Shown in pieces: positions 1-64,000 of a stretch of DNA of 64,000 nt (positions within the stretch are counted from its first letter, which is position 1; every line of letters starts with the position of its first letter). Under the pieces are notes generated by a model. It did not search any database, was not told where the DNA came from, and worked only from the letters and a program-made list of their open reading frames with translations. The position numbers were made by a program, and so were the translations under genes. The DNA comes from Halomonas sp. A40-4 (GTDB lineage Bacteria > Pseudomonadota > Gammaproteobacteria > Pseudomonadales > Halomonadaceae): positions 868,001 through 932,000 of the forward strand of contig NZ_CP065230.1 in assembly GCF_015767635.1 (NCBI RefSeq), written 5' to 3'.

Positions 1-383
1 AGCGCGTCGAAGTGCTGGATGGCGAATTCCAGGAGCGCCGCAGTCTGGAGTTACTGCAGGCCATGATCATGGCCGCCCGTGCCGATGGCCATATTGATGA
101 ACAAGAGCAGGCATTGATCACCGAGCAGATTGATGAGTTGGGTGCCGACGAGGAAATGCACCGCTGGGTCGAGCAGCAGCTCAAAGCACCGCTGGACGCT
201 CAGGCCCTGGCGCGCGAGGCAGACTCCCCCCAGGCGGCACGGGAAATGTATTTGATCAGCGTCGCCGTCACCGATGAGCAAAATCCCATGGAGCGTGCCT
301 GGTTGGATCAGTTGGCAAACGCACTGGCGCTAACGCCGGATATGGTTCGAGAACTTGAACATCAAGCTCAGCAGGCCGGTTAA
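1..383 (+). CDS. DUF533 / TerB-like protein, C-terminal part (cut by window edge)
   Basis: The frame is open to the left edge, so only the C-terminal ~125 residues are present; a GTG at 12 is an internal codon candidate, not a convincing start. The visible part is an acidic, all-helical segment (LLQAMIMAARADGHIDEQEQ, then a second helical pair ending MVRELEHQ) that resembles the TerB-like C-terminal domain of DUF533 (YebE-type) inner-membrane proteins; the acidic ADGHID turn is typical of TerB folds. The function of the family is not established. Its TAA overlaps the pgpA ATG by one base (TAATG), so the two genes are probably translationally coupled. The family call is from sequence pattern only. 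Confidence 0.6.
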   Translation, partial: RVEVLDGEFQERRSLELLQAMIMAARADGHIDEQEQALITEQIDELGADEEMHRWVEQQLKAPLDAQALAREADSPQAAREMYLISVAVTDEQNPMERAWLDQLANALALTPDMVRELEHQAQQAG

Positions 384-862
384 TGCTCGAGACACTCAAT
401 TTGTGGATTGCCACGGGGCTTGGCTTGGGCCAGGCTCCATTTGCGCCGGGAACGCTGGGCTCGCTGTTGGGTATTCCCATTGCCTGGTGGTTACTGACGC
501 GTCCGCTCTCTCAGCAGGCGATGGTGGTGGGGGTGTTGTTGGTCGTGGCGGTGCCTATTTGCCAGTTGGCATCGCAGCACTTTATTGATGCCGACCACGG
601 CAGCATCGTGGTCGATGAATACGTCGCCTTTCCGCTGGCGGTGTTAGGGCTTCAGATGGCACGCCAGCCATTGGTCATGGCGTTGGCGTTTGCCGTCTAT
701 CGATTCTTCGATAGCCTAAAGCCGCCGCCGATTCACATGGCCGAGCTGGTAGATGGTGGTTTGGGGGTCGTGTTGGATGATGTGCTGGCGGCGGCGGTCA
801 CCTGGGTGGTAGTTGCCACGGGGTTGTTCATCTGGCAGCGCTCTCAACGACGCAGCGTTTAA
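383..862 (+). CDS. pgpA: Phosphatidylglycerophosphatase A
   Basis: A 159-residue inner-membrane enzyme that dephosphorylates phosphatidylglycerophosphate to phosphatidylglycerol in phospholipid synthesis. The PgpA signature blocks are visible in order: GLGLGQAPFAPGTLGS near residue 12, an acidic IVVDEYVAFP block near 74, RFFDSLKPPP near 107 and GGLGVVLDD near 125; the Asp/Glu-rich blocks hold the metal-binding residues of the family. Several hydrophobic segments separate them. Length is normal for the family. The ATG overlaps the stop of the upstream DUF533 gene. In many gammaproteobacteria pgpA follows thiL; here the upstream neighbour is different. A strong hairpin follows the stop. Confidence 0.93.
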   Translation: MLETLNLWIATGLGLGQAPFAPGTLGSLLGIPIAWWLLTRPLSQQAMVVGVLLVVAVPICQLASQHFIDADHGSIVVDEYVAFPLAVLGLQMARQPLVMALAFAVYRFFDSLKPPPIHMAELVDGGLGVVLDDVLAAAVTWVVVATGLFIWQRSQRRSV

Positions 863-888
863 CGACGAGCGCTGTGCCGGACGCATAA

Positions 889-919
889 AAACGCCGCAGG
901 CCAAAAGCCTGCGGCGTTT
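889..919. terminator. Bidirectional rho-independent terminator between pgpA and the aldehyde dehydrogenase
   Basis: A 13-bp perfect stem (889-901 pairs with 907-919) with a 5-base loop CAAAA. The stem begins AAA and ends TTT, so either strand gets a short U run. It sits between convergent genes ending at 862 (+) and 945 (-) and can serve both. Confidence 0.85.
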
Positions 920-944
920 GCGTATCGGCTGGTGTGTCGTGCGG

Positions 945-2327
945 TTACTCCTTGACGACAATGACCGACTTGACGTTGACGAATTCATGCATGCCGAAGC
1001 CGCCGTGTTCACGCCCGTAGCCGGAATCCTTCACGCCGCCAAAGGGCATTTCCGGGGTGGCGACGCCAAAGCCGTTGATGAACACCATGCCGGTATCGAA
1101 ATACTGGCTGGCAAGCTCGGTGGCGCGCTTCACATCCTTGGAGATGATACCGCCCCCCAGGCCATAACGGCTGTCGTTGGCGATGCGCATGGCGTCTTCA
1201 TCATCTTTGGCGCGAATCAACGCGGCCACCGGGCCAAACAGCTCGTCATCGTAGGCGGGCTGGCCGGGGGTCACATTATCCAGAACGGTCACCGGGTAGA
1301 AGGCACCTTTGCCTTCCGGCTTCTCACCACCGCAGAGGATCTTCGCGCCTTTGCGCACGCTTTCTTCCACCTGCTCGTGAAGGCCGTCGCGAAGATCGAC
1401 ACGGGCCATTGGGCCTAGGTCGCTATCTTCTTTGGTCGGGTCGCCCGCTTTCAAGTCCTTCATACGTGCCACATAGCGCTCTTTGAAGGCTTCGTAGTTT
1501 TTCTCGGTGACCACAAAGCGTTTTGCCGCTACACAGGTTTGGCCGCCGTTAAACACGCGACCGGTCACGCAGGTATCTACCGCAACGTCCAGGTCGGCAT
1601 CGTCCAGCACTAAGTAAGCATCGTTGGAGCCAAGCTCGAGTACCGTCTTTTTCAGATGCTCGGCTGCCTTGGCAGCGACCTTGCGGCCTGCACCGTCGCT
1701 GCCGGTCAGCGTGACGCCGCGCACCGCTTTGTGAGCGATAATTTCGTCGGAGACGTCATGAGAGATTACCAGCGTGCGGAAGACGTTTTCTGGCAGGCCC
1801 GCCTCGCGGTAGATTTTCTCAAGCAGCAGGCCACTGCCGGTGACGCATTCGGCATGCTTCAGCAGCACGGCATTGCCCGCCATGATGTTGGCGATCGAAT
1901 AACGTACGACCTGGTAGGCGGGGAAGTTCCACGGCTGAATACCGTAGATGACGCCCATCGGTGAATAGGTCACGATGCCGCGCTCACCGTTGCTCGGGTT
2001 GCGTACTTCATCGGCGAGCGTTTCAGGGCCGTGTTCGGCGGTGTAATCGCAGATGCCCGCACACAGGCCGACTTCCTGATAGGCCTGCTCAGGCAGCTTG
2101 CCCATTTCTTTTACCATCAAGTCGGCGAGCTCTTCCTTGTGCGCTTTGAGCGCCTCGCCGATAGCTTTGACCACTTTTGCGCGGTGCTCAAGGGATTTAA
2201 GCCGCCAGTCGAGAAATGCTTGATGACTTGCCTCAACCACCTGAATCGCTTGACTGGCATCCATCAGCGGATAGGTTTCCAGCGTTTCGCCGGTGGTTGG
2301 GTTAACGGTAGTGATGCTGTTGCTCAT
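945..2327 (-). CDS. NAD(P)-dependent aldehyde dehydrogenase, succinate-semialdehyde dehydrogenase (Sad/YneI) type
   Basis: A 460-residue aldehyde dehydrogenase that probably oxidises succinate semialdehyde to succinate. The family landmarks are present: PWNFP at 132-136, general base Glu231 in VLELGSNDAYLV and catalytic Cys265 in FNGGQTCVAAKR, followed by FGPV and PFGGVKDSGYGRE near the C-terminus. The short length and the NGGQTC-AAKR context fit the Sad/YneI branch rather than the longer GabD branch. The glycine that normally follows ELG is replaced (ELGSND instead of ELGGSD), a mild deviation. It is monocistronic; the upstream 212-bp gap contains a perfect TAGAC-N5-GTCTA dyad. The exact aldehyde is not certain. 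Confidence 0.85.
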   Translation of the reverse strand: MSNSITTVNPTTGETLETYPLMDASQAIQVVEASHQAFLDWRLKSLEHRAKVVKAIGEALKAHKEELADLMVKEMGKLPEQAYQEVGLCAGICDYTAEHGPETLADEVRNPSNGERGIVTYSPMGVIYGIQPWNFPAYQVVRYSIANIMAGNAVLLKHAECVTGSGLLLEKIYREAGLPENVFRTLVISHDVSDEIIAHKAVRGVTLTGSDGAGRKVAAKAAEHLKKTVLELGSNDAYLVLDDADLDVAVDTCVTGRVFNGGQTCVAAKRFVVTEKNYEAFKERYVARMKDLKAGDPTKEDSDLGPMARVDLRDGLHEQVEESVRKGAKILCGGEKPEGKGAFYPVTVLDNVTPGQPAYDDELFGPVAALIRAKDDEDAMRIANDSRYGLGGGIISKDVKRATELASQYFDTGMVFINGFGVATPEMPFGGVKDSGYGREHGGFGMHEFVNVKSVIVVKE

Positions 2328-2445
2328 AAGATCTCCTATCTTTAGATCAACATTTTTAAATCGATGCGGTTAGGTCAGCGCCTCATGAATAAAGGCTTGC
2401 TACCTTCGCAGGGCTTCAGCACAACGCATCCTGACGTTGATGTTT

Positions 2446-2460
2446 TAGACGACTGGTCTA
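2446..2460. promoter_or_regulatory. Candidate TetR-family operator upstream of the aldehyde dehydrogenase
   Basis: Perfect inverted repeat TAGAC-GACTG-GTCTA, 119 bp upstream of the start codon of the minus-strand aldehyde dehydrogenase. TAGAC/GTCTA dyads are recognised by several TetR-type regulators (NemR/AcuR-like). No tetR gene lies in the window, so the regulator would act in trans. Confidence 0.4.
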
Positions 2461-2539
2461 CTGTTGCTGCTTATTTACTGTAGTAGAAATAGCCGACGCT
2501 GCCTAATAGACACTCGCTATGACGTGACAAAAGCAGTGA

Positions 2540-3166
2540 CTAGTCAAAGGTCGGTCCACCTGCCTCATCGCCCCACACGGCTTCCAAACGGTCATCGCGG
2601 CCACAGCTAAAGCGGTAGAACTTATAGCGTACGGGGTTTTTTTCGTAGTAGTTCTGGTGGTATTCCTCGGCCTCCCAGAAGGCCTCGGCGGGTAATATCT
2701 CGGTAGTGATCTCTTTTTCGAGACGTTCTTCCATGGCGGCTTTGGAGGCTTCAGCGAGGTCGCGCTGTTCGTCATTCTGATAAAAAATCGCCGAACGGTA
2801 CTGGTCGCCGACATCGCAGAACTGGCGGCCGACCGCGAAGGGGTCGATGTTGCGCCAGTAAATTTCCAGCAACTGCTCGTAGCTGATCTGGTCCGCGTCG
2901 TATTCGACCTTGACCACTTCGATATGGTCGGTATCGCCGCTGCTGACGTCGTCGTAAGTAGGTTCTTCAAGCTCGCCGCCGGTATATCCCGATATCGTGG
3001 CCGTCACGCCAGGCTGACGGTCGTAAGGCGGCTCCATACACCAAAAGCAACCCCCGGCAAATACCGCTTCCGCGGGCGTTTCAGCCTGCAGCGATGTACT
3101 GGTGATGCCAATGGCGGCCGTAGCGATACCCAGAGCTAACGGGCGAAACGGTAGGTGTTGCATCAT
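2540..3166 (-). CDS. msrA: Peptide-methionine (S)-S-oxide reductase MsrA, exported
   Basis: Reduces the S-epimer of methionine sulfoxide in proteins. The catalytic motif GGCFWC follows immediately after the export signal, and later blocks (YTGG, VEYDADQISYEQLL, FYRFSCGRDDRL) are of MsrA type; no MsrB domain is attached. I choose the ATG at 3166 because GGGAG lies 8 bases upstream and the protein then starts with a clean signal peptide (MMQHLPFRPLALGIATAAIG, predicted cleavage after SLQA); an ATG at 3193 would add nine residues that weaken the signal. The protein is about 208 residues and should act in the periplasm or be membrane-tethered. It is transcribed alone. Confidence 0.9.
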   Translation of the reverse strand: MMQHLPFRPLALGIATAAIGITSTSLQAETPAEAVFAGGCFWCMEPPYDRQPGVTATISGYTGGELEEPTYDDVSSGDTDHIEVVKVEYDADQISYEQLLEIYWRNIDPFAVGRQFCDVGDQYRSAIFYQNDEQRDLAEASKAAMEERLEKEITTEILPAEAFWEAEEYHQNYYEKNPVRYKFYRFSCGRDDRLEAVWGDEAGGPTFD

Positions 3167-3264
3167 GAGGTTGACTCCCGGTAGGTGAACCATGCTGTCG
3201 TCAGTTCTGAGTTGTTAAGTCGCCGGGTAGTTCACTTTCCTTATAAGCGAACGCTATCCCCTCG

Positions 3265-4173
3265 TTAAACCCGGCCTTGGCGTGGGGGCCATACGTCGTC
3301 CAGGGTTTTTAGCGCGGCGGCGATGGGTGGCTCGACGGAACGATCGTGTCGCCAAATCAGGCCCAGTGAACAGGGCAGGCGAACATGCTCCGCCACGGCC
3401 AGGCCGCTCTCCTGACGTTCCGCCATGGCCAGGGCATCCCGTGCCAGGCTAAGGCCCACGCCGGCGCGCACTAGATCGAGCATGCAGGCTTCCTGGTCGA
3501 CCTGGGCGACACGGTTTGGCGTGATGCCGCCGTCGGCCAGGCGATGGTGAAGGAGCCGGTGGTGGACGGAGTCGGGGGGCGTGACGATCCACGGTAGACG
3601 GGCCAGAGACGTCCAGCGGGTGTCTGCCAGCCGCGCCTCCCAGCCGGCAGGGGCAATCACGTGATAGTCAAACTGGGTCAGCTCTCGCCAGGCCAGCGCC
3701 GAGTGGCCGGTACCTTCACCCGGGGGCGCCAGGTAAAAGCCCACGTCCAGCTCACCCTTTTCAATGCGCGTCAGTACGCGGCCACTCATGCCGTGGTGCA
3801 GCTCGGTTTCCAGCTGTGGCGCCCTGAGCATCAGGCGGCTTAAAAAAGCTCCCAGACGAATAAACTCGGGGTCGACGATGGTGCCGATGGTCAGTTTGCC
3901 GCGCAGCGTGCTGTGCAGGGCGCTGGCGGTTTGTTCAAAAGCGCTGGCGCTGGCCAATGCCTTTTCGGCGGCCGGCAGGAGAGCAAGGCCGTCGGCGGTC
4001 AGGCTCAGGCCTTGAGGACGTCGGTTGAAGAGAGCGAGCCCCAGGCTGGCCTGAAGCTGCTTCAACTTTAGGCTTACGGCGGGCTGGGTGAGGTGCAGTT
4101 GCTCGGCGGCGCGTGACACGCTGCCAGCGCGGGCAACCGCCACGAACGCCCGTAGTGTGGCGTATTCCTGCAT
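3265..4173 (-). CDS. LysR-family transcriptional regulator, divergent from mmsA
   Basis: A 302-residue LysR regulator: N-terminal winged helix-turn-helix (residues ~3-62, with VSRAAEQLHLTQPAVSLKLK) and a C-terminal periplasmic-binding-type effector domain. It is divergent from mmsA and the GMC oxidoreductase with a 139-bp shared control region containing a T-N11-A type dyad (4201-4225). By position it is the likely activator of that pair, and its effector may be the substrate of the pathway, for example 3-hydroxypropionate or an acyl semialdehyde. That assignment is inference from gene order. Confidence 0.88.
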   Translation of the reverse strand: MQEYATLRAFVAVARAGSVSRAAEQLHLTQPAVSLKLKQLQASLGLALFNRRPQGLSLTADGLALLPAAEKALASASAFEQTASALHSTLRGKLTIGTIVDPEFIRLGAFLSRLMLRAPQLETELHHGMSGRVLTRIEKGELDVGFYLAPPGEGTGHSALAWRELTQFDYHVIAPAGWEARLADTRWTSLARLPWIVTPPDSVHHRLLHHRLADGGITPNRVAQVDQEACMLDLVRAGVGLSLARDALAMAERQESGLAVAEHVRLPCSLGLIWRHDRSVEPPIAAALKTLDDVWPPRQGRV

Positions 4174-4200
4174 GGGCGACCTTCTTGATGCGCATTGTTA

Positions 4201-4225
4201 TTAATCAAGCTTATATCGTGGTTAA
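4201..4225. promoter_or_regulatory. Candidate LysR binding site between lysR and mmsA
   Basis: Interrupted dyad TTAATCA-N11-TGGTTAA with one mismatch between arms. Spacing and AT-rich arms fit the T-N11-A architecture of LysR-type sites. It is 28 bp upstream of the lysR start and 88 bp upstream of the mmsA start, the usual position for autorepression plus activation. Confidence 0.45.
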
Positions 4226-4312
4226 AAATTACTCAATTGATTGCCCCCGTTAGGCGGTTAATCTGGTGTTACCGCTATTTTAACTATCACGATACTTATA
4301 AAGGTTGCTTCC

Positions 4313-5830
4313 ATGACCACCACAACGACCACCGCTATCCAGCATTTTATTAATGGCCAGGTAAGCCAGGGCACTGGCGATGCCCAGGACGTGTTTAATC
4401 CCGCGACGGGCCAGGTTAGCGGGCGCGTGTCGTTAGCCGGTGAGCACGATGTGAATGCCGCCGTGGACGCCGCCCAGGCTGCGTTTCCTGCCTGGGCCGA
4501 TACGCCGGCCATTCGCCGCGCGCGGGTGATGTTCAGGTTTCTGGAGTTGCTCAACGCCAATAAAGACGCGTTGGCCGAGGCGATCACCAAAGAGCACGGC
4601 AAGGTGTTTACCGATGCCCAGGGTGAAGTGGCGCGGGGTATCGATATCGTCGAGTTCGCCTGCGGTATTCCCCAGTTGATGAAGGGCGACTATACCGAAC
4701 AGGTGAGCACCGGTATCGATAACTGGACGGTACGCCAGCCGCTAGGTGTAGTGGCGGGGATTACGCCGTTCAACTTCCCCGTCATGGTGCCCATGTGGAT
4801 GTTTCCTGTGGCCATTGCGACGGGTAATACGTTTATCCTCAAGCCGAGCCCGCTGGACCCCAGCGCCTCATTGATGATTGCCGACCTGCTCAAGCAAGCC
4901 GGTTTGCCCAATGGTGTGTTCAACGTGCTGCAGGGCGGTAAAGACGCGGTTGAGCGGCTGCTGGATCACCCTGACGTCAAGGCACTGTCGTTTGTCGGCT
5001 CCACGCCCATCGCCAACCTCATTTACGAGCGCGGTGCCCGCCACGGGAAACGCGTCCAGGCGCTCGGCGGGGCGAAAAACCATATGGTGGTGATGCCCGA
5101 TGCACATCTGGATAAGGCCGTTGATGCTCTGGTCGGCGCCGCCTATGGCTCAGCGGGCGAGCGCTGCATGGCAATCAGTGTGGCCGTGTTGGTGGGTGAT
5201 GTGGCCGATAAGATCGTGCCAGCGCTTGCGGAGCGCGCCAAGTCCCTCAAAGTGAAAAACGGTATGCAACTGGACGCTGAAATGGGCCCGATTGTGACCC
5301 GCGAAGCGCACCAGCGCATTACCGGTTACATCGACAAAGGCGTGGCCGAGGGGGCCGAACTGCTGGTTGACGGGCGCGAGTTTGACGCTTCACAGACCGG
5401 CGACGGCTGCGCAGATGGTTTCTGGATGGGCGGTACGCTGTTTGACCACGTCACCCCGGACATGACGATCTACAAAGAAGAGATTTTTGGCCCGGTACTG
5501 GTCTGCGTGCGGGTTCCCGATGCGGCCACGGCGATTCAATTGATCAACGACCATGAGTTTGGCAACGGCGTCAGCTGTTTCACTGAAAGCGGCAGCGTGG
5601 CACGGGAGTTTGGTCGTCGCATTCAAGTGGGCATGGTGGGTATCAACGTGCCGATTCCGGTGCCCATGGCCTGGCACGGCTTTGGCGGCTGGAAGCGCTC
5701 GTTGTTCGGCGATACCCATGCCTACGGCGAGGAAGGCGTGCGTTTCTACACCAAGCAGAAGTCGATCATGCAGCGCTGGTCCGACTCGATCAATGGCGGG
5801 GCGGACTTTGTCATGCCCACGGCTAAGTAA
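4313..5830 (+). CDS. mmsA: CoA-acylating (methyl)malonate-semialdehyde dehydrogenase
   Basis: Converts methylmalonate semialdehyde to propionyl-CoA or malonate semialdehyde to acetyl-CoA with NAD+ and CoA. The 505-residue protein has ITPFNFP near 150, catalytic Cys285 in GSAGERCMA, and [12 protein letters not shown] near 254 where hydrolytic aldehyde dehydrogenases carry the general-base Glu; the Asn there is the hallmark of the CoA-acylating ALDH6 branch. The start has AAAGG upstream. It is followed after 26 bp by a GMC oxidoreductase, and the pair resembles DddC and DddA of 3-hydroxypropionate/acrylate breakdown in Halomonas. A role in valine or beta-alanine catabolism is the alternative. 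Confidence 0.92.
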
Positions 5831-5856
5831 CGCGCTCTCTTTGCTGGAGATAGCTC

Positions 5857-7518
5857 ATGTCCGATACCTCTCATCAGTTTGACTACATCGTGGTCGGCGC
5901 CGGCACCGCCGGATGTCTGCTGGCCAATCGATTGAGCGCCAACCCCGATCATCGGGTGCTACTGATCGAGGCGGGCGGGCGCGATAACTATCACTGGATT
6001 CATATTCCGGTGGGTTACCTTTACTGCATCAATAACCCGCGCACTGACTGGATGTTCCGCACCGAGCCGGATAAAGGGCTCAACGGTCGCTCGTTGATTT
6101 ACCCGCGGGGCAAGACCCTGGGCGGCTGTTCGAGCATCAACGGCATGCTGTATATCCGAGGCCAGGCGCGGGATTATAACCACTGGGCCGAGGTGACCGG
6201 CGACGATGCCTGGCGCTGGGAAAACTGCCTGCCTGATTTTATCAAGCACGAACACCATCATCGTCTGGACGAAGGTGGCGATGCTGATCCCGAGCACCGC
6301 GACTTCCATGGCCACGGCGGTGAATGGCGGGTGGAAAAGCAGCGGTTAAGCTGGCAAGTGCTGGATGATTTTGCTGAAGCAGCGGCACAGTCAGGTATTC
6401 CCCGGACACGCGACTTTAATCGCGGCGACAACGAAGGGGTGGACTACTTTGAGGTCAATCAGCGCGCCGGTTGGCGTTGGAATACATCAAAAGCGTTTTT
6501 GAAGCCGGTGCGACAGCGTCATAACCTGACCGTCTGGCACTCAACCCATGTCAACCAACTCCTATTTGCTAACGATGGCACAACACCCCACTGTGTGGGT
6601 GCCGAGGTGGTGCGCAACGGTGAAACGCTGCGTGTGGGCGCCAACCGGGAAGTGATCCTGTCTGCCGGGTCGATTGGTTCGCCTCAGTTGTTGCAGCTTT
6701 CCGGCATTGGTCCCGCTGACCTGCTGGCCGAGCACGATATCGAGGCAGTGAGCGCCTTGCCCGGCGTGGGCGAAAACCTGCAGGATCACCTGCAAATCCG
6801 CTCGGTGTATAAGGTTCAGGGGGGTAAAACGCTCAACACGATAGCCAATTCCCTGGTAGGCAAGGCTAAAATTGGCCTGGAATATGCCCTTAAACGTACT
6901 GGTCCCATGAGCATGGCGCCGTCACAGCTGTGCATATTTACGCGCAGCTCCGAGGAGTATGACGACGCCAATATCCAGTATCACGTTCAGCCGTTAAGCC
7001 TGGAAGCGTTTGGTCAGCCGCTGCACCCCTATGCCGCGATTACGGCGAGCGTGTGTAACCTGAATCCCAGCAGCCGCGGGACGGTCAGGATTAAAAGCCG
7101 CGACCCGCGCCAGGCACCGGCGATAGCGCCGAATTACCTGAGTACGCCGGAGGATCGCCAGGTGGCGGCTGATTCCTTGCGGGTCACGCGTAGAATTGCC
7201 GAGCAGCCGGCCTTTGCGAAGTATCAGCCTGAGGAAGTAAAACCGGGCCTTGAGTACCAGAGCGACGACGAGCTGGCGCGCCTGGCAGGTGATATTGGCA
7301 CGACGATTTTTCATCCGGTGGGCACCGCGCGGATGGGGCGAGACGACGATCCCATGGCCGTGGTCGATAGCCGACTGCGGGTTCGGGGTGTCACTGGCCT
7401 TCGGGTGGCGGATGCCAGCGTGATGCCGACGATCACCAGCGGCAACACCAATTCACCGACGCTGATGATCGCTGAAAAAGCCGCAGGGTGGATACTTTCG
7501 GCGCGGTCATCGTACTGA
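5857..7518 (+). CDS. GMC-family FAD oxidoreductase (choline dehydrogenase / DddA / HpdH-like)
   Basis: A 553-residue flavoprotein of the glucose-methanol-choline family. Visible are the FAD dinucleotide motif GAGTAG (14-19), the PRGKTLGGCSSING signature near 85-97, GSIGSPQLLQLSGIGP near 272, and the catalytic pair His486 (HPVGTARMG) and Asn530 (SGNTNSPT). It is the second gene of the mmsA operon. In Halomonas and Pseudomonas, GMC enzymes paired with an MmsA homologue oxidise 3-hydroxypropionate to malonate semialdehyde, which MmsA converts to acetyl-CoA; that is the favoured role here. Choline dehydrogenase proper is less likely because no betB or betI is nearby. Confidence 0.85.
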   Translation: MSDTSHQFDYIVVGAGTAGCLLANRLSANPDHRVLLIEAGGRDNYHWIHIPVGYLYCINNPRTDWMFRTEPDKGLNGRSLIYPRGKTLGGCSSINGMLYIRGQARDYNHWAEVTGDDAWRWENCLPDFIKHEHHHRLDEGGDADPEHRDFHGHGGEWRVEKQRLSWQVLDDFAEAAAQSGIPRTRDFNRGDNEGVDYFEVNQRAGWRWNTSKAFLKPVRQRHNLTVWHSTHVNQLLFANDGTTPHCVGAEVVRNGETLRVGANREVILSAGSIGSPQLLQLSGIGPADLLAEHDIEAVSALPGVGENLQDHLQIRSVYKVQGGKTLNTIANSLVGKAKIGLEYALKRTGPMSMAPSQLCIFTRSSEEYDDANIQYHVQPLSLEAFGQPLHPYAAITASVCNLNPSSRGTVRIKSRDPRQAPAIAPNYLSTPEDRQVAADSLRVTRRIAEQPAFAKYQPEEVKPGLEYQSDDELARLAGDIGTTIFHPVGTARMGRDDDPMAVVDSRLRVRGVTGLRVADASVMPTITSGNTNSPTLMIAEKAAGWILSARSSY

Positions 7519-7538
7519 CACTTTTTTACGCGATAGTA

Positions 7539-7567
7539 TTGACGTGTGCTGAAACAAGGCGCATTCT
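7539..7567 (+). promoter_or_regulatory. Weak candidate promoter for the cold-shock gene
   Basis: TTGACG (7539-7544), 17-bp spacer, then CATTCT (7562-7567). The -35 is good, the -10 poor. If used it gives a ~135-nt leader before the cold-shock ORF, the leader length common in cspA-type genes. Confidence 0.3.
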
Positions 7568-7709
7568 TCTGAGCAGTAGGTTAGCAAGTCGAACGTTGTC
7601 AGCAGTATCGAAGCGCCGCAAGCGTTGAGTCTGGTGAAAGTTTCTTGTTCTACCCACTGCAACTCGGGTATTACCCGGCTTTAAATACGCTTTATCGAGG
7701 ATTTCGATC

Positions 7710-7913
7710 ATGGCAACTGGTACCGTTAAGTGGTTTAACGACACTAAAGGCTTCGGCTTCATTTCTCCGGACGACAACGGCGACGACCTGTTCGCGCATT
7801 TCTCCGAAATTCAGGCTGACGGCTTCAAAACTCTGCAAGACGGTCAGAAGGTTTCCTTCGACGTCACCCAGGGTAAAAAAGGCCTTCAGGCTTCCAACAT
7901 CAAAGTTCTGTAA
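7710..7913 (+). CDS. cspA: Cold-shock domain protein (CspA family)
   Basis: A 67-residue single cold-shock domain (OB fold) that binds single-stranded nucleic acid and acts as an RNA chaperone in the cytoplasm. RNP1-like KGFGFISP and RNP2-like DLFAHFS are intact, the start [11 protein letters not shown] is canonical, and the length matches the family. A 191-bp untranslated region precedes it and a strong terminator follows, so it is monocistronic. Which of the csp paralogues it is cannot be told from this window, so the symbol is a family label. Confidence 0.95.
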
Positions 7914-7933
7914 TTCAGAACGATGATGTGTGC

Positions 7934-7984
7934 CATCAGCCGATAGCTGATGTGCTGAAAAACCCCGCTTATGCGGGGTTTTTT
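7934..7984 (+). terminator. Rho-independent terminator of the cold-shock gene, with a preceding hairpin
   Basis: Small stem CATCAGC (7934-7940) / GCTGATG (7946-7952), followed by a GC stem AACCCCGC (7961-7968) / GCGGGGTT (7973-7980) and a run of Ts to 7984. The second hairpin is a textbook terminator; the first may stabilise the transcript end. Confidence 0.9.
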
Positions 7985-8071
7985 GTATGTGTATGAAAAA
8001 TCGCCACATTACTCGCCCTAGACGTTGCTTTGCGCTAGGGTGAGGTTTTTTTAAGCAAGGGATGAATCATC

Positions 8072-8740
8072 ATGACAGCGCCTGGCGAACTCATTATCGA
8101 GCCGAAAAGCGGTAAACCCGCCGATGCGTGTGTGTTCATATTGCATGGTTTAGGTGCCGACGGGCATGATTTTGAACCTTTAGTTCCCGCGCTGGGTTTG
8201 CCGGCCAGCGCCAATGTACGTTTTATCATGCCTCACGCCCCGCGTTTGCCGGTGACCATCAACGGCGGGATGGTGATGCCTGCCTGGTACGATATCCTGG
8301 CGATGGACCTGGGCCGCCGGGTCGATGAAGCGCAGCTAAAGGTTTCGGCCAAGCGTATTCAAACGCTGATTCATGAGCAGATTGATCAGGGTATCGATAG
8401 CCAGCGGATTATTGTGGCGGGATTTTCCCAGGGCGGCGCCGTTGCTTATCATGCCGCGCTTTCGTTTCCCGAGCCGCTTGGCGGGCTCTTGGCAATGTCG
8501 ACCTACTTCGCCACCGCCGACAGCATTGATCTGGCCGAAGCCAATCGACAGATTCCCATTGAGGTTCAGCATGGCAGCTTTGACCCCATCGTGCCGGAAA
8601 GCTTGGGCAAAAGCGGCGCTGACCGCTTAACGAGTCTGGGCTATGCCGTCAATTACCGGCAGTACTCCATGGCCCACTCGCTTTGCCCTCAGCAGGTAAG
8701 CGATATTGGGCGCTGGCTTTTACAGCGCCTGAGCAGCTAA
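8072..8740 (+). CDS. Alpha/beta-hydrolase carboxylesterase (phospholipase/carboxylesterase family)
   Basis: A 222-residue serine esterase of the EstB/acyl-protein-thioesterase-like family. Oxyanion-hole region FILHGLGADGHDF near 23-35, nucleophile Ser in GFSQGGAV near 115, acid Asp in HGSFDPIVP near 170 and the C-terminal MAHSLC (family usually GH-x-(V/L)-) carrying the catalytic His. The protein has no signal peptide and should be cytoplasmic. Natural substrates of the family are short acyl esters or lysophospholipids; no context narrows this. It is followed after 48 bp by a YihY gene on the same strand. Confidence 0.88.
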   Translation: MTAPGELIIEPKSGKPADACVFILHGLGADGHDFEPLVPALGLPASANVRFIMPHAPRLPVTINGGMVMPAWYDILAMDLGRRVDEAQLKVSAKRIQTLIHEQIDQGIDSQRIIVAGFSQGGAVAYHAALSFPEPLGGLLAMSTYFATADSIDLAEANRQIPIEVQHGSFDPIVPESLGKSGADRLTSLGYAVNYRQYSMAHSLCPQQVSDIGRWLLQRLSS

Positions 8741-8788
8741 TTAAAACATTGACGCTGTGCTGGTAAGCGTTATTTCAGGAGTAGGCGC

Positions 8789-9793
8789 ATGTTTCGACCC
8801 TCGCGTGGCCGCCAAGCCGAACTCCCCAACGAAATTCCCAAGCCAGGCTGGCACGACATCGTCTGGCGTGTTTTGCGCTCGGCACGTCGTGACCGCATCA
8901 TGCTGCTGGCAGCGGGTGTTGCCTTCTACGCGCTGCTTGCGTTGTTTCCGACCATTGCGGCGGTTATCTCTCTATGGGGGCTGTTTTCCGATCCGAATGA
9001 AGCAAGCCAGCAACTCTACAACCTCATCCGTTTGATGCCCCCCGAGGCGGCACAACTGATCGACAACCAGGCTCAGGAGGTGGTGGATAGCGTTGGGTCG
9101 AGTAATGAAATGGCGGCGCTGGTGAGCCTGTTGATTGCCATGTATATCGCCTCCAAGGGGGTCAGTGGCCTGATCGTGGGGCTGAACGTGGTGTATGGCG
9201 AACAGGAGCAACGCAGCGTTTGGCGTTTGGCTTTGCTGGTTACCACCATGACGCTCGGCATGATTGGCATGACGCTTCTGACGCTGGGATTCATAGGCCT
9301 GGTGCCGATGCTGGTCGATGCATTGGCGGTTGTTACCCCTCTGGACCGGATTATTGATTTCATGCGCTGGCCAGCCTTGCTGGTGATGATGAGTGCTGTC
9401 ATCGCGCTGCTTTATCGCTTTGCGCCCTACCGGCGTGCCGCAAAATGGGAGTGGCTGAGTGTCGGCACCATGGTGGCAACGCTGCTTTGGCTGTTGGGGT
9501 CGGGCGGACTGTCGCTTTACGTGCGCTACTTTTCCAACTTCAGCGAGCTATACGGCTCCCTGGGGGCTGTAGTGGTACTGATGCTGTGGTTTTTACTCTC
9601 GGCGTTTGTAGTATTGCTGGGTGCCGAAATCAACTGCGAGCTGGAGCGTCAGACCCGCCAGGACACGACCATTGGTCAGGAACGCCCGCTGGGACAGCGC
9701 GAGGCCTACGCCGCCGACACCCTGGGGCGTCAGCATCCGTGGCACGAAAAGGACGACACCAAAATGCCGGGGGATAATAACCGCCACGACTAA
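8789..9793 (+). CDS. YihY/BrkB-family inner-membrane protein
   Basis: A 334-residue protein with six predicted membrane spans, starting after a short cytoplasmic N-terminus (RIMLLAAGVAFYALLALFPTIAAVIS is the first span), and a hydrophilic, charged C-terminal tail of ~50 residues. The AAGVAFYALLALFP segment is the family signature. The YihY family was once called ribonuclease BN by mistake; its function is unknown, with a transport role suspected. AGGAG lies 8 bases before the ATG. It may be cotranscribed with the upstream esterase; a hairpin follows. Confidence 0.88.
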   Translation: MFRPSRGRQAELPNEIPKPGWHDIVWRVLRSARRDRIMLLAAGVAFYALLALFPTIAAVISLWGLFSDPNEASQQLYNLIRLMPPEAAQLIDNQAQEVVDSVGSSNEMAALVSLLIAMYIASKGVSGLIVGLNVVYGEQEQRSVWRLALLVTTMTLGMIGMTLLTLGFIGLVPMLVDALAVVTPLDRIIDFMRWPALLVMMSAVIALLYRFAPYRRAAKWEWLSVGTMVATLLWLLGSGGLSLYVRYFSNFSELYGSLGAVVVLMLWFLLSAFVVLLGAEINCELERQTRQDTTIGQERPLGQREAYAADTLGRQHPWHEKDDTKMPGDNNRHD

Positions 9794-9806
9794 TCTGATG
9801 CGCTCC

Positions 9807-9830
9807 GCCTCCTGCCTTAGGGCAGGAGGC
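9807..9830. terminator. Hairpin between the convergent yihY-like and phoH genes
   Basis: A perfect 10-bp GC-rich stem (9807-9816 with 9821-9830) and a TTAG loop. The downstream T content is low on both strands (GGGCTTGGTTTT on +), so termination strength is uncertain, but the position between two gene ends fits. Confidence 0.6.
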
Positions 9831-9848
9831 GGGCTTGGTTTTAAAGCG

Positions 9849-11270
9849 TTACAGGAGTTCTTCGGCGGCCAGGGCCAGGCGGGAACGCTCGACGCTTTTC
9901 AGCGTGATATGCCCGGCATGGGGCCAGTCGCGGAATCGCTCTACCACGGCGGCCATGCCGCAGGTATTGGCGGTCAGGTAAGGGGTGTCGATCTGTCCTA
10001 CATTGCCCAAGCAGACTATTTTGGTATTGCGCCCGGCCCGGGTGACCAGCGATTTTAGCTGCTTGGGCGTGAAGTTCTGCGCCTCGTCGATGATCAGAAA
10101 GGTGTCGTTGAGGGTACGCCCGCGCATGAAGCTGGGCGCGCGTATTTGTACCCGAGAGCCGATCAGCTGCCGTGTGGCGCCGTTGTCCCAGGTGGACTCG
10201 CCTTCATCGTTACGTAACAGGTTATCCATGTTGTCGTGGAAGGCGCCCATCCACGGCGACATTTTCTCCTCCTCGGTGCCGGGTAGAAAGCCGATATCCT
10301 CGCCCATGGGAATCGGCGCGCGGGTAAACACAATGCGTTCGAACTGCTTTTGATCCAGGGTCTGCTGGAAGGCGGCGGCTAGTGTCATGTAGGTTTTGCC
10401 GGTACCCGCGTTACCGGCGATGGTGACCAGGTCGATCTCCGGATCCATCAGCAGGTTGAGGGTGAAGTTTTGCCGACTGTCGTGGGCGTGAACTCCCCAA
10501 ACGCCCGCATGGTGACGGTAGTTGGTGAGCAGTTGTAGCCGTGCCGAGGTAGGCCCCAGCTCGCGGATGATCGCCTCGAACTCAGCACCGTTTTCGCTAT
10601 CCGACACCAGCATACCCACGTGCCAGTGACGCGGCATGTCGCCACTTAGTTGGTAGAAGGTGTGATGGTCGATGCGTTCGACGGTCACCTCCACGTTAAG
10701 CGCTTCCCAAAGCGAGGCGCCGTGCGGGCCTGCAGAGGTGTATACCTGGGCGCCTTCGATCATCGCGTCGCTGTCGTCGAACGCACGATCATTCAGGTAA
10801 TCCTCGACGGGCACTTTCAACGCTGCTGCCTTGACGCGCAGGTTGATATCTTTGGTGATCAGGATCACCGAGGCATCGGGGCGTTCTTCGCGCAGCCGAC
10901 AGGTTTCGGCGAGGATACGGTTATCGGGGCTGTCGTCCAGGGAGTCAAAGGGTTTGAGGTCGCGGTAGCAAAGAAAATGCAGCTTGCCGGACTCCCCGGT
11001 GATACGTGGAATCGGGATGCCGCTTTGAATTTCGTCGAAGGTGACCTGGCTGGTGAGGTCTGAAAGCGTACGGCTGATCTGGCGCGCTGTACGGGCGATT
11101 TCGCGGATACCGTTTTTGTGCTTGTCCAACTCCTCCAGGACGGTCATGGGGATAACGACATCGTGCTCGTCAAAGTGGTAGAGCGCGGCGGGGTCATGAA
11201 TCAGGACATTGGTGTCCAACACGTAAAGCCTGGTTGCTTTCTTATCGAGTCGTACCATCGTGGCATTCAC
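9849..11270 (-). CDS. PIN-PhoH family ATPase (PhoH2/YlaK type)
   Basis: A 473-residue two-domain protein: an N-terminal PIN nuclease domain (acidic LYVLDTNVLIHDP near 15-27) and a C-terminal PhoH ATPase with Walker A GNAGTGKT near 268 and Walker B FLIIDEAQNFTP near 395. PIN-PhoH proteins are ATP-dependent RNA-unwinding and cleaving enzymes in characterised cases, sometimes linked to toxin-antitoxin action; here the gene stands alone with no antitoxin-like partner. An alternative start four codons in (MVRLDKK) has a slightly better-spaced GGAG; the difference is minor. Confidence 0.9.
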   Translation of the reverse strand: MNATMVRLDKKATRLYVLDTNVLIHDPAALYHFDEHDVVIPMTVLEELDKHKNGIREIARTARQISRTLSDLTSQVTFDEIQSGIPIPRITGESGKLHFLCYRDLKPFDSLDDSPDNRILAETCRLREERPDASVILITKDINLRVKAAALKVPVEDYLNDRAFDDSDAMIEGAQVYTSAGPHGASLWEALNVEVTVERIDHHTFYQLSGDMPRHWHVGMLVSDSENGAEFEAIIRELGPTSARLQLLTNYRHHAGVWGVHAHDSRQNFTLNLLMDPEIDLVTIAGNAGTGKTYMTLAAAFQQTLDQKQFERIVFTRAPIPMGEDIGFLPGTEEEKMSPWMGAFHDNMDNLLRNDEGESTWDNGATRQLIGSRVQIRAPSFMRGRTLNDTFLIIDEAQNFTPKQLKSLVTRAGRNTKIVCLGNVGQIDTPYLTANTCGMAAVVERFRDWPHAGHITLKSVERSRLALAAEELL

Positions 11271-11574
11271 TCCGTGGTTGACGGCAACGTCGACACTGGC
11301 AGGTGCGTCTTACGTCCTAATGACACTTGCCTGTGTCGTTAAGATGGCGTGTCCTGGTACCTCCTTATTTAGCGCTTTTTAATAGCTTGGAAGGCATTGG
11401 TGTTTTTTGCCAATAAATCTCTTTCAACGAACGATGTCAACGCGAAGCGAGCGCTCTGAGGCTGGCATCTATTATGCTATCGTCGATGACGGCGCTTGGA
11501 GCGCAGGCTCGCCCGTTGCCGCGTATCAATCCGACGACTTAAACGAAGAACACTGTGTTGGCGATGAGGTTTCC
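11271..11574. other. Divergent intergenic region phoH / ybaK
   Basis: 304 bp between divergent genes, so it must hold both promoters. An open frame continues upstream of ybaK to 11407 but lacks homology-like features and a ribosome binding site. I see no convincing operator or hairpin. Confidence 0.5.
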
Positions 11575-12042
11575 ATGACACCCGCGATTAATAGCGCAAA
11601 ACGCGCAGGCATTGCCTTTCAAGTTCACGAATACACTCACGAGCCGACGGCCGAATCCTACGGTATGGAAGCAGCGGAGAAGCTCGGCATTGCGGCTGAG
11701 CAGGTATTTAAAACGCTGGTCTTGAAATTGGACAGCAAGCAGCTGGCGGTGGGGGTTGTGCCCGTCACAGGGCAACTGAACCTGAAACAGATCGCCAAAG
11801 CCGCCGGGGCCAAAAAAGCCGCCATGGCGCAACCCGATGAAGTGGAACGCACAACGGGTTATGTGCTGGGGGGTGTCAGCCCGCTGGGGCAGAAAAAGCG
11901 TCTGGCTACCTTTATCGACTGCTCTGCCGACGCGTTCGCCACGATTTATGTCAGCGCTGGAAGGCGCGGGCTTGAAATCGAGCTGGCGCCCAAGGATCTG
12001 CAAGCCCTCAGCCAAGCGCAACTGGCCCCTATCCTGGCATGA
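11575..12042 (+). CDS. ybaK: Cys-tRNA(Pro)/Cys-tRNA(Cys) deacylase YbaK
   Basis: A 155-residue YbaK/EbsC-fold protein that clears cysteine mischarged onto tRNA-Pro in trans. Start at 11575 is chosen since MTPAINSAKRAGIAF matches the family N-terminus and GAGG lies 5 bases upstream; the frame is open 56 codons further but that stretch is not family-like. The conserved Lys in VFKTLVL and the GYVLGGVSPLGQKK loop (near 101-114) are the expected functional positions, and GRRGLEIELAPKDL near the C-terminus is typical. It is likely monocistronic and cytoplasmic. Confidence 0.92.
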   Translation: MTPAINSAKRAGIAFQVHEYTHEPTAESYGMEAAEKLGIAAEQVFKTLVLKLDSKQLAVGVVPVTGQLNLKQIAKAAGAKKAAMAQPDEVERTTGYVLGGVSPLGQKKRLATFIDCSADAFATIYVSAGRRGLEIELAPKDLQALSQAQLAPILA

Positions 12043-12136
12043 CAACAGGGCGCGAGGAGGCGCTTTCTGGTATGGTGCGAGGCATTAAGGCCGCTCATGC
12101 TTAGCGGGGTATTTTCGCCCCTTCAGGAATTTTTCT

Positions 12137-13534
12137 GTGTCCGACACTTCTTTTGCTTCTCTGGCGCTGCCTAGCGCACTCGCCAGTAATCTCGACTCGC
12201 TGGGCTATCACCACATGACGCCGGTTCAGGCACAAAGCCTGCCGCCCATGCTGGCCGGCCGCGATGTCATGGCCCAGGCCAAAACCGGCTCGGGTAAAAC
12301 CGCCGCCTTTGGACTGGCATTGCTGGCCGAGCTGCGCGTCGAGGCGTTCGCCGTTCAGGGGCTGGTGCTGTGCCCCACCCGGGAGCTTGCTGATCAGGTG
12401 GCTGAGGAACTACGCCGCCTGGCCCGAGCAATGCCCAACGTGAAAATCCTCACACTTTGCGGGGGCGCGCCGCTGGGGCCACAGCTTTCGTCGTTGGACC
12501 ACGGTGCGCATATCGTGGTCGGCACACCGGGGCGCATTGACGAGCACTTGCGTAAAGGCTCTCTGACGCTTGGCTCGCTAACGACTCTGGTGCTGGATGA
12601 AGCTGACCGCATGCTGGATATGGGCTTTCAGGAAACGATCGACGCCATCATTGCCGACACCCCGGCCGACCGCCAGACGCTGCTGTTTAGCGCCACCTTC
12701 CCCGATGAGCAGACATCCGGCGGACTGGCGGCGATGACACGCGGCGTGATGCAGGACCCGGTGACGGTCAAGGTGGCCGAGGTTCATGACGCCACCACCA
12801 TCGACCAGCATTTCTATCAAGTCGCAAGTGAAGACGCCCGCTTTGCCGCACTCAAACAGCTGCTGTTGGTTAACCGGCCGACCACCAGCGTGGTGTTCTG
12901 CAATACCAAGCGCGAGACTCAGGCGGTGGCCGACCAACTGGTAGATGCCGGTTTTAGTGCGGTCGCGCTGCACGGTGATCTGGAGCAGAAAGACCGCGAC
13001 CGACTGCTTGTCTTGTTTGCCAATCAAAGCGCGTCTATTTTGGTAGCCACCGACGTGGCAGCCCGTGGATTGGATATTGCCCAACTGGATGCGGTGTTCA
13101 ACTACCAGATCGCCCGTGAGCTGGATGTCCACGTCCACCGCGTGGGTCGCACCGGGCGGGCTGGGGCGAGCGGCATTGCCTGTACCCTGGTAACCCCCAA
13201 GGAAACCTACCGGCTGGAAAAGCTGGCCGACGTGTTGGGTGAAACCCTGACCACCGAGCCGCTGCCCAAGGTGACCAATGCTATGCCGTTCGAGCCACCC
13301 ATGGCCACCCTGCAACTGGCTGGCGGCAAGAAAGACAAGTTGCGTCCCGGCGATATTTTGGGTGCACTGACCAGTGAAGGCGGCTTGCGCGGTGACCAGG
13401 TAGGCAAGATAAAAGTGCTTGCTCGCAGCGCCTACGTGGCGGTTGTACGGGACCGGGTTCAGCAGGCCCAGGCAAAGCTTGAGCGTGATAAGTTGAAAGG
13501 GCGAGCCTTTCGCGTCCGTCGCATTCGCCATTAA
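12137..13534 (+). CDS. dbpA: ATP-dependent RNA helicase DbpA (DEAD-box, 23S rRNA-specific)
   Basis: A 465-residue DEAD-box helicase with Q-motif (MTPVQAQSLP), Walker A AKTGSGKT near 48, DEAD at LDEADRM near 155, SAT near 182 and the motif VI HRVGRTGRAG near 335. The C-terminal ~75 residues (RPGDILGALTSEGGL..VGKIKV) are the DbpA RNA-binding domain that targets hairpin 92 of 23S rRNA, separating it from other DEAD-box proteins. It works in late 50S assembly. The start is GTG. It is followed after 45 bp by the RIO-like kinase. Confidence 0.93.
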   Translation: MSDTSFASLALPSALASNLDSLGYHHMTPVQAQSLPPMLAGRDVMAQAKTGSGKTAAFGLALLAELRVEAFAVQGLVLCPTRELADQVAEELRRLARAMPNVKILTLCGGAPLGPQLSSLDHGAHIVVGTPGRIDEHLRKGSLTLGSLTTLVLDEADRMLDMGFQETIDAIIADTPADRQTLLFSATFPDEQTSGGLAAMTRGVMQDPVTVKVAEVHDATTIDQHFYQVASEDARFAALKQLLLVNRPTTSVVFCNTKRETQAVADQLVDAGFSAVALHGDLEQKDRDRLLVLFANQSASILVATDVAARGLDIAQLDAVFNYQIARELDVHVHRVGRTGRAGASGIACTLVTPKETYRLEKLADVLGETLTTEPLPKVTNAMPFEPPMATLQLAGGKKDKLRPGDILGALTSEGGLRGDQVGKIKVLARSAYVAVVRDRVQQAQAKLERDKLKGRAFRVRRIRH

Positions 13535-13579
13535 GTGTCTATTTGAGCGTGAACTAAAAAGGAGCCAACGCAGCGACCC

Positions 13580-14458
13580 ATGAAAATTCCTAAACGATTA
13601 CAGCCCTTGGTCGATGACGGCATGATCGACGAAGTACTGATGCAATTGATGAGCGGTAAGGAAGCCCAGGTTTATGTGGTGCGCTGCGGCGAAGAAGAGC
13701 GCTGTGCCAAGGTCTTCAAAGAAGCCAAGCAGCGTAGCTTCAAGCAGGCGGCCCAGTACCAGGAAGGACGTAAAGAGCGTAATACCCGCCGCGCCAGAGC
13801 GATGTCCAAGAAAACCCGTTACGGACAGAAAGAGCAGGAGCAGGCCTGGCTCAATGCAGAAGTCGATGCGCTTTACCGGCTGGCCGGTGCAGGTGTGCGG
13901 GTGCCCGAGCCCCATGGCTTTGTGGATGGCGTCCTGCTGATGGAAATGATCACCGACGCCGACGGCAACGTGGCCCCACGGCTCGATGAAGTCACCTTGA
14001 CGCCTGAGCAGGCAGAGGCCTACTACGCGAAGGTGATTCAGGACGTGGTACGCATGCTGTGCGCCGGTTTGATTCACGGCGATCTGTCGGAGTTCAACGT
14101 GCTGGTAGATGCCCATGGTCCGGTGATTATCGACCTTCCCCAGGCCGTGGATGCCGCCGGTAATAATAGCGCCGCGGCGATGCTATATCGCGATGTGGAT
14201 AACATGCGCAACTATTTCGGCCAGTACGCCCCCGCGCTTCTCGATACCCATTATGGTAAAGAAATGTGGGCGCTGTACGAATCCGGCGAGCTGCACCCCG
14301 ACAGCAAGCTCACCGGTCATTTCGACTTTGATACCCACATCGCCGATGTGGATGAACTGATGGAAGTCATCGACGACGCCAAAGAGGAAGAAGCAGAGCG
14401 CCAGGCGCGCATGCGCGACGATGGTGAGGATGATGGCGAGATTCCACAGCCTTACTGA
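13580..14458 (+). CDS. RIO1-family serine protein kinase-like protein
   Basis: A 292-residue RIO-type kinase. A short winged-helix-like N-terminus precedes the ATP-binding lobe (SGKEAQVYVVRCG, with Lys in RCAKVFKEAK), then a basic loop, and the catalytic loop HGDLSEFNVLV near 171 with metal-binding Asp in IIDLPQAVD near 186. The C-terminus is acidic and coiled (AKEEEAERQARMRDDGEDDGE). Bacterial RIO kinases of this type are widespread in Pseudomonas and Halomonas relatives; their role is not settled, with ribosome maturation or stress suggested. Position next to dbpA is suggestive of a ribosome link but may be chance. Confidence 0.9.
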   Translation: MKIPKRLQPLVDDGMIDEVLMQLMSGKEAQVYVVRCGEEERCAKVFKEAKQRSFKQAAQYQEGRKERNTRRARAMSKKTRYGQKEQEQAWLNAEVDALYRLAGAGVRVPEPHGFVDGVLLMEMITDADGNVAPRLDEVTLTPEQAEAYYAKVIQDVVRMLCAGLIHGDLSEFNVLVDAHGPVIIDLPQAVDAAGNNSAAAMLYRDVDNMRNYFGQYAPALLDTHYGKEMWALYESGELHPDSKLTGHFDFDTHIADVDELMEVIDDAKEEEAERQARMRDDGEDDGEIPQPY

Positions 14459-14524
14459 TCCCGCAATGAATAGGCTCCTCTGGCCTTGTGCCAGCGCGAG
14501 GCGCTGTTGCAATGCGATCAAGGC

Positions 14525-16540
14525 CTAGCCGAGTAGCTCATTGGCCTGTTTAACGACGTTTTCGACGGTAAAACCGAAATGCATGAACAGGTCGCCCGCC
14601 GGGGCCGATTCGCCGTAGGTGGTCATGCCGATCACCCGGCCATCCAGGCCCACGTACTTGTACCAGTAGTCCGCATGCCCGGCTTCGATGGCGATACGCT
14701 TGGTGACCGCCTTGGGCAGTACGCTTTCACGGTATTCGGCATCCTGGCCGTTAAAACGGTAGGCCGAGGGCATGGACACCACACGGACGGCCTTGCCCTG
14801 CTGCTCGAGCTCAGCGGCGGCGTCCATCGCCAACGACACTTCTGAGCCGGTGGCAATCAGAATCAGCTCGGGCGTTACGGGCGTGCCTTCACTGTCCTTG
14901 AGAACAGGGTCTTTAAGCACGTACGCCCCGTTTTGAATCGACGCCAGCTGTGCCTTGGTGCGCTGCTGATGGGGCAGGCCCTGACGCGAGAGAACCAGCG
15001 CGGTGGGGCCGGAGTGGCGTTTGAGGGCGGCGTCCCAGGCCGCCACGGTTTCCACCGCATCGCAAGGGCGCCAGGTGTTCAGGTTGGGCGTGGTGCGCAG
15101 GCTGGTCAGCTGCTCGATCGGTTGGTGGGTCGGGCCATCTTCGCCAAGGCCGATGGAGTCATGGGTGAAGACGTAAATCGCCTGTTGCCCCATCAGCGAT
15201 GCCATGCGCACTGAATTACGCATGTACTCCATGAAAATCAGGAAGGTCGCCCCGAACGGCACAAAGCCGCCGTGCAGGCCAATCCCGTTCATGACCGCGC
15301 CCATGCCAAACTCGCGCACGCCATAGTGCAGGTAGTTGCCACTGGCGTCTTCCGGCGTGATCGCTTTGGCGCCGTTCCAGAACGTCAGGTTCGATGGGGC
15401 CAGGTCGGCACTGCCGCCCAATAGCTCCGGCATCTGCGGGCCAATCACGTTTAACGTTTCAAAGGAGGCCTTGCGTGAGGCAATGCTGTCGCCCTTTTCC
15501 TGGGCTTGCTCAAGCAGCGCTTCGGTGGGCAGCTCCGCAGGCAGCTGCGCCTTCATACGGCGCTGGAACTCGCGTGCTTCGGCGGGGAACGCCTCCGCAT
15601 AGCGGTCAAACCGGGCATTCCATGCCTGCTGGTGCGCGCGGCCGGCTTCGCGGGCATCCCAGGCTGAATAGATTGGCTCTGGAACATGGAAGGGTGCATG
15701 GGGCCAGCCCAGTTGCTCGCGGGCGGCCGCCACTTCGTCATCCCCCAATGCCGCCCCATGGGCTTCTTCCTTGCCCTGCTTGTTAGGGGCACCAAAGCCG
15801 ATGATGGTTTTGCAGATAATCAGGCTGGGTTTGTCATCGTGGCTTTTGGCCAGTTCAATGGCCGCGTTGACCTCGTCCGGGTTGTGGCCGTCAACCGTCG
15901 GCACCACGTGCCAGCCGTACGCCTCAAAACGTTTCGCCGTATCGTCGGTAAACCAGCCTTTCACTTCGCCGTCGATGGAGATGCCGTTATCGTCATACAC
16001 CGCAATCAGTTTGCCGAGCTGCTGGGTGCCCGCCAGCGACGCCGCTTCGTGGGAAATGCCCTCCATCAGGCAGCCGTCACCCAGGAAGCACCAGGTGTGG
16101 TGGTCGACGATGGTGTGGCCAGGACGGTTGAACTGCGCCGCCAGGGTTTTTTCGGCGATGGCAAAGCCCACGGCGTTGGCAAAGCCCTGCCCCAACGGGC
16201 CGGTGGTGGTTTCAATGCCCGGTGCGTAGCCGTATTCCGGGTGCCCGGCGGTCGGCGAGTGCAACTGGCGGAAATTCTGCAGTTGTTCCAGGCTGAGCTC
16301 ATAACCGGTCAGGTGCAGCAGCGAATAGAGCAGCATGGAGCCGTGTCCGTTGGACAGCACGAACCGATCACGATCGGCCCATTTCGGGTCTTCGGGGTTG
16401 TGCTTGAGGTGGTCATTCCACAGCACTTCGGCAATATCCGCCATCCCCATGGGCGCGCCCGGATGGCCGGACTTGGCCTTCTGGACGGCATCCATGGAAA
16501 GGGCGCGAATGGCATTGGCCAGCTCAAAACGGTTATTCAT
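14525..16540 (-). CDS. tkt: Transketolase
   Basis: A 671-residue thiamine-diphosphate enzyme moving two-carbon ketol units in the pentose phosphate pathway. Landmarks: [18 protein letters not shown] near 23, the TPP motif [14 protein letters not shown] near 155, [15 protein letters not shown] near 470 and [13 protein letters not shown] near 557. Length is normal. Together with the upstream tal gene (56 bp before it, same strand) it could use erythrose-4-phosphate as acceptor, so the pair is metabolically linked to the C4-polyol block that diverges from tal. Its higher GC and core-like codon use suggest it is the resident chromosomal copy. Confidence 0.96.
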
Positions 16541-16596
16541 ATCAGTGGTACCTTGGTTGTTGTATTGAGTAGCTTGTTATATTGGATAGCTTGTCG

Positions 16597-17544
16597 TTAG
16601 GCGCGAGCAGCCAAGCGTTGCGTGATCAGCGACTCTAATGTCTGTTGGTCGCAGGCGAAACGGCGGATCCCGTCAGCCAGCATCTCGTTGGCCATGGCAT
16701 CTTGGTTATGCTGCCAACGAAACGCTGCTTCTGATAGCGGTGTGGATGGTTCGTGGGTGACAGATTGTGATTGGATGTTGGAGGCCACTTCTCCCACCAT
16801 GCTATCAAGCTGCTCTAGCAGTGCGGGAGAAATGGTCAGGCGATGGCAGCCCGCCAACGTCAGGACCTGATCGATGGTACGGAAACTTGCCCCCATAACG
16901 ACTGTGTCGTAACGACCAGCGTCAGCCCTCTCGCAAATCCCTTTTACGAATAGCACGCCAGGATCGTCTTCTGGCGTGAACTGCTTACCTGTCGCCTTTT
17001 GGTACCAATCGCTAACGCGGCCAACGAAGGGCGAGATCAGATATACCCCTGCATCAAAGCAGGCCTGCGCCTGAGCATCGCTGAACAAGAGTGTCAAGTT
17101 GCAGTTGATCCCCTCGCGCTCGAGTTGCTCAGCCGCACGGATCCCTTCCCAGGTAGACGCAAGCTTGATCAGCACGCGGTTGCGGTTAATCCCTAGTTTC
17201 TCGTAGCGCTCAATCAGTTCGTAGGCCTTGCGGATACTGGCTTGGGAATCAAAAGAAAGGTGTGCGGACACCTCTGTTGATATTCGTCCAGGTATCACGT
17301 TGGCAATTTGCCCGCCGATCGCCACTGAAAGCTGGTCAACTATTCGGCTCGGGTCGTTCTCATCACGACGTGATTCAGCGAGCACTCTATCGATCATCTC
17401 TTGATAACGAGGCAGCTCGAAGGCCTTGAGTATCAAAGAGGGGTTAGTGGTGGCGTCCTGTGGTTGATAGCGCTTTATGGCATCCAGGTCGCCCGTGTCG
17501 GCCACGACCAGTGAGTGTTCGCGTAATCCATCCAGAAGCGACAT
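16597..17544 (-). CDS. tal: Transaldolase (TalB type)
   Basis: A 315-residue class I aldolase-type transaldolase; the Schiff-base Lys127 sits in VLIKLASTWEG, preceded by DATTNPSLI (30-37) and followed by NLTLLFSD and ISPFVGRVSDW. It interconverts sedoheptulose-7-phosphate plus glyceraldehyde-3-phosphate with erythrose-4-phosphate plus fructose-6-phosphate. Base composition is lower in GC than tkt and like the genes on its other side. It diverges from the RpiB-family gene across a 356-bp control region holding operator-like repeats, one of them only 33 bp upstream of its start. I infer it belongs to the adjoining catabolic block, to drain erythrose-4-phosphate. Confidence 0.94.
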   Translation of the reverse strand: MSLLDGLREHSLVVADTGDLDAIKRYQPQDATTNPSLILKAFELPRYQEMIDRVLAESRRDENDPSRIVDQLSVAIGGQIANVIPGRISTEVSAHLSFDSQASIRKAYELIERYEKLGINRNRVLIKLASTWEGIRAAEQLEREGINCNLTLLFSDAQAQACFDAGVYLISPFVGRVSDWYQKATGKQFTPEDDPGVLFVKGICERADAGRYDTVVMGASFRTIDQVLTLAGCHRLTISPALLEQLDSMVGEVASNIQSQSVTHEPSTPLSEAAFRWQHNQDAMANEMLADGIRRFACDQQTLESLITQRLAARA

Positions 17545-17576
17545 AGTCGACTCTCCTTAAAAAATGAACGGTATCC

Positions 17577-17595
17577 GATCAAATGATTGATCATT
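17577..17595. promoter_or_regulatory. Operator-like palindrome in front of tal (site A)
   Basis: GATCAA-ATGA-TTGATC is a perfect inverted repeat (17577-17592) that overlaps a second one, AAATGAT-TG-ATCATTT (17581-17596). The ATTGATCATT part matches the right half of the 23-bp motif found at 17770-17792 and 21405-21427. It lies 33 bp upstream of the tal start codon. Confidence 0.45.
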
Positions 17596-17769
17596 TTTGG
17601 CGATTTAGTCAAATCCAGTCGCTAGGAGCACCCGTGTTACAGCTATCAAACAAAAGTATAACTCTTTGTTTTGTCAGCGGTGTTTGTTTTGTTTTCATTT
17701 AAAAACAGTTGTTTGCGTATTTTTTGCCATTTAACCGTCCTTCCTTCCGTACTTAGAAAGCCATGATCT

Positions 17770-17792
17770 TATGATCAATGTGTTTACAAATG
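17770..17792 (-). promoter_or_regulatory. Shared 23-bp motif, copy 1 (site B)
   Basis: Read on the minus strand: CATTTG-N10-GATCATA. The same arms and spacing recur at 21405-21427 with 18 of 23 positions identical. It is 108 bp upstream of the rpiB-like start. A likely binding site of the SorC-type regulator encoded at 20220-21230. Confidence 0.5.
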
Positions 17793-17900
17793 ATAGGCAG
17801 GTGATAAATTGAATAGCGTCAGTAGACGATTGGTAGCTGTGAAGTGGTGCTTATCACTGTCAGTCGTTCACGTTTCTATTTTCTGGAAGGGAGAGCATGA

Positions 17901-18374
17901 ATGCCCAATGTGACACATTCTCTTAAAGTCGCGATTGGCGGTGATGAGGCGGCTTACGAGCTGAAAGAAATTCTCATTGGCCATGTCCGTGAGCTAGGCT
18001 ATGAAGTCGAGGATTTTGGTACTTTTAATGCAGAACCGGTGCTGTATCCCGATGTTGCCTTTGAGGTGGCCACGGCGATTAAGGAGGGTCGCTTCGATCG
18101 GGCCGTGCTGGTATGTGGGACGGGAATCGGGGTGGCTATTTCTGCCAATAAGGTACCCGGCATCCGCGCTGCACAGGCACATGATACCTATTCGGCTGGT
18201 AAGGCCAGAACCAGCAATGATGCACAGATCGTCACATTAGGGGGGAGGGTGGTCGGGCACGAACTCGCTAAGTCGATTGTATCGACCTTTTTGGGCAGTA
18301 CGTTTTCAGGTGGGCCATCTGAATTAAAAATAGCCAGGATTGCAGAGTATGAGTCTCGGATGAGTGCCCGGTAA
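17901..18374 (+). CDS. RpiB/LacA/LacB-family sugar-phosphate isomerase, probably tetrulose-phosphate isomerase
   Basis: A 157-residue isomerase of the RpiB fold. The catalytic base Cys72 is present in VCGTGIGVAISANKVPGIRA. Two positions that are His in E. coli ribose-5-phosphate isomerase B are changed: His10 corresponds to Glu16 (GGDEAAYELK) and His99, assigned to opening the ribose ring, corresponds to Ser105 (KARTSND). A four-carbon 4-phosphate cannot form a furanose ring, so loss of the ring-opening His fits an erythrulose-4-phosphate/erythrose-4-phosphate isomerase such as DerI. It is the first gene of an operon with a DhaK-type kinase and a SorC regulator. An ordinary ribose-5-phosphate isomerase or a hexose-phosphate LacAB-like enzyme are alternatives. 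Confidence 0.85.
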   Translation: MPNVTHSLKVAIGGDEAAYELKEILIGHVRELGYEVEDFGTFNAEPVLYPDVAFEVATAIKEGRFDRAVLVCGTGIGVAISANKVPGIRAAQAHDTYSAGKARTSNDAQIVTLGGRVVGHELAKSIVSTFLGSTFSGGPSELKIARIAEYESRMSAR

Positions 18375-18480
18375 GCATAAGTCGCTGGCATTCGCCGACA
18401 CTGATTTATAACCACATAGTAACAACAACGCCAAGCAAGCTGTGATAACACGGTCTGTGCTCGCTTCGGAGGATATAACA

Positions 18481-20211
18481 ATGACACGCCTATTTAACGA
18501 CCCGAATGATTTCCCTGAAGAAGCCCGGTTAGGCTTGGTAGCTGCCAATCGTGACAAGCTGATGGCGGTGCCGGGAGGTGTTGTGCGCAGTACGCGTAGT
18601 CAGCCGGATACTGTCGCGGTTGTCATCGGAGGTGGCAGTGGCCACTACCCAACCTTCGCGGGATTGGTCGGGCAAGGATTAGCACACGGCGCCGTCATGG
18701 GTAACCTGTTTTGCTCGCCTTCTGCACAACAAGTTTATTCTGTCGCCAAAGCCGCTAACAACGGCGGTGGTGTACTGCTTTCCTTTGGTAATTATGCGGG
18801 CGATGTACTGCATTTTGGTGAGGCGCGTGAGCGTTTAATCGCTGAAGGTATTGCCTGTGAAATCGTATTAGTGACGGATGATGTGGCGAGCGCACCCTTG
18901 GACGAATTCGATAAGCGCCGAGGTATCGCAGGGGATTTAACCGTCTTTAAAGCTGCCTCCGCTGCCGCAGAAAATGGATCATCACTGGAAGAAGTGGTTC
19001 GAGTGGCGAAGGAGGCAAATCGCTGTACACGTTCTTTTGGTGTGGCATTTGAGGGGTGCACGTTACCTGGGGCAGCTGATTCGCTCTTTCATGTCCCCAA
19101 AGGAAGAATGGCGATCGGGCTGGGAATTCACGGTGAGCCGGGCATTAGTGAGACCGATATCCCTTCCGCGGACGGGTTGGCCAGGGTTCTTGTCGACCGG
19201 TTGTTGGAAGAAGTCCCAGAAGGTATCAGCATCAAAGGGGCGAGGGTGGCGCCAATACTCAATGGTTTGGGCACCGTCAAGTATGAAGAGCTGTTCGTTA
19301 TTTATCGTAAAGTCGACGAATTGCTGCAGGAGGCCGGTCTTATCATCGTAGAGCCGGATGTGGGCGAGCTGGTGACCAGTCTTGATATGGCCGGGGTTTC
19401 GCTGACGCTGTTCTGGCTTGATAAGAATATGGAGCCGTTATGGACCGCTGCGGCGGATGCGCCGGGCTATCGAAAAGGCAGTGTGACGCCAGCGCAGACG
19501 CTGGATCCGGCAGAAGTTGAGGTGGTTACTCAAGATGAAATTCCCGAGGCTAGCGATGCTTCGCGACAATTAGCCACCGGTGTTGTGGAAGCACTTGGAG
19601 TGCTCGCCAGTACCGTCGATGAAAATTGCGAAATGTTGGGTCAGATTGATGCGGTGGCGGGCGATGGCGATCACGGTATTGGTATGCAGCGCGGCAGTCA
19701 GTCTGCGCTTGAAGCGGCCAGAGAAGCTTTGGATGGAGGAGCCGGTGCGGAGACAGTGCTCCACTGGGCTGGTCAGCGCTGGTCGGATAAGGCGGGTGGC
19801 ACCTCTGGTGCTATCTGGCGGGTTATCTTAAAAGCGATAGGGGAGTCGCTTGGTAATGAGAAGCCCCTTTCAAGTCAGCGTCTCGCTGCTGGCGTTTTTG
19901 GGGCCCGTCAGCAGGTAATGGCATTCGGCAAGGCAGAGGTGGGCGATAAGACCCTGGTCGATGTGTTGGTACCTTTTGCCGATGCGCTATCGCAGGAGGC
20001 TGAGAATGGTCGGGGAGCATTAGCTTGCTGGGAATATGCTGCACGTGTGGCGAGTGAAGCGGCTGAGGCCACCGCGAAACTTACCCCCCGGGTTGGGCGC
20101 GCGCGTCCATTGGCTGAAAAAAGCTTGGGTACGCCTGATGCCGGTTCGGTTTCATTGGCGCTGATTATTCAGGCGCTGATTCCTGTATTGAAAAAGTGTC
20201 AGGCAAGCTGA
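18481..20211 (+). CDS. DhaK-DhaL fusion kinase (dihydroxyacetone / erythrulose kinase)
   Basis: A 576-residue ATP-dependent ketose kinase. N-terminal DhaK domain (~1-330) with GGGSGH at 50-55 and His217 in GIHGEPG, the residue that binds the carbonyl of the substrate covalently; C-terminal DhaL domain (~365-576) with the Mg-ATP motif GDGDHG at 394-399 and GGTSGAIW. Start at 18481 is set by GGAGG 8 bases upstream; the frame opens 13 codons earlier without support. Single-chain DhaKL enzymes use ATP, not PTS phosphate. Placed between an RpiB-type isomerase and an EltD-like dehydrogenase, it most likely phosphorylates erythrulose (LerK/DerK role); dihydroxyacetone is the alternative substrate. 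Confidence 0.88.
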   Translation: MTRLFNDPNDFPEEARLGLVAANRDKLMAVPGGVVRSTRSQPDTVAVVIGGGSGHYPTFAGLVGQGLAHGAVMGNLFCSPSAQQVYSVAKAANNGGGVLLSFGNYAGDVLHFGEARERLIAEGIACEIVLVTDDVASAPLDEFDKRRGIAGDLTVFKAASAAAENGSSLEEVVRVAKEANRCTRSFGVAFEGCTLPGAADSLFHVPKGRMAIGLGIHGEPGISETDIPSADGLARVLVDRLLEEVPEGISIKGARVAPILNGLGTVKYEELFVIYRKVDELLQEAGLIIVEPDVGELVTSLDMAGVSLTLFWLDKNMEPLWTAAADAPGYRKGSVTPAQTLDPAEVEVVTQDEIPEASDASRQLATGVVEALGVLASTVDENCEMLGQIDAVAGDGDHGIGMQRGSQSALEAAREALDGGAGAETVLHWAGQRWSDKAGGTSGAIWRVILKAIGESLGNEKPLSSQRLAAGVFGARQQVMAFGKAEVGDKTLVDVLVPFADALSQEAENGRGALACWEYAARVASEAAEATAKLTPRVGRARPLAEKSLGTPDAGSVSLALIIQALIPVLKKCQAS

Positions 20212-20219
20212 CATGATAC

Positions 20220-21230
20220 ATGCCTTTCAACAACCCCTGGATGCCGAGGATGAATGGTCAAGACGCTGCTGACATTGACTTAATGACAGAGATTGCAACG
20301 CTCTACTATGTGCAAGGGGAGACGCAAGAAGCTATTGCTAACCGACTTGGGCATTCGCGAGTGCGAATAGGCCGGCTGCTCAAGCGCGCACAGGCAGAGG
20401 GGATTGTGGATGTTCGGGTGCGCTTACATCGTTCCGTTAGCATAGAGATTGAGCAGGAACTAAAGCGACGCTTTGGTCTGAAGCGAGCGCTGATTGCGTT
20501 GGATAACGCTGATCCTGATGTGCAGCGCTCAGGTGTAGCGAGTCTGGTGGCCGATCATCTTTCACGTAGTTTGAATGACGGCCAGATCGTCGCCGTGGGT
20601 ATGGGGCGTAACGTCGCCGCCGTGGCCGATAATGTTTTCCTGGCAGAGTCGTTAAATGTTTCTTTTGTATGCGCGATTGGTGGCTCGTTGCGTGCGGGGG
20701 AGCATATGAACCCCGATCATATTTGTCGGCGTTTGGCGAGTCGATTTGGCGGGGATAGTGAGACCCTTTATGCCCCAGCGCTGGTGCAGAGCGGTGAGGT
20801 AAGGGATGCGCTGTATGAAAATTCCACCGTGCGTCAGACATTGGATCGCGCCCGGCGCGCGGATACGGCGTTGATTGGTGTCGGCGACGTGAGTGAAGAC
20901 AGTAATATGGTGCGTATGGGGTGGTTTTCCGCCCAGGAAATTGCTGAAGCACGGCTCTCCGGGACAGTGGGCGATATGATGGGTTATGACTTTATCGATA
21001 TCCATGGGCAGCCTTCGGCGACGCAGATGCAGGGGCGTGTGGTAGGCCTCAATATCCAGGATCTCACGCGCATTCCAGATGTTATCGCTATCGCCAGCGA
21101 GAATACCAAAGCGGTTGGTATTCTAGGTGCGCTACGTACCGGGGTTATCGATACTTTGGCGACTAGTGTCACCAATGCGCACACTATACTGCGGCTTGAT
21201 GAGGCGACTCAGAGCGAAGTGCGCGCGTGA
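20220..21230 (+). CDS. SorC/DeoR-type sugar-binding transcriptional regulator
   Basis: A ~336-residue SorC-family regulator: N-terminal helix-turn-helix (residues ~28-62, YYVQGETQEAIANRLGHSRVRIGRLL) and a C-terminal sugar-phosphate-sensing domain like glucosamine-6-phosphate deaminase (VAVGMGRNVAAVADN, FVCAIGGS, ALIGVGDVSEDSNM). It starts only 8 bp after the kinase, so it is cotranscribed and translationally linked, though its own ribosome binding site is poor and starts at codons 8, 11 or 22 are possible. The effector is probably a phosphorylated intermediate of the pathway. The repeated motifs at 17770 and 21405 are its most likely operators. Confidence 0.87.
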   Translation: MPFNNPWMPRMNGQDAADIDLMTEIATLYYVQGETQEAIANRLGHSRVRIGRLLKRAQAEGIVDVRVRLHRSVSIEIEQELKRRFGLKRALIALDNADPDVQRSGVASLVADHLSRSLNDGQIVAVGMGRNVAAVADNVFLAESLNVSFVCAIGGSLRAGEHMNPDHICRRLASRFGGDSETLYAPALVQSGEVRDALYENSTVRQTLDRARRADTALIGVGDVSEDSNMVRMGWFSAQEIAEARLSGTVGDMMGYDFIDIHGQPSATQMQGRVVGLNIQDLTRIPDVIAIASENTKAVGILGALRTGVIDTLATSVTNAHTILRLDEATQSEVRA

Positions 21231-21404
21231 TGTATGGCCATTGCCCGACAGCTTGCAGGCTTAAATATGACCGGCCGAGCTCGGAAGCTTGCTTGTTTTC
21301 CTTCTAGATTCTTTCCCGCATTCATTTGTTCGCCGTGAAGTATACCGGCCCTTCGCGGAGAGATGCTTGTAAGTGGTGCTTGTCGATAGCAATCTCTATG
21401 TGAA

Positions 21405-21427
21405 CATTTGAACAATCATCGATCATA
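21405..21427 (+). promoter_or_regulatory. Shared 23-bp motif, copy 2 (site C)
   Basis: CATTTG-N10-GATCATA, matching the copy at 17770-17792 at 18 of 23 positions. A direct repeat GAACA-TTT-GAACA (21402-21414) overlaps its left arm. It lies 104 bp upstream of the TATAAT at 21531. Confidence 0.5.
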
Positions 21428-21530
21428 TAGAATGTCGTCTACCACTTACCTTCACTTCTTTTTTATGGCAAATAATTCCAAAAATATAAATTAATTATTA
21501 TTATCAGTAGCTTGCGAAATGGTCCTAAAG

Positions 21531-21536
21531 TATAAT
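21531..21536 (+). promoter_or_regulatory. -10 hexamer for the eltD-like operon
   Basis: Perfect TATAAT. No good -35 is found at 16-18 bp (the nearest, TTGCGA, is only 13 bp away), which suggests dependence on an activator. The expected leader is ~115 nt. Confidence 0.45.
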
Positions 21537-21551
21537 AATAAAAGACATCAT

Positions 21552-21591
21552 TATGAATTGACTCGGCTACGCTTAAGGTAGTTAATTCATA
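21552..21591. repeat. Inverted repeat TATGAATT-N24-AATTCATA just downstream of the predicted start site
   Basis: Perfect 8-bp arms (21552-21559, 21584-21591), centre to centre 32 bp or about three helical turns. It may be a second operator or a leader-RNA stem. Confidence 0.4.
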
Positions 21592-21658
21592 TGTACACGT
21601 TAGGAACTTTTGTAACGCCAGTGCAGAAAGACAACACGAGAAGCATTAGGAGTGAGCA

Positions 21659-22765
21659 ATGCATAACGCTGATAACAACAATCACGCTGAACTACCACTG
21701 ACCATGCAAGCCGTGGTCGCCTACGCGCCTGGTGATTATCGCCTTGAAGAGGTGGACGTGCCCGAGGTGGGAGAAGGTGAAGTGCTGATTAAGGTCGAAG
21801 CATGCGGGATCTGCGCAGGCGACCTCAAGGCCTACGAAGGCGCCCCCAGCTTTTGGGGCGATGAGACTCAGCCCGCCTACATCAAGGCACCGATGATTCC
21901 AGGTCATGAGTTTATTGGTCACGTGATGGCTTTGGGTGAGGGGGTTAAGAACCTGGAGATCGGCGACCGCGTTATTTCTGAGCAAATTGTGCCTTGTTGG
22001 GAGTGTCGTTTCTGTCACCGTGGGCAGTACTGGATGTGCGAAAAGCACGATGTCTATGGGTTTCAGCATAACGTGAACGGGGGGATGGCCGATTATATGG
22101 TCTTCCCCAAAGAGGCGATTAATCACAAGCTGCCCGATGAGATTCCGATGGAAAAAGCGGTTCTTATTGAACCCTATGCGTGTTCGTTACACGCGGTAAA
22201 GCGTGCGCAGGTTGAACTGGGTGACGTGGTTGTCCTCTCCGGAGCGGGAACGCTAGGGCTAGGAATGATCGGCGCGATCAAAAAATCCGGGCCTTCGAAA
22301 CTGGTCGTTCTGGATCTCAATAATAAGCGTTTAGAACTTGCCAAACAATTTGGTGCCGACATCGTTTTGAATCCTGCTGACGTCAATGTTGTTGACTACG
22401 TGAAAAGCATAACAGAAGGCTACGGCTGCGATATCTATATTGAGGCTACTGGTGCCGTTAAGTCAGTAGAGCAAGGTCTCTATATGATTCGTAAACTTGG
22501 TCGTTTCGTCGAATTCAGCGTATTCAAAGAGCCTGTGACTGTCGATTGGAGCATTATCAGTGATCGTAAAGAACTGGATATATTAGGTGCGCATCTAGGC
22601 CCTTATTGCTATCCGCTTGTGATTGAAGGTATCGGGAATGGTGATTTTCCAACGAATCATGTTGTTACACATAAACTTCCGTTGAATAAATTCCACCAAG
22701 GGTTGGATATGATGCGCAATGATCCTGACGCGTTAAAGGTTGTGCTTATACCTGGCGATCAGTAG
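21659..22765 (+). CDS. eltD: Zinc-dependent erythritol/L-threitol dehydrogenase-like MDR enzyme
   Basis: A 368-residue medium-chain dehydrogenase. Catalytic zinc ligands Cys52, His83 and Glu84 (GHE), with Glu171; structural zinc cysteines 113, 116, 119 and 127 (PCWECRFCHRGQYWMC); Rossmann motif GAGTLGLG at 196-203. The stretch SEQIVPCWEC..GQY and WSIISDRKELD..GAHLGPYCYP strongly recall the Mycolicibacterium smegmatis erythritol/L-threitol dehydrogenase EltD as I remember it. It would oxidise a C4 polyol to erythrulose with NAD+. AGGAG lies well placed before the ATG. It heads the operon with the importer. Another polyol (for example a pentitol) is possible. Confidence 0.8.
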   Translation: MHNADNNNHAELPLTMQAVVAYAPGDYRLEEVDVPEVGEGEVLIKVEACGICAGDLKAYEGAPSFWGDETQPAYIKAPMIPGHEFIGHVMALGEGVKNLEIGDRVISEQIVPCWECRFCHRGQYWMCEKHDVYGFQHNVNGGMADYMVFPKEAINHKLPDEIPMEKAVLIEPYACSLHAVKRAQVELGDVVVLSGAGTLGLGMIGAIKKSGPSKLVVLDLNNKRLELAKQFGADIVLNPADVNVVDYVKSITEGYGCDIYIEATGAVKSVEQGLYMIRKLGRFVEFSVFKEPVTVDWSIISDRKELDILGAHLGPYCYPLVIEGIGNGDFPTNHVVTHKLPLNKFHQGLDMMRNDPDALKVVLIPGDQ

Positions 22766-22812
22766 GTTACGAAAGCTTTTTATTTATAAATACAATGATA
22801 ACCGGAGTGGTT

Positions 22813-23457
22813 ATGTCGGCGACATTAAATTCGGTGCCCGGTGGTAAGCGTATAAGCGTCTATGTGACAGCTGCTTTAATTTTAGTGCTATTCGCACTCA
22901 TGGCGTTTGATACCAAAGTCATTAGTCTTACGGAGCTTGAGAGCGAGGCGGGTTTTTCACCACAGCAATTTGCTAAGGAAACCTTTCCTGAGATTCAGGC
23001 GTATGTCGAGAATAATGCCGTAGATGCATCGGTATTGGCGCCGGAAGTGCTCCAGGATGCTGGCGCGGCAGGTGGTAAATACGGCGTGGCCGCAAGCATC
23101 GGTCATATTGTACCGGTCTCTTTATCAGGCGTTGCTGTAGAGGGACAGGGGGGCACTTACACCCTTGATGTTGCCGATGTGCCTTCAGATATCGCCATTC
23201 GTGTACAAACTGGCCCAGCTATTAATGGCACAACGCTGAGAGATACAACCGGCAATATTCAATTTGGTGACTTCACCAATCAGATCGAATACCAGGATGT
23301 CGGTGCAGCACTCAATGATGAAATGAAGCGCCAAGCGCTTGCGGATATTTCCGGGCAAGATTTAACTGGAAAAACGTTAGAGGTCGTCGGCTCCTTCACC
23401 ATGATAAATCCCAAAAACTGGCTAATTACTCCCGTGAGTATAGCGATCATTGAGTGA
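22813..23457 (+). CDS. DUF2291 membrane-anchored protein of a sugar ABC cluster
   Basis: A 214-residue protein with one N-terminal membrane anchor (YVTAALILVLFALMAF near 17-32) and a soluble domain that should face the periplasm. I place the start at 22813, with GGAG 5 bases upstream; the frame opens 6 codons earlier. DUF2291 proteins are found next to ribose-type ABC importers, and no function is assigned. Here it is the first gene of the transport block, 9 bp before the ATPase, so an accessory role in uptake is plausible. The call is by pattern (GKYGVAASIG, FGDFTNQIEYQDVG, ..MINPKNWLITPVSI) and context. Confidence 0.75.
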   Translation: MSATLNSVPGGKRISVYVTAALILVLFALMAFDTKVISLTELESEAGFSPQQFAKETFPEIQAYVENNAVDASVLAPEVLQDAGAAGGKYGVAASIGHIVPVSLSGVAVEGQGGTYTLDVADVPSDIAIRVQTGPAINGTTLRDTTGNIQFGDFTNQIEYQDVGAALNDEMKRQALADISGQDLTGKTLEVVGSFTMINPKNWLITPVSIAIIE

Positions 23458-23466
23458 GGATCGTCT

Positions 23467-25008
23467 ATGAGTATCGATACATCAACAGTGGAAGTAGCTC
23501 CGGTAATTCTTTCTGCACGCAATATTGAAAAGCGTTTCGGTGCCGTGCAAGCCCTCAAGGACGTGAACTTCGATATATATCGGGGGCAGGTGACAACGCT
23601 TTTTGGCGAAAATGGAGCGGGTAAGTCGACGCTGATGAAAATCTTGTCTGGCGTCATGACTCAGACGGGGGGCGAAATTGTTTTGGAAGAAGAAAGTGTC
23701 AGCTTTTCTTCTCCATCAGATGCAGAAGCCTTGGGGATTGCCATTATTCATCAGGAGTTGAGCCTGGCCCCTAACCTTAATGTGCGTGACAACATTTTTA
23801 TGGGTCGCGAGCTGACTAAAGGAGGGGGTAGTGTCGACTATAAAGAAGAAGCGCGCCAGGCTGAGCTGCTAATGGCGGAGCTTGATGAACCCATCCACCC
23901 GCTCACTCTGGTCGAAGACCTGCGCGTGGGGCAGCAGCAAATCGTTGAAATCGCTAGAGCACTGTCCAAGAACTCACGGATTTTGATTATGGATGAGCCG
24001 ACCTCTGCCTTGAGTGCGACGGAAGTAGAAACGCTTTTCAAAGTCGTCAAGGACCTCAAGAGCAAGGGCGTGTCGATTGTTTATATTTCCCACCATTTGG
24101 AAGAAGCATTACAGATTACCGATCATGCCGTTGTGCTGCGCGATGGTGTGATGACGGCTTATGCTCCGCGCTGTGACATCGACCTGCAGTGGATTGTGAG
24201 GCATATGGTGGGAGAGAGTTTTGATCTTGGTTCACCGCCAACAGGGTACGAGCTGGGTGCCAGCGCGCTATCTATTCAGAATCTGTATGTAAGCGACGAT
24301 AAAGTCGCAGGTCGTTATGTGGTCGAGGACTTTTCGCTGGACGTGAAGGCAGGCGAGATTATCTGCATTTACGGGCTGATGGGTGCTGGCAGAACGGAGT
24401 TACTGGAGTGTGTGGCAGGGCGAACCCGACAGTCCCAGGGAGATGTTTTGCTCAACTCACATGATGTCTCGCATTACAACATTGCACAACGAATAGAGAG
24501 AGGGCTGGTACTGGTGCCTGAGGATCGTCAGCGTGATGGATTGGTTCCCACCCTGTCAGTTGGCAGGAATCTGTCGCTAGCCAGTATCCGTGCATTTACT
24601 CACAAAGGTCTGACGTCATCCAGCCTGGAGGCAGGAATGATCGGTTCAGCAATTGATAAGGTGCGCATCAAGACAGACGGTGGCGAAGCTGGCATCGGTT
24701 CATTGTCCGGCGGCAATCAGCAAAAGGTGGTGATCGGCAAAATGTTGGCGACTGATCCTGACGTCATCATGCTAGATGAACCAAGCCGTGGCATTGATGT
24801 AGGCGCCAAGGCTGAAGTGTTCAAATTATTGAGCCAGGGAGCGCGACAAGGTTTGGCGGTGGTTTTCACAACGTCTGAAGTCAGTGAATGCTTGAGTATA
24901 CCGCATAGGGTGCTGGTGATGAGCAAGGGGCGAATCACTGCTGAATTCGGTCCTGGCGTATCGAAAGATGAAATTATGGCTGCTTCCGGTGAATCAGTTG
25001 CTGCGTAA
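23467..25008 (+). CDS. Sugar ABC importer ATPase (RbsA/MglA type, two nucleotide-binding domains)
   Basis: A 513-residue fused ATPase. First domain: Walker A GENGAGKST near 51, Walker B ILIMDEPTSALS near 177. Second domain: degenerate Walker A GLMGAGRTE near 305, signature LSGGNQQKVVIGK near 420 and Walker B VIMLDEPSRGIDVGAK near 440. Loss of the second Walker A lysine is normal in the carbohydrate CUT2 subfamily. It works with the permease at 25032 and the binding protein at 26211 in the cytoplasmic membrane. It follows the DUF2291 gene by 9 bp. Confidence 0.93.
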   Translation: MSIDTSTVEVAPVILSARNIEKRFGAVQALKDVNFDIYRGQVTTLFGENGAGKSTLMKILSGVMTQTGGEIVLEEESVSFSSPSDAEALGIAIIHQELSLAPNLNVRDNIFMGRELTKGGGSVDYKEEARQAELLMAELDEPIHPLTLVEDLRVGQQQIVEIARALSKNSRILIMDEPTSALSATEVETLFKVVKDLKSKGVSIVYISHHLEEALQITDHAVVLRDGVMTAYAPRCDIDLQWIVRHMVGESFDLGSPPTGYELGASALSIQNLYVSDDKVAGRYVVEDFSLDVKAGEIICIYGLMGAGRTELLECVAGRTRQSQGDVLLNSHDVSHYNIAQRIERGLVLVPEDRQRDGLVPTLSVGRNLSLASIRAFTHKGLTSSSLEAGMIGSAIDKVRIKTDGGEAGIGSLSGGNQQKVVIGKMLATDPDVIMLDEPSRGIDVGAKAEVFKLLSQGARQGLAVVFTTSEVSECLSIPHRVLVMSKGRITAEFGPGVSKDEIMAASGESVAA

Positions 25009-25031
25009 TTATTAAAAATAGGTGTTTAACC

Positions 25032-26132
25032 ATGTCTCATCATAATAACAATGGCGTACAAGCAGAAAAAAAGCGCATTGACTTCGTTAAGATTTTGCTC
25101 GAAGGAAGAGCTTTTTTTGCTTTACTTGCGATCATCATCGTCTTCTCCATCCTTTCGCCGGTTTACTTCTCGACGGGTAACTTTTTAACCATGTCCTCAC
25201 ACGTGGCTGTTTTTGGGCTACTAGGTGTAGGCATGCTATTTGTCATTCTGACCGGTGGTATCGATTTATCGGTTGGCTCTACACTGGCTCTTAGCGGCGT
25301 GTTCGCGGGAATGCTACTTGAAGGGGTTGAAATTGAAGCGCTTGACTTGGCTTTCTTCCCTTCAGTGTGGGTCGTTGTGGTGCTTACTTGCTTACTAGGC
25401 GGGGTAGTCGGGGCTATCAACGGTGTGCTCGTTGCCTATTTCAAGGTGCCAGCTTTCGTGGCCACGCTGGGTATGTTGTATGTTGCACGCGGGGCCGCCC
25501 TGTTGCTGACGGATGGTTTAACTTTCAATAGTTTAAGTGGTGATCCTGCGCTGGGTAATACAGGGTTTGAGTGGCTTGGTTTTAATAAACTGCTCGGTAT
25601 TCCCGTGGGCATCTTGATCCTTTTCAGCGTTGCCATGATTTGCATGTTGGCGCTTAGCCGCACTCCTTTTGGTCGGTGGGTCTACTCTACGGGCGGAAAC
25701 GCACGAGCTGCAGAGCTATCCGGGGTGCCGGTAAATAGAGTGAAGCTATCTGTCTATATTATTTCCGGGGTATGTGCCGCCATCGCTGGTATTGTGCTTG
25801 CCTCGCAGTTGACCTCTGCTGGGCCTACAGCAGGCACAACCTACGAGCTGACCGCGATTGCGGCCGTTGTGATTGGCGGCGCCTCGCTTATGGGTGGGCG
25901 TGGCACGATTCGTAATACTTTATTGGGCGCCTTTGTCATTGGTTTTCTCGCCGATGGGCTGGTCATCATCGGCGTGTCTGCTTATTGGCAGATGGTCTTC
26001 ACGGGCAGCGTTATTGTCTTCGCTGTCATGCTGAATAATGTGCAGTACAGTGCTAACAAAAAGCCCTCGAAAAAAGCTGATAAAGAAAAGATAGAAACTA
26101 AAAAAGAAAGTTCTAGTGCAAGCGCTACTTGA
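25032..26132 (+). CDS. Sugar ABC importer permease (RbsC type)
   Basis: A 366-residue CUT2-family permease with about ten hydrophobic segments and the conserved LTGGIDLSVGSTLALSG near 77-93, AVVIGGASLMGGRGTI near 278-293, and PAFVATLGML. The C-terminal ~25 residues are lysine-rich and hydrophilic (KKADKEKIETKKESS), longer than usual. Because CUT2 systems carry a homodimer of one permease, no second permease gene is expected and none is present. It is 23 bp after the ATPase. Confidence 0.92.
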   Translation: MSHHNNNGVQAEKKRIDFVKILLEGRAFFALLAIIIVFSILSPVYFSTGNFLTMSSHVAVFGLLGVGMLFVILTGGIDLSVGSTLALSGVFAGMLLEGVEIEALDLAFFPSVWVVVVLTCLLGGVVGAINGVLVAYFKVPAFVATLGMLYVARGAALLLTDGLTFNSLSGDPALGNTGFEWLGFNKLLGIPVGILILFSVAMICMLALSRTPFGRWVYSTGGNARAAELSGVPVNRVKLSVYIISGVCAAIAGIVLASQLTSAGPTAGTTYELTAIAAVVIGGASLMGGRGTIRNTLLGAFVIGFLADGLVIIGVSAYWQMVFTGSVIVFAVMLNNVQYSANKKPSKKADKEKIETKKESSSASAT

Positions 26133-26210
26133 CGTAGCCTTGTTTAGAAGTGTGACCTGATTGGGTCTGTATAACCAAGAGCTAACAATCATAACGACGA
26201 GGTGATGAAC

Positions 26211-27167
26211 ATGCTTCCCAAAAGCAAGAAAGTAATTTTTACAGCACTGGCCAGTGCCTCTATGCTCTTTAGCGGTGCTATAGCAGCTCAGGAAAAGGGG
26301 CTCATATCTATCATTGTCAATGATATGTCAAACCCTTATTGGCAAACGGAAGGAACGATTGCTGAACAAACGGCAGAGGAGTTGGGCTATGAAGCAAATG
26401 TAAGCTCTCATGTCGGTGATACCAACACTGAAAGTAATCAAGTCGATACGGCGATTACCAATGGCGCTAAAGCGATTATTCTAGACCCTGCAAATGCGGA
26501 TGGTTCTATTGGCGCTGTGCGAAGAGCTGTTGATGCAGGAATCCCCGTGTTTATTATTAATGCCGAGATTAATCAGCAAGGATTGGCCAAGGCACAACTT
26601 GTATCCAATAATGCACAAGGGGCTGCGTTAGGGGCGCAACAGTGGGCAATGCAATTGGGTGGTGAAGGCTCTTATATCGAGTTACAGGGCCCGCCTTCTG
26701 ATAATAATGCCGCGACAAGATCCAATGGCTACGAGACAGTGCTAAGCCAGTACCCAGACCTTAACCTTGTGGCCTCTGATATCGCTAATTGGGATCGTAC
26801 GGAAGGTCGCAATAAAATGCAGAGCATGTTGCGCTCCCATCCTGATATTAAGGGCGTGATCAGTGGTAACGACGAAATGGCCTTAGGTGCTATTGTCGCC
26901 CTGAAGCAAGAGGGTTTGCTTGATGATGTATTGGTTGGTGGATTTGATGGTTCGCCTGATGCGGTTGATGCGGTTCGTGCGGGTGAATTGGCCTATACTG
27001 TCCTACAGCCGGTAGCTGTTTTTGCTGAAGAGTCAGTGAGAATTGCCGATCGCTATATCAATACCGGAGAAACCGGTCTGGATAGTGAAAAGCAACTGTA
27101 CGACTGTGTCCTCATCACGCCGGATAGCGTTGATAATTACACATCCCCTTTTGTATTAGAGGGATAA
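26211..27167 (+). CDS. Periplasmic sugar-binding protein (PBP1/RbsB type)
   Basis: A 318-residue binding protein with a typical signal peptide (MLPKSKKVIFTALASASMLF, cleavage near GAIAA-QEKG). The start at 26211 is preferred since GAGGTG is 6 bases upstream; GTG 26202 and ATG 26205 are alternatives. The mature part has the type I fold: ISIIVNDMSNPYW at the start, GAKAIILDPANADG, and GVISGNDEMALGA then VGGFDGSPDAV, the hinge and ligand regions of ribose-type proteins. Its ligand would be the free polyol or sugar. A terminator-like hairpin follows, so the kinase downstream may be expressed at a lower level. Confidence 0.92.
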   Translation: MLPKSKKVIFTALASASMLFSGAIAAQEKGLISIIVNDMSNPYWQTEGTIAEQTAEELGYEANVSSHVGDTNTESNQVDTAITNGAKAIILDPANADGSIGAVRRAVDAGIPVFIINAEINQQGLAKAQLVSNNAQGAALGAQQWAMQLGGEGSYIELQGPPSDNNAATRSNGYETVLSQYPDLNLVASDIANWDRTEGRNKMQSMLRSHPDIKGVISGNDEMALGAIVALKQEGLLDDVLVGGFDGSPDAVDAVRAGELAYTVLQPVAVFAEESVRIADRYINTGETGLDSEKQLYDCVLITPDSVDNYTSPFVLEG

Positions 27168-27191
27168 ATCGAAAGATAGTCTTTCTTCGAG

Positions 27192-27223
27192 GCCAGTCAG
27201 CGTTGATGCTGGCTGGCTTTTTT
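27192..27223 (+). terminator. Hairpin with T-tract after the binding-protein gene
   Basis: Stem GCCAGTCAGC (27192-27201) / GCTGGCTGGC (27208-27217) with one wobble pair, loop GTTGAT and six Ts. The downstream kinase starts 18 bp later on the same strand, so this probably acts as a partial terminator or stabilises the abundant binding-protein mRNA. Confidence 0.75.
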
Positions 27224-27240
27224 GTTGAGAGGAAGAGTCA

Positions 27241-28146
27241 ATGATATTTAACTTTGGTTCCATAAATATTGATCATACATATCGTGTTGCCTATTTTGTT
27301 CGCCCTGGTGAAACGTTGGAAAGTAATGAATACAGTGTTGGTTTGGGGGGGAAAGGCGTCAATCAATCATTGGCGATAGCGCGTGCCAAGGGAGCGGTCA
27401 GTCACTGGGGGTGCGTTTCATCAGTAGACGCCTGGGTGGTGCCTGAGTTGGAGTCTGCGGGTGTCGGTGTGCAAGATGTCGAATTGACCGCTGAGCCGAG
27501 TGGGCATGCGATTATTCAAATTGATGCACGTGGTGAAAACGCTATTCTTTTATTTTCAGGCGCTAACCATGGCTTTACACCGGAACGCATGAAGGCGCTT
27601 GTTGCGCAAACAACGCCTGGTGACACAATGCTTATCCAGAACGAGTGCAATGGGCTTGATCAGCTGATTCCATTGGCAGTGAGCCATGGTTGCAAAGTGG
27701 TATTTAATCCTGCGCCAATGACCTCGGGGGTATCGTCGCTGCCTCTGGACCAATGTAAGTTACTATTCTTTAACCGTACAGAGGCCGCCACTTTATTGGA
27801 AATGCCATTAGAGTCGAGTGCTTCCGATTTGCTAAGACGTTTTAATGAAACGCTGGGAAGTGTCGAGGTGGTTCTTACGCTTGGCGGTGAGGGGGCCTGG
27901 TATCAGTACAACAGTGAGGCTTATTTTCAACCGGCCTTAAAGGTACAGGCCATCGATACAACGGCAGCGGGTGATACCTTTGTCGGCTACTTCCTGGCGG
28001 CCCGACAGGCGGGTCTTGAGCCACCGCAGTGCCTACAAAGGGCAACAGCAGCTGCGGCGCTTGCGGTTCAAAGGCGGGGTGCGGCCAGTAGTATTCCGAT
28101 GGCAGAAGAAGTTGATAGGTTGATGTGTCAACAAGAAGCACTATAG
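27241..28146 (+). CDS. PfkB-family sugar kinase (ribokinase-like)
   Basis: A 301-residue kinase with the PfkB signatures: substrate-binding GLGGKGVNQSLAIARAKG near 35-52, VFNPAPM near 156, FFNRTEAATLL near 177 and the C-terminal anion hole plus catalytic Asp in DTTAAGDTF near 239. This set matches ribokinase more than fructokinase. In the block it gives a second kinase beside DhaKL. It may phosphorylate an imported ketose or a side product, or it may be the remnant of a pentose-using function of the cluster. GAGAGGAAG precedes the ATG. Confidence 0.88.
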   Translation: MIFNFGSINIDHTYRVAYFVRPGETLESNEYSVGLGGKGVNQSLAIARAKGAVSHWGCVSSVDAWVVPELESAGVGVQDVELTAEPSGHAIIQIDARGENAILLFSGANHGFTPERMKALVAQTTPGDTMLIQNECNGLDQLIPLAVSHGCKVVFNPAPMTSGVSSLPLDQCKLLFFNRTEAATLLEMPLESSASDLLRRFNETLGSVEVVLTLGGEGAWYQYNSEAYFQPALKVQAIDTTAAGDTFVGYFLAARQAGLEPPQCLQRATAAAALAVQRRGAASSIPMAEEVDRLMCQQEAL

Positions 28147-28260
28147 CTTGTGGCGGCGACTGTTTTTAAGAACTTCCTTAGCTGCTCTATCTTTGAATCT
28201 TGAGGCGGCCGGTGGCAATTACGCCCCGGCCAGGCCGGTTCACTAAGAGCCATATCCGAA

Positions 28261-29049
28261 TCAGGATACTCCAAAATCAGCGGACTGCTCACGCCATAGC
28301 GCCGCCTCGTGGCGCAGGGTGCTGGCGAACAAGGCGATATCGTTGGGACCTGCCACGAAACGGTAGCCGCTATTTTTCAAAGTGGCGATATCGCGACCGG
28401 GCCCGGTGATGGTGCCCATCCAGCGCCCGCTATTGCCGATGCGGCGCTCCAGACCCTCAATCAGGCGGCGTACCTCAGGTGCCTCGAGCTGTTCGAGTAA
28501 GCCCATTGAACCCGCTAGGTCGTTGGGGCCAATAAACAGCATATCGATGCCCTCGACGCCGGCGATCGCCTCGACGTTGTCGGCCGCATCGACATGCTCG
28601 ATCTGAGCGATCAACAGCAGGTCGTCGTTGGCCTGACGGGCATAGTCGCCGAAGGCACCGTAGCCCGAGGCGCGCACGATCGGCGCCGCATAACCGCGCT
28701 GACCCTGGGGAGGGTAGCGGCAAGCATCGACGACGGCGCGGGCCTGCTCGGCGCTGTTGACCATCGGCACCATGATCGAGCGCACGCCCATGTCGAGGAC
28801 CTTCTTCAGATAGGCCGGATCGTTGGCGGGGATGCGCAGGACCGCCTCGCCACCAGCGGCTTCGATGGCGCGGACCAGGTGCGAGGTATGTTCGAGGCTC
28901 GATACGCCGTGCTCGTTGTCGATCAGGATGGTCTTCCAGCCGGCCCAGACGGCCACTTCGGCCAGTTCGGGGCTGGCGCTTTCCAGCCATAGGGCGCTGA
29001 TGGTTCGGCCCTGCTGCAGGGCGAGTTTGGTGCGGTTGCGATGGCTCAT
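28261..29049 (-). CDS. HpcH/HpaI-family aldolase (2-keto-3-deoxy-acid or 4-hydroxy-2-oxo-acid aldolase)
   Basis: A 262-residue class II, metal-dependent aldolase that splits a 4-hydroxy-2-oxo acid to pyruvate and an aldehyde. Family active-site segments: LIDNEHGVSSLEH (His), VLRIPANDP (Arg), IAQIEHVDAADN (metal Glu), LFIGPNDLAGSMG (metal Asp). Its ATG overlaps the tctA stop by four bases (ATGA), so it is the last gene of the TCT operon. GC content is clearly above that of the neighbouring polyol block. The aldehyde product cannot be told from sequence. Confidence 0.88.
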   Translation of the reverse strand: MSHRNRTKLALQQGRTISALWLESASPELAEVAVWAGWKTILIDNEHGVSSLEHTSHLVRAIEAAGGEAVLRIPANDPAYLKKVLDMGVRSIMVPMVNSAEQARAVVDACRYPPQGQRGYAAPIVRASGYGAFGDYARQANDDLLLIAQIEHVDAADNVEAIAGVEGIDMLFIGPNDLAGSMGLLEQLEAPEVRRLIEGLERRIGNSGRWMGTITGPGRDIATLKNSGYRFVAGPNDIALFASTLRHEAALWREQSADFGVS

Positions 29050-30578
29050 GAATAGGTTTCCGTTTCCGAAGAGTTAGAGAGATCAGGATGGCGGCGGCGC
29101 TGAACACTCTCATAGATGCCGCGGGTTAGCAGCAACGCCCAGAGGAGTAGAGTGAGTGCGCCTAGTGCTGCCGCCCAGGGACGATCGAAGAAGGTCAGCA
29201 AGTCGCCCTGGGCCTTCATCATTGAGGTCATGAAGTTTTCCTCGACAATTTTGCCGAGGACGATACCCAGTATGGCGGGGGCTAGTGGAAAACCATTGGC
29301 CTCCATGGCGTAGCCCAGGATGCCCAACGCCAGCACTGTCCAGATGGCTATCACCGAGTTGGTGATGGCATAGGCCCCCACCAGCGAAAACAGCAGCACA
29401 ATGGGCATCAGCACCCGGCGCGGGATACGCACCACCTGGCTGGAAATCATGATCACCAGCAGGCCTGCGGGGATCATGGCGAGATTGCTCAGCGCGAAGG
29501 CGCCGTAAAGGGTATGTACCAGTTCCGGCGACTCGGTAAATATCTGCGGCCCAGGTGACATCCCGTTGAGTAGCAGGATGCCGATGGCAATAGCCGTGAC
29601 GCTATCGCCGGGGATGCCGAACACCAGCGCCGGCGTCCAGGCCCCGCCGATGGCGGCGTTGTTGGCGCTGCCGCCATCGGTCACGCCCTCGATGTAGCCC
29701 GTGCCGTAGCGTTCGGGATGGCGCGAGAAGCGCCGCGAAACCGCATAGCAGATCCACGCGGCGATGTCCGCCCCCGCGCCGGGCAGCGCGCCGATCAGAG
29801 TGCCCAGCACGCTGGAGCGGGCGATGTTGCGCTTGAAGCGACGCAGCGTGCGCCATGCCTCGCGCAGCGCCTGGGCAAACGGTTCCTGGGCAGCGCTGGC
29901 GGGTTGCTCGCCGCGCCGTTCCTGGGCGCTGCGCAGGATCTCGCTGAGGGCAAACAGGCCGATGATGGCGGGTATGAAGCTGATCCCGTCGAACAGTTCG
30001 TAATAGCCGAAGGTGAAGCGCGGGTGGCCGACGGCCACGTCGATGCCGATCGTGGCGATGAACAACCCCATGAACAGACTGGCGAAGCTCTTGGCCACGC
30101 TGGAGTTGCTGGTCAGTACCGCGCAGCTCAGCCCCAGGCAGGCCAGCCAGAAGGTTTCGAAGCTGGAAAACTGCACCGCGACACGGGCCAGTTGCGGGGC
30201 GATGAGCGCCAGCAGGGCGACCCCCACCAGCCCGCCGATGCAGGCGGCGAACAGCGACACCATCAGCGTCGAGCGCGAGCGTCCGGCGCGGGAAAGCCGG
30301 TGGGCGTCCTCGACGTAAGCCGCGGAGGCGGGCGTGCCGGGGATGCGCATCAGGGTGCCGGGGACATCGCCGGCGAAGATCGCCGTGGTGGTGGTGGCGA
30401 CGATGGCGCTGATCGCGATCAGCGGATCCATGAAGTAGGTGAACGGCACCAGCAGGGCCACCGCCATGGTGGCGGTCAGGCCCGGCATGGCGCCGATGAA
30501 AGTGCCGTAGAGCGTGCAGGCGGCGATGACCGCCAGGGACGCGGGGCTGAACAGGGTGGCAAGGGTCGAGGCGCTCAT
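29046..30578 (-). CDS. tctA: Tripartite tricarboxylate transporter, large membrane subunit TctA
   Basis: A 510-residue TctA with about ten to twelve membrane segments. The diagnostic GAMPGLTATMAVALLVPFTY block lies near residue 28 and the second, LIGALPGAGADIAAW, near 262; FGIPGDSVTAIAIGILLLNG lies near 320. TctA forms the channel with TctB and takes substrate from the periplasmic TctC. It follows the tctB stop by 4 bp and overlaps the aldolase start. Codon use is GC-rich, giving long meaningless antisense frames. Confidence 0.93.
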   Translation of the reverse strand: MSASTLATLFSPASLAVIAACTLYGTFIGAMPGLTATMAVALLVPFTYFMDPLIAISAIVATTTTAIFAGDVPGTLMRIPGTPASAAYVEDAHRLSRAGRSRSTLMVSLFAACIGGLVGVALLALIAPQLARVAVQFSSFETFWLACLGLSCAVLTSNSSVAKSFASLFMGLFIATIGIDVAVGHPRFTFGYYELFDGISFIPAIIGLFALSEILRSAQERRGEQPASAAQEPFAQALREAWRTLRRFKRNIARSSVLGTLIGALPGAGADIAAWICYAVSRRFSRHPERYGTGYIEGVTDGGSANNAAIGGAWTPALVFGIPGDSVTAIAIGILLLNGMSPGPQIFTESPELVHTLYGAFALSNLAMIPAGLLVIMISSQVVRIPRRVLMPIVLLFSLVGAYAITNSVIAIWTVLALGILGYAMEANGFPLAPAILGIVLGKIVEENFMTSMMKAQGDLLTFFDRPWAAALGALTLLLWALLLTRGIYESVQRRRHPDLSNSSETETYS

Positions 30579-30582
30579 GGAA

Positions 30583-31055
30583 TCACCAGGCCAGTGGCGT
30601 CAAAAGGCCCCAGGGGAGCGGGACGCGCAGCAGCGAATAGAACAGCAGGTGCACGCCGATCACCAGGGGCAGGGCCAGCAGCGCGGCACCCGTGACACGC
30701 AGCCCGAATACCCGGCCCGTGGCGAAAACCGCCAGGAAGGAGGCGATATGAAAGCCCAGGGGGGCGAGCAGCAGGCCGTAGCCGCATACCACGACCAGCA
30801 GGGCCAGGGGGCGTGCCGCCGCCCACCGGCCCGATGGCCGGGCCGGCTCGGTCGGGTGCTCTGTGCCGGCCGCCGGCTCCGCGGCCCCAAGCCAATCGCC
30901 GCGCCGCAGACCATCAGGCCGATCGCCGCGATGGCAGGAAACAGGCCGGGGCCATACTCCAGCCCGGCCAGGGTCGGGAAGGTCGAGGCGCGCCACAGCA
31001 CCAGCGCGCCGAACAGGACCAGCAGGCTACCCGACAAGCGATCATTGTGGGACAT
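30583..31055 (-). pseudogene. tctB: TctB small membrane subunit, disrupted by a -1 frameshift in a G run
   Basis: The N-terminal half (MSHNDRLSGSLLVLFGALVL.. to AAIGLG) is in one frame from 31055, and the C-terminal half (PLALLVVVCGYGLLLAPLGF.. to LTPLAW) is in another, ending at 30583, 4 bp before tctA. The break is at the minus-strand run GGGG (plus-strand CCCC 30885-30888): one extra G would restore a continuous ~157-residue protein reading AIGLGAAEPAAG across the joint, the normal TctB length with four spans. This may be a true mutation, a sequencing error in a homopolymer, or less likely a programmed shift. Confidence 0.8.
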
Positions 31056-31083
31056 GGATACCTCCGGGAGCGATGCGCCGCGC

Positions 31084-32082
31084 TCACTGGGCGAGGCCGA
31101 TCGCCTCGATGACTTCGCCCAGTTGGCGGTCGGCCTCGGCGAGGGTTTGGGCGGTCTCGTGGCGATCCTCGAACACCACCTGGGTACCGCGGCTACGTTT
31201 GAACTCGGCCCAGTCCTCGCTGTTCACGGCGGTCTCGATCGCCTGCTCGTAGGCGCAGGCGATCTCGTCCGGCAGACCGCCGGGACCGCTGACCGTCACG
31301 AAGGCACTCAGTGTCCAGCCGCTCTCCAGGGTCTCCGCGGTCAGGGGCACCTCAGGCATCTGCTCCATCGGCGTATCGCTCATGTAACCCAGCGCCTTGA
31401 GCTCCCCCTGTTCGACCAGGTTGCGGGCTTCGGCGAGCGCCGGTGTGGCGACATCGACGCCGCCCGCCATCAACTCCTTGAGTGCCGGCCCGGCCCCCTG
31501 GCTGGGGATCCAGCGAATGGCGTCGGGGGCCAGTCCTTCGGCCTTGAGCATGCCGGCCAGGGCGAGATGCCAGATGCCCCCCTGGGCGGTTCCCGAAGCG
31601 GTCAGCTCACCTGGGGTCTGGCGTGCCTCGTCGAGCAGGGCCCCGAGCGAGTCGTAGGGCGAGCCCTCTTGCACCAGAACCCCGGGCGAACTGCGATTGA
31701 TCAGGGCGATGGGCGTGATGTCCCGGTACGTCAACGGCGTCAGGCCGATCCAGTGCATGGTATCGATCTCGACCGTGGCGGCGCCGATGGTATAGCCGTC
31801 CGGCTTGCCACGGGCGAGCGTAGTATGGCCGACGACACCGTTACCCCCGGTACGGTTGACGACGTTGAAGGGCACGCCCATTTCTGCCTCGAGCAGGCTG
31901 GCCAGCCGACGTGCGTTGGCATCTGTGCCGCCGCCGGTGCCCCAGGGAACTACGAAGGTTACGGCACGCTCGGGTTGCCAGCTGCAGGTTGCAGGGTTAT
32001 CGGCTGATGCGTGGGTAGCTGCTAATGAGGCCCATAGGGCCAGTGAGACAGTCATTATCGTTGTCGAATTTGTGCTCATCAT
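31084..32082 (-). CDS. tctC: Tripartite tricarboxylate transporter, periplasmic receptor TctC
   Basis: A 332-residue Bug/TctC-family receptor. A signal peptide (TIMTVSLALWASLAATHASA) is followed by the mature start; VTFVVPWGTGGGTDANARRLA near 43 and VVNRTGGNGVVGHTTLARGKPDGYT near 75-99 are the ligand-loop motifs of the family. It is the first gene of the operon, upstream of tctB by 28 bp. A perfect LacI-type palindrome lies 87 bp upstream of its start. Substrates of the family are carboxylates; the ligand here is unknown. Start at 32082 or at the adjacent ATG. Confidence 0.93.
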   Translation of the reverse strand: MMSTNSTTIMTVSLALWASLAATHASADNPATCSWQPERAVTFVVPWGTGGGTDANARRLASLLEAEMGVPFNVVNRTGGNGVVGHTTLARGKPDGYTIGAATVEIDTMHWIGLTPLTYRDITPIALINRSSPGVLVQEGSPYDSLGALLDEARQTPGELTASGTAQGGIWHLALAGMLKAEGLAPDAIRWIPSQGAGPALKELMAGGVDVATPALAEARNLVEQGELKALGYMSDTPMEQMPEVPLTAETLESGWTLSAFVTVSGPGGLPDEIACAYEQAIETAVNSEDWAEFKRSRGTQVVFEDRHETAQTLAEADRQLGEVIEAIGLAQ

Positions 32083-32168
32083 GCTGCGTGCTCCTGGCCG
32101 TGGCGAGGGATATTGACGACGTTTTTGGGTAGTTTTTGGGATGCCTCCATGATTGTTTTTCTACATAG

Positions 32169-32182
32169 TTCAATCGATTGAA
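32169..32182. promoter_or_regulatory. LacI-family operator between tctC and lacI-like gene
   Basis: Perfect 14-bp palindrome TTCAATCGATTGAA with a central CG step, the form bound by LacI-family proteins. It sits in the 252-bp divergent region, 87 bp from tctC and 153 bp from the regulator. Confidence 0.7.
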
Positions 32183-32334
32183 TAAATACAACTTTGGTCG
32201 TTATGGTGCTGTAGTTTCGTGTTTGTAAGGCTTGCGATATCACTAAAAAGTTCGCTATGAGAGTATGTTATCCATAATTCCAAAAAATAGAGCGCGTTCC
32301 GGCGCCTATCACTCATGGGAGTTGAGATTTTTAT

Positions 32335-33357
32335 ATGGCAAGCCGTCCGACACTTAAAACTATCGCCGATCAGGTAGGCGTTACCGTTTCCGCAGTCTCA
32401 TTGGCTTTGCGTGATGATCTGCGAATTTCTCAAGCGACCCGAGAGCGTATACAACAGGCTGCGAAGGAGCTGGGTTACGTCTATAACCGGCATGCGGCGG
32501 GGTTACGGCGAGGCGATAGTGGCACTGTAGCGGTATGCCTTAATGATTTGAGCAACCCTTTTTTCACTGAATTCCTTGGGCACATGGAGGCACGCTTCCG
32601 TGAGGCGGATCGTATGATGTTGTTCTGCCATGCCCATGAAACACCATCGATCCAGGCACGCTTTATTCGTCAGATGGCCGAGCATGGTGCCGCGGGGCTG
32701 ATTCTGGTGCCTGTCGCCGGTACTACCCGAGAAGATCTTGATGGGGCTCAGGTAAGGCATTTACAGGACTTTCCACTGGTGCTGATCTCCAGGGATGTCG
32801 CTGATACTGGGTTCGATCGAGTCATCAACGACGATGTGCTAGGTATTCGTCTTTTATTCGAACACTTATATGAAGCAGGGCATCGGCGCTTTGCATGGTT
32901 TGGTGGTGGCGGTGATACGTCCACTGCCCGAGATCGCGAATGCTCCTTCCGACAGCAGATGGATGCTGCCGGTTTGCCTGTTACACGTGATTCGGTTCAT
33001 CACGGGCCAACGACGCTGGAATTCGGGGACGCTATGCTAGAGCGGCTGCTTACGATGCCGGAACCACCGACCGCAATTATGTGTTTTTCGGACATTATTG
33101 CCTTTGGCGTGCTGGCGGCGTGCTATCGGCATGGAGTGCGACCAGGTGTGGATATTTCTGTCACCGGTTTCGATGATATGGCGGCGGCTGCCTACTCGGC
33201 ACCCGCATTGACCAGTGTGCGGGTTCGCACTGACCTAATTGGCCAGTGTGCCAGTGAGTTGTTGCTTTCTCGTATGGCGGGGGAGCGATATCCGCCGATT
33301 CGAAAGGTGGTGCCGCCCGAGCTGGTTGTGCGGGCGAGTACCGGGCCGGCAGCATGA
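32335..33357 (+). CDS. LacI-family transcriptional regulator
   Basis: A 340-residue LacI regulator: N-terminal helix-turn-helix and hinge (PTLKTIADQVGVTVSAVSLA.. to AAGLRRGDSG, residues 5-61) and a type I periplasmic-binding-like effector domain (VAVCLNDLSNPFFTEF, ICFSDIIAFGVLAA-type, VTGFDDMAAAAYSAPALTSV). It diverges from the TCT operon, which it most likely represses through the palindrome at 32169. LacI proteins paired with TCT systems are less common than GntR or two-component regulators, which hints at a sugar-acid rather than a citrate-type substrate; that last point is inference. Confidence 0.92.
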   Translation: MASRPTLKTIADQVGVTVSAVSLALRDDLRISQATRERIQQAAKELGYVYNRHAAGLRRGDSGTVAVCLNDLSNPFFTEFLGHMEARFREADRMMLFCHAHETPSIQARFIRQMAEHGAAGLILVPVAGTTREDLDGAQVRHLQDFPLVLISRDVADTGFDRVINDDVLGIRLLFEHLYEAGHRRFAWFGGGGDTSTARDRECSFRQQMDAAGLPVTRDSVHHGPTTLEFGDAMLERLLTMPEPPTAIMCFSDIIAFGVLAACYRHGVRPGVDISVTGFDDMAAAAYSAPALTSVRVRTDLIGQCASELLLSRMAGERYPPIRKVVPPELVVRASTGPAA

Positions 33358-33657
33358 GATTTGCACTCACCTGACCATCACTACGGCTAACATAGCAGTG
33401 ATGATAATCGAACGTCCTTAAATGGGCGCCCATCGACCCGATCCTGAGCTAACTACCTACACTCATGGCCCACGTGATTAGCGTTAGGGCGTCACTTTGG
33501 ATCAGCCTCTTGAGTTGAAAAGGTTTAAATTACTTTGCAGCAAAGAGCCGGAACGGCTATTTAAGCGTCATCGTCAACCGTCTGTGGATTGACTCAGGTA
33601 GCGAGCAAACATTTAGGCTGCCCGCTACCTAAGCGTATCCAGAGGTTAGTTAGTGAC
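33358..33657. other. Intergenic region between convergent lacI-like and ribH genes
   Basis: 300 bp without a credible gene. It contains an inverted repeat AGGTAGCG (33596-33603) / CGCTACCT (33623-33630) with a 19-base loop, which could form at the ribH transcript end but lacks a T-tract. Nothing else is seen. Confidence 0.4.
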
Positions 33658-34134
33658 TTACCTTAGCCCTTGGATCCTTTTGTGATTTTCCAGAGTCATC
33701 GCTAAAGCTTCTGCCGCTTCCTTGCCTTTGGCTCGGAAATGGCCATGGAAAAAATCATGATGTGTGCTGTGCTCATGGAAATGGTGGGGTGTCAGGACAA
33801 CGGAAAGGATCGGAATTTCGGTTTCCAGTTGCGCTTGCATCATGCCTTCGATGACCGCTTGAGCAACGAATTCGTGTCGATAGATGCCGCCATCAATGAC
33901 AAAGCCTGCCCCCACAATGGCGCTATAACGGCAAGTTTTGGCGAGTAGTTTAGCCTGAAGCGGGATTTCGTAAGCCCCTGCAACTTGGAATATCTCTACT
34001 TGGTCAGCGGAAAAGCCATGCTCGCTGGCAAGTTCAGCAATGAATGCCTCTCTGGCTTGAGTGACTATATCGTGATGCCAAGACGCTTCGATAAAGGCAA
34101 CGCGAACTGATGAGGAGTGTTGGGTCTGATTCAT
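33658..34134 (-). CDS. ribH: 6,7-dimethyl-8-ribityllumazine synthase, type II (RibH2)
   Basis: A 158-residue lumazine synthase that condenses 3,4-dihydroxy-2-butanone-4-phosphate with the ribityl-uracil precursor in riboflavin synthesis. The sequence (VEIFQVAGAYEIPLQAK, FVIDGGIYRHEFVAQAVI, SVVLTPHHFHEHSTHHDFFHGHF) is of the RibH2 type known from Brucella and Mesorhizobium, decameric, with the His-rich catalytic loop. Start at 34134 is preferred since AGGA lies 5 bases upstream and MNQ matches RibH2 starts. It is not in a rib operon; an FMN riboswitch lies upstream. Confidence 0.92.
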   Translation of the reverse strand: MNQTQHSSSVRVAFIEASWHHDIVTQAREAFIAELASEHGFSADQVEIFQVAGAYEIPLQAKLLAKTCRYSAIVGAGFVIDGGIYRHEFVAQAVIEGMMQAQLETEIPILSVVLTPHHFHEHSTHHDFFHGHFRAKGKEAAEALAMTLENHKRIQGLR

Positions 34135-34192
34135 GGTCATCCTATGGGGATTGTTTACCAGAACCAGGGCATGAGGCATCCAATAGCACAGT

Positions 34193-34220
34193 ACCCGTAT
34201 GCGTTGAAACGCATACGGGT
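34193..34220 (-). promoter_or_regulatory. Strong hairpin between FMN riboswitch and ribH
   Basis: Perfect stem of at least 11 bp, ACCCGTATGCG (34193-34203) / CGCATACGGGT (34210-34220), extendable to 13. No T-run follows on the minus strand, so it is not a classic terminator; it may be part of the riboswitch expression platform. Confidence 0.55.
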
Positions 34221-34239
34221 AATATCACTAGGAAACCTT

Positions 34240-34400
34240 CTCTTTTATCCGGACTATGACCGTCGGCTCCGGAGTCTCACCGAATCTGCTGTCCTCAGCC
34301 GTTAGGTTACCCCCTTTGGCGGAGCGCTCGTGGGCTTGTCCGCATCAAGATATGATACGGCATCACCACCGGTGGGGACTTGCACCCCGCCCTGAGAAAG
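34240..34400 (-). promoter_or_regulatory. FMN riboswitch (RFN element)
   Basis: Read on the minus strand the conserved RFN segments occur in order: TCAGGGCGGGGTGCAAGTCC then CCACCGGTGGT, GCCCACGAGCG, GGTGAGACTCCGGAGCCGAC and GTCATAGTCCGGATAAAAGAG. These are the FMN aptamer blocks, ending ~100 bases before the ribH start. High FMN should reduce ribH expression. Confidence 0.95.
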
Positions 34401-34422
34401 TTCGCCATTAACGGCGGAAAGC

Positions 34423-34452
34423 ATTATACGCTGACTGCCTGGAGTGTGTAGA
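34423..34452 (-). promoter_or_regulatory. Promoter for the riboswitch-ribH transcript
   Basis: On the minus strand TCTACA (34452-34447), 18-bp spacer, perfect TATAAT (34428-34423). Transcription would start near 34416, about 15 bases before the aptamer, as expected. Confidence 0.65.
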
Positions 34453-34803
34453 GGCAGCCTTAAAAATTAATTTAAGGCTGAGGGCAGACCCATTGGACGT
34501 TTATAGAGATCGACAGGCCCTGGACGCTTCCCGACATCCCAAGCCGATGCCATCAGTGGTAAGCTGGCGGACGCTTAGCAGGTTAATGATTGAGACGGTG
34601 GCAACTTTTTTTGAGCTAAGCGGCTTAAAACGTGCCAGAAGGCTTGGCTCCATGATGGCCAATCTGCTGGCCTCCTCCAGAGGGACTCATGTGGCAGTAC
34701 CTGACGCTATGCGTAATTTTTTAAGCGGTTCTTTTGGTGCTGGCCGTTCTGGCAATGTTTGCCGAACTAATTCATCGACTGACAAGTAACATAAGGACTC
34801 GCC
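34453..34803. other. Intergenic region upstream of the ABC exporter with a possible broken small membrane ORF
   Basis: 351 bp. ATG at 34689 with GAGG 5 bases upstream starts MWQYLTLCVIF, then TAA at 34722-34724; the same frame continues as a hydrophobic stretch AVLLVLAVLAMFAELIHRL. Without the stop this would be a ~37-residue single-span membrane protein. It may be a decayed small gene or chance. A plus-strand frame at 34493-34789 has no support. Confidence 0.3.
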
Positions 34804-36693
34804 ATGCTCTCGCGTATGCTCGCGCCATTGTTTCGTTACTTTGAAACGCGCGTTGATCCCTATCCCGAAGGCAACGTGACGACGCCTCCCAAGGGACTAG
34901 CGGCGTTCATATGGCATTTTTCCCGCCCGGTTTGGCCGCTGTTGCTACTGATGTCGCTGTTCACCGGCCTGGTCTCTGCCGCCGAGGTGGTGTTTTTTAG
35001 CTACATGGGCGAGCTGGTGGATTGGCTCGGCAACGTGGAGCGGGAGAACTTCTGGGCCGAGCATGGTCTGTGGCTTTCCGGAGTAGGGATTCTTGTGCTG
35101 ATTGGCCTGCCGCTGTTGGTCTTGGCGCAGTCATTGGTGACGCACCAGAGTATCTTCGGCAACTACCCGATGATTGGCCGCTGGCTATCGCATCGGCACA
35201 TGCTCAGCCAGAGCCTGGCGTTTTATCAGGACGAGTTTGCCGGGCGGGTGTCGCAGAAAGTCATGCAGACGGCGCTGGCGATTCGCGAAACCGTCACCAA
35301 GGTAATGGACCTGCTGGTCTATGCCATTGTGTACTTCACCGGTGCGGCGATTTTACTGGGCCGTGCTGATCCTTGGCTGCTGCTGCCGCTGGGGCTCTGG
35401 TTGGCAGGCTATCTGGCAATTATGTGGTTTTTCGTGCCGCGCCTAAGGGATGTTTCCATGGCCCAGGCGGATGCCCGTGCCCAGATGACTGGGCGCGTGG
35501 TGGACAGCTATAGCAATATTCAGACCATCAAGCTGTTTGCCGACACCCAGCGTGAACAGGACTACGCCAAGGATGCCATGGAAGGTTTCATGGGCACCGT
35601 GCACCGTCAAATGCGCCTGGTCACCATCATGAGCGTGTGCCTGACACTGCTGAATACGGCACTGTTGGTGGGCACAGCGGGGATGGCGATCAGTGCCTGG
35701 TACCTGGACGCGATCTCATTGGGCGTGCTCGCCATTGCCATCGCGCTGGTCATGCGGATTCGTTTCATGTCGGACTGGATTTTATGGGAGGTCGCCGGTC
35801 TATTTGAAAATATCGGTACGGTGCAGGACGGCATGAACACCATCGCCCAGGAGCCTACCGTTCGTGATACACCCAATGCCCAGGCGCTAAGCGTTCCCCA
35901 TGGAGCGATTGCTTTCGAGGCGCTGCGCTTCGGCTATGAACAAGCCAAGGGCGAGAACAGAACCGTGTTCGACGGCTTGAGTCTGAATATTGCCCCGGGT
36001 GAGAAGATTGGCCTGATCGGCCGCTCCGGGGCGGGTAAGTCGACCCTTGCCAACCTGCTGCTGCGTTTTTACGACCTTCAGGGCGGGCGCATTGTTATCG
36101 ATGGGCAAGACATCGCCGGGGTTACGCAAACCTCGCTGCGCCACCAGATCGGCATGGTGACCCAGGACACGTCGTTACTGCACCGTTCGCTGCGCGATAA
36201 CATCCGCTACGGTAGCCCCCATGCCAATGATGACGACGTCTGGGAGGCGGTATGCCGTGCCCATGCGGATACCTTTATCAATGATCTGGTCGACCCGAAA
36301 GGGCGGCGTGGGCTGGACGCCCATGTAGGCGAGCGGGGCGTCAAGCTGTCCGGCGGCCAGCGACAGCGCATTGCGATTGCCCGGGTGCTGCTCAAGAATG
36401 CCCCGATTCTGGTGCTCGATGAGGCCACCTCGGCGCTGGACTCCGAGGTGGAAGCCGCCATTCAGGAGCAGCTTGATACCCTCATGGAAGGTAAAACGGT
36501 GATTGCGATTGCTCATCGGCTGTCCACCATTGCGATGCTCGACCGACTTATCGTGGTCGATGAGGGGCGGATTGTCGAAAGTGGCACTCATGCCCAATTA
36601 TTGGAAAAGAATGGCATTTATGCGCGTCTCTGGCGTCGGCAATCGGGTGGGTTCATCGGCCTTGATGTCGATGCTGTTAGCCCCAATGGTTAA
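34804..36693 (+). CDS. ABC exporter with fused membrane and ATPase domains (MsbA/MdlB-like)
   Basis: A 629-residue half-transporter that would act as a dimer. N-terminal six-span domain (~40-330, beginning PVWPLLLLMSLFTGLVSAAE) and C-terminal ATPase with Walker A GRSGAGKST near 408, Q-loop VTQDTSLLHRS, signature LSGGQRQRIAIARVLL near 517 and Walker B ILVLDEATSALD near 538. All catalytic motifs are intact. The substrate is unknown; lipid or drug export are family roles. It is followed after 31 bp by an MDR oxidoreductase, possibly in one transcript. Confidence 0.9.
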   Translation: MLSRMLAPLFRYFETRVDPYPEGNVTTPPKGLAAFIWHFSRPVWPLLLLMSLFTGLVSAAEVVFFSYMGELVDWLGNVERENFWAEHGLWLSGVGILVLIGLPLLVLAQSLVTHQSIFGNYPMIGRWLSHRHMLSQSLAFYQDEFAGRVSQKVMQTALAIRETVTKVMDLLVYAIVYFTGAAILLGRADPWLLLPLGLWLAGYLAIMWFFVPRLRDVSMAQADARAQMTGRVVDSYSNIQTIKLFADTQREQDYAKDAMEGFMGTVHRQMRLVTIMSVCLTLLNTALLVGTAGMAISAWYLDAISLGVLAIAIALVMRIRFMSDWILWEVAGLFENIGTVQDGMNTIAQEPTVRDTPNAQALSVPHGAIAFEALRFGYEQAKGENRTVFDGLSLNIAPGEKIGLIGRSGAGKSTLANLLLRFYDLQGGRIVIDGQDIAGVTQTSLRHQIGMVTQDTSLLHRSLRDNIRYGSPHANDDDVWEAVCRAHADTFINDLVDPKGRRGLDAHVGERGVKLSGGQRQRIAIARVLLKNAPILVLDEATSALDSEVEAAIQEQLDTLMEGKTVIAIAHRLSTIAMLDRLIVVDEGRIVESGTHAQLLEKNGIYARLWRRQSGGFIGLDVDAVSPNG

Positions 36694-36724
36694 TGTACCG
36701 ACCATTCTGTCCAAAGAGGTGTTC

Positions 36725-37732
36725 ATGCAAGCGATTCAACTCAATCAGCCCGGCGGTCTCGACAAGCTAACGGTAGTGGATCAAGCCGAGCCCGGCGAGC
36801 CGGGGAAAGGTGAAATTCGTGTGCGCTTGCACGCCAGTTCGCTGAACTTTCACGACTACGCCGTGGTAGCCGGGATGATCCCCACCGAGGAGGGGCGTAT
36901 CCCCATGTCGGATGGCGCCGGGGTTGTCGACGCCGTCGGTGAAGGCGTGAGCGAGTTTTCCGTGGGCGACCCGGTGGTGTCGACGTTCTTCCCCGGCTGG
37001 TTGGAGGGCCCGGCGCGGGTCGGCGACTTCCGTACCACTCCCGGCGATGGCATCGATGGCTATGCGCGCGAGCAGGTTATCGCGCCTGCCACCTCGTTCA
37101 CCTATCAGCCGGCTGAATACAGTCACGCCGAATCAGCTACCCTGACCACCGCTGGCCTCACCGCCTGGCGCGCATTAGTCGTCGACGGTGGCCTGAAAGC
37201 TGGCGATACGGTGCTGGTGCTGGGTACCGGCGGCGTTTCCATCTTTGCGCTGCAATTTGCCAAGATGATGGGCGCACGGGTCATCGCCACATCGTCCTCC
37301 AACGAAAAGCTCGCGCGCCTGCGTGAGATGGGGGCGGAGCACACCATCAACTACAAAGAGACGCCCGAGTGGGGGAAAGCCGTCAAGGCGCTGACCGAAG
37401 GCGAAGGCGTTGATCATGTGGTGGAAGTAGGTGGCTCAGGCACGTTGCCGCAGTCGATCGATGCGGTCAAGATCGGCGGTCATATCGCACTGATCGGCAT
37501 ATTGACAGGCCGTGAAGGGGAAATCCCCACCGCCAAGCTGATGGCCAAGCAGGCCACCCTGAAAGGGTTGATCGTGGGCAGCCGCCGCGACCAGATAGAA
37601 ATGATTCGTGCCATCGAAGCCAATGGCATGCGGCCGATTATCGACCGTGAATTCCCGCTGACCAAAATCGCCGATGCCTTCCGTCATCAAGAATCCGGCG
37701 AACACTTCGGCAAGATCTGCCTGACATTCTAG
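36725..37732 (+). CDS. NAD(P)-dependent MDR oxidoreductase (quinone oxidoreductase/alcohol dehydrogenase-like)
   Basis: A 335-residue medium-chain reductase. GAGG sits 6 bases before the ATG at 36725 and the N-terminus MQAIQLNQPGGLDKL is typical; the frame opens further upstream inside the ABC gene but that is not coding. Rossmann motif GTGGVSIFALQFAKMMGA near 169 and SSSNEKLARLREMGAEHTINY. The structural-zinc cysteine cluster is absent and the position of the catalytic Cys is NFHDY, so it is a zinc-free member. Physiological substrate not known. Confidence 0.88.
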   Translation: MQAIQLNQPGGLDKLTVVDQAEPGEPGKGEIRVRLHASSLNFHDYAVVAGMIPTEEGRIPMSDGAGVVDAVGEGVSEFSVGDPVVSTFFPGWLEGPARVGDFRTTPGDGIDGYAREQVIAPATSFTYQPAEYSHAESATLTTAGLTAWRALVVDGGLKAGDTVLVLGTGGVSIFALQFAKMMGARVIATSSSNEKLARLREMGAEHTINYKETPEWGKAVKALTEGEGVDHVVEVGGSGTLPQSIDAVKIGGHIALIGILTGREGEIPTAKLMAKQATLKGLIVGSRRDQIEMIRAIEANGMRPIIDREFPLTKIADAFRHQESGEHFGKICLTF

Positions 37733-37788
37733 TCGAGCGATAAGCCCCAAGACCTTGCGATCAGGCCTTAGTGCCTGGTCCTGCCTTG

Positions 37789-37820
37789 CACCAGCGCCGC
37801 CATCATGGGCGGCGCTGGTG
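37789..37820. terminator. Hairpin between convergent MDR and yebC-like genes
   Basis: Perfect 13-bp GC-rich stem (37789-37801 with 37808-37820) and a 6-base loop. T-tracts are weak on both sides, but it lies between two gene ends. Confidence 0.6.
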
Positions 37821-37830
37821 TATTAAGCAT

Positions 37831-38562
37831 TTATTCGTCGTCTGAGGGCAGCTCAGCGCTATGGTAGACGTTTTGTACGTCGTCCAGATCGTTCAGCATG
37901 CCGAGCAGTTTTTCGAACATGGCCACATCGTCGCCTTCGACCGGCGTGGTGGTTTGCGGCAGAAACTGAATTTCATCGGCCTCGAACTCGATGTCGCCGA
38001 AGGTGTCCAGCAGCGCCTGCTTGGCCTTGGCGTAGTCGGTATGCGGCGCAAACACGGTGATGCGGCCGTCTTCCTGCTCGATATCGGTGACGTCGACATC
38101 GGCTTCCATCAGCGCTTCCAGCACGGCTTCCTCGTCGCTACCGGCAAACGCGAAAATCGCGCAGTGGTCGAACATATGGCTGACGCTGCCGGGGGTGCCG
38201 ATTTTGCTCTTGGTCTTGGTAAAGCAACCGCGAACGTCGCCGAAGGTGCGGTTGGGGTTGTCGGTCAAGCACTCGACAATCACCATGGCATTACCTGGGC
38301 CGAAGCCCTCGTAGCGCGCCGCTGAAAAGTCTTCGCCGCCTGCCCCGCTGGCTTTATCCAGAGCCTTGTCGATCACGTGAGAGGGTACCTGGTCCTTCTT
38401 GGCACGCTCCATCAGGCCGCGTAGCGCCAGGTTGCTATGGGGGTCGGTGCCGCCCGACTTGGCGCAAACGTAAATCTCGCGACCGTACTTACTGTAGACC
38501 TTCGTCTTGGCATCGGCCGTTTTGGCCATGGATTCTTTACGGTTCTGAAAAGCCCTACCCAT
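37831..38562 (-). CDS. YebC/PmpR-family protein, YeeN branch
   Basis: A 243-residue three-domain YebC-family protein. The N-terminus [20 protein letters not shown] and [28 protein letters not shown] are family hallmarks; [20 protein letters not shown] fits the YeeN branch, distinct from the YebC gene usually beside ruvC. Members were named as transcription regulators; recent work links YebC-type proteins to relieving ribosome stalling at polyproline. AGGA is 7 bases before the ATG. Transcribed alone. Confidence 0.92.
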
Positions 38563-38758
38563 GTTGACGTCCTGTAATTAGTGATTCTCCCTGCTGATCA
38601 GGGGTGTCATCAAAAAAGCCAAAGTTTACCCAACAGAATATCATGCTAACAGCCTTATTTGCTCAAGCGCAGACGTCGTCTCGATGGTTTTGACGTACAC
38701 TGTGCGGGTCGCCATTGGCTGGCGGCAAAAGGAATAATCAACGATCAAGGAGAATCAC

Positions 38759-39376
38759 ATGCCATTCTCGCTATGGTTGTCGCTGGCAGCGGTATGCGCC
38801 ATGGGCGCCATGTCACCGGGACCCAGTCTGGCGCTGGTGCTGCGCCATACCCTGGGTGGGGGAAGACTGGTGGGTGTGACAGCGGCGTTATGCCATGCCG
38901 GTGGCGTTGGGCTTTATGCACTGCTTACCGTGCTGGGTCTGGGCGCGCTGATTGTGCAGTGGCCGACCCTCTTCCAGTTGATTACCTGGGTAGGGGCTGC
39001 GTATCTTGCCTGGCTGGGCATTAAAGCGCTGCGTGCCGGTAGTGCCGGGGCGATGCAGCAACAGGCAATGGTCACGTCCGGCGCTAGGGCCGCCAGGGAG
39101 GGCGTCTTGGTGGCGCTTGGCAATCCCAAGCTGATTCTTTTCTTCGTTGCGTTGCTCAGCCAGTTTGTCACGCCCGATATGAGCCTGGTCGCCAAAGCGC
39201 TCATCGTGGTGACGGCGATGGTCATTGACGGAGGATGGTACGTGCTGGTGGCCGTTGCCCTGTCGCATTCAAGCGTGCTGCCCTGGCTTCAGCGCCGTGC
39301 CCACTGGATCAACCGGGTGACCGGGGTATTGCTGCTGGCATTGGCGCTTCGCGTGGTGGCCGGTCCGCTGGTCTAG
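38759..39376 (+). CDS. LysE/RhtB-family amino-acid exporter
   Basis: A 205-residue membrane protein with six hydrophobic segments and the family pattern MSPGPSLALVLRHTLGGGR near 19-37 and GAAYLAWLGIKALRAG near 79-94, then VALGNPKLILFFVALLSQF near 117. It exports small amino acids or homoserine lactones in characterised cases; the substrate here is not known. AAGGAG is 6 bases before the ATG. It is followed by a glutathione peroxidase gene after 87 bp. Confidence 0.92.
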   Translation: MPFSLWLSLAAVCAMGAMSPGPSLALVLRHTLGGGRLVGVTAALCHAGGVGLYALLTVLGLGALIVQWPTLFQLITWVGAAYLAWLGIKALRAGSAGAMQQQAMVTSGARAAREGVLVALGNPKLILFFVALLSQFVTPDMSLVAKALIVVTAMVIDGGWYVLVAVALSHSSVLPWLQRRAHWINRVTGVLLLALALRVVAGPLV

Positions 39377-39463
39377 GTCGACAGAGGCTGGCTCGAGGAA
39401 CTGGTGCGTTGGGCATAGACATGGCATGGTAAGTGGCGAGGCGTTCCAGGGGGGAGGCGGCAG

Positions 39464-39949
39464 ATGACACTTTACGATCAGGATTGTTATAACCACATGG
39501 GGCAGCCGTTTAACCTGCGGGCGTTGCAGGGGCAGGTGTTGCTGATCGTCAACGTCGCCAGCCGCTGTGGCTATACCCCGCAGCTCAAAGAGCTGGAAAC
39601 GCTTTACCAACGCTATCGGGATCGCGGCTTCACGGTACTGGGGTTTCCCTGCGACCAGTTTGGCAAACAGTCCCCGGAAAGCGCTGAGGCCTTTTGTACC
39701 TTTGGCGAGCAGCAATACGGCGTCACGTTTCCGCTCATGGAAAAAGTGCGGGTCAATGGCAGTGACGCCCACCCGTTGTTCGTACTGTTAAAGCGTGAGG
39801 CGCCCGGCATGTTGGGCACAACAATGATCAAATGGAATTTTACAAAATTCCTGGTCGGGCGTGATGGCAAGGTCATTGCGCGCTTTGGTCCCCGGGATCA
39901 TGGCCGCTCGTTACGGCTACGCCTGGAACGCGCGCTCGACGAGGTTTAG
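39464..39949 (+). CDS. Glutathione peroxidase (cysteine type)
   Basis: A 161-residue thiol peroxidase of the GPx family, reducing peroxides with thioredoxin or glutathione. Peroxidatic Cys35 in NVASRCGYTPQ, then GFPCDQFGKQSP carrying Gln and the resolving Cys region, and KWNFTKFLVGRDG with the catalytic Trp/Asn. No signal peptide. GGAGG precedes the start. Its end overlaps the end of the convergent minus-strand gene by four bases. Confidence 0.94.
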   Translation: MTLYDQDCYNHMGQPFNLRALQGQVLLIVNVASRCGYTPQLKELETLYQRYRDRGFTVLGFPCDQFGKQSPESAEAFCTFGEQQYGVTFPLMEKVRVNGSDAHPLFVLLKREAPGMLGTTMIKWNFTKFLVGRDGKVIARFGPRDHGRSLRLRLERALDEV

Positions 39950-40386
39950 GTCTCGCCGCGGGCGACCATCACCCGGCTCATCAGCTCGTTCCAACGATGG
40001 CGAACCATCATGGTCGTCAGACCTGAAAACAGTGCCCAGCTCTTGCGCCGCCAGCCTGTCAAACGCAGGTTGTGGCTGACCAGTTGCTGCATCAGTTTGC
40101 GGTTATTGAACTCACGCCATTCGCTGGCAATGGACAGTTGGTGGCGGGCCATCACCGGCGCCATCTCAAGGCGGAACATCCATTCAAGCTCTTTGAAGGT
40201 CATCTCAAAGCGCTGAACGACCTCGACCATCTGGGCGTAATCGCGTTCACTTGGCTCGCGGTCCAGCCATAAAGGTGCCAGTGCCAACCATAAATCGCCA
40301 CGTTCATCGACTAGCTGCTGTGCGTTCATTAACAAAGCCTCACGGGCGGTCAGGGATAAAACAATATCCTGACGTGAAAGGTCCAC
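39946..40386 (-). CDS. Hypothetical protein, unrecognised
   Basis: A 146-residue, mostly helical, soluble protein; I do not recognise the family. It is rich in Arg, Met, Trp and Leu (LEWMFRLEMAPVMARHQL; GWRRKSWALFSGLTTMMVRHRW) and lacks cysteines and signal peptide. Composition and codon use match neighbouring core genes, and it lies alone between GPx and fabV, diverging from fabV across 82 bp. Overlap with the GPx stop is four bases. That it is a real gene is supported by length, codon use and a tidy fit to its neighbours. Confidence 0.7.
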   Translation of the reverse strand: MDLSRQDIVLSLTAREALLMNAQQLVDERGDLWLALAPLWLDREPSERDYAQMVEVVQRFEMTFKELEWMFRLEMAPVMARHQLSIASEWREFNNRKLMQQLVSHNLRLTGWRRKSWALFSGLTTMMVRHRWNELMSRVMVARGET

Positions 40387-40468
40387 AAGCTCAATAGCGG
40401 ACAGCGCCGCTCTAGACCGCTAGAATAGTGCCACTGATGAGCTAATTATTTTGAAAGCGAGGTTCCCT

Positions 40469-41674
40469 TTGATTATTAAACCCAAAGTACGCGGCTTTAT
40501 TTGTACGACTACCCACCCGGTTGGCTGCGAGCAAAACGTTCGCGAGCAGATTGAAGCGACCCGCGCACGCGGTTTGGACAAGAACGCCGGTCCAAAAAAA
40601 GTGCTGGTGATCGGGGCTTCCAGCGGCTATGGCCTGGCGGCACGCATTACCGCGGCGTTCGGCTACGGAGCGGATACCCTGGGCGTGTTCTTTGAAAAAC
40701 CGGCGACCGAGAATAAGCCTGGCACAGCGGGTTGGTACAACAGCGCAGCGTTTGACAAATTCGCCAAGCAGGAAGGCCTTTACAGCAAATCGATCAACGG
40801 CGATGCGTTCTCCCACGAAGCGCGCCAGAAAGCCATCGAACTGATCAAGCAGGACATGGGCGAAGTCGACCTGGTGGTCTACTCGCTGGCATCGCCGGTG
40901 CGCAAGCTGCCGGATAGCGGCGAGCTCAAGCGCTCAAGCCTCAAGCCGATTGGCGAAACCTACCGGGCGACCGCGATCGACACCAATAAAGACGCCATCA
41001 TCGAAGCCGAGGTGGAGCCCGCGACCCAGCAGGAAATCGACGATACCATCACCGTGATGGGCGGCGAAGACTGGGAGCTGTGGATGGAGGCGCTGGACCA
41101 GGCCGGTGTGCTGGCCAAGGGCGCACGCAGCGTGGCGTTCAGCTATATCGGCACGGAAATCACCTGGCCGATCTACTGGCACGGCGCGCTGGGCAAGGCC
41201 AAGGAAGACCTGGACCGCGCCGCAGCGGCGATTGATGCCAAGCTGAAAGAGACCGGTGGCGGCGCTAACGTGGCGGTACTCAAGTCGGTGGTCACCCAGG
41301 CCAGTGCGGCCATCCCGGTCATGCCGCTGTATATCGCCATGGTGTATCGGATCATGAAAGAGCAGGACGTCCACGAGGGCACGATCGATCAACTTAACCG
41401 CTTGTTCGGCGAGCGGCTCTATGCCCCGCAGGGTGGTGAGATGGCCACTGACGAAGTGGGCCGTCTGCGTCTGGATGACTGGGAGTTGCGCGACGATATC
41501 CAGAAGGCCTGTCAGGATCTGTGGTCGGAAGTCACTACCGATAACCTGTTCGAGATCACCGACTACGCAAGCTATAAACACGACTTCCTGAAGCTGTTTG
41601 GCTTCGGGCGTGACGATGTTGATTACGACGCCGATGTTGACCCGATGGTCGACTTTGATGTGGTCAACCTGTAG
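40469..41674 (+). CDS. fabV: Trans-2-enoyl-ACP/CoA reductase FabV
   Basis: A 401-residue NADH-dependent enoyl reductase of fatty-acid elongation, insensitive to triclosan in known cases. The start is a TTG at 40469: the translated N-terminus [20 protein letters not shown] matches FabV proteins and GAGG lies 6 bases upstream, whereas the TTG at 40451 would add six foreign residues. Nucleotide motif [16 protein letters not shown] near 50 and the Y-x8-K active site in [13 protein letters not shown] are intact. Monocistronic with its own terminator. Confidence 0.95.
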
Positions 41675-41711
41675 ACCAGTTGCCGCTAAATGGCGGTACT
41701 AGCGTTATGAA

Positions 41712-41740
41712 AACGTCGGGCCTGGGAGCTCGGCGTTTTT
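41712..41740 (+). terminator. Rho-independent terminator of fabV
   Basis: 10-bp stem (41712-41721 with 41728-41737) including two G-T pairs, loop CTGGGA and five Ts ending at 41740. Confidence 0.8.
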
Positions 41741-41838
41741 GCATTTATACGTCATGTTTTGTTTACCGCGACGCGGCCACTGCCTTTACCCAGGCAATTG
41801 GTTAAGATGTCGGTTTGTTTTCGTCACGGCGGTTTTCC

Positions 41839-42816
41839 ATGCAGCATAACCCAGTCAACTCCCCCAATGCCGCGTCGCGACGGCGGGTAGCGTTTGTGCT
41901 GCTGCCGGGGTTTTCGATGCTGGCGCATGCTGGCGCGCTGGAACCTTTGCAAATGGCCAACCAGCTCAGCGGGCAGATGCTTTATCACACCGTCACGCTG
42001 AGTATGGACGACGAAGCCGTCCGCAGCGGCGCGCAGCTTTCCGTGCTGGCGCAGCATACCTTGGCAAGCACGCCTGGGCCGCTTGATTTATTGCTGGTCT
42101 GCGCCCCGACGCCGCTGCCCTATGCGCTGCCCGCCAAGCTCAATGAATGGCTGCGGGGATACGTGGGGCGCGGCGTGATGTTGGGAGGGCTGGCGGGTGG
42201 CACCGAGGTGCTGGCGCGCTGCGGGCTGCTGGAAGGTTACCGCGCCACGCTGCCCTGGCAGCGGTTCGACGCCTTTTCCCAGGCCTATCCGCAAGTCACG
42301 CTTTCCCAGCAGCTGTTCGAAATTGACCGCGACCGGCTTTCCTGTGCAGGCGGCACCGCGGCGATGGACATGATGCTGACGCTTATCGGTCAGCACCACG
42401 GCGCTCGCCTGGCCGAGCAGGTTTCGGAACAGTTCGTCTGCGACCGGATTCGCCTGGCGGACGAGCGCCAGCATGTGCCGCTACGCAGCCGCTTGGGCCA
42501 TGCACCGCAAAGCCTGGTGGATGCCGTGACGCTGATGGAAGCCAATATCGAGGAGCCGCTTTCCACTCTGGAGCTGGCCGAGCATCTGGGGATTTCCCGG
42601 CGTCAGTTGGAGCGGCTGTTCAAGAAATATCTGCAGGCGGTGCCCAGCCGCTACTACCTGGACCTGCGTCTTCAGGAAGCCCGCAAACAGCTACGGGAAA
42701 GCGACCTTGCGGTAGGCGATATTGCGTTTGCCACCGGCTTTTCTTCCGGGGCGCACTTTTCTACCGCCTACCGCCACCATTTCGGCATGACGCCGAGGGA
42801 GGAGCGGCTGAGTTAG
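41839..42816 (+). CDS. AraC-family regulator with DJ-1/PfpI-like N-terminal domain (ArgR/GlxA/CdhR type)
   Basis: A 325-residue regulator. N-terminal glutamine-amidotransferase-like domain (VAFVLLPGFSMLAHAGALEP near 18; AGGTEVLARCGLLEG; SCAGGTAAMDMMLTLI) and C-terminal double helix-turn-helix AraC domain (LSTLELAEHLGISRRQLERL near 240, AFATGFSSGAHFSTAYRHHFG near 297). The start at 41839 gives a family-like N-terminus; a TTG eight codons earlier is unlikely. Pseudomonas ArgR, the activator of the aru/ast operon, has this architecture, and the ast operon lies 2.8 kb downstream, so ArgR is a reasonable candidate role. Confidence 0.88.
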   Translation: MQHNPVNSPNAASRRRVAFVLLPGFSMLAHAGALEPLQMANQLSGQMLYHTVTLSMDDEAVRSGAQLSVLAQHTLASTPGPLDLLLVCAPTPLPYALPAKLNEWLRGYVGRGVMLGGLAGGTEVLARCGLLEGYRATLPWQRFDAFSQAYPQVTLSQQLFEIDRDRLSCAGGTAAMDMMLTLIGQHHGARLAEQVSEQFVCDRIRLADERQHVPLRSRLGHAPQSLVDAVTLMEANIEEPLSTLELAEHLGISRRQLERLFKKYLQAVPSRYYLDLRLQEARKQLRESDLAVGDIAFATGFSSGAHFSTAYRHHFGMTPREERLS

Positions 42817-42821
42817 AGGAT

Positions 42822-43616
42822 TCAGGTTAGCGTATCGACAATGCCACCTTCCACGCGCAAAGCGGCACCGGTGGTGGCGCTGGCCTGGGGCGAGGCCGCA
42901 TAGACGCTCATGCTGGCCACTTCCTCGGGGGTTGCCAGCCGCTGGATGATCGACGAGGGGCGATTCTCCTGTACGAAGCGCGCTTCCACTTCGGCCTGGG
43001 AAGTGCCTTCTTTTTCCGCCATTTCACGAATCATGTTGAGCACCCCTTCTGAGCGGGTTGGCCCCGGCAGAATGGCATTGACGGTCACCTGGGTGCCGCT
43101 CAATACCTTGGCTAGCCCCCGCGATACCGACAGCAGCGCCGATTTGGTCATGCCGTAATGGACCATTTCGCTGGGGATGTTGATGCCCGATTCACTGGAC
43201 AGGAACTGGATGCGCCCCCAATTGCGCTCACGCATGCCTTGGGCGTAATGGCGTGAAAGGCGCACGGCGCTCATGATATTGACGTCGAAGAACTGCTGCC
43301 AGGTGGCGTCGTCGACCTCAAAAAAGTCCTGTGGGCCGAAGATGCCGACGTTGTTGATCAGGATATCGGTGCTGGGCTGTTGTTCGATCAGCGTCTGGCA
43401 GCCTTCAGCGGTGCCCAGGTCGGCGGCCACGCCCGTCGCCTTGGCGTTGGGAACGTCTTTCTTGATGGCCGCGATGGCCTCGTCAATACGTGCCTGGGTG
43501 CGCCCGGTGATAACCACCTCGGCACCTGCATTGGCCAGGCCCTGGGCAATCGCAAAGCCGATACCTGCGGTCGACCCGGTGATAATGGCGTGCTTGCCGT
43601 TAAGATCAATCTGCAT
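42822..43616 (-). CDS. Short-chain dehydrogenase/reductase (SDR)
   Basis: A 264-residue classical SDR: cofactor motif TGSTAGIGFAIAQGLANAG near 14-32, NNVGIFGP near 87, catalytic Ser in LSSESGINIP and Tyr-x3-Lys in YGMTK near 159. ATG at 43616 is preferred (GGAG 8 bases upstream); an earlier start at 43661 adds 15 residues not typical of SDRs. GRT after the second strand suggests NADP use. The substrate is unknown; the gene converges on the AraC regulator with 5 bp between ends. Confidence 0.88.
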   Translation of the reverse strand: MQIDLNGKHAIITGSTAGIGFAIAQGLANAGAEVVITGRTQARIDEAIAAIKKDVPNAKATGVAADLGTAEGCQTLIEQQPSTDILINNVGIFGPQDFFEVDDATWQQFFDVNIMSAVRLSRHYAQGMRERNWGRIQFLSSESGINIPSEMVHYGMTKSALLSVSRGLAKVLSGTQVTVNAILPGPTRSEGVLNMIREMAEKEGTSQAEVEARFVQENRPSSIIQRLATPEEVASMSVYAASPQASATTGAALRVEGGIVDTLT

Positions 43617-43792
43617 GGGGTGTGCTCCTCTCTTACTGAGTATCAGTACCTCGCTACACAACGGGTAACTTTATAGCTTGCTAATGAGTGTGGTGCTCTT
43701 TTAGGTTTCTTCAAGGGGGAGGTCTTCAATTGATCAGGCTTTCAGTCGCATGCTGAGCACTGAGCCAGTAAAAGGGGCCTTGCGACCCTCCT

Positions 43793-44113
43793 TTATGACT
43801 TGGCATTCGGCGGCATCACCACCCACTCCGGTTCCTCGAATTCGCCGATCAGGCGGATCTCGCAGCAGGGGGCCGCACGGCGGATGATCTCCTTGATCTC
43901 CGGGTTGGGCTGGGTTTCCATGGCGTCGCGGCTGGCCTTGCTGTCCCAGTGGGCAATGGCGATGAGGGTGCTGGGGTCGCCAATCTTGCGATGCAGCTCG
44001 GTGCCGCGTGCCCCGGGCGCCTGCTGGATGAGCTGGCTGGCGCGGACCCAGGCGTCGGCGTAGTCCTCGGCGCGGTAGCCGTCGCGGATATGCACTTCAA
44101 AGATATATTTCAT
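43793..44113 (-). CDS. Antibiotic-biosynthesis-monooxygenase-fold (dimeric alpha-beta barrel) protein
   Basis: A 106-residue protein beginning MKYIFEVHIRDGYRAEDYAD, with GTELHRKIGDPSTLIAIAHWDSKASRDAM in the middle, typical of ABM/YgiN-like ferredoxin-fold dimers. Start at 44113 is set by GGGAG 7 bases upstream; the frame is open upstream for 35 codons without family likeness. It lies 91 bp downstream of the C45 hydrolase on the same strand, so the two probably form an operon. Both have high GC. The role may be a small oxygenase or ligand-binding partner; not determined. Confidence 0.75.
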   Translation of the reverse strand: MKYIFEVHIRDGYRAEDYADAWVRASQLIQQAPGARGTELHRKIGDPSTLIAIAHWDSKASRDAMETQPNPEIKEIIRRAAPCCEIRLIGEFEEPEWVVMPPNAKS

Positions 44114-44204
44114 GGCGCTTCTCCCTGTTGCTGCTGCTGAAACTTTCGATCCTGGGCCAGTGTATCCCGCCCACCCGTCCCCAACTGCTTCTTTTCCTGC
44201 GCCG

Positions 44205-45245
44205 CTAGTCGAGCGCAATGCTCAGCGTCTGCCGGGCCTTGCAGGGGTAGCCGTGGCGCAGGTGCAGGGTGCGCTCGTCGAGGTTCATCACCACCGCGAA
44301 CAGAGTCTCCATGCGCTCGGCCTCGGGCAGGTCGATGTCAGTGTGCTTGCAGATCGACATGGGCGTATTGTGGTGGTCGCTCAGTACGTCGAACAGCGCG
44401 CTGACGCTGGCCTCGGGCGGTGGGTCGAGCAACTCATCGAGGCGGCGCAGGCGCACATGGGAGTCGGGCTTGGGGAAGTCGGCGACACAGGCGGTGGTGG
44501 CCGCGGCGTAGAGGTGGTTGGTGTGGGTCACTCGCCCGTCGCGGGCCTCGAGTACCCCCGGTGGCCCGGGCTGTACCTCGAAACCGGCGGCCTGGCCTGC
44601 AGCGCTGGCGACCAGAAAGTGTGCCGGTGAGGCGACGCGGTCTTCCGCGACGATGCGCTGGGCGCTGGCGAAACCGTCGCTTTCGAGAAGCTTGCGCAGG
44701 GCGACGTGGATCGGCAGGCCGTCGCCGCAGGTCTGCGAGCGGATGGCGTTGAGACACACGCCGAGGCCGTGGGCGTTGAGGCCTATCTTGGCCAGCATCC
44801 CCGCCTCGCCCACGCTGACCAGCGGCGAAGCGTCGTCGCCCTCTATGTGCAGTACCACCACGTTATCGAGCTGGTCGAGGCGCCAGTCCCAGTTCTGGGC
44901 CAGCCACTGCCGACCCTGCTGGTAGAGCGAGAAGGCGGAACAGCCGCCGCTGGCTTGGGTTAGCGAGATCTCACTGCGGCAGTTGAGGGTGAGGATGTCG
45001 TCGCGCTGCAGGTCGGCGCCCTCGGCAATGCCCTCGAGCTCATCCAGGATCGCCGGAAAGCCGCGTTCGATAGCCGGTATAAAGCGTCGCGCCGCCTGTC
45101 GGGCTGCAGCCCAGTCGAGGCCTGCAAAGTCTTGAAACAGCCGGTCATAGACCTCAATGCTGCGCTGAATCTGTGCGGCGTGGCGCTGGCCATGGGCCAC
45201 GCCAATGGCATGGCGGCTACCACGCAGTTGGGTTACGTTGAGCAT
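44205..45245 (-). CDS. C45-family peptidase / acyl-CoA:6-aminopenicillanate acyltransferase-like hydrolase
   Basis: A 346-residue Ntn-type hydrolase homologue. Candidate nucleophile Cys102 in SGGCSAFSLYQQ after DILTLNCRSEI; other landmarks are WLAQNWDWR, VGEAGMLAKIGLNAHGLGVCLNA and THTNHLY. C45 enzymes self-cleave just before the Cys and hydrolyse or transfer acyl groups on amides. Start at 45245 is chosen by GAGGAG 8 bases upstream; a frame upstream to 45392 is arginine/serine rich and not family-like. No signal peptide. Its substrate in bacteria such as this is unknown; an N-acyl amino acid is one option. Confidence 0.82.
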   Translation of the reverse strand: MLNVTQLRGSRHAIGVAHGQRHAAQIQRSIEVYDRLFQDFAGLDWAAARQAARRFIPAIERGFPAILDELEGIAEGADLQRDDILTLNCRSEISLTQASGGCSAFSLYQQGRQWLAQNWDWRLDQLDNVVVLHIEGDDASPLVSVGEAGMLAKIGLNAHGLGVCLNAIRSQTCGDGLPIHVALRKLLESDGFASAQRIVAEDRVASPAHFLVASAAGQAAGFEVQPGPPGVLEARDGRVTHTNHLYAAATTACVADFPKPDSHVRLRRLDELLDPPPEASVSALFDVLSDHHNTPMSICKHTDIDLPEAERMETLFAVVMNLDERTLHLRHGYPCKARQTLSIALD

Positions 45246-45620
45246 GCGGAGTGCTCCTCGGGCGGATTTACTCAAGCCTACCGCGAACAGCGTTGAAGTG
45301 CAGGTGGGTGCTTGGATACGCAGGCTCACGGATTCGCTCGCCCTTGATGGCCGACACTGCGCGCCGATGCCTGGATTCCGCGCCTTATTCAATGTTTGAG
45401 GAAAGGGCGCGGCTGACAGCTACCGAAGGGCATCAGGCGTCCCCAAACGACTAAATACGTCACTGATACCGTGAGGTGAGAAGGATGGATATAGAGTGTT
45501 AAAAAAGGGGGCGCGTTAAATGCTGCTTTTCATAATTTGCCGTCCCATTGCTGAAAGCAGTTACCCTATTCGGCCCCTTATACTGTTTTCATTCCCTTAC
45601 CCCACTGGAGGTAGCGTCCC
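45246..45620. other. Divergent region between the C45 hydrolase and the ast operon
   Basis: 375 bp. On the plus strand TATACT (45579-45584) is a possible -10 for the ast operon, without a good -35, as expected for an activated promoter; GGAGG lies before astC. The part near 45246-45400 is GC-rich like the hydrolase and the rest is AT-richer. No palindromic operator stands out. Confidence 0.45.
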
Positions 45621-46835
45621 ATGAGCCACACCCCAAACCGTCAGGATTTCGATCACTATATGGCGCCCAATTACGCCCCGCAGCAGGTCATCCCGGTGCG
45701 AGGAGAAGGCAGCCGCTTGTGGGACCAGCAGGGGCGTGAATATATCGATTTTGCCGGGGGCATCGCGGTCAATTCCCTGGGGCACTGCCATCCGGTACTG
45801 GTCGATGCGCTAAAGGATCAGGGTGAAAAGCTGTGGCACCTTTCCAATGTGTTTACCAACGAGCCAGCGCTGAACCTGGCCAAGGCGCTGGTCGATCGGA
45901 CCTTCGCCGATAAGGTCTTCCTGTGCTCCTCCGGCGGTGAAGCCAATGAGGCCGCGTTGAAGCTGGCTCGCCGCTGGGCTGTGGATAACCACGGTGAGCA
46001 TAAAGATAAAATCATCTCGTTTTATCAGTCGTTCCATGGGCGCACTTTTTTCACCGTGAGCGTGGGGGGGCAGCCCAAGTATTCACAGGGGTTTGGTCCG
46101 GTGCCCGGTGGTATCCTGCATGCCGACTACAATGATCTGGAAAGTGTGCGCAAGCTGGTAGGCGACGACACCTGCGCGATCATGGTCGAGCCCATGCAGG
46201 GTGAGGGCGGCATCGTGCCCGGCACGCAGGACTTCCTCCAGGGGCTGCGCGATCTGTGCGACGAGCACAATGCGCTGTTGATCTTTGATGAAGTGCAAAC
46301 CGGCGTGGGCCGCAGCGGCGAACTCTACGCGTATAAAAATTACGGTATTACCCCGGATATTCTCACCAGCGCCAAATCCCTGGGCGGTGGTTTCCCTGTG
46401 GGGGCAATGCTGGCGACTGATGCGGTGGCAAAATCATTGGTTATCGGTACCCACGGCTCCACCTACGGCGGCAACGCGCTGGCATCTGCCGTTGCCCTGG
46501 CGGCGGTCGAGTTTATCGATACTCCCGAGGTACTTGAAGGTGTCAAAAAGCGTCATGACCTGTTTCGCGAGCACCTTGAAACCATCAATCGCAAGTACGG
46601 CGTGTTTAAAGAGATTCGCGGTATGGGCCTGCTGATGGGCGCCCAAATGTCCGATGCCTATGAAGGACGTGCCAAAGATATCCTTCCACTGGCGATTGAA
46701 GAGGGCTTGATGGCGCTGATTGCCGGGCCCAATGTGCTGCGCATGGCGCCTTCCCTGGTCATTCCGGAAGCGGACATCGCCGAGGGCATGGCCCGCCTGG
46801 AACGTGCGATTGAACGGTTAGTTGCCGCCACATGA
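45621..46835 (+). CDS. astC: Succinylornithine/acetylornithine transaminase
   Basis: A 404-residue PLP aminotransferase (class III) of the arginine succinyltransferase pathway, converting succinylornithine to succinylglutamate semialdehyde. [15 protein letters not shown] near 102, FHGRTF near 140, [15 protein letters not shown] near 221 and the PLP lysine in [15 protein letters not shown] near 252 are intact. First gene of the ast operon; its TGA overlaps a possible ATG of the next gene (ATGA). It may also serve in arginine synthesis as ArgD. Confidence 0.94.
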
Positions 46836-46882
46836 GTGAAGCCGTAGCAACCCCCGTCTCAAATGCTGAGGGAGCGTTGAGG

Positions 46883-47947
46883 ATGCTGGTAATTCGACCG
46901 GTGAAAATGGACGACCTGGCGGCGCTGGAACAGCTAGCCGAGCACGCAGTACCCAGGCTCACCAATCTACCCGCCAACCGCGAGCGTCTTGAAGAGCGGA
47001 TTGTGCGCTCCGAGGCGGCCTTCAGCGGCGAGGTGGAGTTCCCCGGCAACGAGCACTATACGTTCGTGCTGGCGGACGACGCCAGTGGCGAAGTGCTGGG
47101 CACGGCGACCATTCGCGCTCAGGCAGGCGCTAATGAGGCCTATTACACCTATCGCCAGGAAACGCTGATTCACGCCTCCCAGCAGCTCAACGTTCGCCGG
47201 GAAGTGCAAACCCTGGCGCTTTCCCATGAAGTTTCGGATGCCACCCTGCTGTGTGCCTTTTCGCTTAATCCGCGCTACAAGGGCACCAGTGCCGAAAGCT
47301 TGCTTCGCCGTGCACGGCTGATGTTTATCGCCCAGTACCCTGAGCGCTTTTCGCGCATTCTGGCGGTGGCATTCCCAGGCTATCTGGATACGCGCAGCGA
47401 GTCGCCATTCTGGGAGAGCGTGGGGCGGCACTTTTTCGCCCGCAGCTTCCAGGAGATGAATCATATTGCCGGGGTGCGCTCGAAAAGCTTTATCGCCGAA
47501 GTCATGCCCCAGTTTCCCCTCTATCTGCCCCTGCTAACGCCCCAGGCGCGGGCAGCGATTGGCCGTGAACACCCGGCCCATGAAGAGGCCCTGGAAGAAA
47601 TGCTGGCGGAGGGCTTTGTGCGCTCGCGCCATGTGGATATTTTCGACGCCGGGCCGATTGTCAAAACCGAACGTGAGCGCCTGGAAACCTTCCGCTCGGC
47701 AGCGTGGCACCCGGTCCGGGTTCGTCCTGAACACGCGCTTCCTGACGCGGAACCGGCGATGATTGCCAACCAGAAACTGGGGGGCTTCCGCTGCATTGTG
47801 GCACGCTATGCGCTGTCGCCTACCGGTCAGTTGATGCTGTCGCCCGAGCATGCCGAACGCTTGGGCGTGGAAGAGGGCCGCGCGGTGCTCGCCGCGCCGT
47901 TAACCTTGCCCAGCGCGGTAGATGCGCTTGATGAAGGAGAAATGTAA
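46883..47947 (+). CDS. aruF: Arginine/ornithine N-succinyltransferase, alpha subunit
   Basis: A 354-residue AstA-family acyltransferase giving N2-succinylarginine from arginine and succinyl-CoA. The N-terminus MLVIRPVKMDDLAALEQLAE is the family start, with GGGAG 8 bases upstream of 46883; an ATG at 46832 overlapping the astC stop would add 17 residues. Landmarks: LCAFSLNPRYKGT near 132-144, FWESVGRHFFARSFQEMNHIAG near 173 and LPLLTPQARAAIGREHP. Works as a heteromer with the product of the next gene, as in Pseudomonas; enterics have one AstA. Confidence 0.9.
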   Translation: MLVIRPVKMDDLAALEQLAEHAVPRLTNLPANRERLEERIVRSEAAFSGEVEFPGNEHYTFVLADDASGEVLGTATIRAQAGANEAYYTYRQETLIHASQQLNVRREVQTLALSHEVSDATLLCAFSLNPRYKGTSAESLLRRARLMFIAQYPERFSRILAVAFPGYLDTRSESPFWESVGRHFFARSFQEMNHIAGVRSKSFIAEVMPQFPLYLPLLTPQARAAIGREHPAHEEALEEMLAEGFVRSRHVDIFDAGPIVKTERERLETFRSAAWHPVRVRPEHALPDAEPAMIANQKLGGFRCIVARYALSPTGQLMLSPEHAERLGVEEGRAVLAAPLTLPSAVDALDEGEM

Positions 47948-48978
47948 TGCGCATTCGACCCATTGCCCGGGATGATCTTGATGGGCTCCAGGCGCTTGCG
48001 CAGCAGGCCGGTGTGGGGTTTACCTCGTTGCCGGATAATCGCGAGTTCCTGGCTGGCAAGATTGAAGCTGCTGCCCGCGCTTTTGAAGAGCGCACCCCAG
48101 TGGATGACCGGCTTTATTTCTTCGTTCTGGAAGACGAAGACAACGGCGAACTCGCGGGTTGTTGCGCGATTGAGGGCCAGGTCGGTCGCGAAGTGCCGTT
48201 CTACAATTACCGGCTGGGCACGCTGGCGCATTCCTCTGTACAGCTGGACTTGCACCGCACCATCGACACGCTGTTTTTAAGCTCCGACCATACCGGCGAT
48301 GCCGAAGTGTGCTCGCTGTTTCTGCGCCCGGAATACCGCGGCGAAGCCAACAAGCATTTGCGCAACGGCGCGTTGCTCTCCAAGGCGCGCTGGCTGTTTA
48401 TCGCCCAGTTCCGCGACCGTTTCCCCGATAAAGTGTTGGCGGAAATGCGTGGCGTTTTTGATGAGCACAACACCAGCCCCTTCTGGGAAAGTCTGGGCAA
48501 ACACTTTTTTCCCATGGATTTCAATGAGGCCGATCGCCTGACCGGTCTTGGGCAAAAGAGTTTTATCGGCGAGCTGATGCCCAAGTTCCCGATCTATACC
48601 ACCTTTATGTCAGAAGACGCGCGTGCCTGCATTGGGCAGGTGCATCGGCATACCCGCCCGGCCATGGAAATGCTTAGAAAAGAGGGGCTTCGTTGGGAGG
48701 GGTATATCGATATTTTCGACGGTGGCCCCACGGTGGAAGCCTACATTGACGATGTACGCGCCATCCGCAACTCACGGCTCTGCCAAGTGGAGGTGGCCAA
48801 CAGCGCGCCGCAGGAGAGCCTCAGCCGCTGGCTTGCCGCGACCACCGATATGCTCAGCTTTACCGCGAGCTGGATAGGCCGTGCCCCCACTGAAGACAAT
48901 ACTATCGTGCTGAGTGAAGCCGAAGCACAGCGTTTGAGTGTCACTACCGGTGATCATTTACGGCTACTCGAGACCTAG
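47947..48978 (+). CDS. aruG: Arginine N-succinyltransferase, beta subunit
   Basis: A 343-residue paralogue of the preceding gene: same fold and landmarks (MRIRPIARDDLDGLQALAQQ; VCSLFLRPEYRGEANKHLRNG near 120; FWESLGKHFFPMDFNEADRLTG near 178; FPIYTTFMSEDARACIGQVH). The ATG overlaps the stop of aruF by one base (TAATG), so expression is coupled and balanced. Two subunits, as in Pseudomonas aruF-aruG, point to use of both arginine and ornithine. Confidence 0.93.
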   Translation: MRIRPIARDDLDGLQALAQQAGVGFTSLPDNREFLAGKIEAAARAFEERTPVDDRLYFFVLEDEDNGELAGCCAIEGQVGREVPFYNYRLGTLAHSSVQLDLHRTIDTLFLSSDHTGDAEVCSLFLRPEYRGEANKHLRNGALLSKARWLFIAQFRDRFPDKVLAEMRGVFDEHNTSPFWESLGKHFFPMDFNEADRLTGLGQKSFIGELMPKFPIYTTFMSEDARACIGQVHRHTRPAMEMLRKEGLRWEGYIDIFDGGPTVEAYIDDVRAIRNSRLCQVEVANSAPQESLSRWLAATTDMLSFTASWIGRAPTEDNTIVLSEAEAQRLSVTTGDHLRLLET

Positions 48979-49002
48979 GCGACGTTTACAGGAGAGTTTT
49001 AT

Positions 49003-50475
49003 ATGCACGCCCAACAGCAGCAACTGATCAACGGCGCCTGGGTAGCTGGCGAAGCAGCCACTTTGACGAAGGTTGACCCGGTTTCCGGGGCACTGCTTTG
49101 GCAAGGGGCGGAAGCCTCCGGTGAGCAGGTCGCCTCAGCCGTCAGCGCCGCACGTAGCGCCTTTCCCGACTGGGCGCGCACGCCGTTTGCCGACCGCCAG
49201 GCGCTGGTCGAGCGTTTTGTCGAGGTGCTGACCGCCCGCCGCGAAGCGCTGGCTGTCGCCATTGCCTCCGAGACCGGCAAGCCGCTCTGGGAAGCGCGCA
49301 CCGAAGCGGGCGCGATGATCGGTAAAGTGGCGCTTTCACTCAAGGCTTACCATGAGCGCACCGGCGAACGGGAAAAAGACGTCGGTAGCGCCAAAGCCGT
49401 GCTGCGCCATCGCCCCCACGGCGTGATGGCGGTGTTCGGTCCCTACAATTTCCCGGGTCATCTGCCCAACGGCCATATGGTGCCCGCGCTGTTGGCGGGA
49501 AACTGTGTCGTCTTCAAGCCCAGCGACCAGACGCCGCTGACCGCCGACTTGACCCTGCAGTGCTGGCTGGAAGCCGGTCTGCCCGCAGGCGTCATCAACC
49601 TGGTGCAGGGCGGTGTGCCGGTTGGTCAGGCGTTGGCAGCTAACCCTGATATTGATGGCCTGCTGTTTACCGGTAGCGCCAAGGTGGGCGGCATGCTCCA
49701 CCAGCAGTTTGCCGGTCAACTGGATAAAATCCTCGCGCTGGAGCTTGGCGGTAACAATCCGCTGGTGGTGAAAGACGTGGAAGATGAGCGCGCCGCGGTG
49801 CTGAGCATTCTGCAGTCGGCGTTTCTCTCCGGCGGCCAGCGCTGTACCTGCGCGCGGCGCTTGATGGTGCCTAAGGGCGAGGTCGGTGACAGGCTGATCG
49901 ACGCGCTGTCAGACGCTATCGCCAAGCTGCACGTGGCGGGCCAGTTCGAAGAAGAACCTGCGCCGTTTTTCGGGGGCTTGGTCAGCGTGGCGGCCGCGGA
50001 TGGCCTGCTCAAGGCCCAGGATGAGCTGGAGTCCATGGGCGGCACGGTGATCAATCGTATGCAGCGTCTACAGGACAACACCAGCCTGCTCAGCCCCGCG
50101 CTGATCGACGTGACCGGCTTGGACGTGCCCGACGAGGAGCACTTCGGCCCGCTGCTGAAAATCCACCGCTATGGCGACTGGGATGAAGCGGTACAACTTG
50201 CCAACAACACCCGTTACGGGCTTTCCGCCGGGTTAATTGGCGGCGATCAAGCCGACTGGGACGACTTCCTGCTGCGCATTCGCGCCGGGATCGTCAACTG
50301 GAACCGTCAGACGACCGGTGCGTCCGGTGACGCGCCCTTCGGTGGCGTAGGGGATAGTGGCAACCACCGCCCCAGCGCCTACTATGCGGCGGATTACTGC
50401 GCCTACCCGGTGGCTTCCATGGAAGCCGACAGCCTGGAAATGCCCGACACCTTGCCGCCGGGGGTCAGCTTATGA
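49003..50475 (+). CDS. astD: N-succinylglutamate 5-semialdehyde dehydrogenase
   Basis: A 490-residue aldehyde dehydrogenase oxidising succinylglutamate semialdehyde to succinylglutamate with NAD+. [14 protein letters not shown] near 146-159 is the AstD form of the cofactor region, with general base Glu in [12 protein letters not shown] near 249 and catalytic Cys in [11 protein letters not shown] near 282-292. It follows aruG by 24 bp and overlaps astB by four bases. The gene order aruG-astD-astB matches Pseudomonas. Confidence 0.94.
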
Positions 50476-51839
50476 ACACGGCGACCATCAGCAACGTCCA
50501 GGAAGTCAATTTCGATGGCCTGGTCGGCCCGACCCATAATTACTCGGGCCTGGCCATGGGTAACGTGGCCTCGATGAGCCACGGCGGCCTGGTGTCCAGC
50601 CCCAAAGAGGGCGCGCTGCAGGGGCTCTTGAAGATGAAGTCGCTGATGGACGCGGGCTATGCCCAGGGCGTTCTGCCACCCCAGCAGCGGCCGGATATCG
50701 GTGCGCTGCGCGATCTGGGCTTTAGCGGCAGCAACCGTGAGGTATTGGCCTGTGCTGCCAAAGAGGCGCCGCAGCTGCTCCGCGCGGTCTGCTCCGCGTC
50801 CAGCATGTGGACCGCCAACGCGGGTACCATCACGCCCAGCATGGATTCACCGGACACTCGGGTACATTTTACGCCGGCCAACCTGCAGTCTAGCTTCCAC
50901 CGCTACCTGGAGCCGCAAACGACGGGGCGTGTGCTGCAAGCGATCTTCCGCGACGAACGGCATTTCGCGCACCACCCGGTGCTGCCCGCCACCCCGGCCT
51001 TTTCCGATGAGGGCGCGGCCAATCACACCCGCCTATGCGGTGAGTACGGCGAACCCGGCGTGCACCTGTTTGTGTATGGCCGCCAGGCGTTTGGTGACGT
51101 GCGAAGCGGCGAGCGCGAACCCAAGCGTTATCCTGCCCGGCAAACCCTGGAAGCCAGCCAGGCGGTGGCCCGTCAGCACGGATTGACGGTGTCGCAAACC
51201 GTATTTGCCCAACAGCATCCGGACGCCATCGACGCAGGTGTGTTCCATAACGATGTCATCGCTGTGGGCAACGGCCCCGTGCTGCTCTATCACGAAATGG
51301 CTTTCCTGGATGAAGAGGGCACACTTGAAGAACTTCGCGCCAAAATGGCCACGCCATTAATTCCCGTGCGGGTACCCGTAGAGGCGGTGAGTATGGAAGA
51401 TGCGGTCGCGTCTTATCTGTTCAACTCACAACTGCTCTCCAATCCGGATGGCACCATGACCCTGGTGGTGCCCGGCGAATGCCAGGAGCGCGAGGCGGTA
51501 TGGCGTACCATCCAGGACTACCTGCTGGCGGGGAATAATCCGATCAGTGAGGTGATGGTCAAGGACGTCAAGCAGAGCATGCGCAACGGCGGCGGCCCTG
51601 CCTGCCTGCGCCTGCGTGTGGCTCTTTCCGAGGCAGAACGAGCTGCGCTTACCGGCCGCGTACTGCTCACCGATGCGCTTTACGATGATCTGACCGCTTG
51701 GGTAAATCGCCACTACCGCGACCGCCTCGCCCCGGATGATTTGGCCGACCCGCAGCTCGCGGAAGAATCTCTGGTCGCGCTGGATGAGCTTACCCAATTG
51801 CTCAAGATCGGGCCTGTTTACCCGTTTCAGTTGGGGTAA
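50472..51839 (+). CDS. astB: N-succinylarginine dihydrolase
   Basis: A 455-residue amidinotransferase-fold hydrolase turning succinylarginine into succinylornithine, CO2 and ammonia. N-terminal [18 protein letters not shown] near 11-28 and the catalytic Cys378 in [12 protein letters not shown] are typical, as are the middle His/Glu in [15 protein letters not shown]. Start overlaps astD (ATGA). It is the last gene of the operon: a terminator follows and astE is not present. Confidence 0.95.
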
Positions 51840-51862
51840 GGGCTTAAGCTAAGCTAGCAACC

Positions 51863-51894
51863 AAAACGCCAAGGCCATGCCTTGGCGTTTTGCA
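51863..51894 (+). terminator. Terminator of the ast operon
   Basis: Perfect 12-bp stem AAAACGCCAAGG (51863-51874) / CCTTGGCGTTTT (51880-51891), 5-base loop, T-run at the end of the stem. Confidence 0.88.
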
Positions 51895-51943
51895 TACGAT
51901 AAGTCCAAGATATCTCGGGTAACTGACGCCTAGAGATTCGCAT

Positions 51944-52369
51944 ATGGAAGCCATTATTCGTCGAACCGACGACAAAGCGTTCGCGGAAAACATCATTCGT
52001 CAGAACATGTCTGCCTACTATAAGCACCTGGATATGCACTGGGATCCTGACTTGTTCGATAAAAACTGGGACGAGTTTGATAGCTATGCGTTAGTCGTAA
52101 ACGCTTGCCCAGTTGGTTTGTTATGCTTAAATCGTGAGGCAGGTGCTTACTATATTCGAGAACTGCAAATTGATCAGAAATGGCAGCGACAGGGCCTGGG
52201 TACCGCAGCAATCCGATACGCAATGGCAATCGCCCAACAAGCGAACGTTGACTTACTTAGACTACGCGTATTTTCTATCAACCCGGCAACTGCTTTATAC
52301 GAGCGTATGGGGTTTCGCATTCTCAAAACCGAAGGCGGAACTCACTATATGGAGCGGAGCATTTTCTAA
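51944..52369 (+). CDS. GNAT-family N-acetyltransferase
   Basis: A 141-residue acetyltransferase with the acetyl-CoA motif A at IRELQIDQKWQRQGLGTAAI (residues ~71-90, core QRQGLG) and the terminal FSINPATALYERMGF pattern. The substrate is unknown. It lies after the ast terminator, so it is likely transcribed alone. Base composition is lower in GC than the ast genes, which hints at a different history. Confidence 0.87.
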   Translation: MEAIIRRTDDKAFAENIIRQNMSAYYKHLDMHWDPDLFDKNWDEFDSYALVVNACPVGLLCLNREAGAYYIRELQIDQKWQRQGLGTAAIRYAMAIAQQANVDLLRLRVFSINPATALYERMGFRILKTEGGTHYMERSIF

Positions 52370-52468
52370 CCCATTCAAGTAGCTCGGGTTTGAAGATTAA
52401 AGGCGCGTGCCGGCATCGCCAGCAGCGCTCAATATTGCAACCTTCATGATATGTCTCTCTTGGGTAAC

Positions 52469-53413
52469 TTAGTTAAGTTGCTTGGCTTTGCCAATGTTGA
52501 GCAGGGCAATCCCTCCACCAATCAGCAGGGCGCCTGGTAGCAGGCCTTCGGGGGTGGTTTCTCCCTGCAGCAGAATGGCGACGGGTACACCCACCACGGC
52601 GCCGACGGAACCCAGTAGGCTCAGAAACACTGGCCCGCCACTTTTCTGTAGCAGGAAAAGCAGCAAGAACTGGCCTGCGAAGACGACCGCTTGAACGGCA
52701 ATCAGTATGATCGGCAGGGAGCGGCCTGTCGGAACTTGCAGCGAGAAGTCCGGCAGAAAACCCACGCTGAGTAGAATGATGGCGGCGGCGATGAGCATCC
52801 CCGGCGCCAGCGCATCGCTGGATACACCTTCTGGCCAGCGCAAGGTTCTGTAAAGATTACCGATGGCCAGCAGCACCGGGCCGATTAAAGCGAGGAGAAT
52901 CCAGAGGTAATCGGCATCAGGCGCAGAAAGCTTATGAAAGGCCAGGGTGATGGCCCCTGCCAGGGCTGATACGACCCCGGCCGCACGCAACACCTGGAAC
53001 CGTTCCATGTTTAACGCTAGTGCGCCGAGGTAGGTGAGTAGCGGTGGCAGGGTGATGATCAATGCCACGAAACCGGCACCCACATGGGGGATGGCAGTGA
53101 AGAAGAGTAGGTTGGCACCCGCTACGCCGAGCAGTCCTGACATGGCGTAATACTTGACGGTGCGACGGTTAACAGGCGGTAGATTACGGCGGAAGGCGGC
53201 AAGAACCAACAAAATGAGTGCCGCCCCTGAAATCGACCAGAACAGAAACGCGAGCGCTGATAGCTGAATATCACCGGCTAGTTTCGCCAAATTGGTCGAC
53301 AGACCCAGCAAAGCGCCACCGGCTAACAGGTATACCAGTGGGGCAAGCCAAGCGCTTTTGCATGGGGGGGTTGTGCGGGCAGTGCTTGAAAGCGTCATTG
53401 GCGAAGTTCTCAT
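52469..53413 (-). CDS. EamA-family (DMT superfamily) exporter
   Basis: A 314-residue membrane protein with ten hydrophobic spans and an internal two-fold repeat of five spans, as in EamA/RhaT-like transporters. FWSISGAALILLVL and GVAGANLLFFTAIPHVGAGFVALI mark the first half; FLLLFLLQKSGGPVFLSLLGSVGAVVGVPVAILL the second. It diverges from a MarR regulator, with two palindromic operators in the 83-bp gap, so it is likely the regulated target. Substrate unknown. An in-frame ATG five codons in is an alternative start. Confidence 0.9.
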   Translation of the reverse strand: MRTSPMTLSSTARTTPPCKSAWLAPLVYLLAGGALLGLSTNLAKLAGDIQLSALAFLFWSISGAALILLVLAAFRRNLPPVNRRTVKYYAMSGLLGVAGANLLFFTAIPHVGAGFVALIITLPPLLTYLGALALNMERFQVLRAAGVVSALAGAITLAFHKLSAPDADYLWILLALIGPVLLAIGNLYRTLRWPEGVSSDALAPGMLIAAAIILLSVGFLPDFSLQVPTGRSLPIILIAVQAVVFAGQFLLLFLLQKSGGPVFLSLLGSVGAVVGVPVAILLQGETTPEGLLPGALLIGGGIALLNIGKAKQLN

Positions 53414-53431
53414 TCGTACCGTTTTTGAAAG

Positions 53432-53449
53432 TATCTTGATATCAAGATA
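53432..53449. promoter_or_regulatory. MarR operator 1
   Basis: Perfect 18-bp palindrome TATCTTGATATCAAGATA. Its core CTTGA-TA-TCAAG is shared with a second palindrome 27 bp away (centre to centre). It is 19 bp from the exporter start. Confidence 0.75.
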
Positions 53450-53461
53450 TGTGCGATTAAT

Positions 53462-53473
53462 CTTGACGTCAAG
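53462..53473. promoter_or_regulatory. MarR operator 2
   Basis: Perfect 12-bp palindrome CTTGACGTCAAG, the same CTTGA-N2-TCAAG core as operator 1, 24 bp upstream of the marR-like start. Confidence 0.72.
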
Positions 53474-53496
53474 CTAGTCAGGCGCAAAATACGCTT

Positions 53497-53982
53497 ATGG
53501 ATCATGTAGACAACATTCTCAAACAGTGGCGGCAGGAGAGGCCCGACCTCGACGTTGTGCCGATGGGTACCATCGGGCGGGTCAAGCGGCTGAACCACAC
53601 CTTCATGCGTGCAATGGAGAAGACCTGGGCGGAATACGGCCTGACGGATGCCAGTTTTGACGTTCTGGCGACCCTTCGCAGAGAGGGGGAACCCTACGCG
53701 CTATCGCCGGGTGATTTGATGGCATCCACGATGGTGACGTCGGGCACCATGACCCACCGTATCAACCAGCTGGAAAAGGCGGGTTTGATTGAGCGGGTTA
53801 AAAACCCCGACGATGGCCGTGGTTTTCTCATTTCTCTTTCCCAGCGTGGGTTTGATTTGATCGACGAAGCCGTGGCCGCCCATGTGGAAACCCAGGCGCA
53901 GCTGGTGAGTGGCCTGAGTAAAGAGCAACGAGAGCAACTGGATGACCTGCTCAGGCAGTTCCTGGCGGTGTTTGAGTCATAG
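53497..53982 (+). CDS. MarR-family transcriptional regulator
   Basis: A 161-residue winged-helix regulator with helix-turn-helix near 65-95 (SPGDLMASTMVTSGTMTHRINQLEKAGLIER) and wing VKNPDDGRGFLISLSQRG. Divergent from the DMT exporter across a gap with two CTTGA-N2-TCAAG palindromes, one near each start, so autorepression and repression of the exporter are expected. The effector would be a substrate of the exporter. Confidence 0.9.
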   Translation: MDHVDNILKQWRQERPDLDVVPMGTIGRVKRLNHTFMRAMEKTWAEYGLTDASFDVLATLRREGEPYALSPGDLMASTMVTSGTMTHRINQLEKAGLIERVKNPDDGRGFLISLSQRGFDLIDEAVAAHVETQAQLVSGLSKEQREQLDDLLRQFLAVFES

Positions 53983-54088
53983 AGAGGCGTTTTACGTCAA
54001 ACAAACCCGCTGCGATGGCGGCTGGCTTGACCTCGTGTAGACTCTTAACTGTCTTTAAAACCGACCAGCCAAAGACCCGAGCAGCTTA

Positions 54089-54763
54089 ATGACCACCTCG
54101 AATAACGCTTTTTCCGATGCTGAGCGGCGCGGGCTCTACCGCGCCATCTTTAAACGGCGCGATGTGCGCTCTCAGTTTCTGCCTGACCGGATCCCCCCTG
54201 ACGTGCTGACCCGCCTGTTGGAGGCCGCGCACCATGCGCCTTCCGTTGGCTTTATGCAGCCATGGGATTTCATCGTGATTGAAAGTCGCGACGTCAGGGA
54301 AACGGTGCTGGCAATGTTCGAACAGGAGAACCAGAAGGCCGCCGAGCGCTTTGAAGGCGAGCGTAAAGCGCATTATCGAAGCCTTAAGCTGCAAGGGATT
54401 ATGGAAAGTCCAATTAATCTCTGTATCACCTGTGACCGAAGCCGGGGCGGCCCCCATGTGCTAGGGCGCAATAGCATTGTGGAAACCGACCTGTTTAGCA
54501 CTTGTTTGGCGGTGCAAAACCTCTGGCTGGCAGCGCGGGCGGAAGGGATTGGCGTTGGTTGGGTGAGTATTCTTGACCAGGAACAGCTGAGCACGGCGTT
54601 AAGCCTGCCTGAGCATGTTTACCCGCTGGCGTATCTCTGTCTTGGCTACGTGAGCGAGTTTTTAGACCAGCCTGAGCTTGAAGCCAAAGGCTGGCGCTCT
54701 CGCCTACCATTAAGTGAACTTGTGCATGGAGATAAGTGGGGGCAGCCGCTGAACAGTGGTTAA
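54089..54763 (+). CDS. bluB: 5,6-dimethylbenzimidazole synthase BluB
   Basis: A 224-residue nitroreductase-fold enzyme that destroys reduced FMN with oxygen to make the lower ligand of cobalamin. RRDVRSQFLP near 23, AAHHAPSVGFMQPWDFIVI near 46-64 and ICTDRSRGGPHVLGR-like CDRSRGGPHVLGRN near 115 are BluB features not shared by ordinary nitroreductases. No other cobalamin genes are nearby. It may serve salvage of cobinamide. Confidence 0.9.
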   Translation: MTTSNNAFSDAERRGLYRAIFKRRDVRSQFLPDRIPPDVLTRLLEAAHHAPSVGFMQPWDFIVIESRDVRETVLAMFEQENQKAAERFEGERKAHYRSLKLQGIMESPINLCITCDRSRGGPHVLGRNSIVETDLFSTCLAVQNLWLAARAEGIGVGWVSILDQEQLSTALSLPEHVYPLAYLCLGYVSEFLDQPELEAKGWRSRLPLSELVHGDKWGQPLNSG

Positions 54764-54774
54764 TGAGAAAACCT

Positions 54775-56295
54775 CTATATGGAGGGCCTCCTCGTTGCTC
54801 CAGGCCCACCTGTATTGGGTTTGCGGCGCAGGCTTTTGTCTTCGTACATGCGCTCATCTGCCAGAGCAAATACCTGCTGGGCAGGCGCTTCGCTGGAGCT
54901 TGCGCATCCCAAGCTTACATGAAGCGCCAGTTCTTCGCGTTCGCCGTTGGCAGTGTCGATGGTACAGCGCTGGTCGGGAAGGTGTTCCCGGATCAGACTG
55001 GCCATACGCTTGGCTGCTGCCAGGTCGGCAGAGGGAAACAGAATGACGAACTCATCGCCACCATAGCGTGCCAGTACGTCACTGTCTCGGCAGTGACGTT
55101 GCAGATACCTGGCAACGCTGGCAATCAGTTGGTCGCCTGCGACATGCCCATGATGGTCGTTCACTTCCTTGAGTCTATCGACATCCAACATCAGCACAGC
55201 AAAATCCAGGTTTGGCGTCTGGGCCTTGCTCTGGATACTCATCTGCAGCGCCGATTCCAGAAATCCTCGGTTATAAAGGCCGGTGAGCCCGTCACGCTCA
55301 GCGGTTTTCTTCAGTTCCAAATGCAGCAATTTATTTTCGGTAGCGGCCGCCAACTGGTCGGCAAAGAGGGAGAGTATTTGCTCCAAGCCATCGTCCCGGT
55401 TGGGAGCTTTCACGAACAGCCAACCTTGGTACATGCTTAAACGGGCTCCCATGGGCATTATATAGAGGTTCTCACCTTCTTCTGTTTGTGGCAGTTTGAC
55501 CGGATGTTCTCTTTGCTCATGAACGCTGGCCAATAAGCGCTTCAGGCGTTGTTCATCTTTTGGGCTTAGCCCCGCAACAGCCGCGTAGCGTGTTATTTCA
55601 GAGCGTTGCGGTTCCTGGAGAAAAACGGCAAAGCCGTAGCCGGGAAAGTGAGTATGTAGGTGGTTTAAAGAGTCATTGAGCAGGGAGTGGATATTGATCG
55701 CGCGATTGGCGACCGCTCCGAGATCCAACAGGGCGTGAAAAACCCGGTTCTGAAACTTAATCTCGCCAATGCTACGGCCAATCTGACGATTCTGACTGTA
55801 CGTGACGCGACCAATGGTTAGAAAATAGACCACTGCTCCCGCCCACTGGTAGATGTCTAAGTTGTTACTCACATAAGGTCGAAAAGTAAACCCTGTCAAG
55901 GCACTTCCAATCAGGGCCGCGACGATAAAAAGTAGGGCTGAAACCATCATCTTCCTAAGTCCGCCGACCACTAAATTGTTCATCAGGCAAGCAAGCCCGA
56001 TGGTAATGGTGGCTAACGCATAAAAATCCAGCACGCTGCACCAAAAACCAAACAGCAGGCTGTCGAAGAGGAGATTCCTGAACTCGGCACGCTTCGAATT
56101 CTGAGCGTTTGCCGCAAGCGCGTAGGCGACGCCGGGCCACAGCAGCAGCAACATCCCTGGCAGAATAAGCGTCCAGCCGCTGTCTTCTACGACAGCGATC
56201 CATACGGTTAGCCCGAAGGTATGGCAAAAGGCAAAAACTCGTGGGGCAATTGTTGCCAATGCAAGACGATGTGTACGTCTTAATAAAGGTTGCAT
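54775..56295 (-). CDS. Membrane diguanylate cyclase with GAF-like domain
   Basis: A 506-residue protein: MASE2-like membrane part (~1-160, RRTHRLALATIAPRVFAFC start and several spans), a GAF-like region (~195-330) and a C-terminal GGDEF domain (~340-495). The active site YGGDEF is intact and RDSD five residues earlier is a complete inhibitory I-site, so c-di-GMP synthesis with product feedback is expected. DGLTGLYNRGFLE is the domain start. It converges on bluB with 11 bp between stops. The signal is unknown. Confidence 0.9.
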   Translation of the reverse strand: MQPLLRRTHRLALATIAPRVFAFCHTFGLTVWIAVVEDSGWTLILPGMLLLLWPGVAYALAANAQNSKRAEFRNLLFDSLLFGFWCSVLDFYALATITIGLACLMNNLVVGGLRKMMVSALLFIVAALIGSALTGFTFRPYVSNNLDIYQWAGAVVYFLTIGRVTYSQNRQIGRSIGEIKFQNRVFHALLDLGAVANRAINIHSLLNDSLNHLHTHFPGYGFAVFLQEPQRSEITRYAAVAGLSPKDEQRLKRLLASVHEQREHPVKLPQTEEGENLYIMPMGARLSMYQGWLFVKAPNRDDGLEQILSLFADQLAAATENKLLHLELKKTAERDGLTGLYNRGFLESALQMSIQSKAQTPNLDFAVLMLDVDRLKEVNDHHGHVAGDQLIASVARYLQRHCRDSDVLARYGGDEFVILFPSADLAAAKRMASLIREHLPDQRCTIDTANGEREELALHVSLGCASSSEAPAQQVFALADERMYEDKSLRRKPNTGGPGATRRPSI

Positions 56296-56577
56296 TCGTG
56301 AGCTGTATCCAACGCCATTTGATTAACAGACTAGCACCTAAGAGGTTGATCAGCCCTAATCTAGCGTTAGGCCAATAGCGTGGTGAGCCTACCTTTTGAT
56401 CCTGGGTTTTAGGCCGTGTCAGAGCGTATCGATTGGATGTGATGAAGCCTGACTTCATCTGATGATCTTGCCGTCAAAATCTCTGACCAGCGGCGGGTTG
56501 AGAAGTGTCGGCGCTGGTCAGCCTTCCCATAAATCGCTAATGTATTCGTTTGTGCTAAACAAGGTAGAGCGTCATTT

Positions 56578-57054
56578 ATGCAAAGCGATATCGCCCTTCA
56601 GCGACTGAGTGCTGACGATCCAAATGCTGAAATCGTCGCGGGCTGGACATTTGCAACCTGGGGGCATTTACACCCTGGCCTCACCCCAGAACAGGCTATT
56701 GAACGTTTAAAAGCCGAATGTGGTCAGGCTGGGGTGCCTTCCATCTTTGTCGCCATGCAAGGCGAAACCCCGGTAGGAACCGCCAGCCTGATTGCCGATG
56801 ACATGAGCATCCGCCGTGAACTTGCCCCCTGGCTGGCCTCAGTATTTGTCGTGCCCGAGTGGCGGGGGCGGGGTATTGCGTCTGCATTGGTGCGCCGGGT
56901 AGAAGCAGAGGCCGTTGAGAACGGCATCGAGCACTTCTATCTCTACACCCCTGATCAGCAGTCGCTCTATCGGCATTTGGGGTGGCAAGATGTAGAAAGC
57001 CTTGAGTACCGGGGCGAAACCGTCACGGTGATGTCACGGCAGTTGAGGCGTTAG
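56578..57054 (+). CDS. GNAT-family N-acetyltransferase
   Basis: A 158-residue acetyltransferase with acetyl-CoA motif SVFVVPEWRGRGIASALVRRVE (core RGRGIA near 98) and HLGWQ..Y near the end. N-terminal block WTFATWGHLHPGLTPEQAIERL is well formed. Substrate unknown. No operon partner is certain: 128 bp to the DUF2252 gene on the same strand. Confidence 0.88.
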   Translation: MQSDIALQRLSADDPNAEIVAGWTFATWGHLHPGLTPEQAIERLKAECGQAGVPSIFVAMQGETPVGTASLIADDMSIRRELAPWLASVFVVPEWRGRGIASALVRRVEAEAVENGIEHFYLYTPDQQSLYRHLGWQDVESLEYRGETVTVMSRQLRR

Positions 57055-57182
57055 GGGCGTATTGCCGCCCGTGGCTGCCCCCACCTGAATAGGCAAGGTA
57101 TTAAGGACGGTGACTTAATCTCTTAACGTTTGTCGCCTATGCTTAGGGTGAATAGCATTTACGCACCGACAAAGGCATCGCG

Positions 57183-58505
57183 ATGAGTCATGCACTAACG
57201 GGACACAATCGCCCTCAGCAAGTGATTGAAGCCATCCAGCAGGTCAACGCGCCGCTGGCCGCGGCGACCCGCCAAGCCAAATACGCCAAGATGGCGGCGT
57301 CGCCGTATCGTTTCTTTCGGGGTACCAATCATTTGTATTGGCAAGACGTATGGCACGACTGGCGCTTTGCGTTATTTGGGGGTTGGCCCAATACCCAGAC
57401 CTGGCTGCAAGGTGACGCCCATGTCTACAACTTTGGTGCCTACGGTCATCATGATGACCAAGTGCGCTACGGTATGGACGATTTTGACGATGCGCTGATC
57501 GGCGACTACCAGTATGACTTGTGGCGGCTGGCCATCAGCGTGGTATTGGATGGCCGTGAAAATGTTGAACTTAGCCCCAAGGCCATTGATAAAGCGCTAA
57601 ACAAGCTATTGGAAAGTTACTATCACACCTTGGCAGATCACACCGATGATGTACGCATAGAGGCGGTGACGCTGGATAGCGCAAAAGGGCAGTTGAAACC
57701 TTTCATGAGCAAGGTGGCGGATAAGCAAAGCCGTGCGCGGATGCTGGAAAAGTGGACCACCCTTGACGACCAGCATGGCCGTCGGTTTGCGGAACGTCCC
57801 GGAAAACTAGCCAACTTGCCAGCAGACCTGGCCAGTCAGTTGCGTCGGCTGATCGAGCAGGAATACCAGCAAACGCTTCAGGATCCGATAAAAGAGAGCG
57901 ATCCCCGTCATTTCCGCGTAAAAGACACGGCTCGCCGGTTAGATGCGGGCACCGGTTCGCTCGGGGTGGAGCGCTACTATGTGTTGATTGAAGGGGGCGC
58001 TGATCATGAACACGACGACATCATTCTGGATGTTAAAGAGCAGGTGACCCCGGAAGCGTATCGCTTTATGGACAAGCCCCAAAAGCAAGTATGGCGGAGG
58101 CTATTCCCCAATGAAGGTATTCGCCATGCGGCAGCATTTCATGCCATTGCGGAACATCCGGATGCCTATCTGGGTTGGCTCACCATGAATGAAAAGGTAT
58201 TTTCGGTCCGTGAGCGCTCTCCCTTCAAGAAGGACTTCCCCACCCACAAGCTGTCCGGTGGCAAGCCATATCGCAAGCTCGCGCAGCAGTGGGGGCAGAT
58301 CCTCGCCCGGGAACACCTGCGCGGTGCGCAAGCGCTGAATAACGGGGATCACCGGCCGTTTGCCATGGCGGTTTGTCAGCGGCTTAAAGGGCGTGAAGAA
58401 AAGTTTGTGGATGTCGTGTCGACCCTGGCGATGGCTTACGCTGACTGCGTCGAGCAGGACTACAGCGTGTTTATTGATCACTTCCTGGCGACCGATTCCC
58501 CTTAG
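57183..58505 (+). CDS. DUF2252 protein
   Basis: A 440-residue cytoplasmic protein of DUF2252, a kinase-like fold family with no assigned reaction. Family landmarks: KMAASPYRFFRGTNHLYW near 36-53, QGDAHVYNFG near 82 and MDDFDDALIGDYQYDLWRLAIS near 99, where the GDAH and DFDDA acids resemble phosphotransferase catalytic and metal motifs. The C-terminal QQWGQILAREHLRGAQ is also family-like. Stands alone with its own start region; ends 33 bp before a convergent GGDEF gene. Confidence 0.85.
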   Translation: MSHALTGHNRPQQVIEAIQQVNAPLAAATRQAKYAKMAASPYRFFRGTNHLYWQDVWHDWRFALFGGWPNTQTWLQGDAHVYNFGAYGHHDDQVRYGMDDFDDALIGDYQYDLWRLAISVVLDGRENVELSPKAIDKALNKLLESYYHTLADHTDDVRIEAVTLDSAKGQLKPFMSKVADKQSRARMLEKWTTLDDQHGRRFAERPGKLANLPADLASQLRRLIEQEYQQTLQDPIKESDPRHFRVKDTARRLDAGTGSLGVERYYVLIEGGADHEHDDIILDVKEQVTPEAYRFMDKPQKQVWRRLFPNEGIRHAAAFHAIAEHPDAYLGWLTMNEKVFSVRERSPFKKDFPTHKLSGGKPYRKLAQQWGQILAREHLRGAQALNNGDHRPFAMAVCQRLKGREEKFVDVVSTLAMAYADCVEQDYSVFIDHFLATDSP

Positions 58506-58538
58506 ATTGGGCAGCCGCCTGGATGGCGGTGACGATGA

Positions 58539-60338
58539 TTACTGTGTTTGCCGCCTGCCGATTATAAAGCCATGTTCCTCGAATGACTCGGACCATACCA
58601 CGCAGCGGTTACGGCCGCTGCGTTTGGCATGATAAAGCGCTTCATCAGCGAGTCGAAGAAGCTTATGCGGGTCATGAGTGTGGTCGGGGTAGGTGGCGAT
58701 GCCGCAAGACAGTGTGATCCGTCTGAGTGTGGTTCCCTGGTGGTCGCAAGCGCATTGGGCAATTGAGGCTAACAGTGTATTGGCGCTGGACTCGGCTGTT
58801 TTGGCAGAGGTATCCGGGAGGAGAGCGACAAATTCTTCGCCCCCGATTCGGCAGACCATGCCCAGATCCACGAAGTGTTGAGTGAGTAAAGAGGCCATTT
58901 TGACCAGAACCGCATCGCCTGCATCGTGGCCAAAGTAATCGTTGATGTCCTTGAAATGATCAATATCCAGCATTAACAGCGAGACTTTTGTGCCATGTTG
59001 TTGAGCACGCCGGCATTCGTGATCGAATACCGTATTGAAATGGCGCCGGTTGTGAAGGCCGGTCAGGGGGTCTTCAAACGAGAGTCCCTCTAACTCGCGA
59101 ACCAACTGCCCAAGTTCTTCTGTCCGTGCAGCCACCTGCTGCTCAAGGGTTTCGTTGGCCATTGCCAGTTGTTGCTGGGTACGTCGGTAGTGCCACAAAA
59201 AGATGGCCGCAATAGCCAAGGAAAAAACCAGACTGCCATAGCTCAACGGCACCGTTCGCCAGGCCACAAAGCCATGAGCGACGGCCATATCAGCAAGTAG
59301 CAACGGAGCAAAAAAGGTGAAGCTCAGTACCAGCAAGCGCTGTTCAAGATTGAGTCGGCGAAAGCGAAAGAGGGCGAGCAACAGCATAATAGGCAAGGTG
59401 ATGGCCAGCAGAACATCAAACACCGGGAAGGTGATCGAGAGGCTGATAATGCCTAACTGCACCAGGCCCATGGCCATCACCAGGTAAGCCAGGTGTAAGG
59501 CCCAGAGTCGTTTGATCCAGCGTTTGGCCGTTCCCTCAAGCCAATGGCTGAGTAGCATCCCCAGTGCGATCGGGAGGGTGTAGTAGCTGCCTGCTCTAAG
59601 CATATCCCAAGCCAGGGGACCATCGGCGATCAACTGGCGGGCGGGTGCCTCGGCAAGCAGCATCAGCCCAGAGGCGTAGGCGAACAGTGCGGTGGCCAGG
59701 AAACCACGTCTTTCAGGCCCAATAAGGGCGAAAATAGTGGCCAGAATGGCAAGTACCAATACCAGCGCACTGACACCAAGGTCCTGGGCCGACTCATGGA
59801 TGACGTGTTTGAGCACATCAATACGCTCCATTACCTGTACTTCGCCCCAAAGACCAATACTGGTGTAGTAGGAATATAGACGGAAGGCCAGTGGCTCGCC
59901 TGCAGTGTCTTCAGGCAGGTCGATCATGTGCCAAGGCCAGCCGGCAAAATCCCCTCGCCCCTGGTCGTCAAATTCCCCGTACTGATAAATCAGCTCATCA
60001 CCGAGGTAGGCCTGGCCAATGAGATTGATACTGGTGATATAAAGGACGGGGTCGTTCCAATCGCCCTCAGGCAATGTCGTGCGTAACCAAAGGTGCTGAT
60101 GCCCCTCGCGACCCGGTGGGTTAGAGGGAGACACCGTTGATAGCCAGTCGGCGGATTCATCATCTAGCCACTCAGGCTCGCCGTTAGCATCCCGGGGCGA
60201 GTCGCCCCAGCGGTATTCCCAGTCCATTAGCGGCTGAGGTGGAGCTGCCGCTTTGACGCCATTAGAGAGTGTCGCCAGCACAATGAGTGAGACGATCAGC
60301 AGAATAAAATGGCGTATGGCGAACCCACGGGGCAGCAT
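58539..60338 (-). CDS. Diguanylate cyclase with 7TM-DISM sensor
   Basis: A 599-residue sensor cyclase. Signal peptide-like N-terminus (LLIVSLIVLATLSNGVKA), a periplasmic jelly-roll-like sensory domain (~35-180, HLWLRTTLPEGDW..), seven membrane spans (~188-395) as in 7TMR-DISM proteins, a short coiled coil (~400-430, ANETLEQQVAARTEELGQLV) and a GGDEF domain ending near 585. The active site reads GGEEF, functional in the family. The I-site position has VDLG, so no product inhibition is expected, unlike the other cyclase in the window. Confidence 0.9.
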   Translation of the reverse strand: MLPRGFAIRHFILLIVSLIVLATLSNGVKAAAPPQPLMDWEYRWGDSPRDANGEPEWLDDESADWLSTVSPSNPPGREGHQHLWLRTTLPEGDWNDPVLYITSINLIGQAYLGDELIYQYGEFDDQGRGDFAGWPWHMIDLPEDTAGEPLAFRLYSYYTSIGLWGEVQVMERIDVLKHVIHESAQDLGVSALVLVLAILATIFALIGPERRGFLATALFAYASGLMLLAEAPARQLIADGPLAWDMLRAGSYYTLPIALGMLLSHWLEGTAKRWIKRLWALHLAYLVMAMGLVQLGIISLSITFPVFDVLLAITLPIMLLLALFRFRRLNLEQRLLVLSFTFFAPLLLADMAVAHGFVAWRTVPLSYGSLVFSLAIAAIFLWHYRRTQQQLAMANETLEQQVAARTEELGQLVRELEGLSFEDPLTGLHNRRHFNTVFDHECRRAQQHGTKVSLLMLDIDHFKDINDYFGHDAGDAVLVKMASLLTQHFVDLGMVCRIGGEEFVALLPDTSAKTAESSANTLLASIAQCACDHQGTTLRRITLSCGIATYPDHTHDPHKLLRLADEALYHAKRSGRNRCVVWSESFEEHGFIIGRRQTQ

Positions 60339-60678
60339 GGCGAACGTCCTCGTTTTTTATAGCGGTCATTCTGCTGATTCAAGGCAACAACAATACTCAC
60401 GACCTATGGTTGATGCAGCGTGATACGAGAGCTTAAGCGCTTTAGCCCATTTTAACCAAAAAGGACGCCAAGGCGATGCTGTTTCTTCAACGATCCCTCG
60501 GTGGGGTGATGTCAAAAAATACAAACGCAGATGCCAGTCAAGGGTCTTTCTAAAAGTGGTTGCGAAAACTCTTTAATTTACAGGATGTTGCCCCGCCGGG
60601 ATTTTATGCCCGTGTTCGAGTCAGCAAGGTAAGTGCTATTCTGCCTGCTTTAAAGTGGCGGAAATAAAGGAGAGCCAC
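60339..60678. other. Divergent intergenic region upstream of the GGDEF and TRIC genes
   Basis: 340 bp between divergent genes, AT-richer than its surroundings. It must carry two promoters, but I see no clear hexamer pair, operator or RNA element. AAGGAG immediately before 60679 sets the TRIC start. Confidence 0.4.
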
Positions 60679-61395
60679 GTGTCGGGTATTGTTGTCTGGC
60701 TGGATATGGTGGGGGTGATCGTTTTTGCCTTGTCTGGCGTCGTCCTGGCATGCCGTTCGCGCATGGACCCGTTTGGCATGCTGGTGCTGGCCGCCGTCAC
60801 GGGGATTGGCGGCGGCACGCTGCGCGACCTGGTGCTGGGCGTCAGGCCGGTTTTTTGGGTGGCCGATCCAACGTACCTGTGGGTCATTTTTGCCACCGTG
60901 GGCATCTCGCTGGTGGGGTTTCACTATATCCACCGCCTTTCACGCGGCTTTTTACCGATTGCGGACGCCTTTGGTCTGGCCTTGTTTACGGTGATTGGCG
61001 CCCACAAAGCGCTGTTGCTGGGGACATCCGGTGTTGTCGCTGTGTTGATGGGAATGATGACGGGGGTGGCCGGCGGCATGATCCGCGATGTGCTGGCCCA
61101 GCGGGTGCCGATGGTGCTACGCGAAGAAATCTACGCCACGGCGGCGATGGCGGGAGGCACGGTTTACGTACTGCTGGACGCCCTTCAAGCGCCGCTTATC
61201 CTGACCATCGCCGCCTCGCTAAGCGTGACCCTTGGGTTGCGAATCGCGGCGATTCACTGGCATCTGGCGCTGCCGGTATTTGCCTGGGTAAGCGTAGCGC
61301 CCAAAACCGACGATGACGCGACGGCACCACTTTCCACGTCGCAAAAAGCCAAAGAGCGGGTCAGGATGATTCGCCGTGAGCGCAACCGTCGTTAA
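60679..61395 (+). CDS. TRIC-family cation channel / UPF0126 (YadS/YicG-like) membrane protein
   Basis: A 238-residue protein with seven hydrophobic segments and two repeats of the family motif: GGGTLRDLVLGVRPVFWV near 41-58 and GGMIRDVLAQRVPMVL near 134-149. Bacterial TRIC homologues form trimeric channels; some YadS-type members are linked to amino-acid uptake. The GTG at 60679 is preferred as start because AAGGAG lies 6 bases upstream; an upstream GTG at 60655 adds eight residues. Its TAA overlaps the stop of the convergent AsmA-like gene. Confidence 0.88.
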   Translation: MSGIVVWLDMVGVIVFALSGVVLACRSRMDPFGMLVLAAVTGIGGGTLRDLVLGVRPVFWVADPTYLWVIFATVGISLVGFHYIHRLSRGFLPIADAFGLALFTVIGAHKALLLGTSGVVAVLMGMMTGVAGGMIRDVLAQRVPMVLREEIYATAAMAGGTVYVLLDALQAPLILTIAASLSVTLGLRIAAIHWHLALPVFAWVSVAPKTDDDATAPLSTSQKAKERVRMIRRERNRR

Positions 61396-64000
61396 GGTTT
61401 GGGAAAACGCGTTGCCTCCCGCCAGCGCTCAAACCAGCGCCTGGGTTGAAATACTTTCAGGTCAGGCTCGCTGTCGATCAGCTCGACGCCTGTTCCCAGG
61501 GCACCAATGCGGGCATATAGCGCGCCATTGGCCTGTTTCTCAGCCAGGGTGACGTCGGCCAGCAGTAGAAGAGGCCCGCCGGTAAGCGTCAGGTCGTAAA
61601 GGCGAATACGCTCGCCGTCGATGTGCAGCTTCGCATCACCGTTGATATCACGCACGTTCAAGAGTCGGCCCAGCCAACCGCTTTCACGGGCGCGCGCCAA
61701 GAAGAGTCGGGCGAGTAAGCCGGTATCACGCATGCCAAGGCGGAGGTCACTGGTGAGATTGATTGGGTCGCGCCACTCGAGCAGTGCGTTATCCAGGCTC
61801 AGTTGCACCCACCACCCGGCATCCTGAGCTCCATCTTCGCTGTGACGAAACACGTTTTCCAGACGCAGAAACGAGTCATCGGCGTTAAAACGCCGTGCGT
61901 CCAGGTCACCTTCGTCAAGTTGCAGATGCAGTTCAACATCGCCCTTGAGACGCTGGTCAAGCAGCGCCAGGTCGGCGCCAAAGGCTCGCAGGTTGATCTC
62001 GCCCTCGGCGGTCAGTCCTTCCAGCAGCCATTCGCTGGTCAGGCTCGCCTGACCGCCTAATAGACGGATACCCGCCTCTTCGGGTAGATAGCGGTTATAG
62101 CGGGTGAAGTCGGGTACCTGAGTAATGGGCAGCGCGATACGCGTGGTGAAGTAGGCAGGCTCTGGCGATGCCAGCACCTCACTAAAACGGTCGGTCTGCG
62201 TCGTGAGAGCGAAGTGGCGCCCTTCAAGGTGAGGTTGGTCGTCATCCTGGCGCGTGAGTGTAAAGTGCGGTATGCCCAGCGAAAGCTGGGCGTGCTCGGC
62301 GCTATCCAACTGAGCCGTCAACTCGCCGCGCCCGGTGGCGAGATAGTCTAAAAAGCCCACCTCAAGCTGGTTGGCGTTGACCCTGAGGCGAGTTGGGGCC
62401 AGCAGGCGGTCATCACGGAAAGCGCCCTCAGCGAATAGCTGGCCGTTGCCCGCAAGCCTTAACCCGTGAGCACTGGGCAGGAAGGCATTCAAAAAACCTA
62501 GCCGCTGCACACTGCCCTCCAGAGCAAATTCCCCGCTGACCCGATTTGCGTCATTAGTTTCGGCGCGCTGGAAGCGGCCTTCTCTGAGTAACAGGGTGCT
62601 CTGTAGCTGCTCTGTGGAAGCGTCCGTATCCGCGACTTGCCAACGCAAACGTGAACCGCTGATATCCAGTGCGGTGCCGTCGAGCGCTGCCTGACGAATC
62701 ACCAGGGTGAGCTGGGCATTGCTTTCCAGCGTGCCTTTCTGTTCGCCGTGCTGCCATCGGGTGGTGAGTTGCTCACCGGCTAAATGGATATCGCCATGCA
62801 TCTGCTGGGTGGTGATATCAAGCTGGCCGCGGCTGGTGGCTTGGCCATTGAGCAGCTGTAGCGGGGCAGGATCGGGCAAGACCGCGCTCAGGTAGGGTTG
62901 CAGAACGCTGATGTCTGGCAGGCGTGCGGATTGCCAGGTAAGCCGGGCGGTAGCGTCTTCTCGCGCTTGCACAGGATCAATCGGGCTGCGCGTGTTCAGG
63001 GTGATGGTGGCGTCCGTCAGCAGCGTTCGCTCATGGTGGCGCAGGGTTGCGCCGATGAACGTAAGCGTCGCCTCGATAGCCTCTTCGGGGGTTAGCTGGG
63101 CCGTCAGCGAGCCGCTTCCTTGAGCATTGATATCCAGCAGTTGAGCCGACAGTTCTGGTGCCTGAATCGACAACGAGGCACGGTAAGGTCGGGCGTCACG
63201 AAGCGTTACACTGGCTTCGATTTGCCCGTTTCCGTCAAGGCGAATACCCTGGCCGTCAAAGGTGCCTGCCAGGTACCGGTCAAGCATGTCCAGCCGGTTG
63301 ACCTGGCCTTGTAGTTCAAGCGTGGCGCCCGTCGGCAGATCCAGCCGGTCCAGGCGCTGGTTGGGAATGCGGGCAGCAAGGCGGAGCTGGGTATCGTCGG
63401 CATAGGGCTGGCTGTCAGCCAGGACCACATCGTTTAACTGAGTGGAAAAGGTGAGCGCATCGCCTTCTGCTGCTAGGCGCACGTGCCCTTCGCCGACAGC
63501 GGTATGCAGCGACGGTGATGAATCAGGGGTTATCCAGCGCGGTGAGTCGCTTGAATGGGGCGTCAGGCGTTGCTCATCCATTGACAGACGCAGGACAGAG
63601 GCTGTCAATGTGAGCAGGCTACCGGGCTGTAACGTGCCAGCGTCAAGCGCAAGCTCGCCTTTCAACGCACCGTTACCGTCAAGCGTCAGCCAGGGCAGCG
63701 CTTGCAGGTAAGGCATGAAAACGTCCCAGGCATCGGCTTGAGCATCGATTGTCAACTGCGCTGAAAGGGCGCCAAGCAAACTGGCAATAAGCTCATGGCG
63801 TGGGATGTTTGCGGTGGATACGCTTTTCAGAGTGGCATTGGCGTCTAACTGGATATCTCGGGCCAGGGTGGCCTGGTCGCTTGGCCGCATCAAGCGCCCA
63901 TGGTGGATATCCAACGACAGATGGGGCACGGCCAAGGCGTCACGACTGAACTGAGTGTCCTTGATCTTGAGCTGGCCCTCGGCTTCCAGCGCCATATCGC
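61392..64000 (-). CDS. AsmA/TamB-like inner-membrane-anchored protein, C-terminal 869 residues (cut by window edge)
   Basis: The frame is open to the right edge, so the N-terminus with the expected signal anchor is missing. The visible part is a long, beta-rich, repetitive chain with recurring patterns such as LRLAGNGQL, LDGNGALKGEL and IRLDGNGQIEASV, typical of the AsmA/TamB/YhdP group of bridge-like proteins moving phospholipids between membranes. The C-terminus (GALGTGVELIDSEPDLKVFQ) is not a TamB DUF490 end, so I cannot choose among AsmA-type subfamilies. It converges on the TRIC gene and shares the TTAA at 61392-61395. Confidence 0.7.
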   Translation of the reverse strand, partial: DMALEAEGQLKIKDTQFSRDALAVPHLSLDIHHGRLMRPSDQATLARDIQLDANATLKSVSTANIPRHELIASLLGALSAQLTIDAQADAWDVFMPYLQALPWLTLDGNGALKGELALDAGTLQPGSLLTLTASVLRLSMDEQRLTPHSSDSPRWITPDSSPSLHTAVGEGHVRLAAEGDALTFSTQLNDVVLADSQPYADDTQLRLAARIPNQRLDRLDLPTGATLELQGQVNRLDMLDRYLAGTFDGQGIRLDGNGQIEASVTLRDARPYRASLSIQAPELSAQLLDINAQGSGSLTAQLTPEEAIEATLTFIGATLRHHERTLLTDATITLNTRSPIDPVQAREDATARLTWQSARLPDISVLQPYLSAVLPDPAPLQLLNGQATSRGQLDITTQQMHGDIHLAGEQLTTRWQHGEQKGTLESNAQLTLVIRQAALDGTALDISGSRLRWQVADTDASTEQLQSTLLLREGRFQRAETNDANRVSGEFALEGSVQRLGFLNAFLPSAHGLRLAGNGQLFAEGAFRDDRLLAPTRLRVNANQLEVGFLDYLATGRGELTAQLDSAEHAQLSLGIPHFTLTRQDDDQPHLEGRHFALTTQTDRFSEVLASPEPAYFTTRIALPITQVPDFTRYNRYLPEEAGIRLLGGQASLTSEWLLEGLTAEGEINLRAFGADLALLDQRLKGDVELHLQLDEGDLDARRFNADDSFLRLENVFRHSEDGAQDAGWWVQLSLDNALLEWRDPINLTSDLRLGMRDTGLLARLFLARARESGWLGRLLNVRDINGDAKLHIDGERIRLYDLTLTGGPLLLLADVTLAEKQANGALYARIGALGTGVELIDSEPDLKVFQPRRWFERWREATRFPKP

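Follow-up and report, generated by a model that had tools for sequence, protein, structure and literature searches.

A lower-GC gene block of Halomonas sp. A40-4 as a likely erythritol catabolic regulon with its own importer

In the tetritol pathways of Mycolicibacterium smegmatis (EltD, LerK/DerK, LerI and DerI), compared here as they are described in PMC10733421 and PMC12780249, oxidation comes first, and a DhaK-family kinase and an RpiB-family isomerase then lead to erythrose-4-phosphate. According to the account in PMC10733421, EltD and LerK make D-erythrulose-4-phosphate from erythritol, and LerI is required for the L-erythrulose (L-threitol) branch but not for erythritol. The ery loci of Rhizobium and Brucella, as set out in PMC3599248, comprise EryABCD, EryR, TpiB, RpiB and EryEFG, and growth of R. 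leguminosarum on erythritol is described there as dependent on eryEFG. The OiaX (apionate/apiose-type) locus of R. etli (NC_007766) combines a DUF2291 importer with DhaK, DhaL, RpiB and a TIM gene. Chromohalobacter salexigens is entered as erythritol +/+ in PMC3034673, and Halomonas sp. HL-93 is described in PMC5507952 as growing on erythritol, with an erythritol ABC transporter among its novel predictions; by that description, its likeness to the locus presented here would be one of growth phenotype and predicted transporter.

The window (the whole stretch of DNA analysed, 64,000 nucleotides from the halophilic Halomonas sp. A40-4) carries ten genes at 16597-28146 (Table 1) that a sequence-only reading had taken for a C4-polyol catabolic block. 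All ten open reading frames lie where that reading had placed them, and profile matches returned the family it had named for each. Its remark that the block is lower in GC than its flanks also held, with the genes between 17901 and 28146 at 0.47-0.56, as opposed to 0.57-0.62 in the left flank (DEAD-box, RIO-kinase and transketolase genes) and 0.64-0.65 in the two right-hand genes that were measured, while third-position GC was 0.43-0.56 in the former genes and 0.67-0.84 in the flanks. The transaldolase gene was intermediate (GC 0.55, third-position GC 0.61). The block is no chance assembly, as the nine genes from RpiB to PfkB are found together in all 14 further loci fetched from the genus.

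Table 1. Positions, in the window, of the genes of the block, the adjoining transketolase gene and the candidate operators.
Feature	Position	Strand	Basis or remark
Transketolase, read as erythrose-4-phosphate consumer	14525..16540	-	ORF; second full-length copy in genome
Transaldolase, TalA/B type	16597..17544	-	TIGR00874, 408 bits (cut-off 396.2)
Candidate SorC operator TGATCTTATGATCA	17764..17777		One mismatch to TGWWCAWWTGWWCA; precedes RpiB arm
RpiB-family isomerase, read as DerI-type D-erythrulose-4-phosphate isomerase	17901..18374	+	PF02502; residues
ATP-type kinase with DhaK and DhaL fused; putative erythrulose kinase	18478..20211	+	PRK14479, 722.5 bits (cut-off 492)
SorC/DeoR-type sugar-binding regulator	20220..21230	+	PF04198 (Sugar-bind)
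Candidate SorC operator TGAACATTTGAACA	21401..21414		Perfect match to TGWWCAWWTGWWCA; precedes dehydrogenase arm
Zinc-dependent polyol dehydrogenase, EltD-like; putatively erythritol to D-erythrulose	21659..22765	+	ADH_N and ADH_zinc_N
DUF2291 protein, leading the importer genes	22795..23457	+	PF10054, 128.7 bits
CUT2 ABC transporter ATPase	23467..25008	+	ABC_tran
CUT2 ABC transporter permease	25032..26132	+	BPD_transp_2
Periplasmic binding protein of EryG type, as named in R. leguminosarum	26202..27167	+	Peripla_BP_4
PfkB-family kinase, ribokinase-like	27241..28146	+	PF00294; TIGR02152, 218.3 bits (below cut-off 299.65)

We consider it likely that this block is a dedicated erythritol catabolic regulon with its own importer, although we infer the reactions, their stereochemistry, the substrate and the inducer throughout. 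In the proposed route, an importer of the Rhizobium EryEFG kind would take up erythritol, which the EltD-like zinc dehydrogenase would oxidise to D-erythrulose. The fused DhaKL kinase would convert the latter to D-erythrulose-4-phosphate, and the RpiB-family protein, which is devoid of the ring-opening His, would isomerise this open-chain compound to D-erythrose-4-phosphate. From there, the transketolase and transaldolase encoded alongside would feed erythrose-4-phosphate into the pentose phosphate pathway. The route would resemble the three-step erythritol branch of M. smegmatis as described, from which the block differs in its SorC regulator, its own transketolase-transaldolase pair and its extra PfkB kinase.

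The importer set is complete at family level, with a binding protein, an ATPase, a permease and a leading DUF2291-type gene. These share 69.6%, 71.9%, 68.0% and 47.3% identity, respectively, with the importer encoded on Rhizobium pRL12, which is flanked by FGGY kinase, glycerol-3-phosphate dehydrogenase and TIM-barrel genes in the eryABC pattern; judging from this gene order, pRL12 would carry the characterised R. leguminosarum locus. At 69.6%, the binding protein narrowly misses the 73% identity cut-off for EryG used in PMC3599248. It is also 69.9% identical to a Roseibium protein, 63.6% to one from Arthrobacter and 51.8% to that of the R. etli OiaX locus. The comparison rests on such identities because a tree built from 18 binding proteins resolved little, with long branches and only 2 of its 15 inner branches starred. 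An RpiB-family gene is a further feature common to the block and the Rhizobium/Brucella ery loci, whereas the phosphorylation-first EryA and EryC of the latter were not found in the genome. An EryA-position query gave a best FGGY match of 28%, and an EryC-position query, which had no positive control of its own, gave no match. The classical eryABC route was therefore rejected, as no close EryA or EryC relatives were found in the genome.

Should the importer be a five-carbon one instead, the substrate might be a pentose, a pentitol or apiose, with PfkB acting as ribokinase, RpiB as ribose-5-phosphate isomerase, and transketolase and transaldolase taking pentose phosphates. PfkB is indeed nearest to ribokinases, and the solved structures nearest to the binding protein carry ribose-binding names. 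The binding protein also resembles, at 51.8%, that of the R. etli OiaX locus, and the chains solved for a protein of this type (5ibq and 4ry0) contain D-apiose and D-ribose. We nevertheless regard a five-carbon substrate as improbable, since the binding protein is far closer to that of the eryABC-flanked importer than to that of the OiaX locus, neither an OiaX-type nor a Gfo/Idh/MocA gene was found among the block genes, the ring-opening His is missing from RpiB, and PfkB was not found in loci of Salinicola, Kushneria and Chromohalobacter that keep the dehydrogenase, the importer and RpiB. Use of apiose or apionate in particular was rejected because the block has no OiaX-type gene and its importer, only 32-52% identical to that of the R. 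etli locus, is closer to the erythritol type. Together with the absence of close EryA and EryC relatives, these points weaken the suggestion, also made in the sequence-only reading, that the substrate might be a different one.

At the positions of E. coli His99, His134 and Arg137, the RpiB of the window has Ser, Ser and Lys, and thus departs from the His/His/Arg of ribose-5-phosphate isomerases, which was found in the RpiB proteins of E. coli and C. thermocellum and in three of four other gammaproteobacterial controls. The Ser99/Ser134/Lys137 combination occurs in all 78 RpiB proteins from loci with the dehydrogenase, which are not independent of one another because their loci were selected by that dehydrogenase. 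Proteins with this combination span Bacillota, Gammaproteobacteria, Alphaproteobacteria (Commensalibacter) and Actinomycetota (Arthrobacter), and some are named ribose-5-phosphate isomerase in public records. Both Ser99 and Ser134 are also present in two proteins above the cut-off of the curated D-erythrulose-4-phosphate isomerase model. Two other active-site positions did not separate the groups: of the 78 proteins, 32 retain His10 and 12 retain Arg133. Loss of the ring-opening His would be chemically sensible since, by our reasoning, an ester at O4 leaves a C4 sugar phosphate unable to form a furanose ring. A Coccidioides RpiB, which has Ser for this His, is described in PMC3212906 as possibly isomerising shorter chains. 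Against the erythritol reading, the window protein is the sole PF02502 gene product of the genome; it also scores 164.8 bits with the curated DerI model NF051858, below the cut-off of 240, the name of that model referring to Rhizobiales. A testable annotation rule would be that RpiB-family proteins in which Ser replaces the ring-opening His, where they occur beside DhaK kinases, are better named tetrose-phosphate isomerases.

The dehydrogenase is 55.8% identical to a Providencia protein annotated as erythritol/L-threitol dehydrogenase in its record; against the erythritol reading we count homologues of up to 75% identity in clusters without a known substrate. The threonine-dehydrogenase label of its best PDB and NCBIfam matches was rejected because all 22 NCBIfam matches fell under their cut-offs. 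Across 79 loci carrying this dehydrogenase, RpiB was present in 77 and DhaK in 74, while LerI was found in only eight within the stretches examined. As 66 of the 74 loci with both RpiB and DhaK had no LerI in the stretch examined, its absence is the rule for loci of this dehydrogenase, and the view that the gene choice is unusual was overstated.

No LerI-type gene is present in the block, as first noted, and none was found in the complete genome either, so that the L-threitol branch described for M. smegmatis would be missing here. The genome holds only two TIM-family genes (297-316 bits to PF00121), whose products score like ordinary TpiA and share 31-35% identity with a LerI-type TIM. With an Erwinia LerI-type query they reached 88-94 bits versus 276-286 for eight Salinicola/Kushneria proteins, and with a Klebsiella query 102-105 versus 234-252 bits, which speaks against the missing enzyme being encoded elsewhere. 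One of the two genes adjoins another polyol-type cluster. Neither was a LerI-type TIM found in any of 82 genomes of the genus searched (completeness 90% or more in 73), and in 78 of these the LerI-type query gave a single match with a TpiA-like score.

The kinase (domains Dak1 and Dak2), for which the ORF list gives a GTG start at 18442, qualifies at family level as a DhaK-family erythrulose kinase, being above the PRK14479 cut-off and falling in a clade of LerI-associated kinases. Near kinases of this clade, a LerI-type TIM is found in Salinicola, Kushneria, Erwinia, Pantoea, Klebsiella and Arthrobacter. Eight Salinicola/Kushneria clusters share the dehydrogenase, the DUF2291 importer, RpiB and the fused kinase with the block, and most of them the SorC regulator; they differ in that a LerI-type TIM adjoins the kinase and that the stretches examined yielded no PfkB. 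The clade membership suggests that LerI has probably been lost from the locus, leaving an erythritol-only route, and makes the locus mildly unusual. It would also fit an L-erythrulose (L-threitol) route in which an unrecognised isomerase replaces LerI or one TpiA-like protein, such as that beside the other polyol-type cluster, does its work. We hold this to be decidedly improbable given the low LerI-query scores of both TIMs, the single TpiA-scoring match in most genomes of the genus, and the lack of any further isomerase gene in the conserved nine-gene unit. The sequence-only reading had L-erythrulose-1-phosphate pass through LerI before the RpiB-type isomerase; LerI is needed for the L-erythrulose branch but, as described in PMC10733421, not for erythritol. 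Since the erythritol-branch dehydrogenase would give D-erythrulose, for which LerI is not needed, the puzzle it had raised appears settled, and of its options the route through D-erythrulose, kinase and RpiB-type isomerase directly to erythrose-4-phosphate is the best supported. With a route that does without LerI, the locus would be a neat variation on known biology and pose no mystery. It predicts growth on erythritol and D-erythrulose but none, via this locus, on L-threitol or L-erythrulose, and this difference between erythritol and L-threitol should separate loci without LerI from loci with it.

The PfkB protein is ribokinase-like, with ribokinases as its nearest solved chains and a score below the TIGR02152 cut-off (Table 1), and its role within the block is unsettled. 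It is kept in all 14 fetched loci of the genus, which, along with the resemblance of DhaKL to dihydroxyacetone kinases, might hint towards a general scavenging of dihydroxyacetone and erythrulose or of mixed tetroses, with PfkB phosphorylating free tetrose directly. This seems very improbable, as the polyol dehydrogenase and erythritol-type importer of the window and of the 14 loci point to a polyol. Within the erythritol reading, one could tentatively imagine, though we think it unlikely in its entirety, that after LerI loss the genus kinase of the LerI-associated (L-erythrulose-type) clade was re-specialised to D-erythrulose, or displaced there by PfkB as tetrulose/tetrose kinase, and that the Ser99/Ser134/Lys137 RpiB proteins form a tetrose-4-phosphate isomerase class.

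The block probably extends leftwards to the transketolase gene, and this enzyme is probably dedicated to it, because the genome has another full-length copy (G000:C1:351671-352657) and in Chromohalobacter, Halomonas and certain enterobacteria this dehydrogenase/RpiB cluster likewise has a transketolase-transaldolase pair next to it. Transketolase was present in 8 of the 14 fetched genus loci, of which five run into the end of their contig in that direction, and transaldolase in 11; the block transaldolase is one of four (PF00923) in the genome.

Both arms would be governed by the SorC protein via TGWWCAWWTGWWCA sites. A scan allowing at most one mismatch gave three matches in the window, two of them in the block, versus 0.44 expected. 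The consensus was partly chosen on the data, since it had been drawn up by visual inspection of conserved promoter blocks before the scan. An unbiased search for 14-mers common to both promoters returned mostly AT-rich noise. The operator at the RpiB promoter is weak: of 15 genus loci, 4 have a best match with one mismatch and 11 a best match with two. In all ten scanned loci of other genera, a site with zero or one mismatch was found before RpiB or the dehydrogenase. The SorC protein itself shares 51-55% identity with the regulators found in four enterobacterial EltD or DhaKL clusters, and 29.7% with the cut fragment of a regulator that occupies the EryD position in Roseibium.

The ten genes that the sequence-only reading had placed at window positions 16597–28146, together with the families assigned to them, were confirmed by ORF coordinates and family matches, and gene-wise and third-position GC bore out its claim that the block is lower in GC than its flanks. 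Specifically, the genes at 17901–28146 had a GC of 0.47–0.56 (0.43–0.56 at third positions) and the five flanking genes measured one of 0.57–0.65 (0.67–0.84), with the transaldolase being intermediate (0.55 and 0.61). The host genome is a single 4.15 Mb contig rated 99.99% complete, of which the window covers 868001–932000, and its nearest named relatives, as judged by the block dehydrogenase among the best 80 of 477 candidates, were Halomonas/Vreelandella.

Features beside the block, in the second polyol-type cluster and on an Arthrobacter plasmid (L093, second-cluster region of the host genome, contig G000:C1; L100, plasmid of Arthrobacter sp. FW306-07-I)
Feature	Coordinates	Remark
Transketolase	window 14525–16540	second full-length copy in genome; block extended to include it
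HpcH/HpaI-type aldolase and tripartite tricarboxylate transporter genes	window 28261–32082	right of block; identified by eye
Second polyol-type cluster	G000:C1:1538754–1553206 (L093:2755–17207)	apparent split transketolase, FGGY kinase, SorC-like regulator, two SDRs, DUF2291/CUT2 importer, transaldolase, transketolase, TIM
Full-length-type transketolase of second cluster	L093:14363–16353	split into two overlapping frames
Glucose-6-phosphate isomerase-like genes	L093:511–2178 and 17612–19279	bracket second cluster; near-identical by eye, same orientation
Tetritol-type set	L100:6479–17170	DUF2291 importer, fused DhaKL, RpiB, LerI-type TIM

The dehydrogenase was found in 15 of the 82 genus genomes searched (host included), the 14 others being 90–96% identical and the next-best matches about 34%. 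All 14 loci held RpiB, DhaKL, SorC, dehydrogenase, DUF2291 protein, ATPase, permease, binding protein and PfkB together; the transaldolase was observed beside 11 and the transketolase beside 8, with the contig ending on this side in five stretches. The block is an accessory cassette, kept whole. Seven named loci (L002–L008) carried the same nine genes; they apparently come from genomes already among the 14 and were not counted again. Locus L130 had the transketolase without the transaldolase, and L126 the transaldolase without the transketolase; the aldolase/transporter genes adjoined the right side of the block in 4 of the 14.

Scanning named genomes with the dehydrogenase gave 477 candidates, and keeping the best 80 (79 loci) limits the view to its closest relatives. 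Within these 79 loci, an RpiB-family gene was present in 77, DhaK in 74 (all with RpiB) and an EryG-type binding protein more than 60% identical in 28; L030, L033, L042, L054 and L061 were without DhaK in the stretch examined, L030 and L042 also without RpiB. A LerI-type TIM was present in the stretch around 8 of the 79, all from Salinicola/Kushneria, when predicted ORFs were searched with two LerI-type queries and one TpiA-like query (E ≤ 1e-6), a search that recovered 3/3 positive controls (Arthrobacter, Pantoea, R. etli). Seven enterobacterial plasmid records (Salmonella, Klebsiella, E. coli, Raoultella) carried a dehydrogenase 74–75% identical to that of the window, which in the one examined (L104) accompanied an MFS transporter, SDR, DhaK, DhaL, SorC-like regulator, RpiB and transaldolase.

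The sequence-only reading had allowed for the missing LerI lying elsewhere in the genome. This was not supported, as the homologue search of the host genome gave no LerI-type gene but just TpiA-like matches. PF00121 marked two host genes (316 and 297 bits); against an Erwinia LerI-type query one reached 35% identity (94 bits) and the other 31% (87 bits), versus 276–286 bits for the 8 Salinicola/Kushneria TIMs. Across the 82 genus genomes (73 at least 90% complete; the 15 with the block rated at least 96%) a LerI-type query found at best a 37% match of 101 bits, and a single match in 78. The host pair and the genus-wide matches are read as triosephosphate isomerases. As described in PMC10733421, LerI and then DerI act on the L-erythrulose (L-threitol) branch, and erythritol needs no LerI; the tetritol routes of Mycolicibacterium smegmatis are given as three or four steps (PMC12780249).

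The fused kinase of the window clustered with those of Salinicola and Kushneria (tree support 97/93), within a wider clade of Erwinia, Pantoea, Klebsiella, Arthrobacter and S. meliloti, and a LerI-type TIM lay near the kinase in all clade members checked (all those named except S. meliloti). Because the window kinase belongs to this LerI-associated clade, the Vreelandella cassette probably descends from one containing LerI, and it is this descent that makes it a variant and not a plain copy. The Chromohalobacter, H. eurihalina, Salmonella-plasmid and Bacillota clusters looked at had separate DhaK and DhaL of another clade. The ribokinase-like PfkB, scoring below the ribokinase cut-off, was present in the window and in 14/14 fetched genus loci, and the Salinicola, Kushneria and Chromohalobacter stretches examined showed none; elsewhere in the host genome it had weak, partial matches, reaching 36% identity over 120 residues at most.

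When 89 RpiB-family sequences were aligned, Ser, Ser and Lys stood at E. coli positions 99, 134 and 137 in the window RpiB and in all 78 dehydrogenase-locus RpiBs, each also retaining Cys66; His10 (retained in 32/78) and Arg133 (in 12/78) did not discriminate. E. coli and C. thermocellum RpiB have His, His, Arg. RpiB was scarce: of 143 genomes of the class just 5, host included, had it, three of the other four having His, His, Arg and one being divergent (Trp, Glu, Lys). The curated D-erythrulose-4-phosphate isomerase cut-off of 240 was passed by R. etli RpiB (257.9) and PDB 5ifz (partial chain, 249.4), both with Ser, Ser, Asn; window RpiB scored 164.8, below it, and Arthrobacter RpiB 143.5. 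According to PMC3212906, the ring-opening His is replaced by Ser in a Coccidioides RpiB and shorter-chain substrates are suspected; this fungal protein (PDB 3qd5) carries the same Ser, Ser, Lys and may also be a tetrose-phosphate isomerase. The E. coli H99N mutant is reported with unchanged Km and a 26-fold lower kcat (PMC4783025).

The importer was closer to that of the R. leguminosarum record pRL12 (binding protein 69.6%, ATPase 71.9%, permease 68.0%, DUF2291 47.3% identity) than to that of the R. etli OiaX locus (51.8, 48.2, 47.2 and 31.9%). Genes for an FGGY kinase, a glycerol-3-phosphate dehydrogenase and TIM-barrel proteins border the pRL12 genes in the eryABC pattern, and from gene order we infer that the record represents the characterised erythritol locus; the replicon name is absent from the main text of PMC3599248. 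According to that text, R. leguminosarum requires eryEFG for growth on erythritol, its transcript beginning with a hypothetical gene that we take to be the DUF2291 gene. Papers differ in naming (EryE a single-pass and EryG a ten-pass membrane protein in PMC10190533); R. leguminosarum names are used here, EryG being the binding protein. The three main importer parts of the L100 plasmid, typed conjugative, were 62–66% identical to those of the window, and its two alcohol dehydrogenases just 27–31%.

A candidate operator, TGWWCAWWTGWWCA, had three window matches at up to one mismatch (0.44 expected; 0/100 shuffles reached three), two of them in the block: a perfect one upstream of the dehydrogenase and another upstream of RpiB. 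At the dehydrogenase promoter, 13 of the 15 genus loci had the site with 0–1 mismatches, L124 and L131 with three; the best RpiB-promoter match, at varying places, had one mismatch in 4/15 and two in 11/15. In other genera, 10/10 loci scanned had a 0–1-mismatch site in the 400 bases preceding RpiB or the dehydrogenase. As the consensus was drawn from these promoters, such matches are supportive and not independent.

Growth on erythritol is in print for Halomonas sp. HL-93, HL-48 not being named in the available part of PMC5507952, which also lists erythritol among substrates of newly predicted ABC systems; C. salexigens is listed as erythritol +/+ (PMC3034673). No description of the block's gene cluster was found among the matches listed (titles and abstract openings; supplements and most subscription papers outside scope). 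One SDR of the second cluster exceeded the GolD/DthD family cut-off (314 vs 286), and a D-threitol dehydrogenase there could supply D-erythrulose to the window kinase. This cluster holds a second DUF2291/CUT2 importer, and its flanking glucose-6-phosphate isomerase-like pair is an arrangement for recombination-driven duplication or excision.
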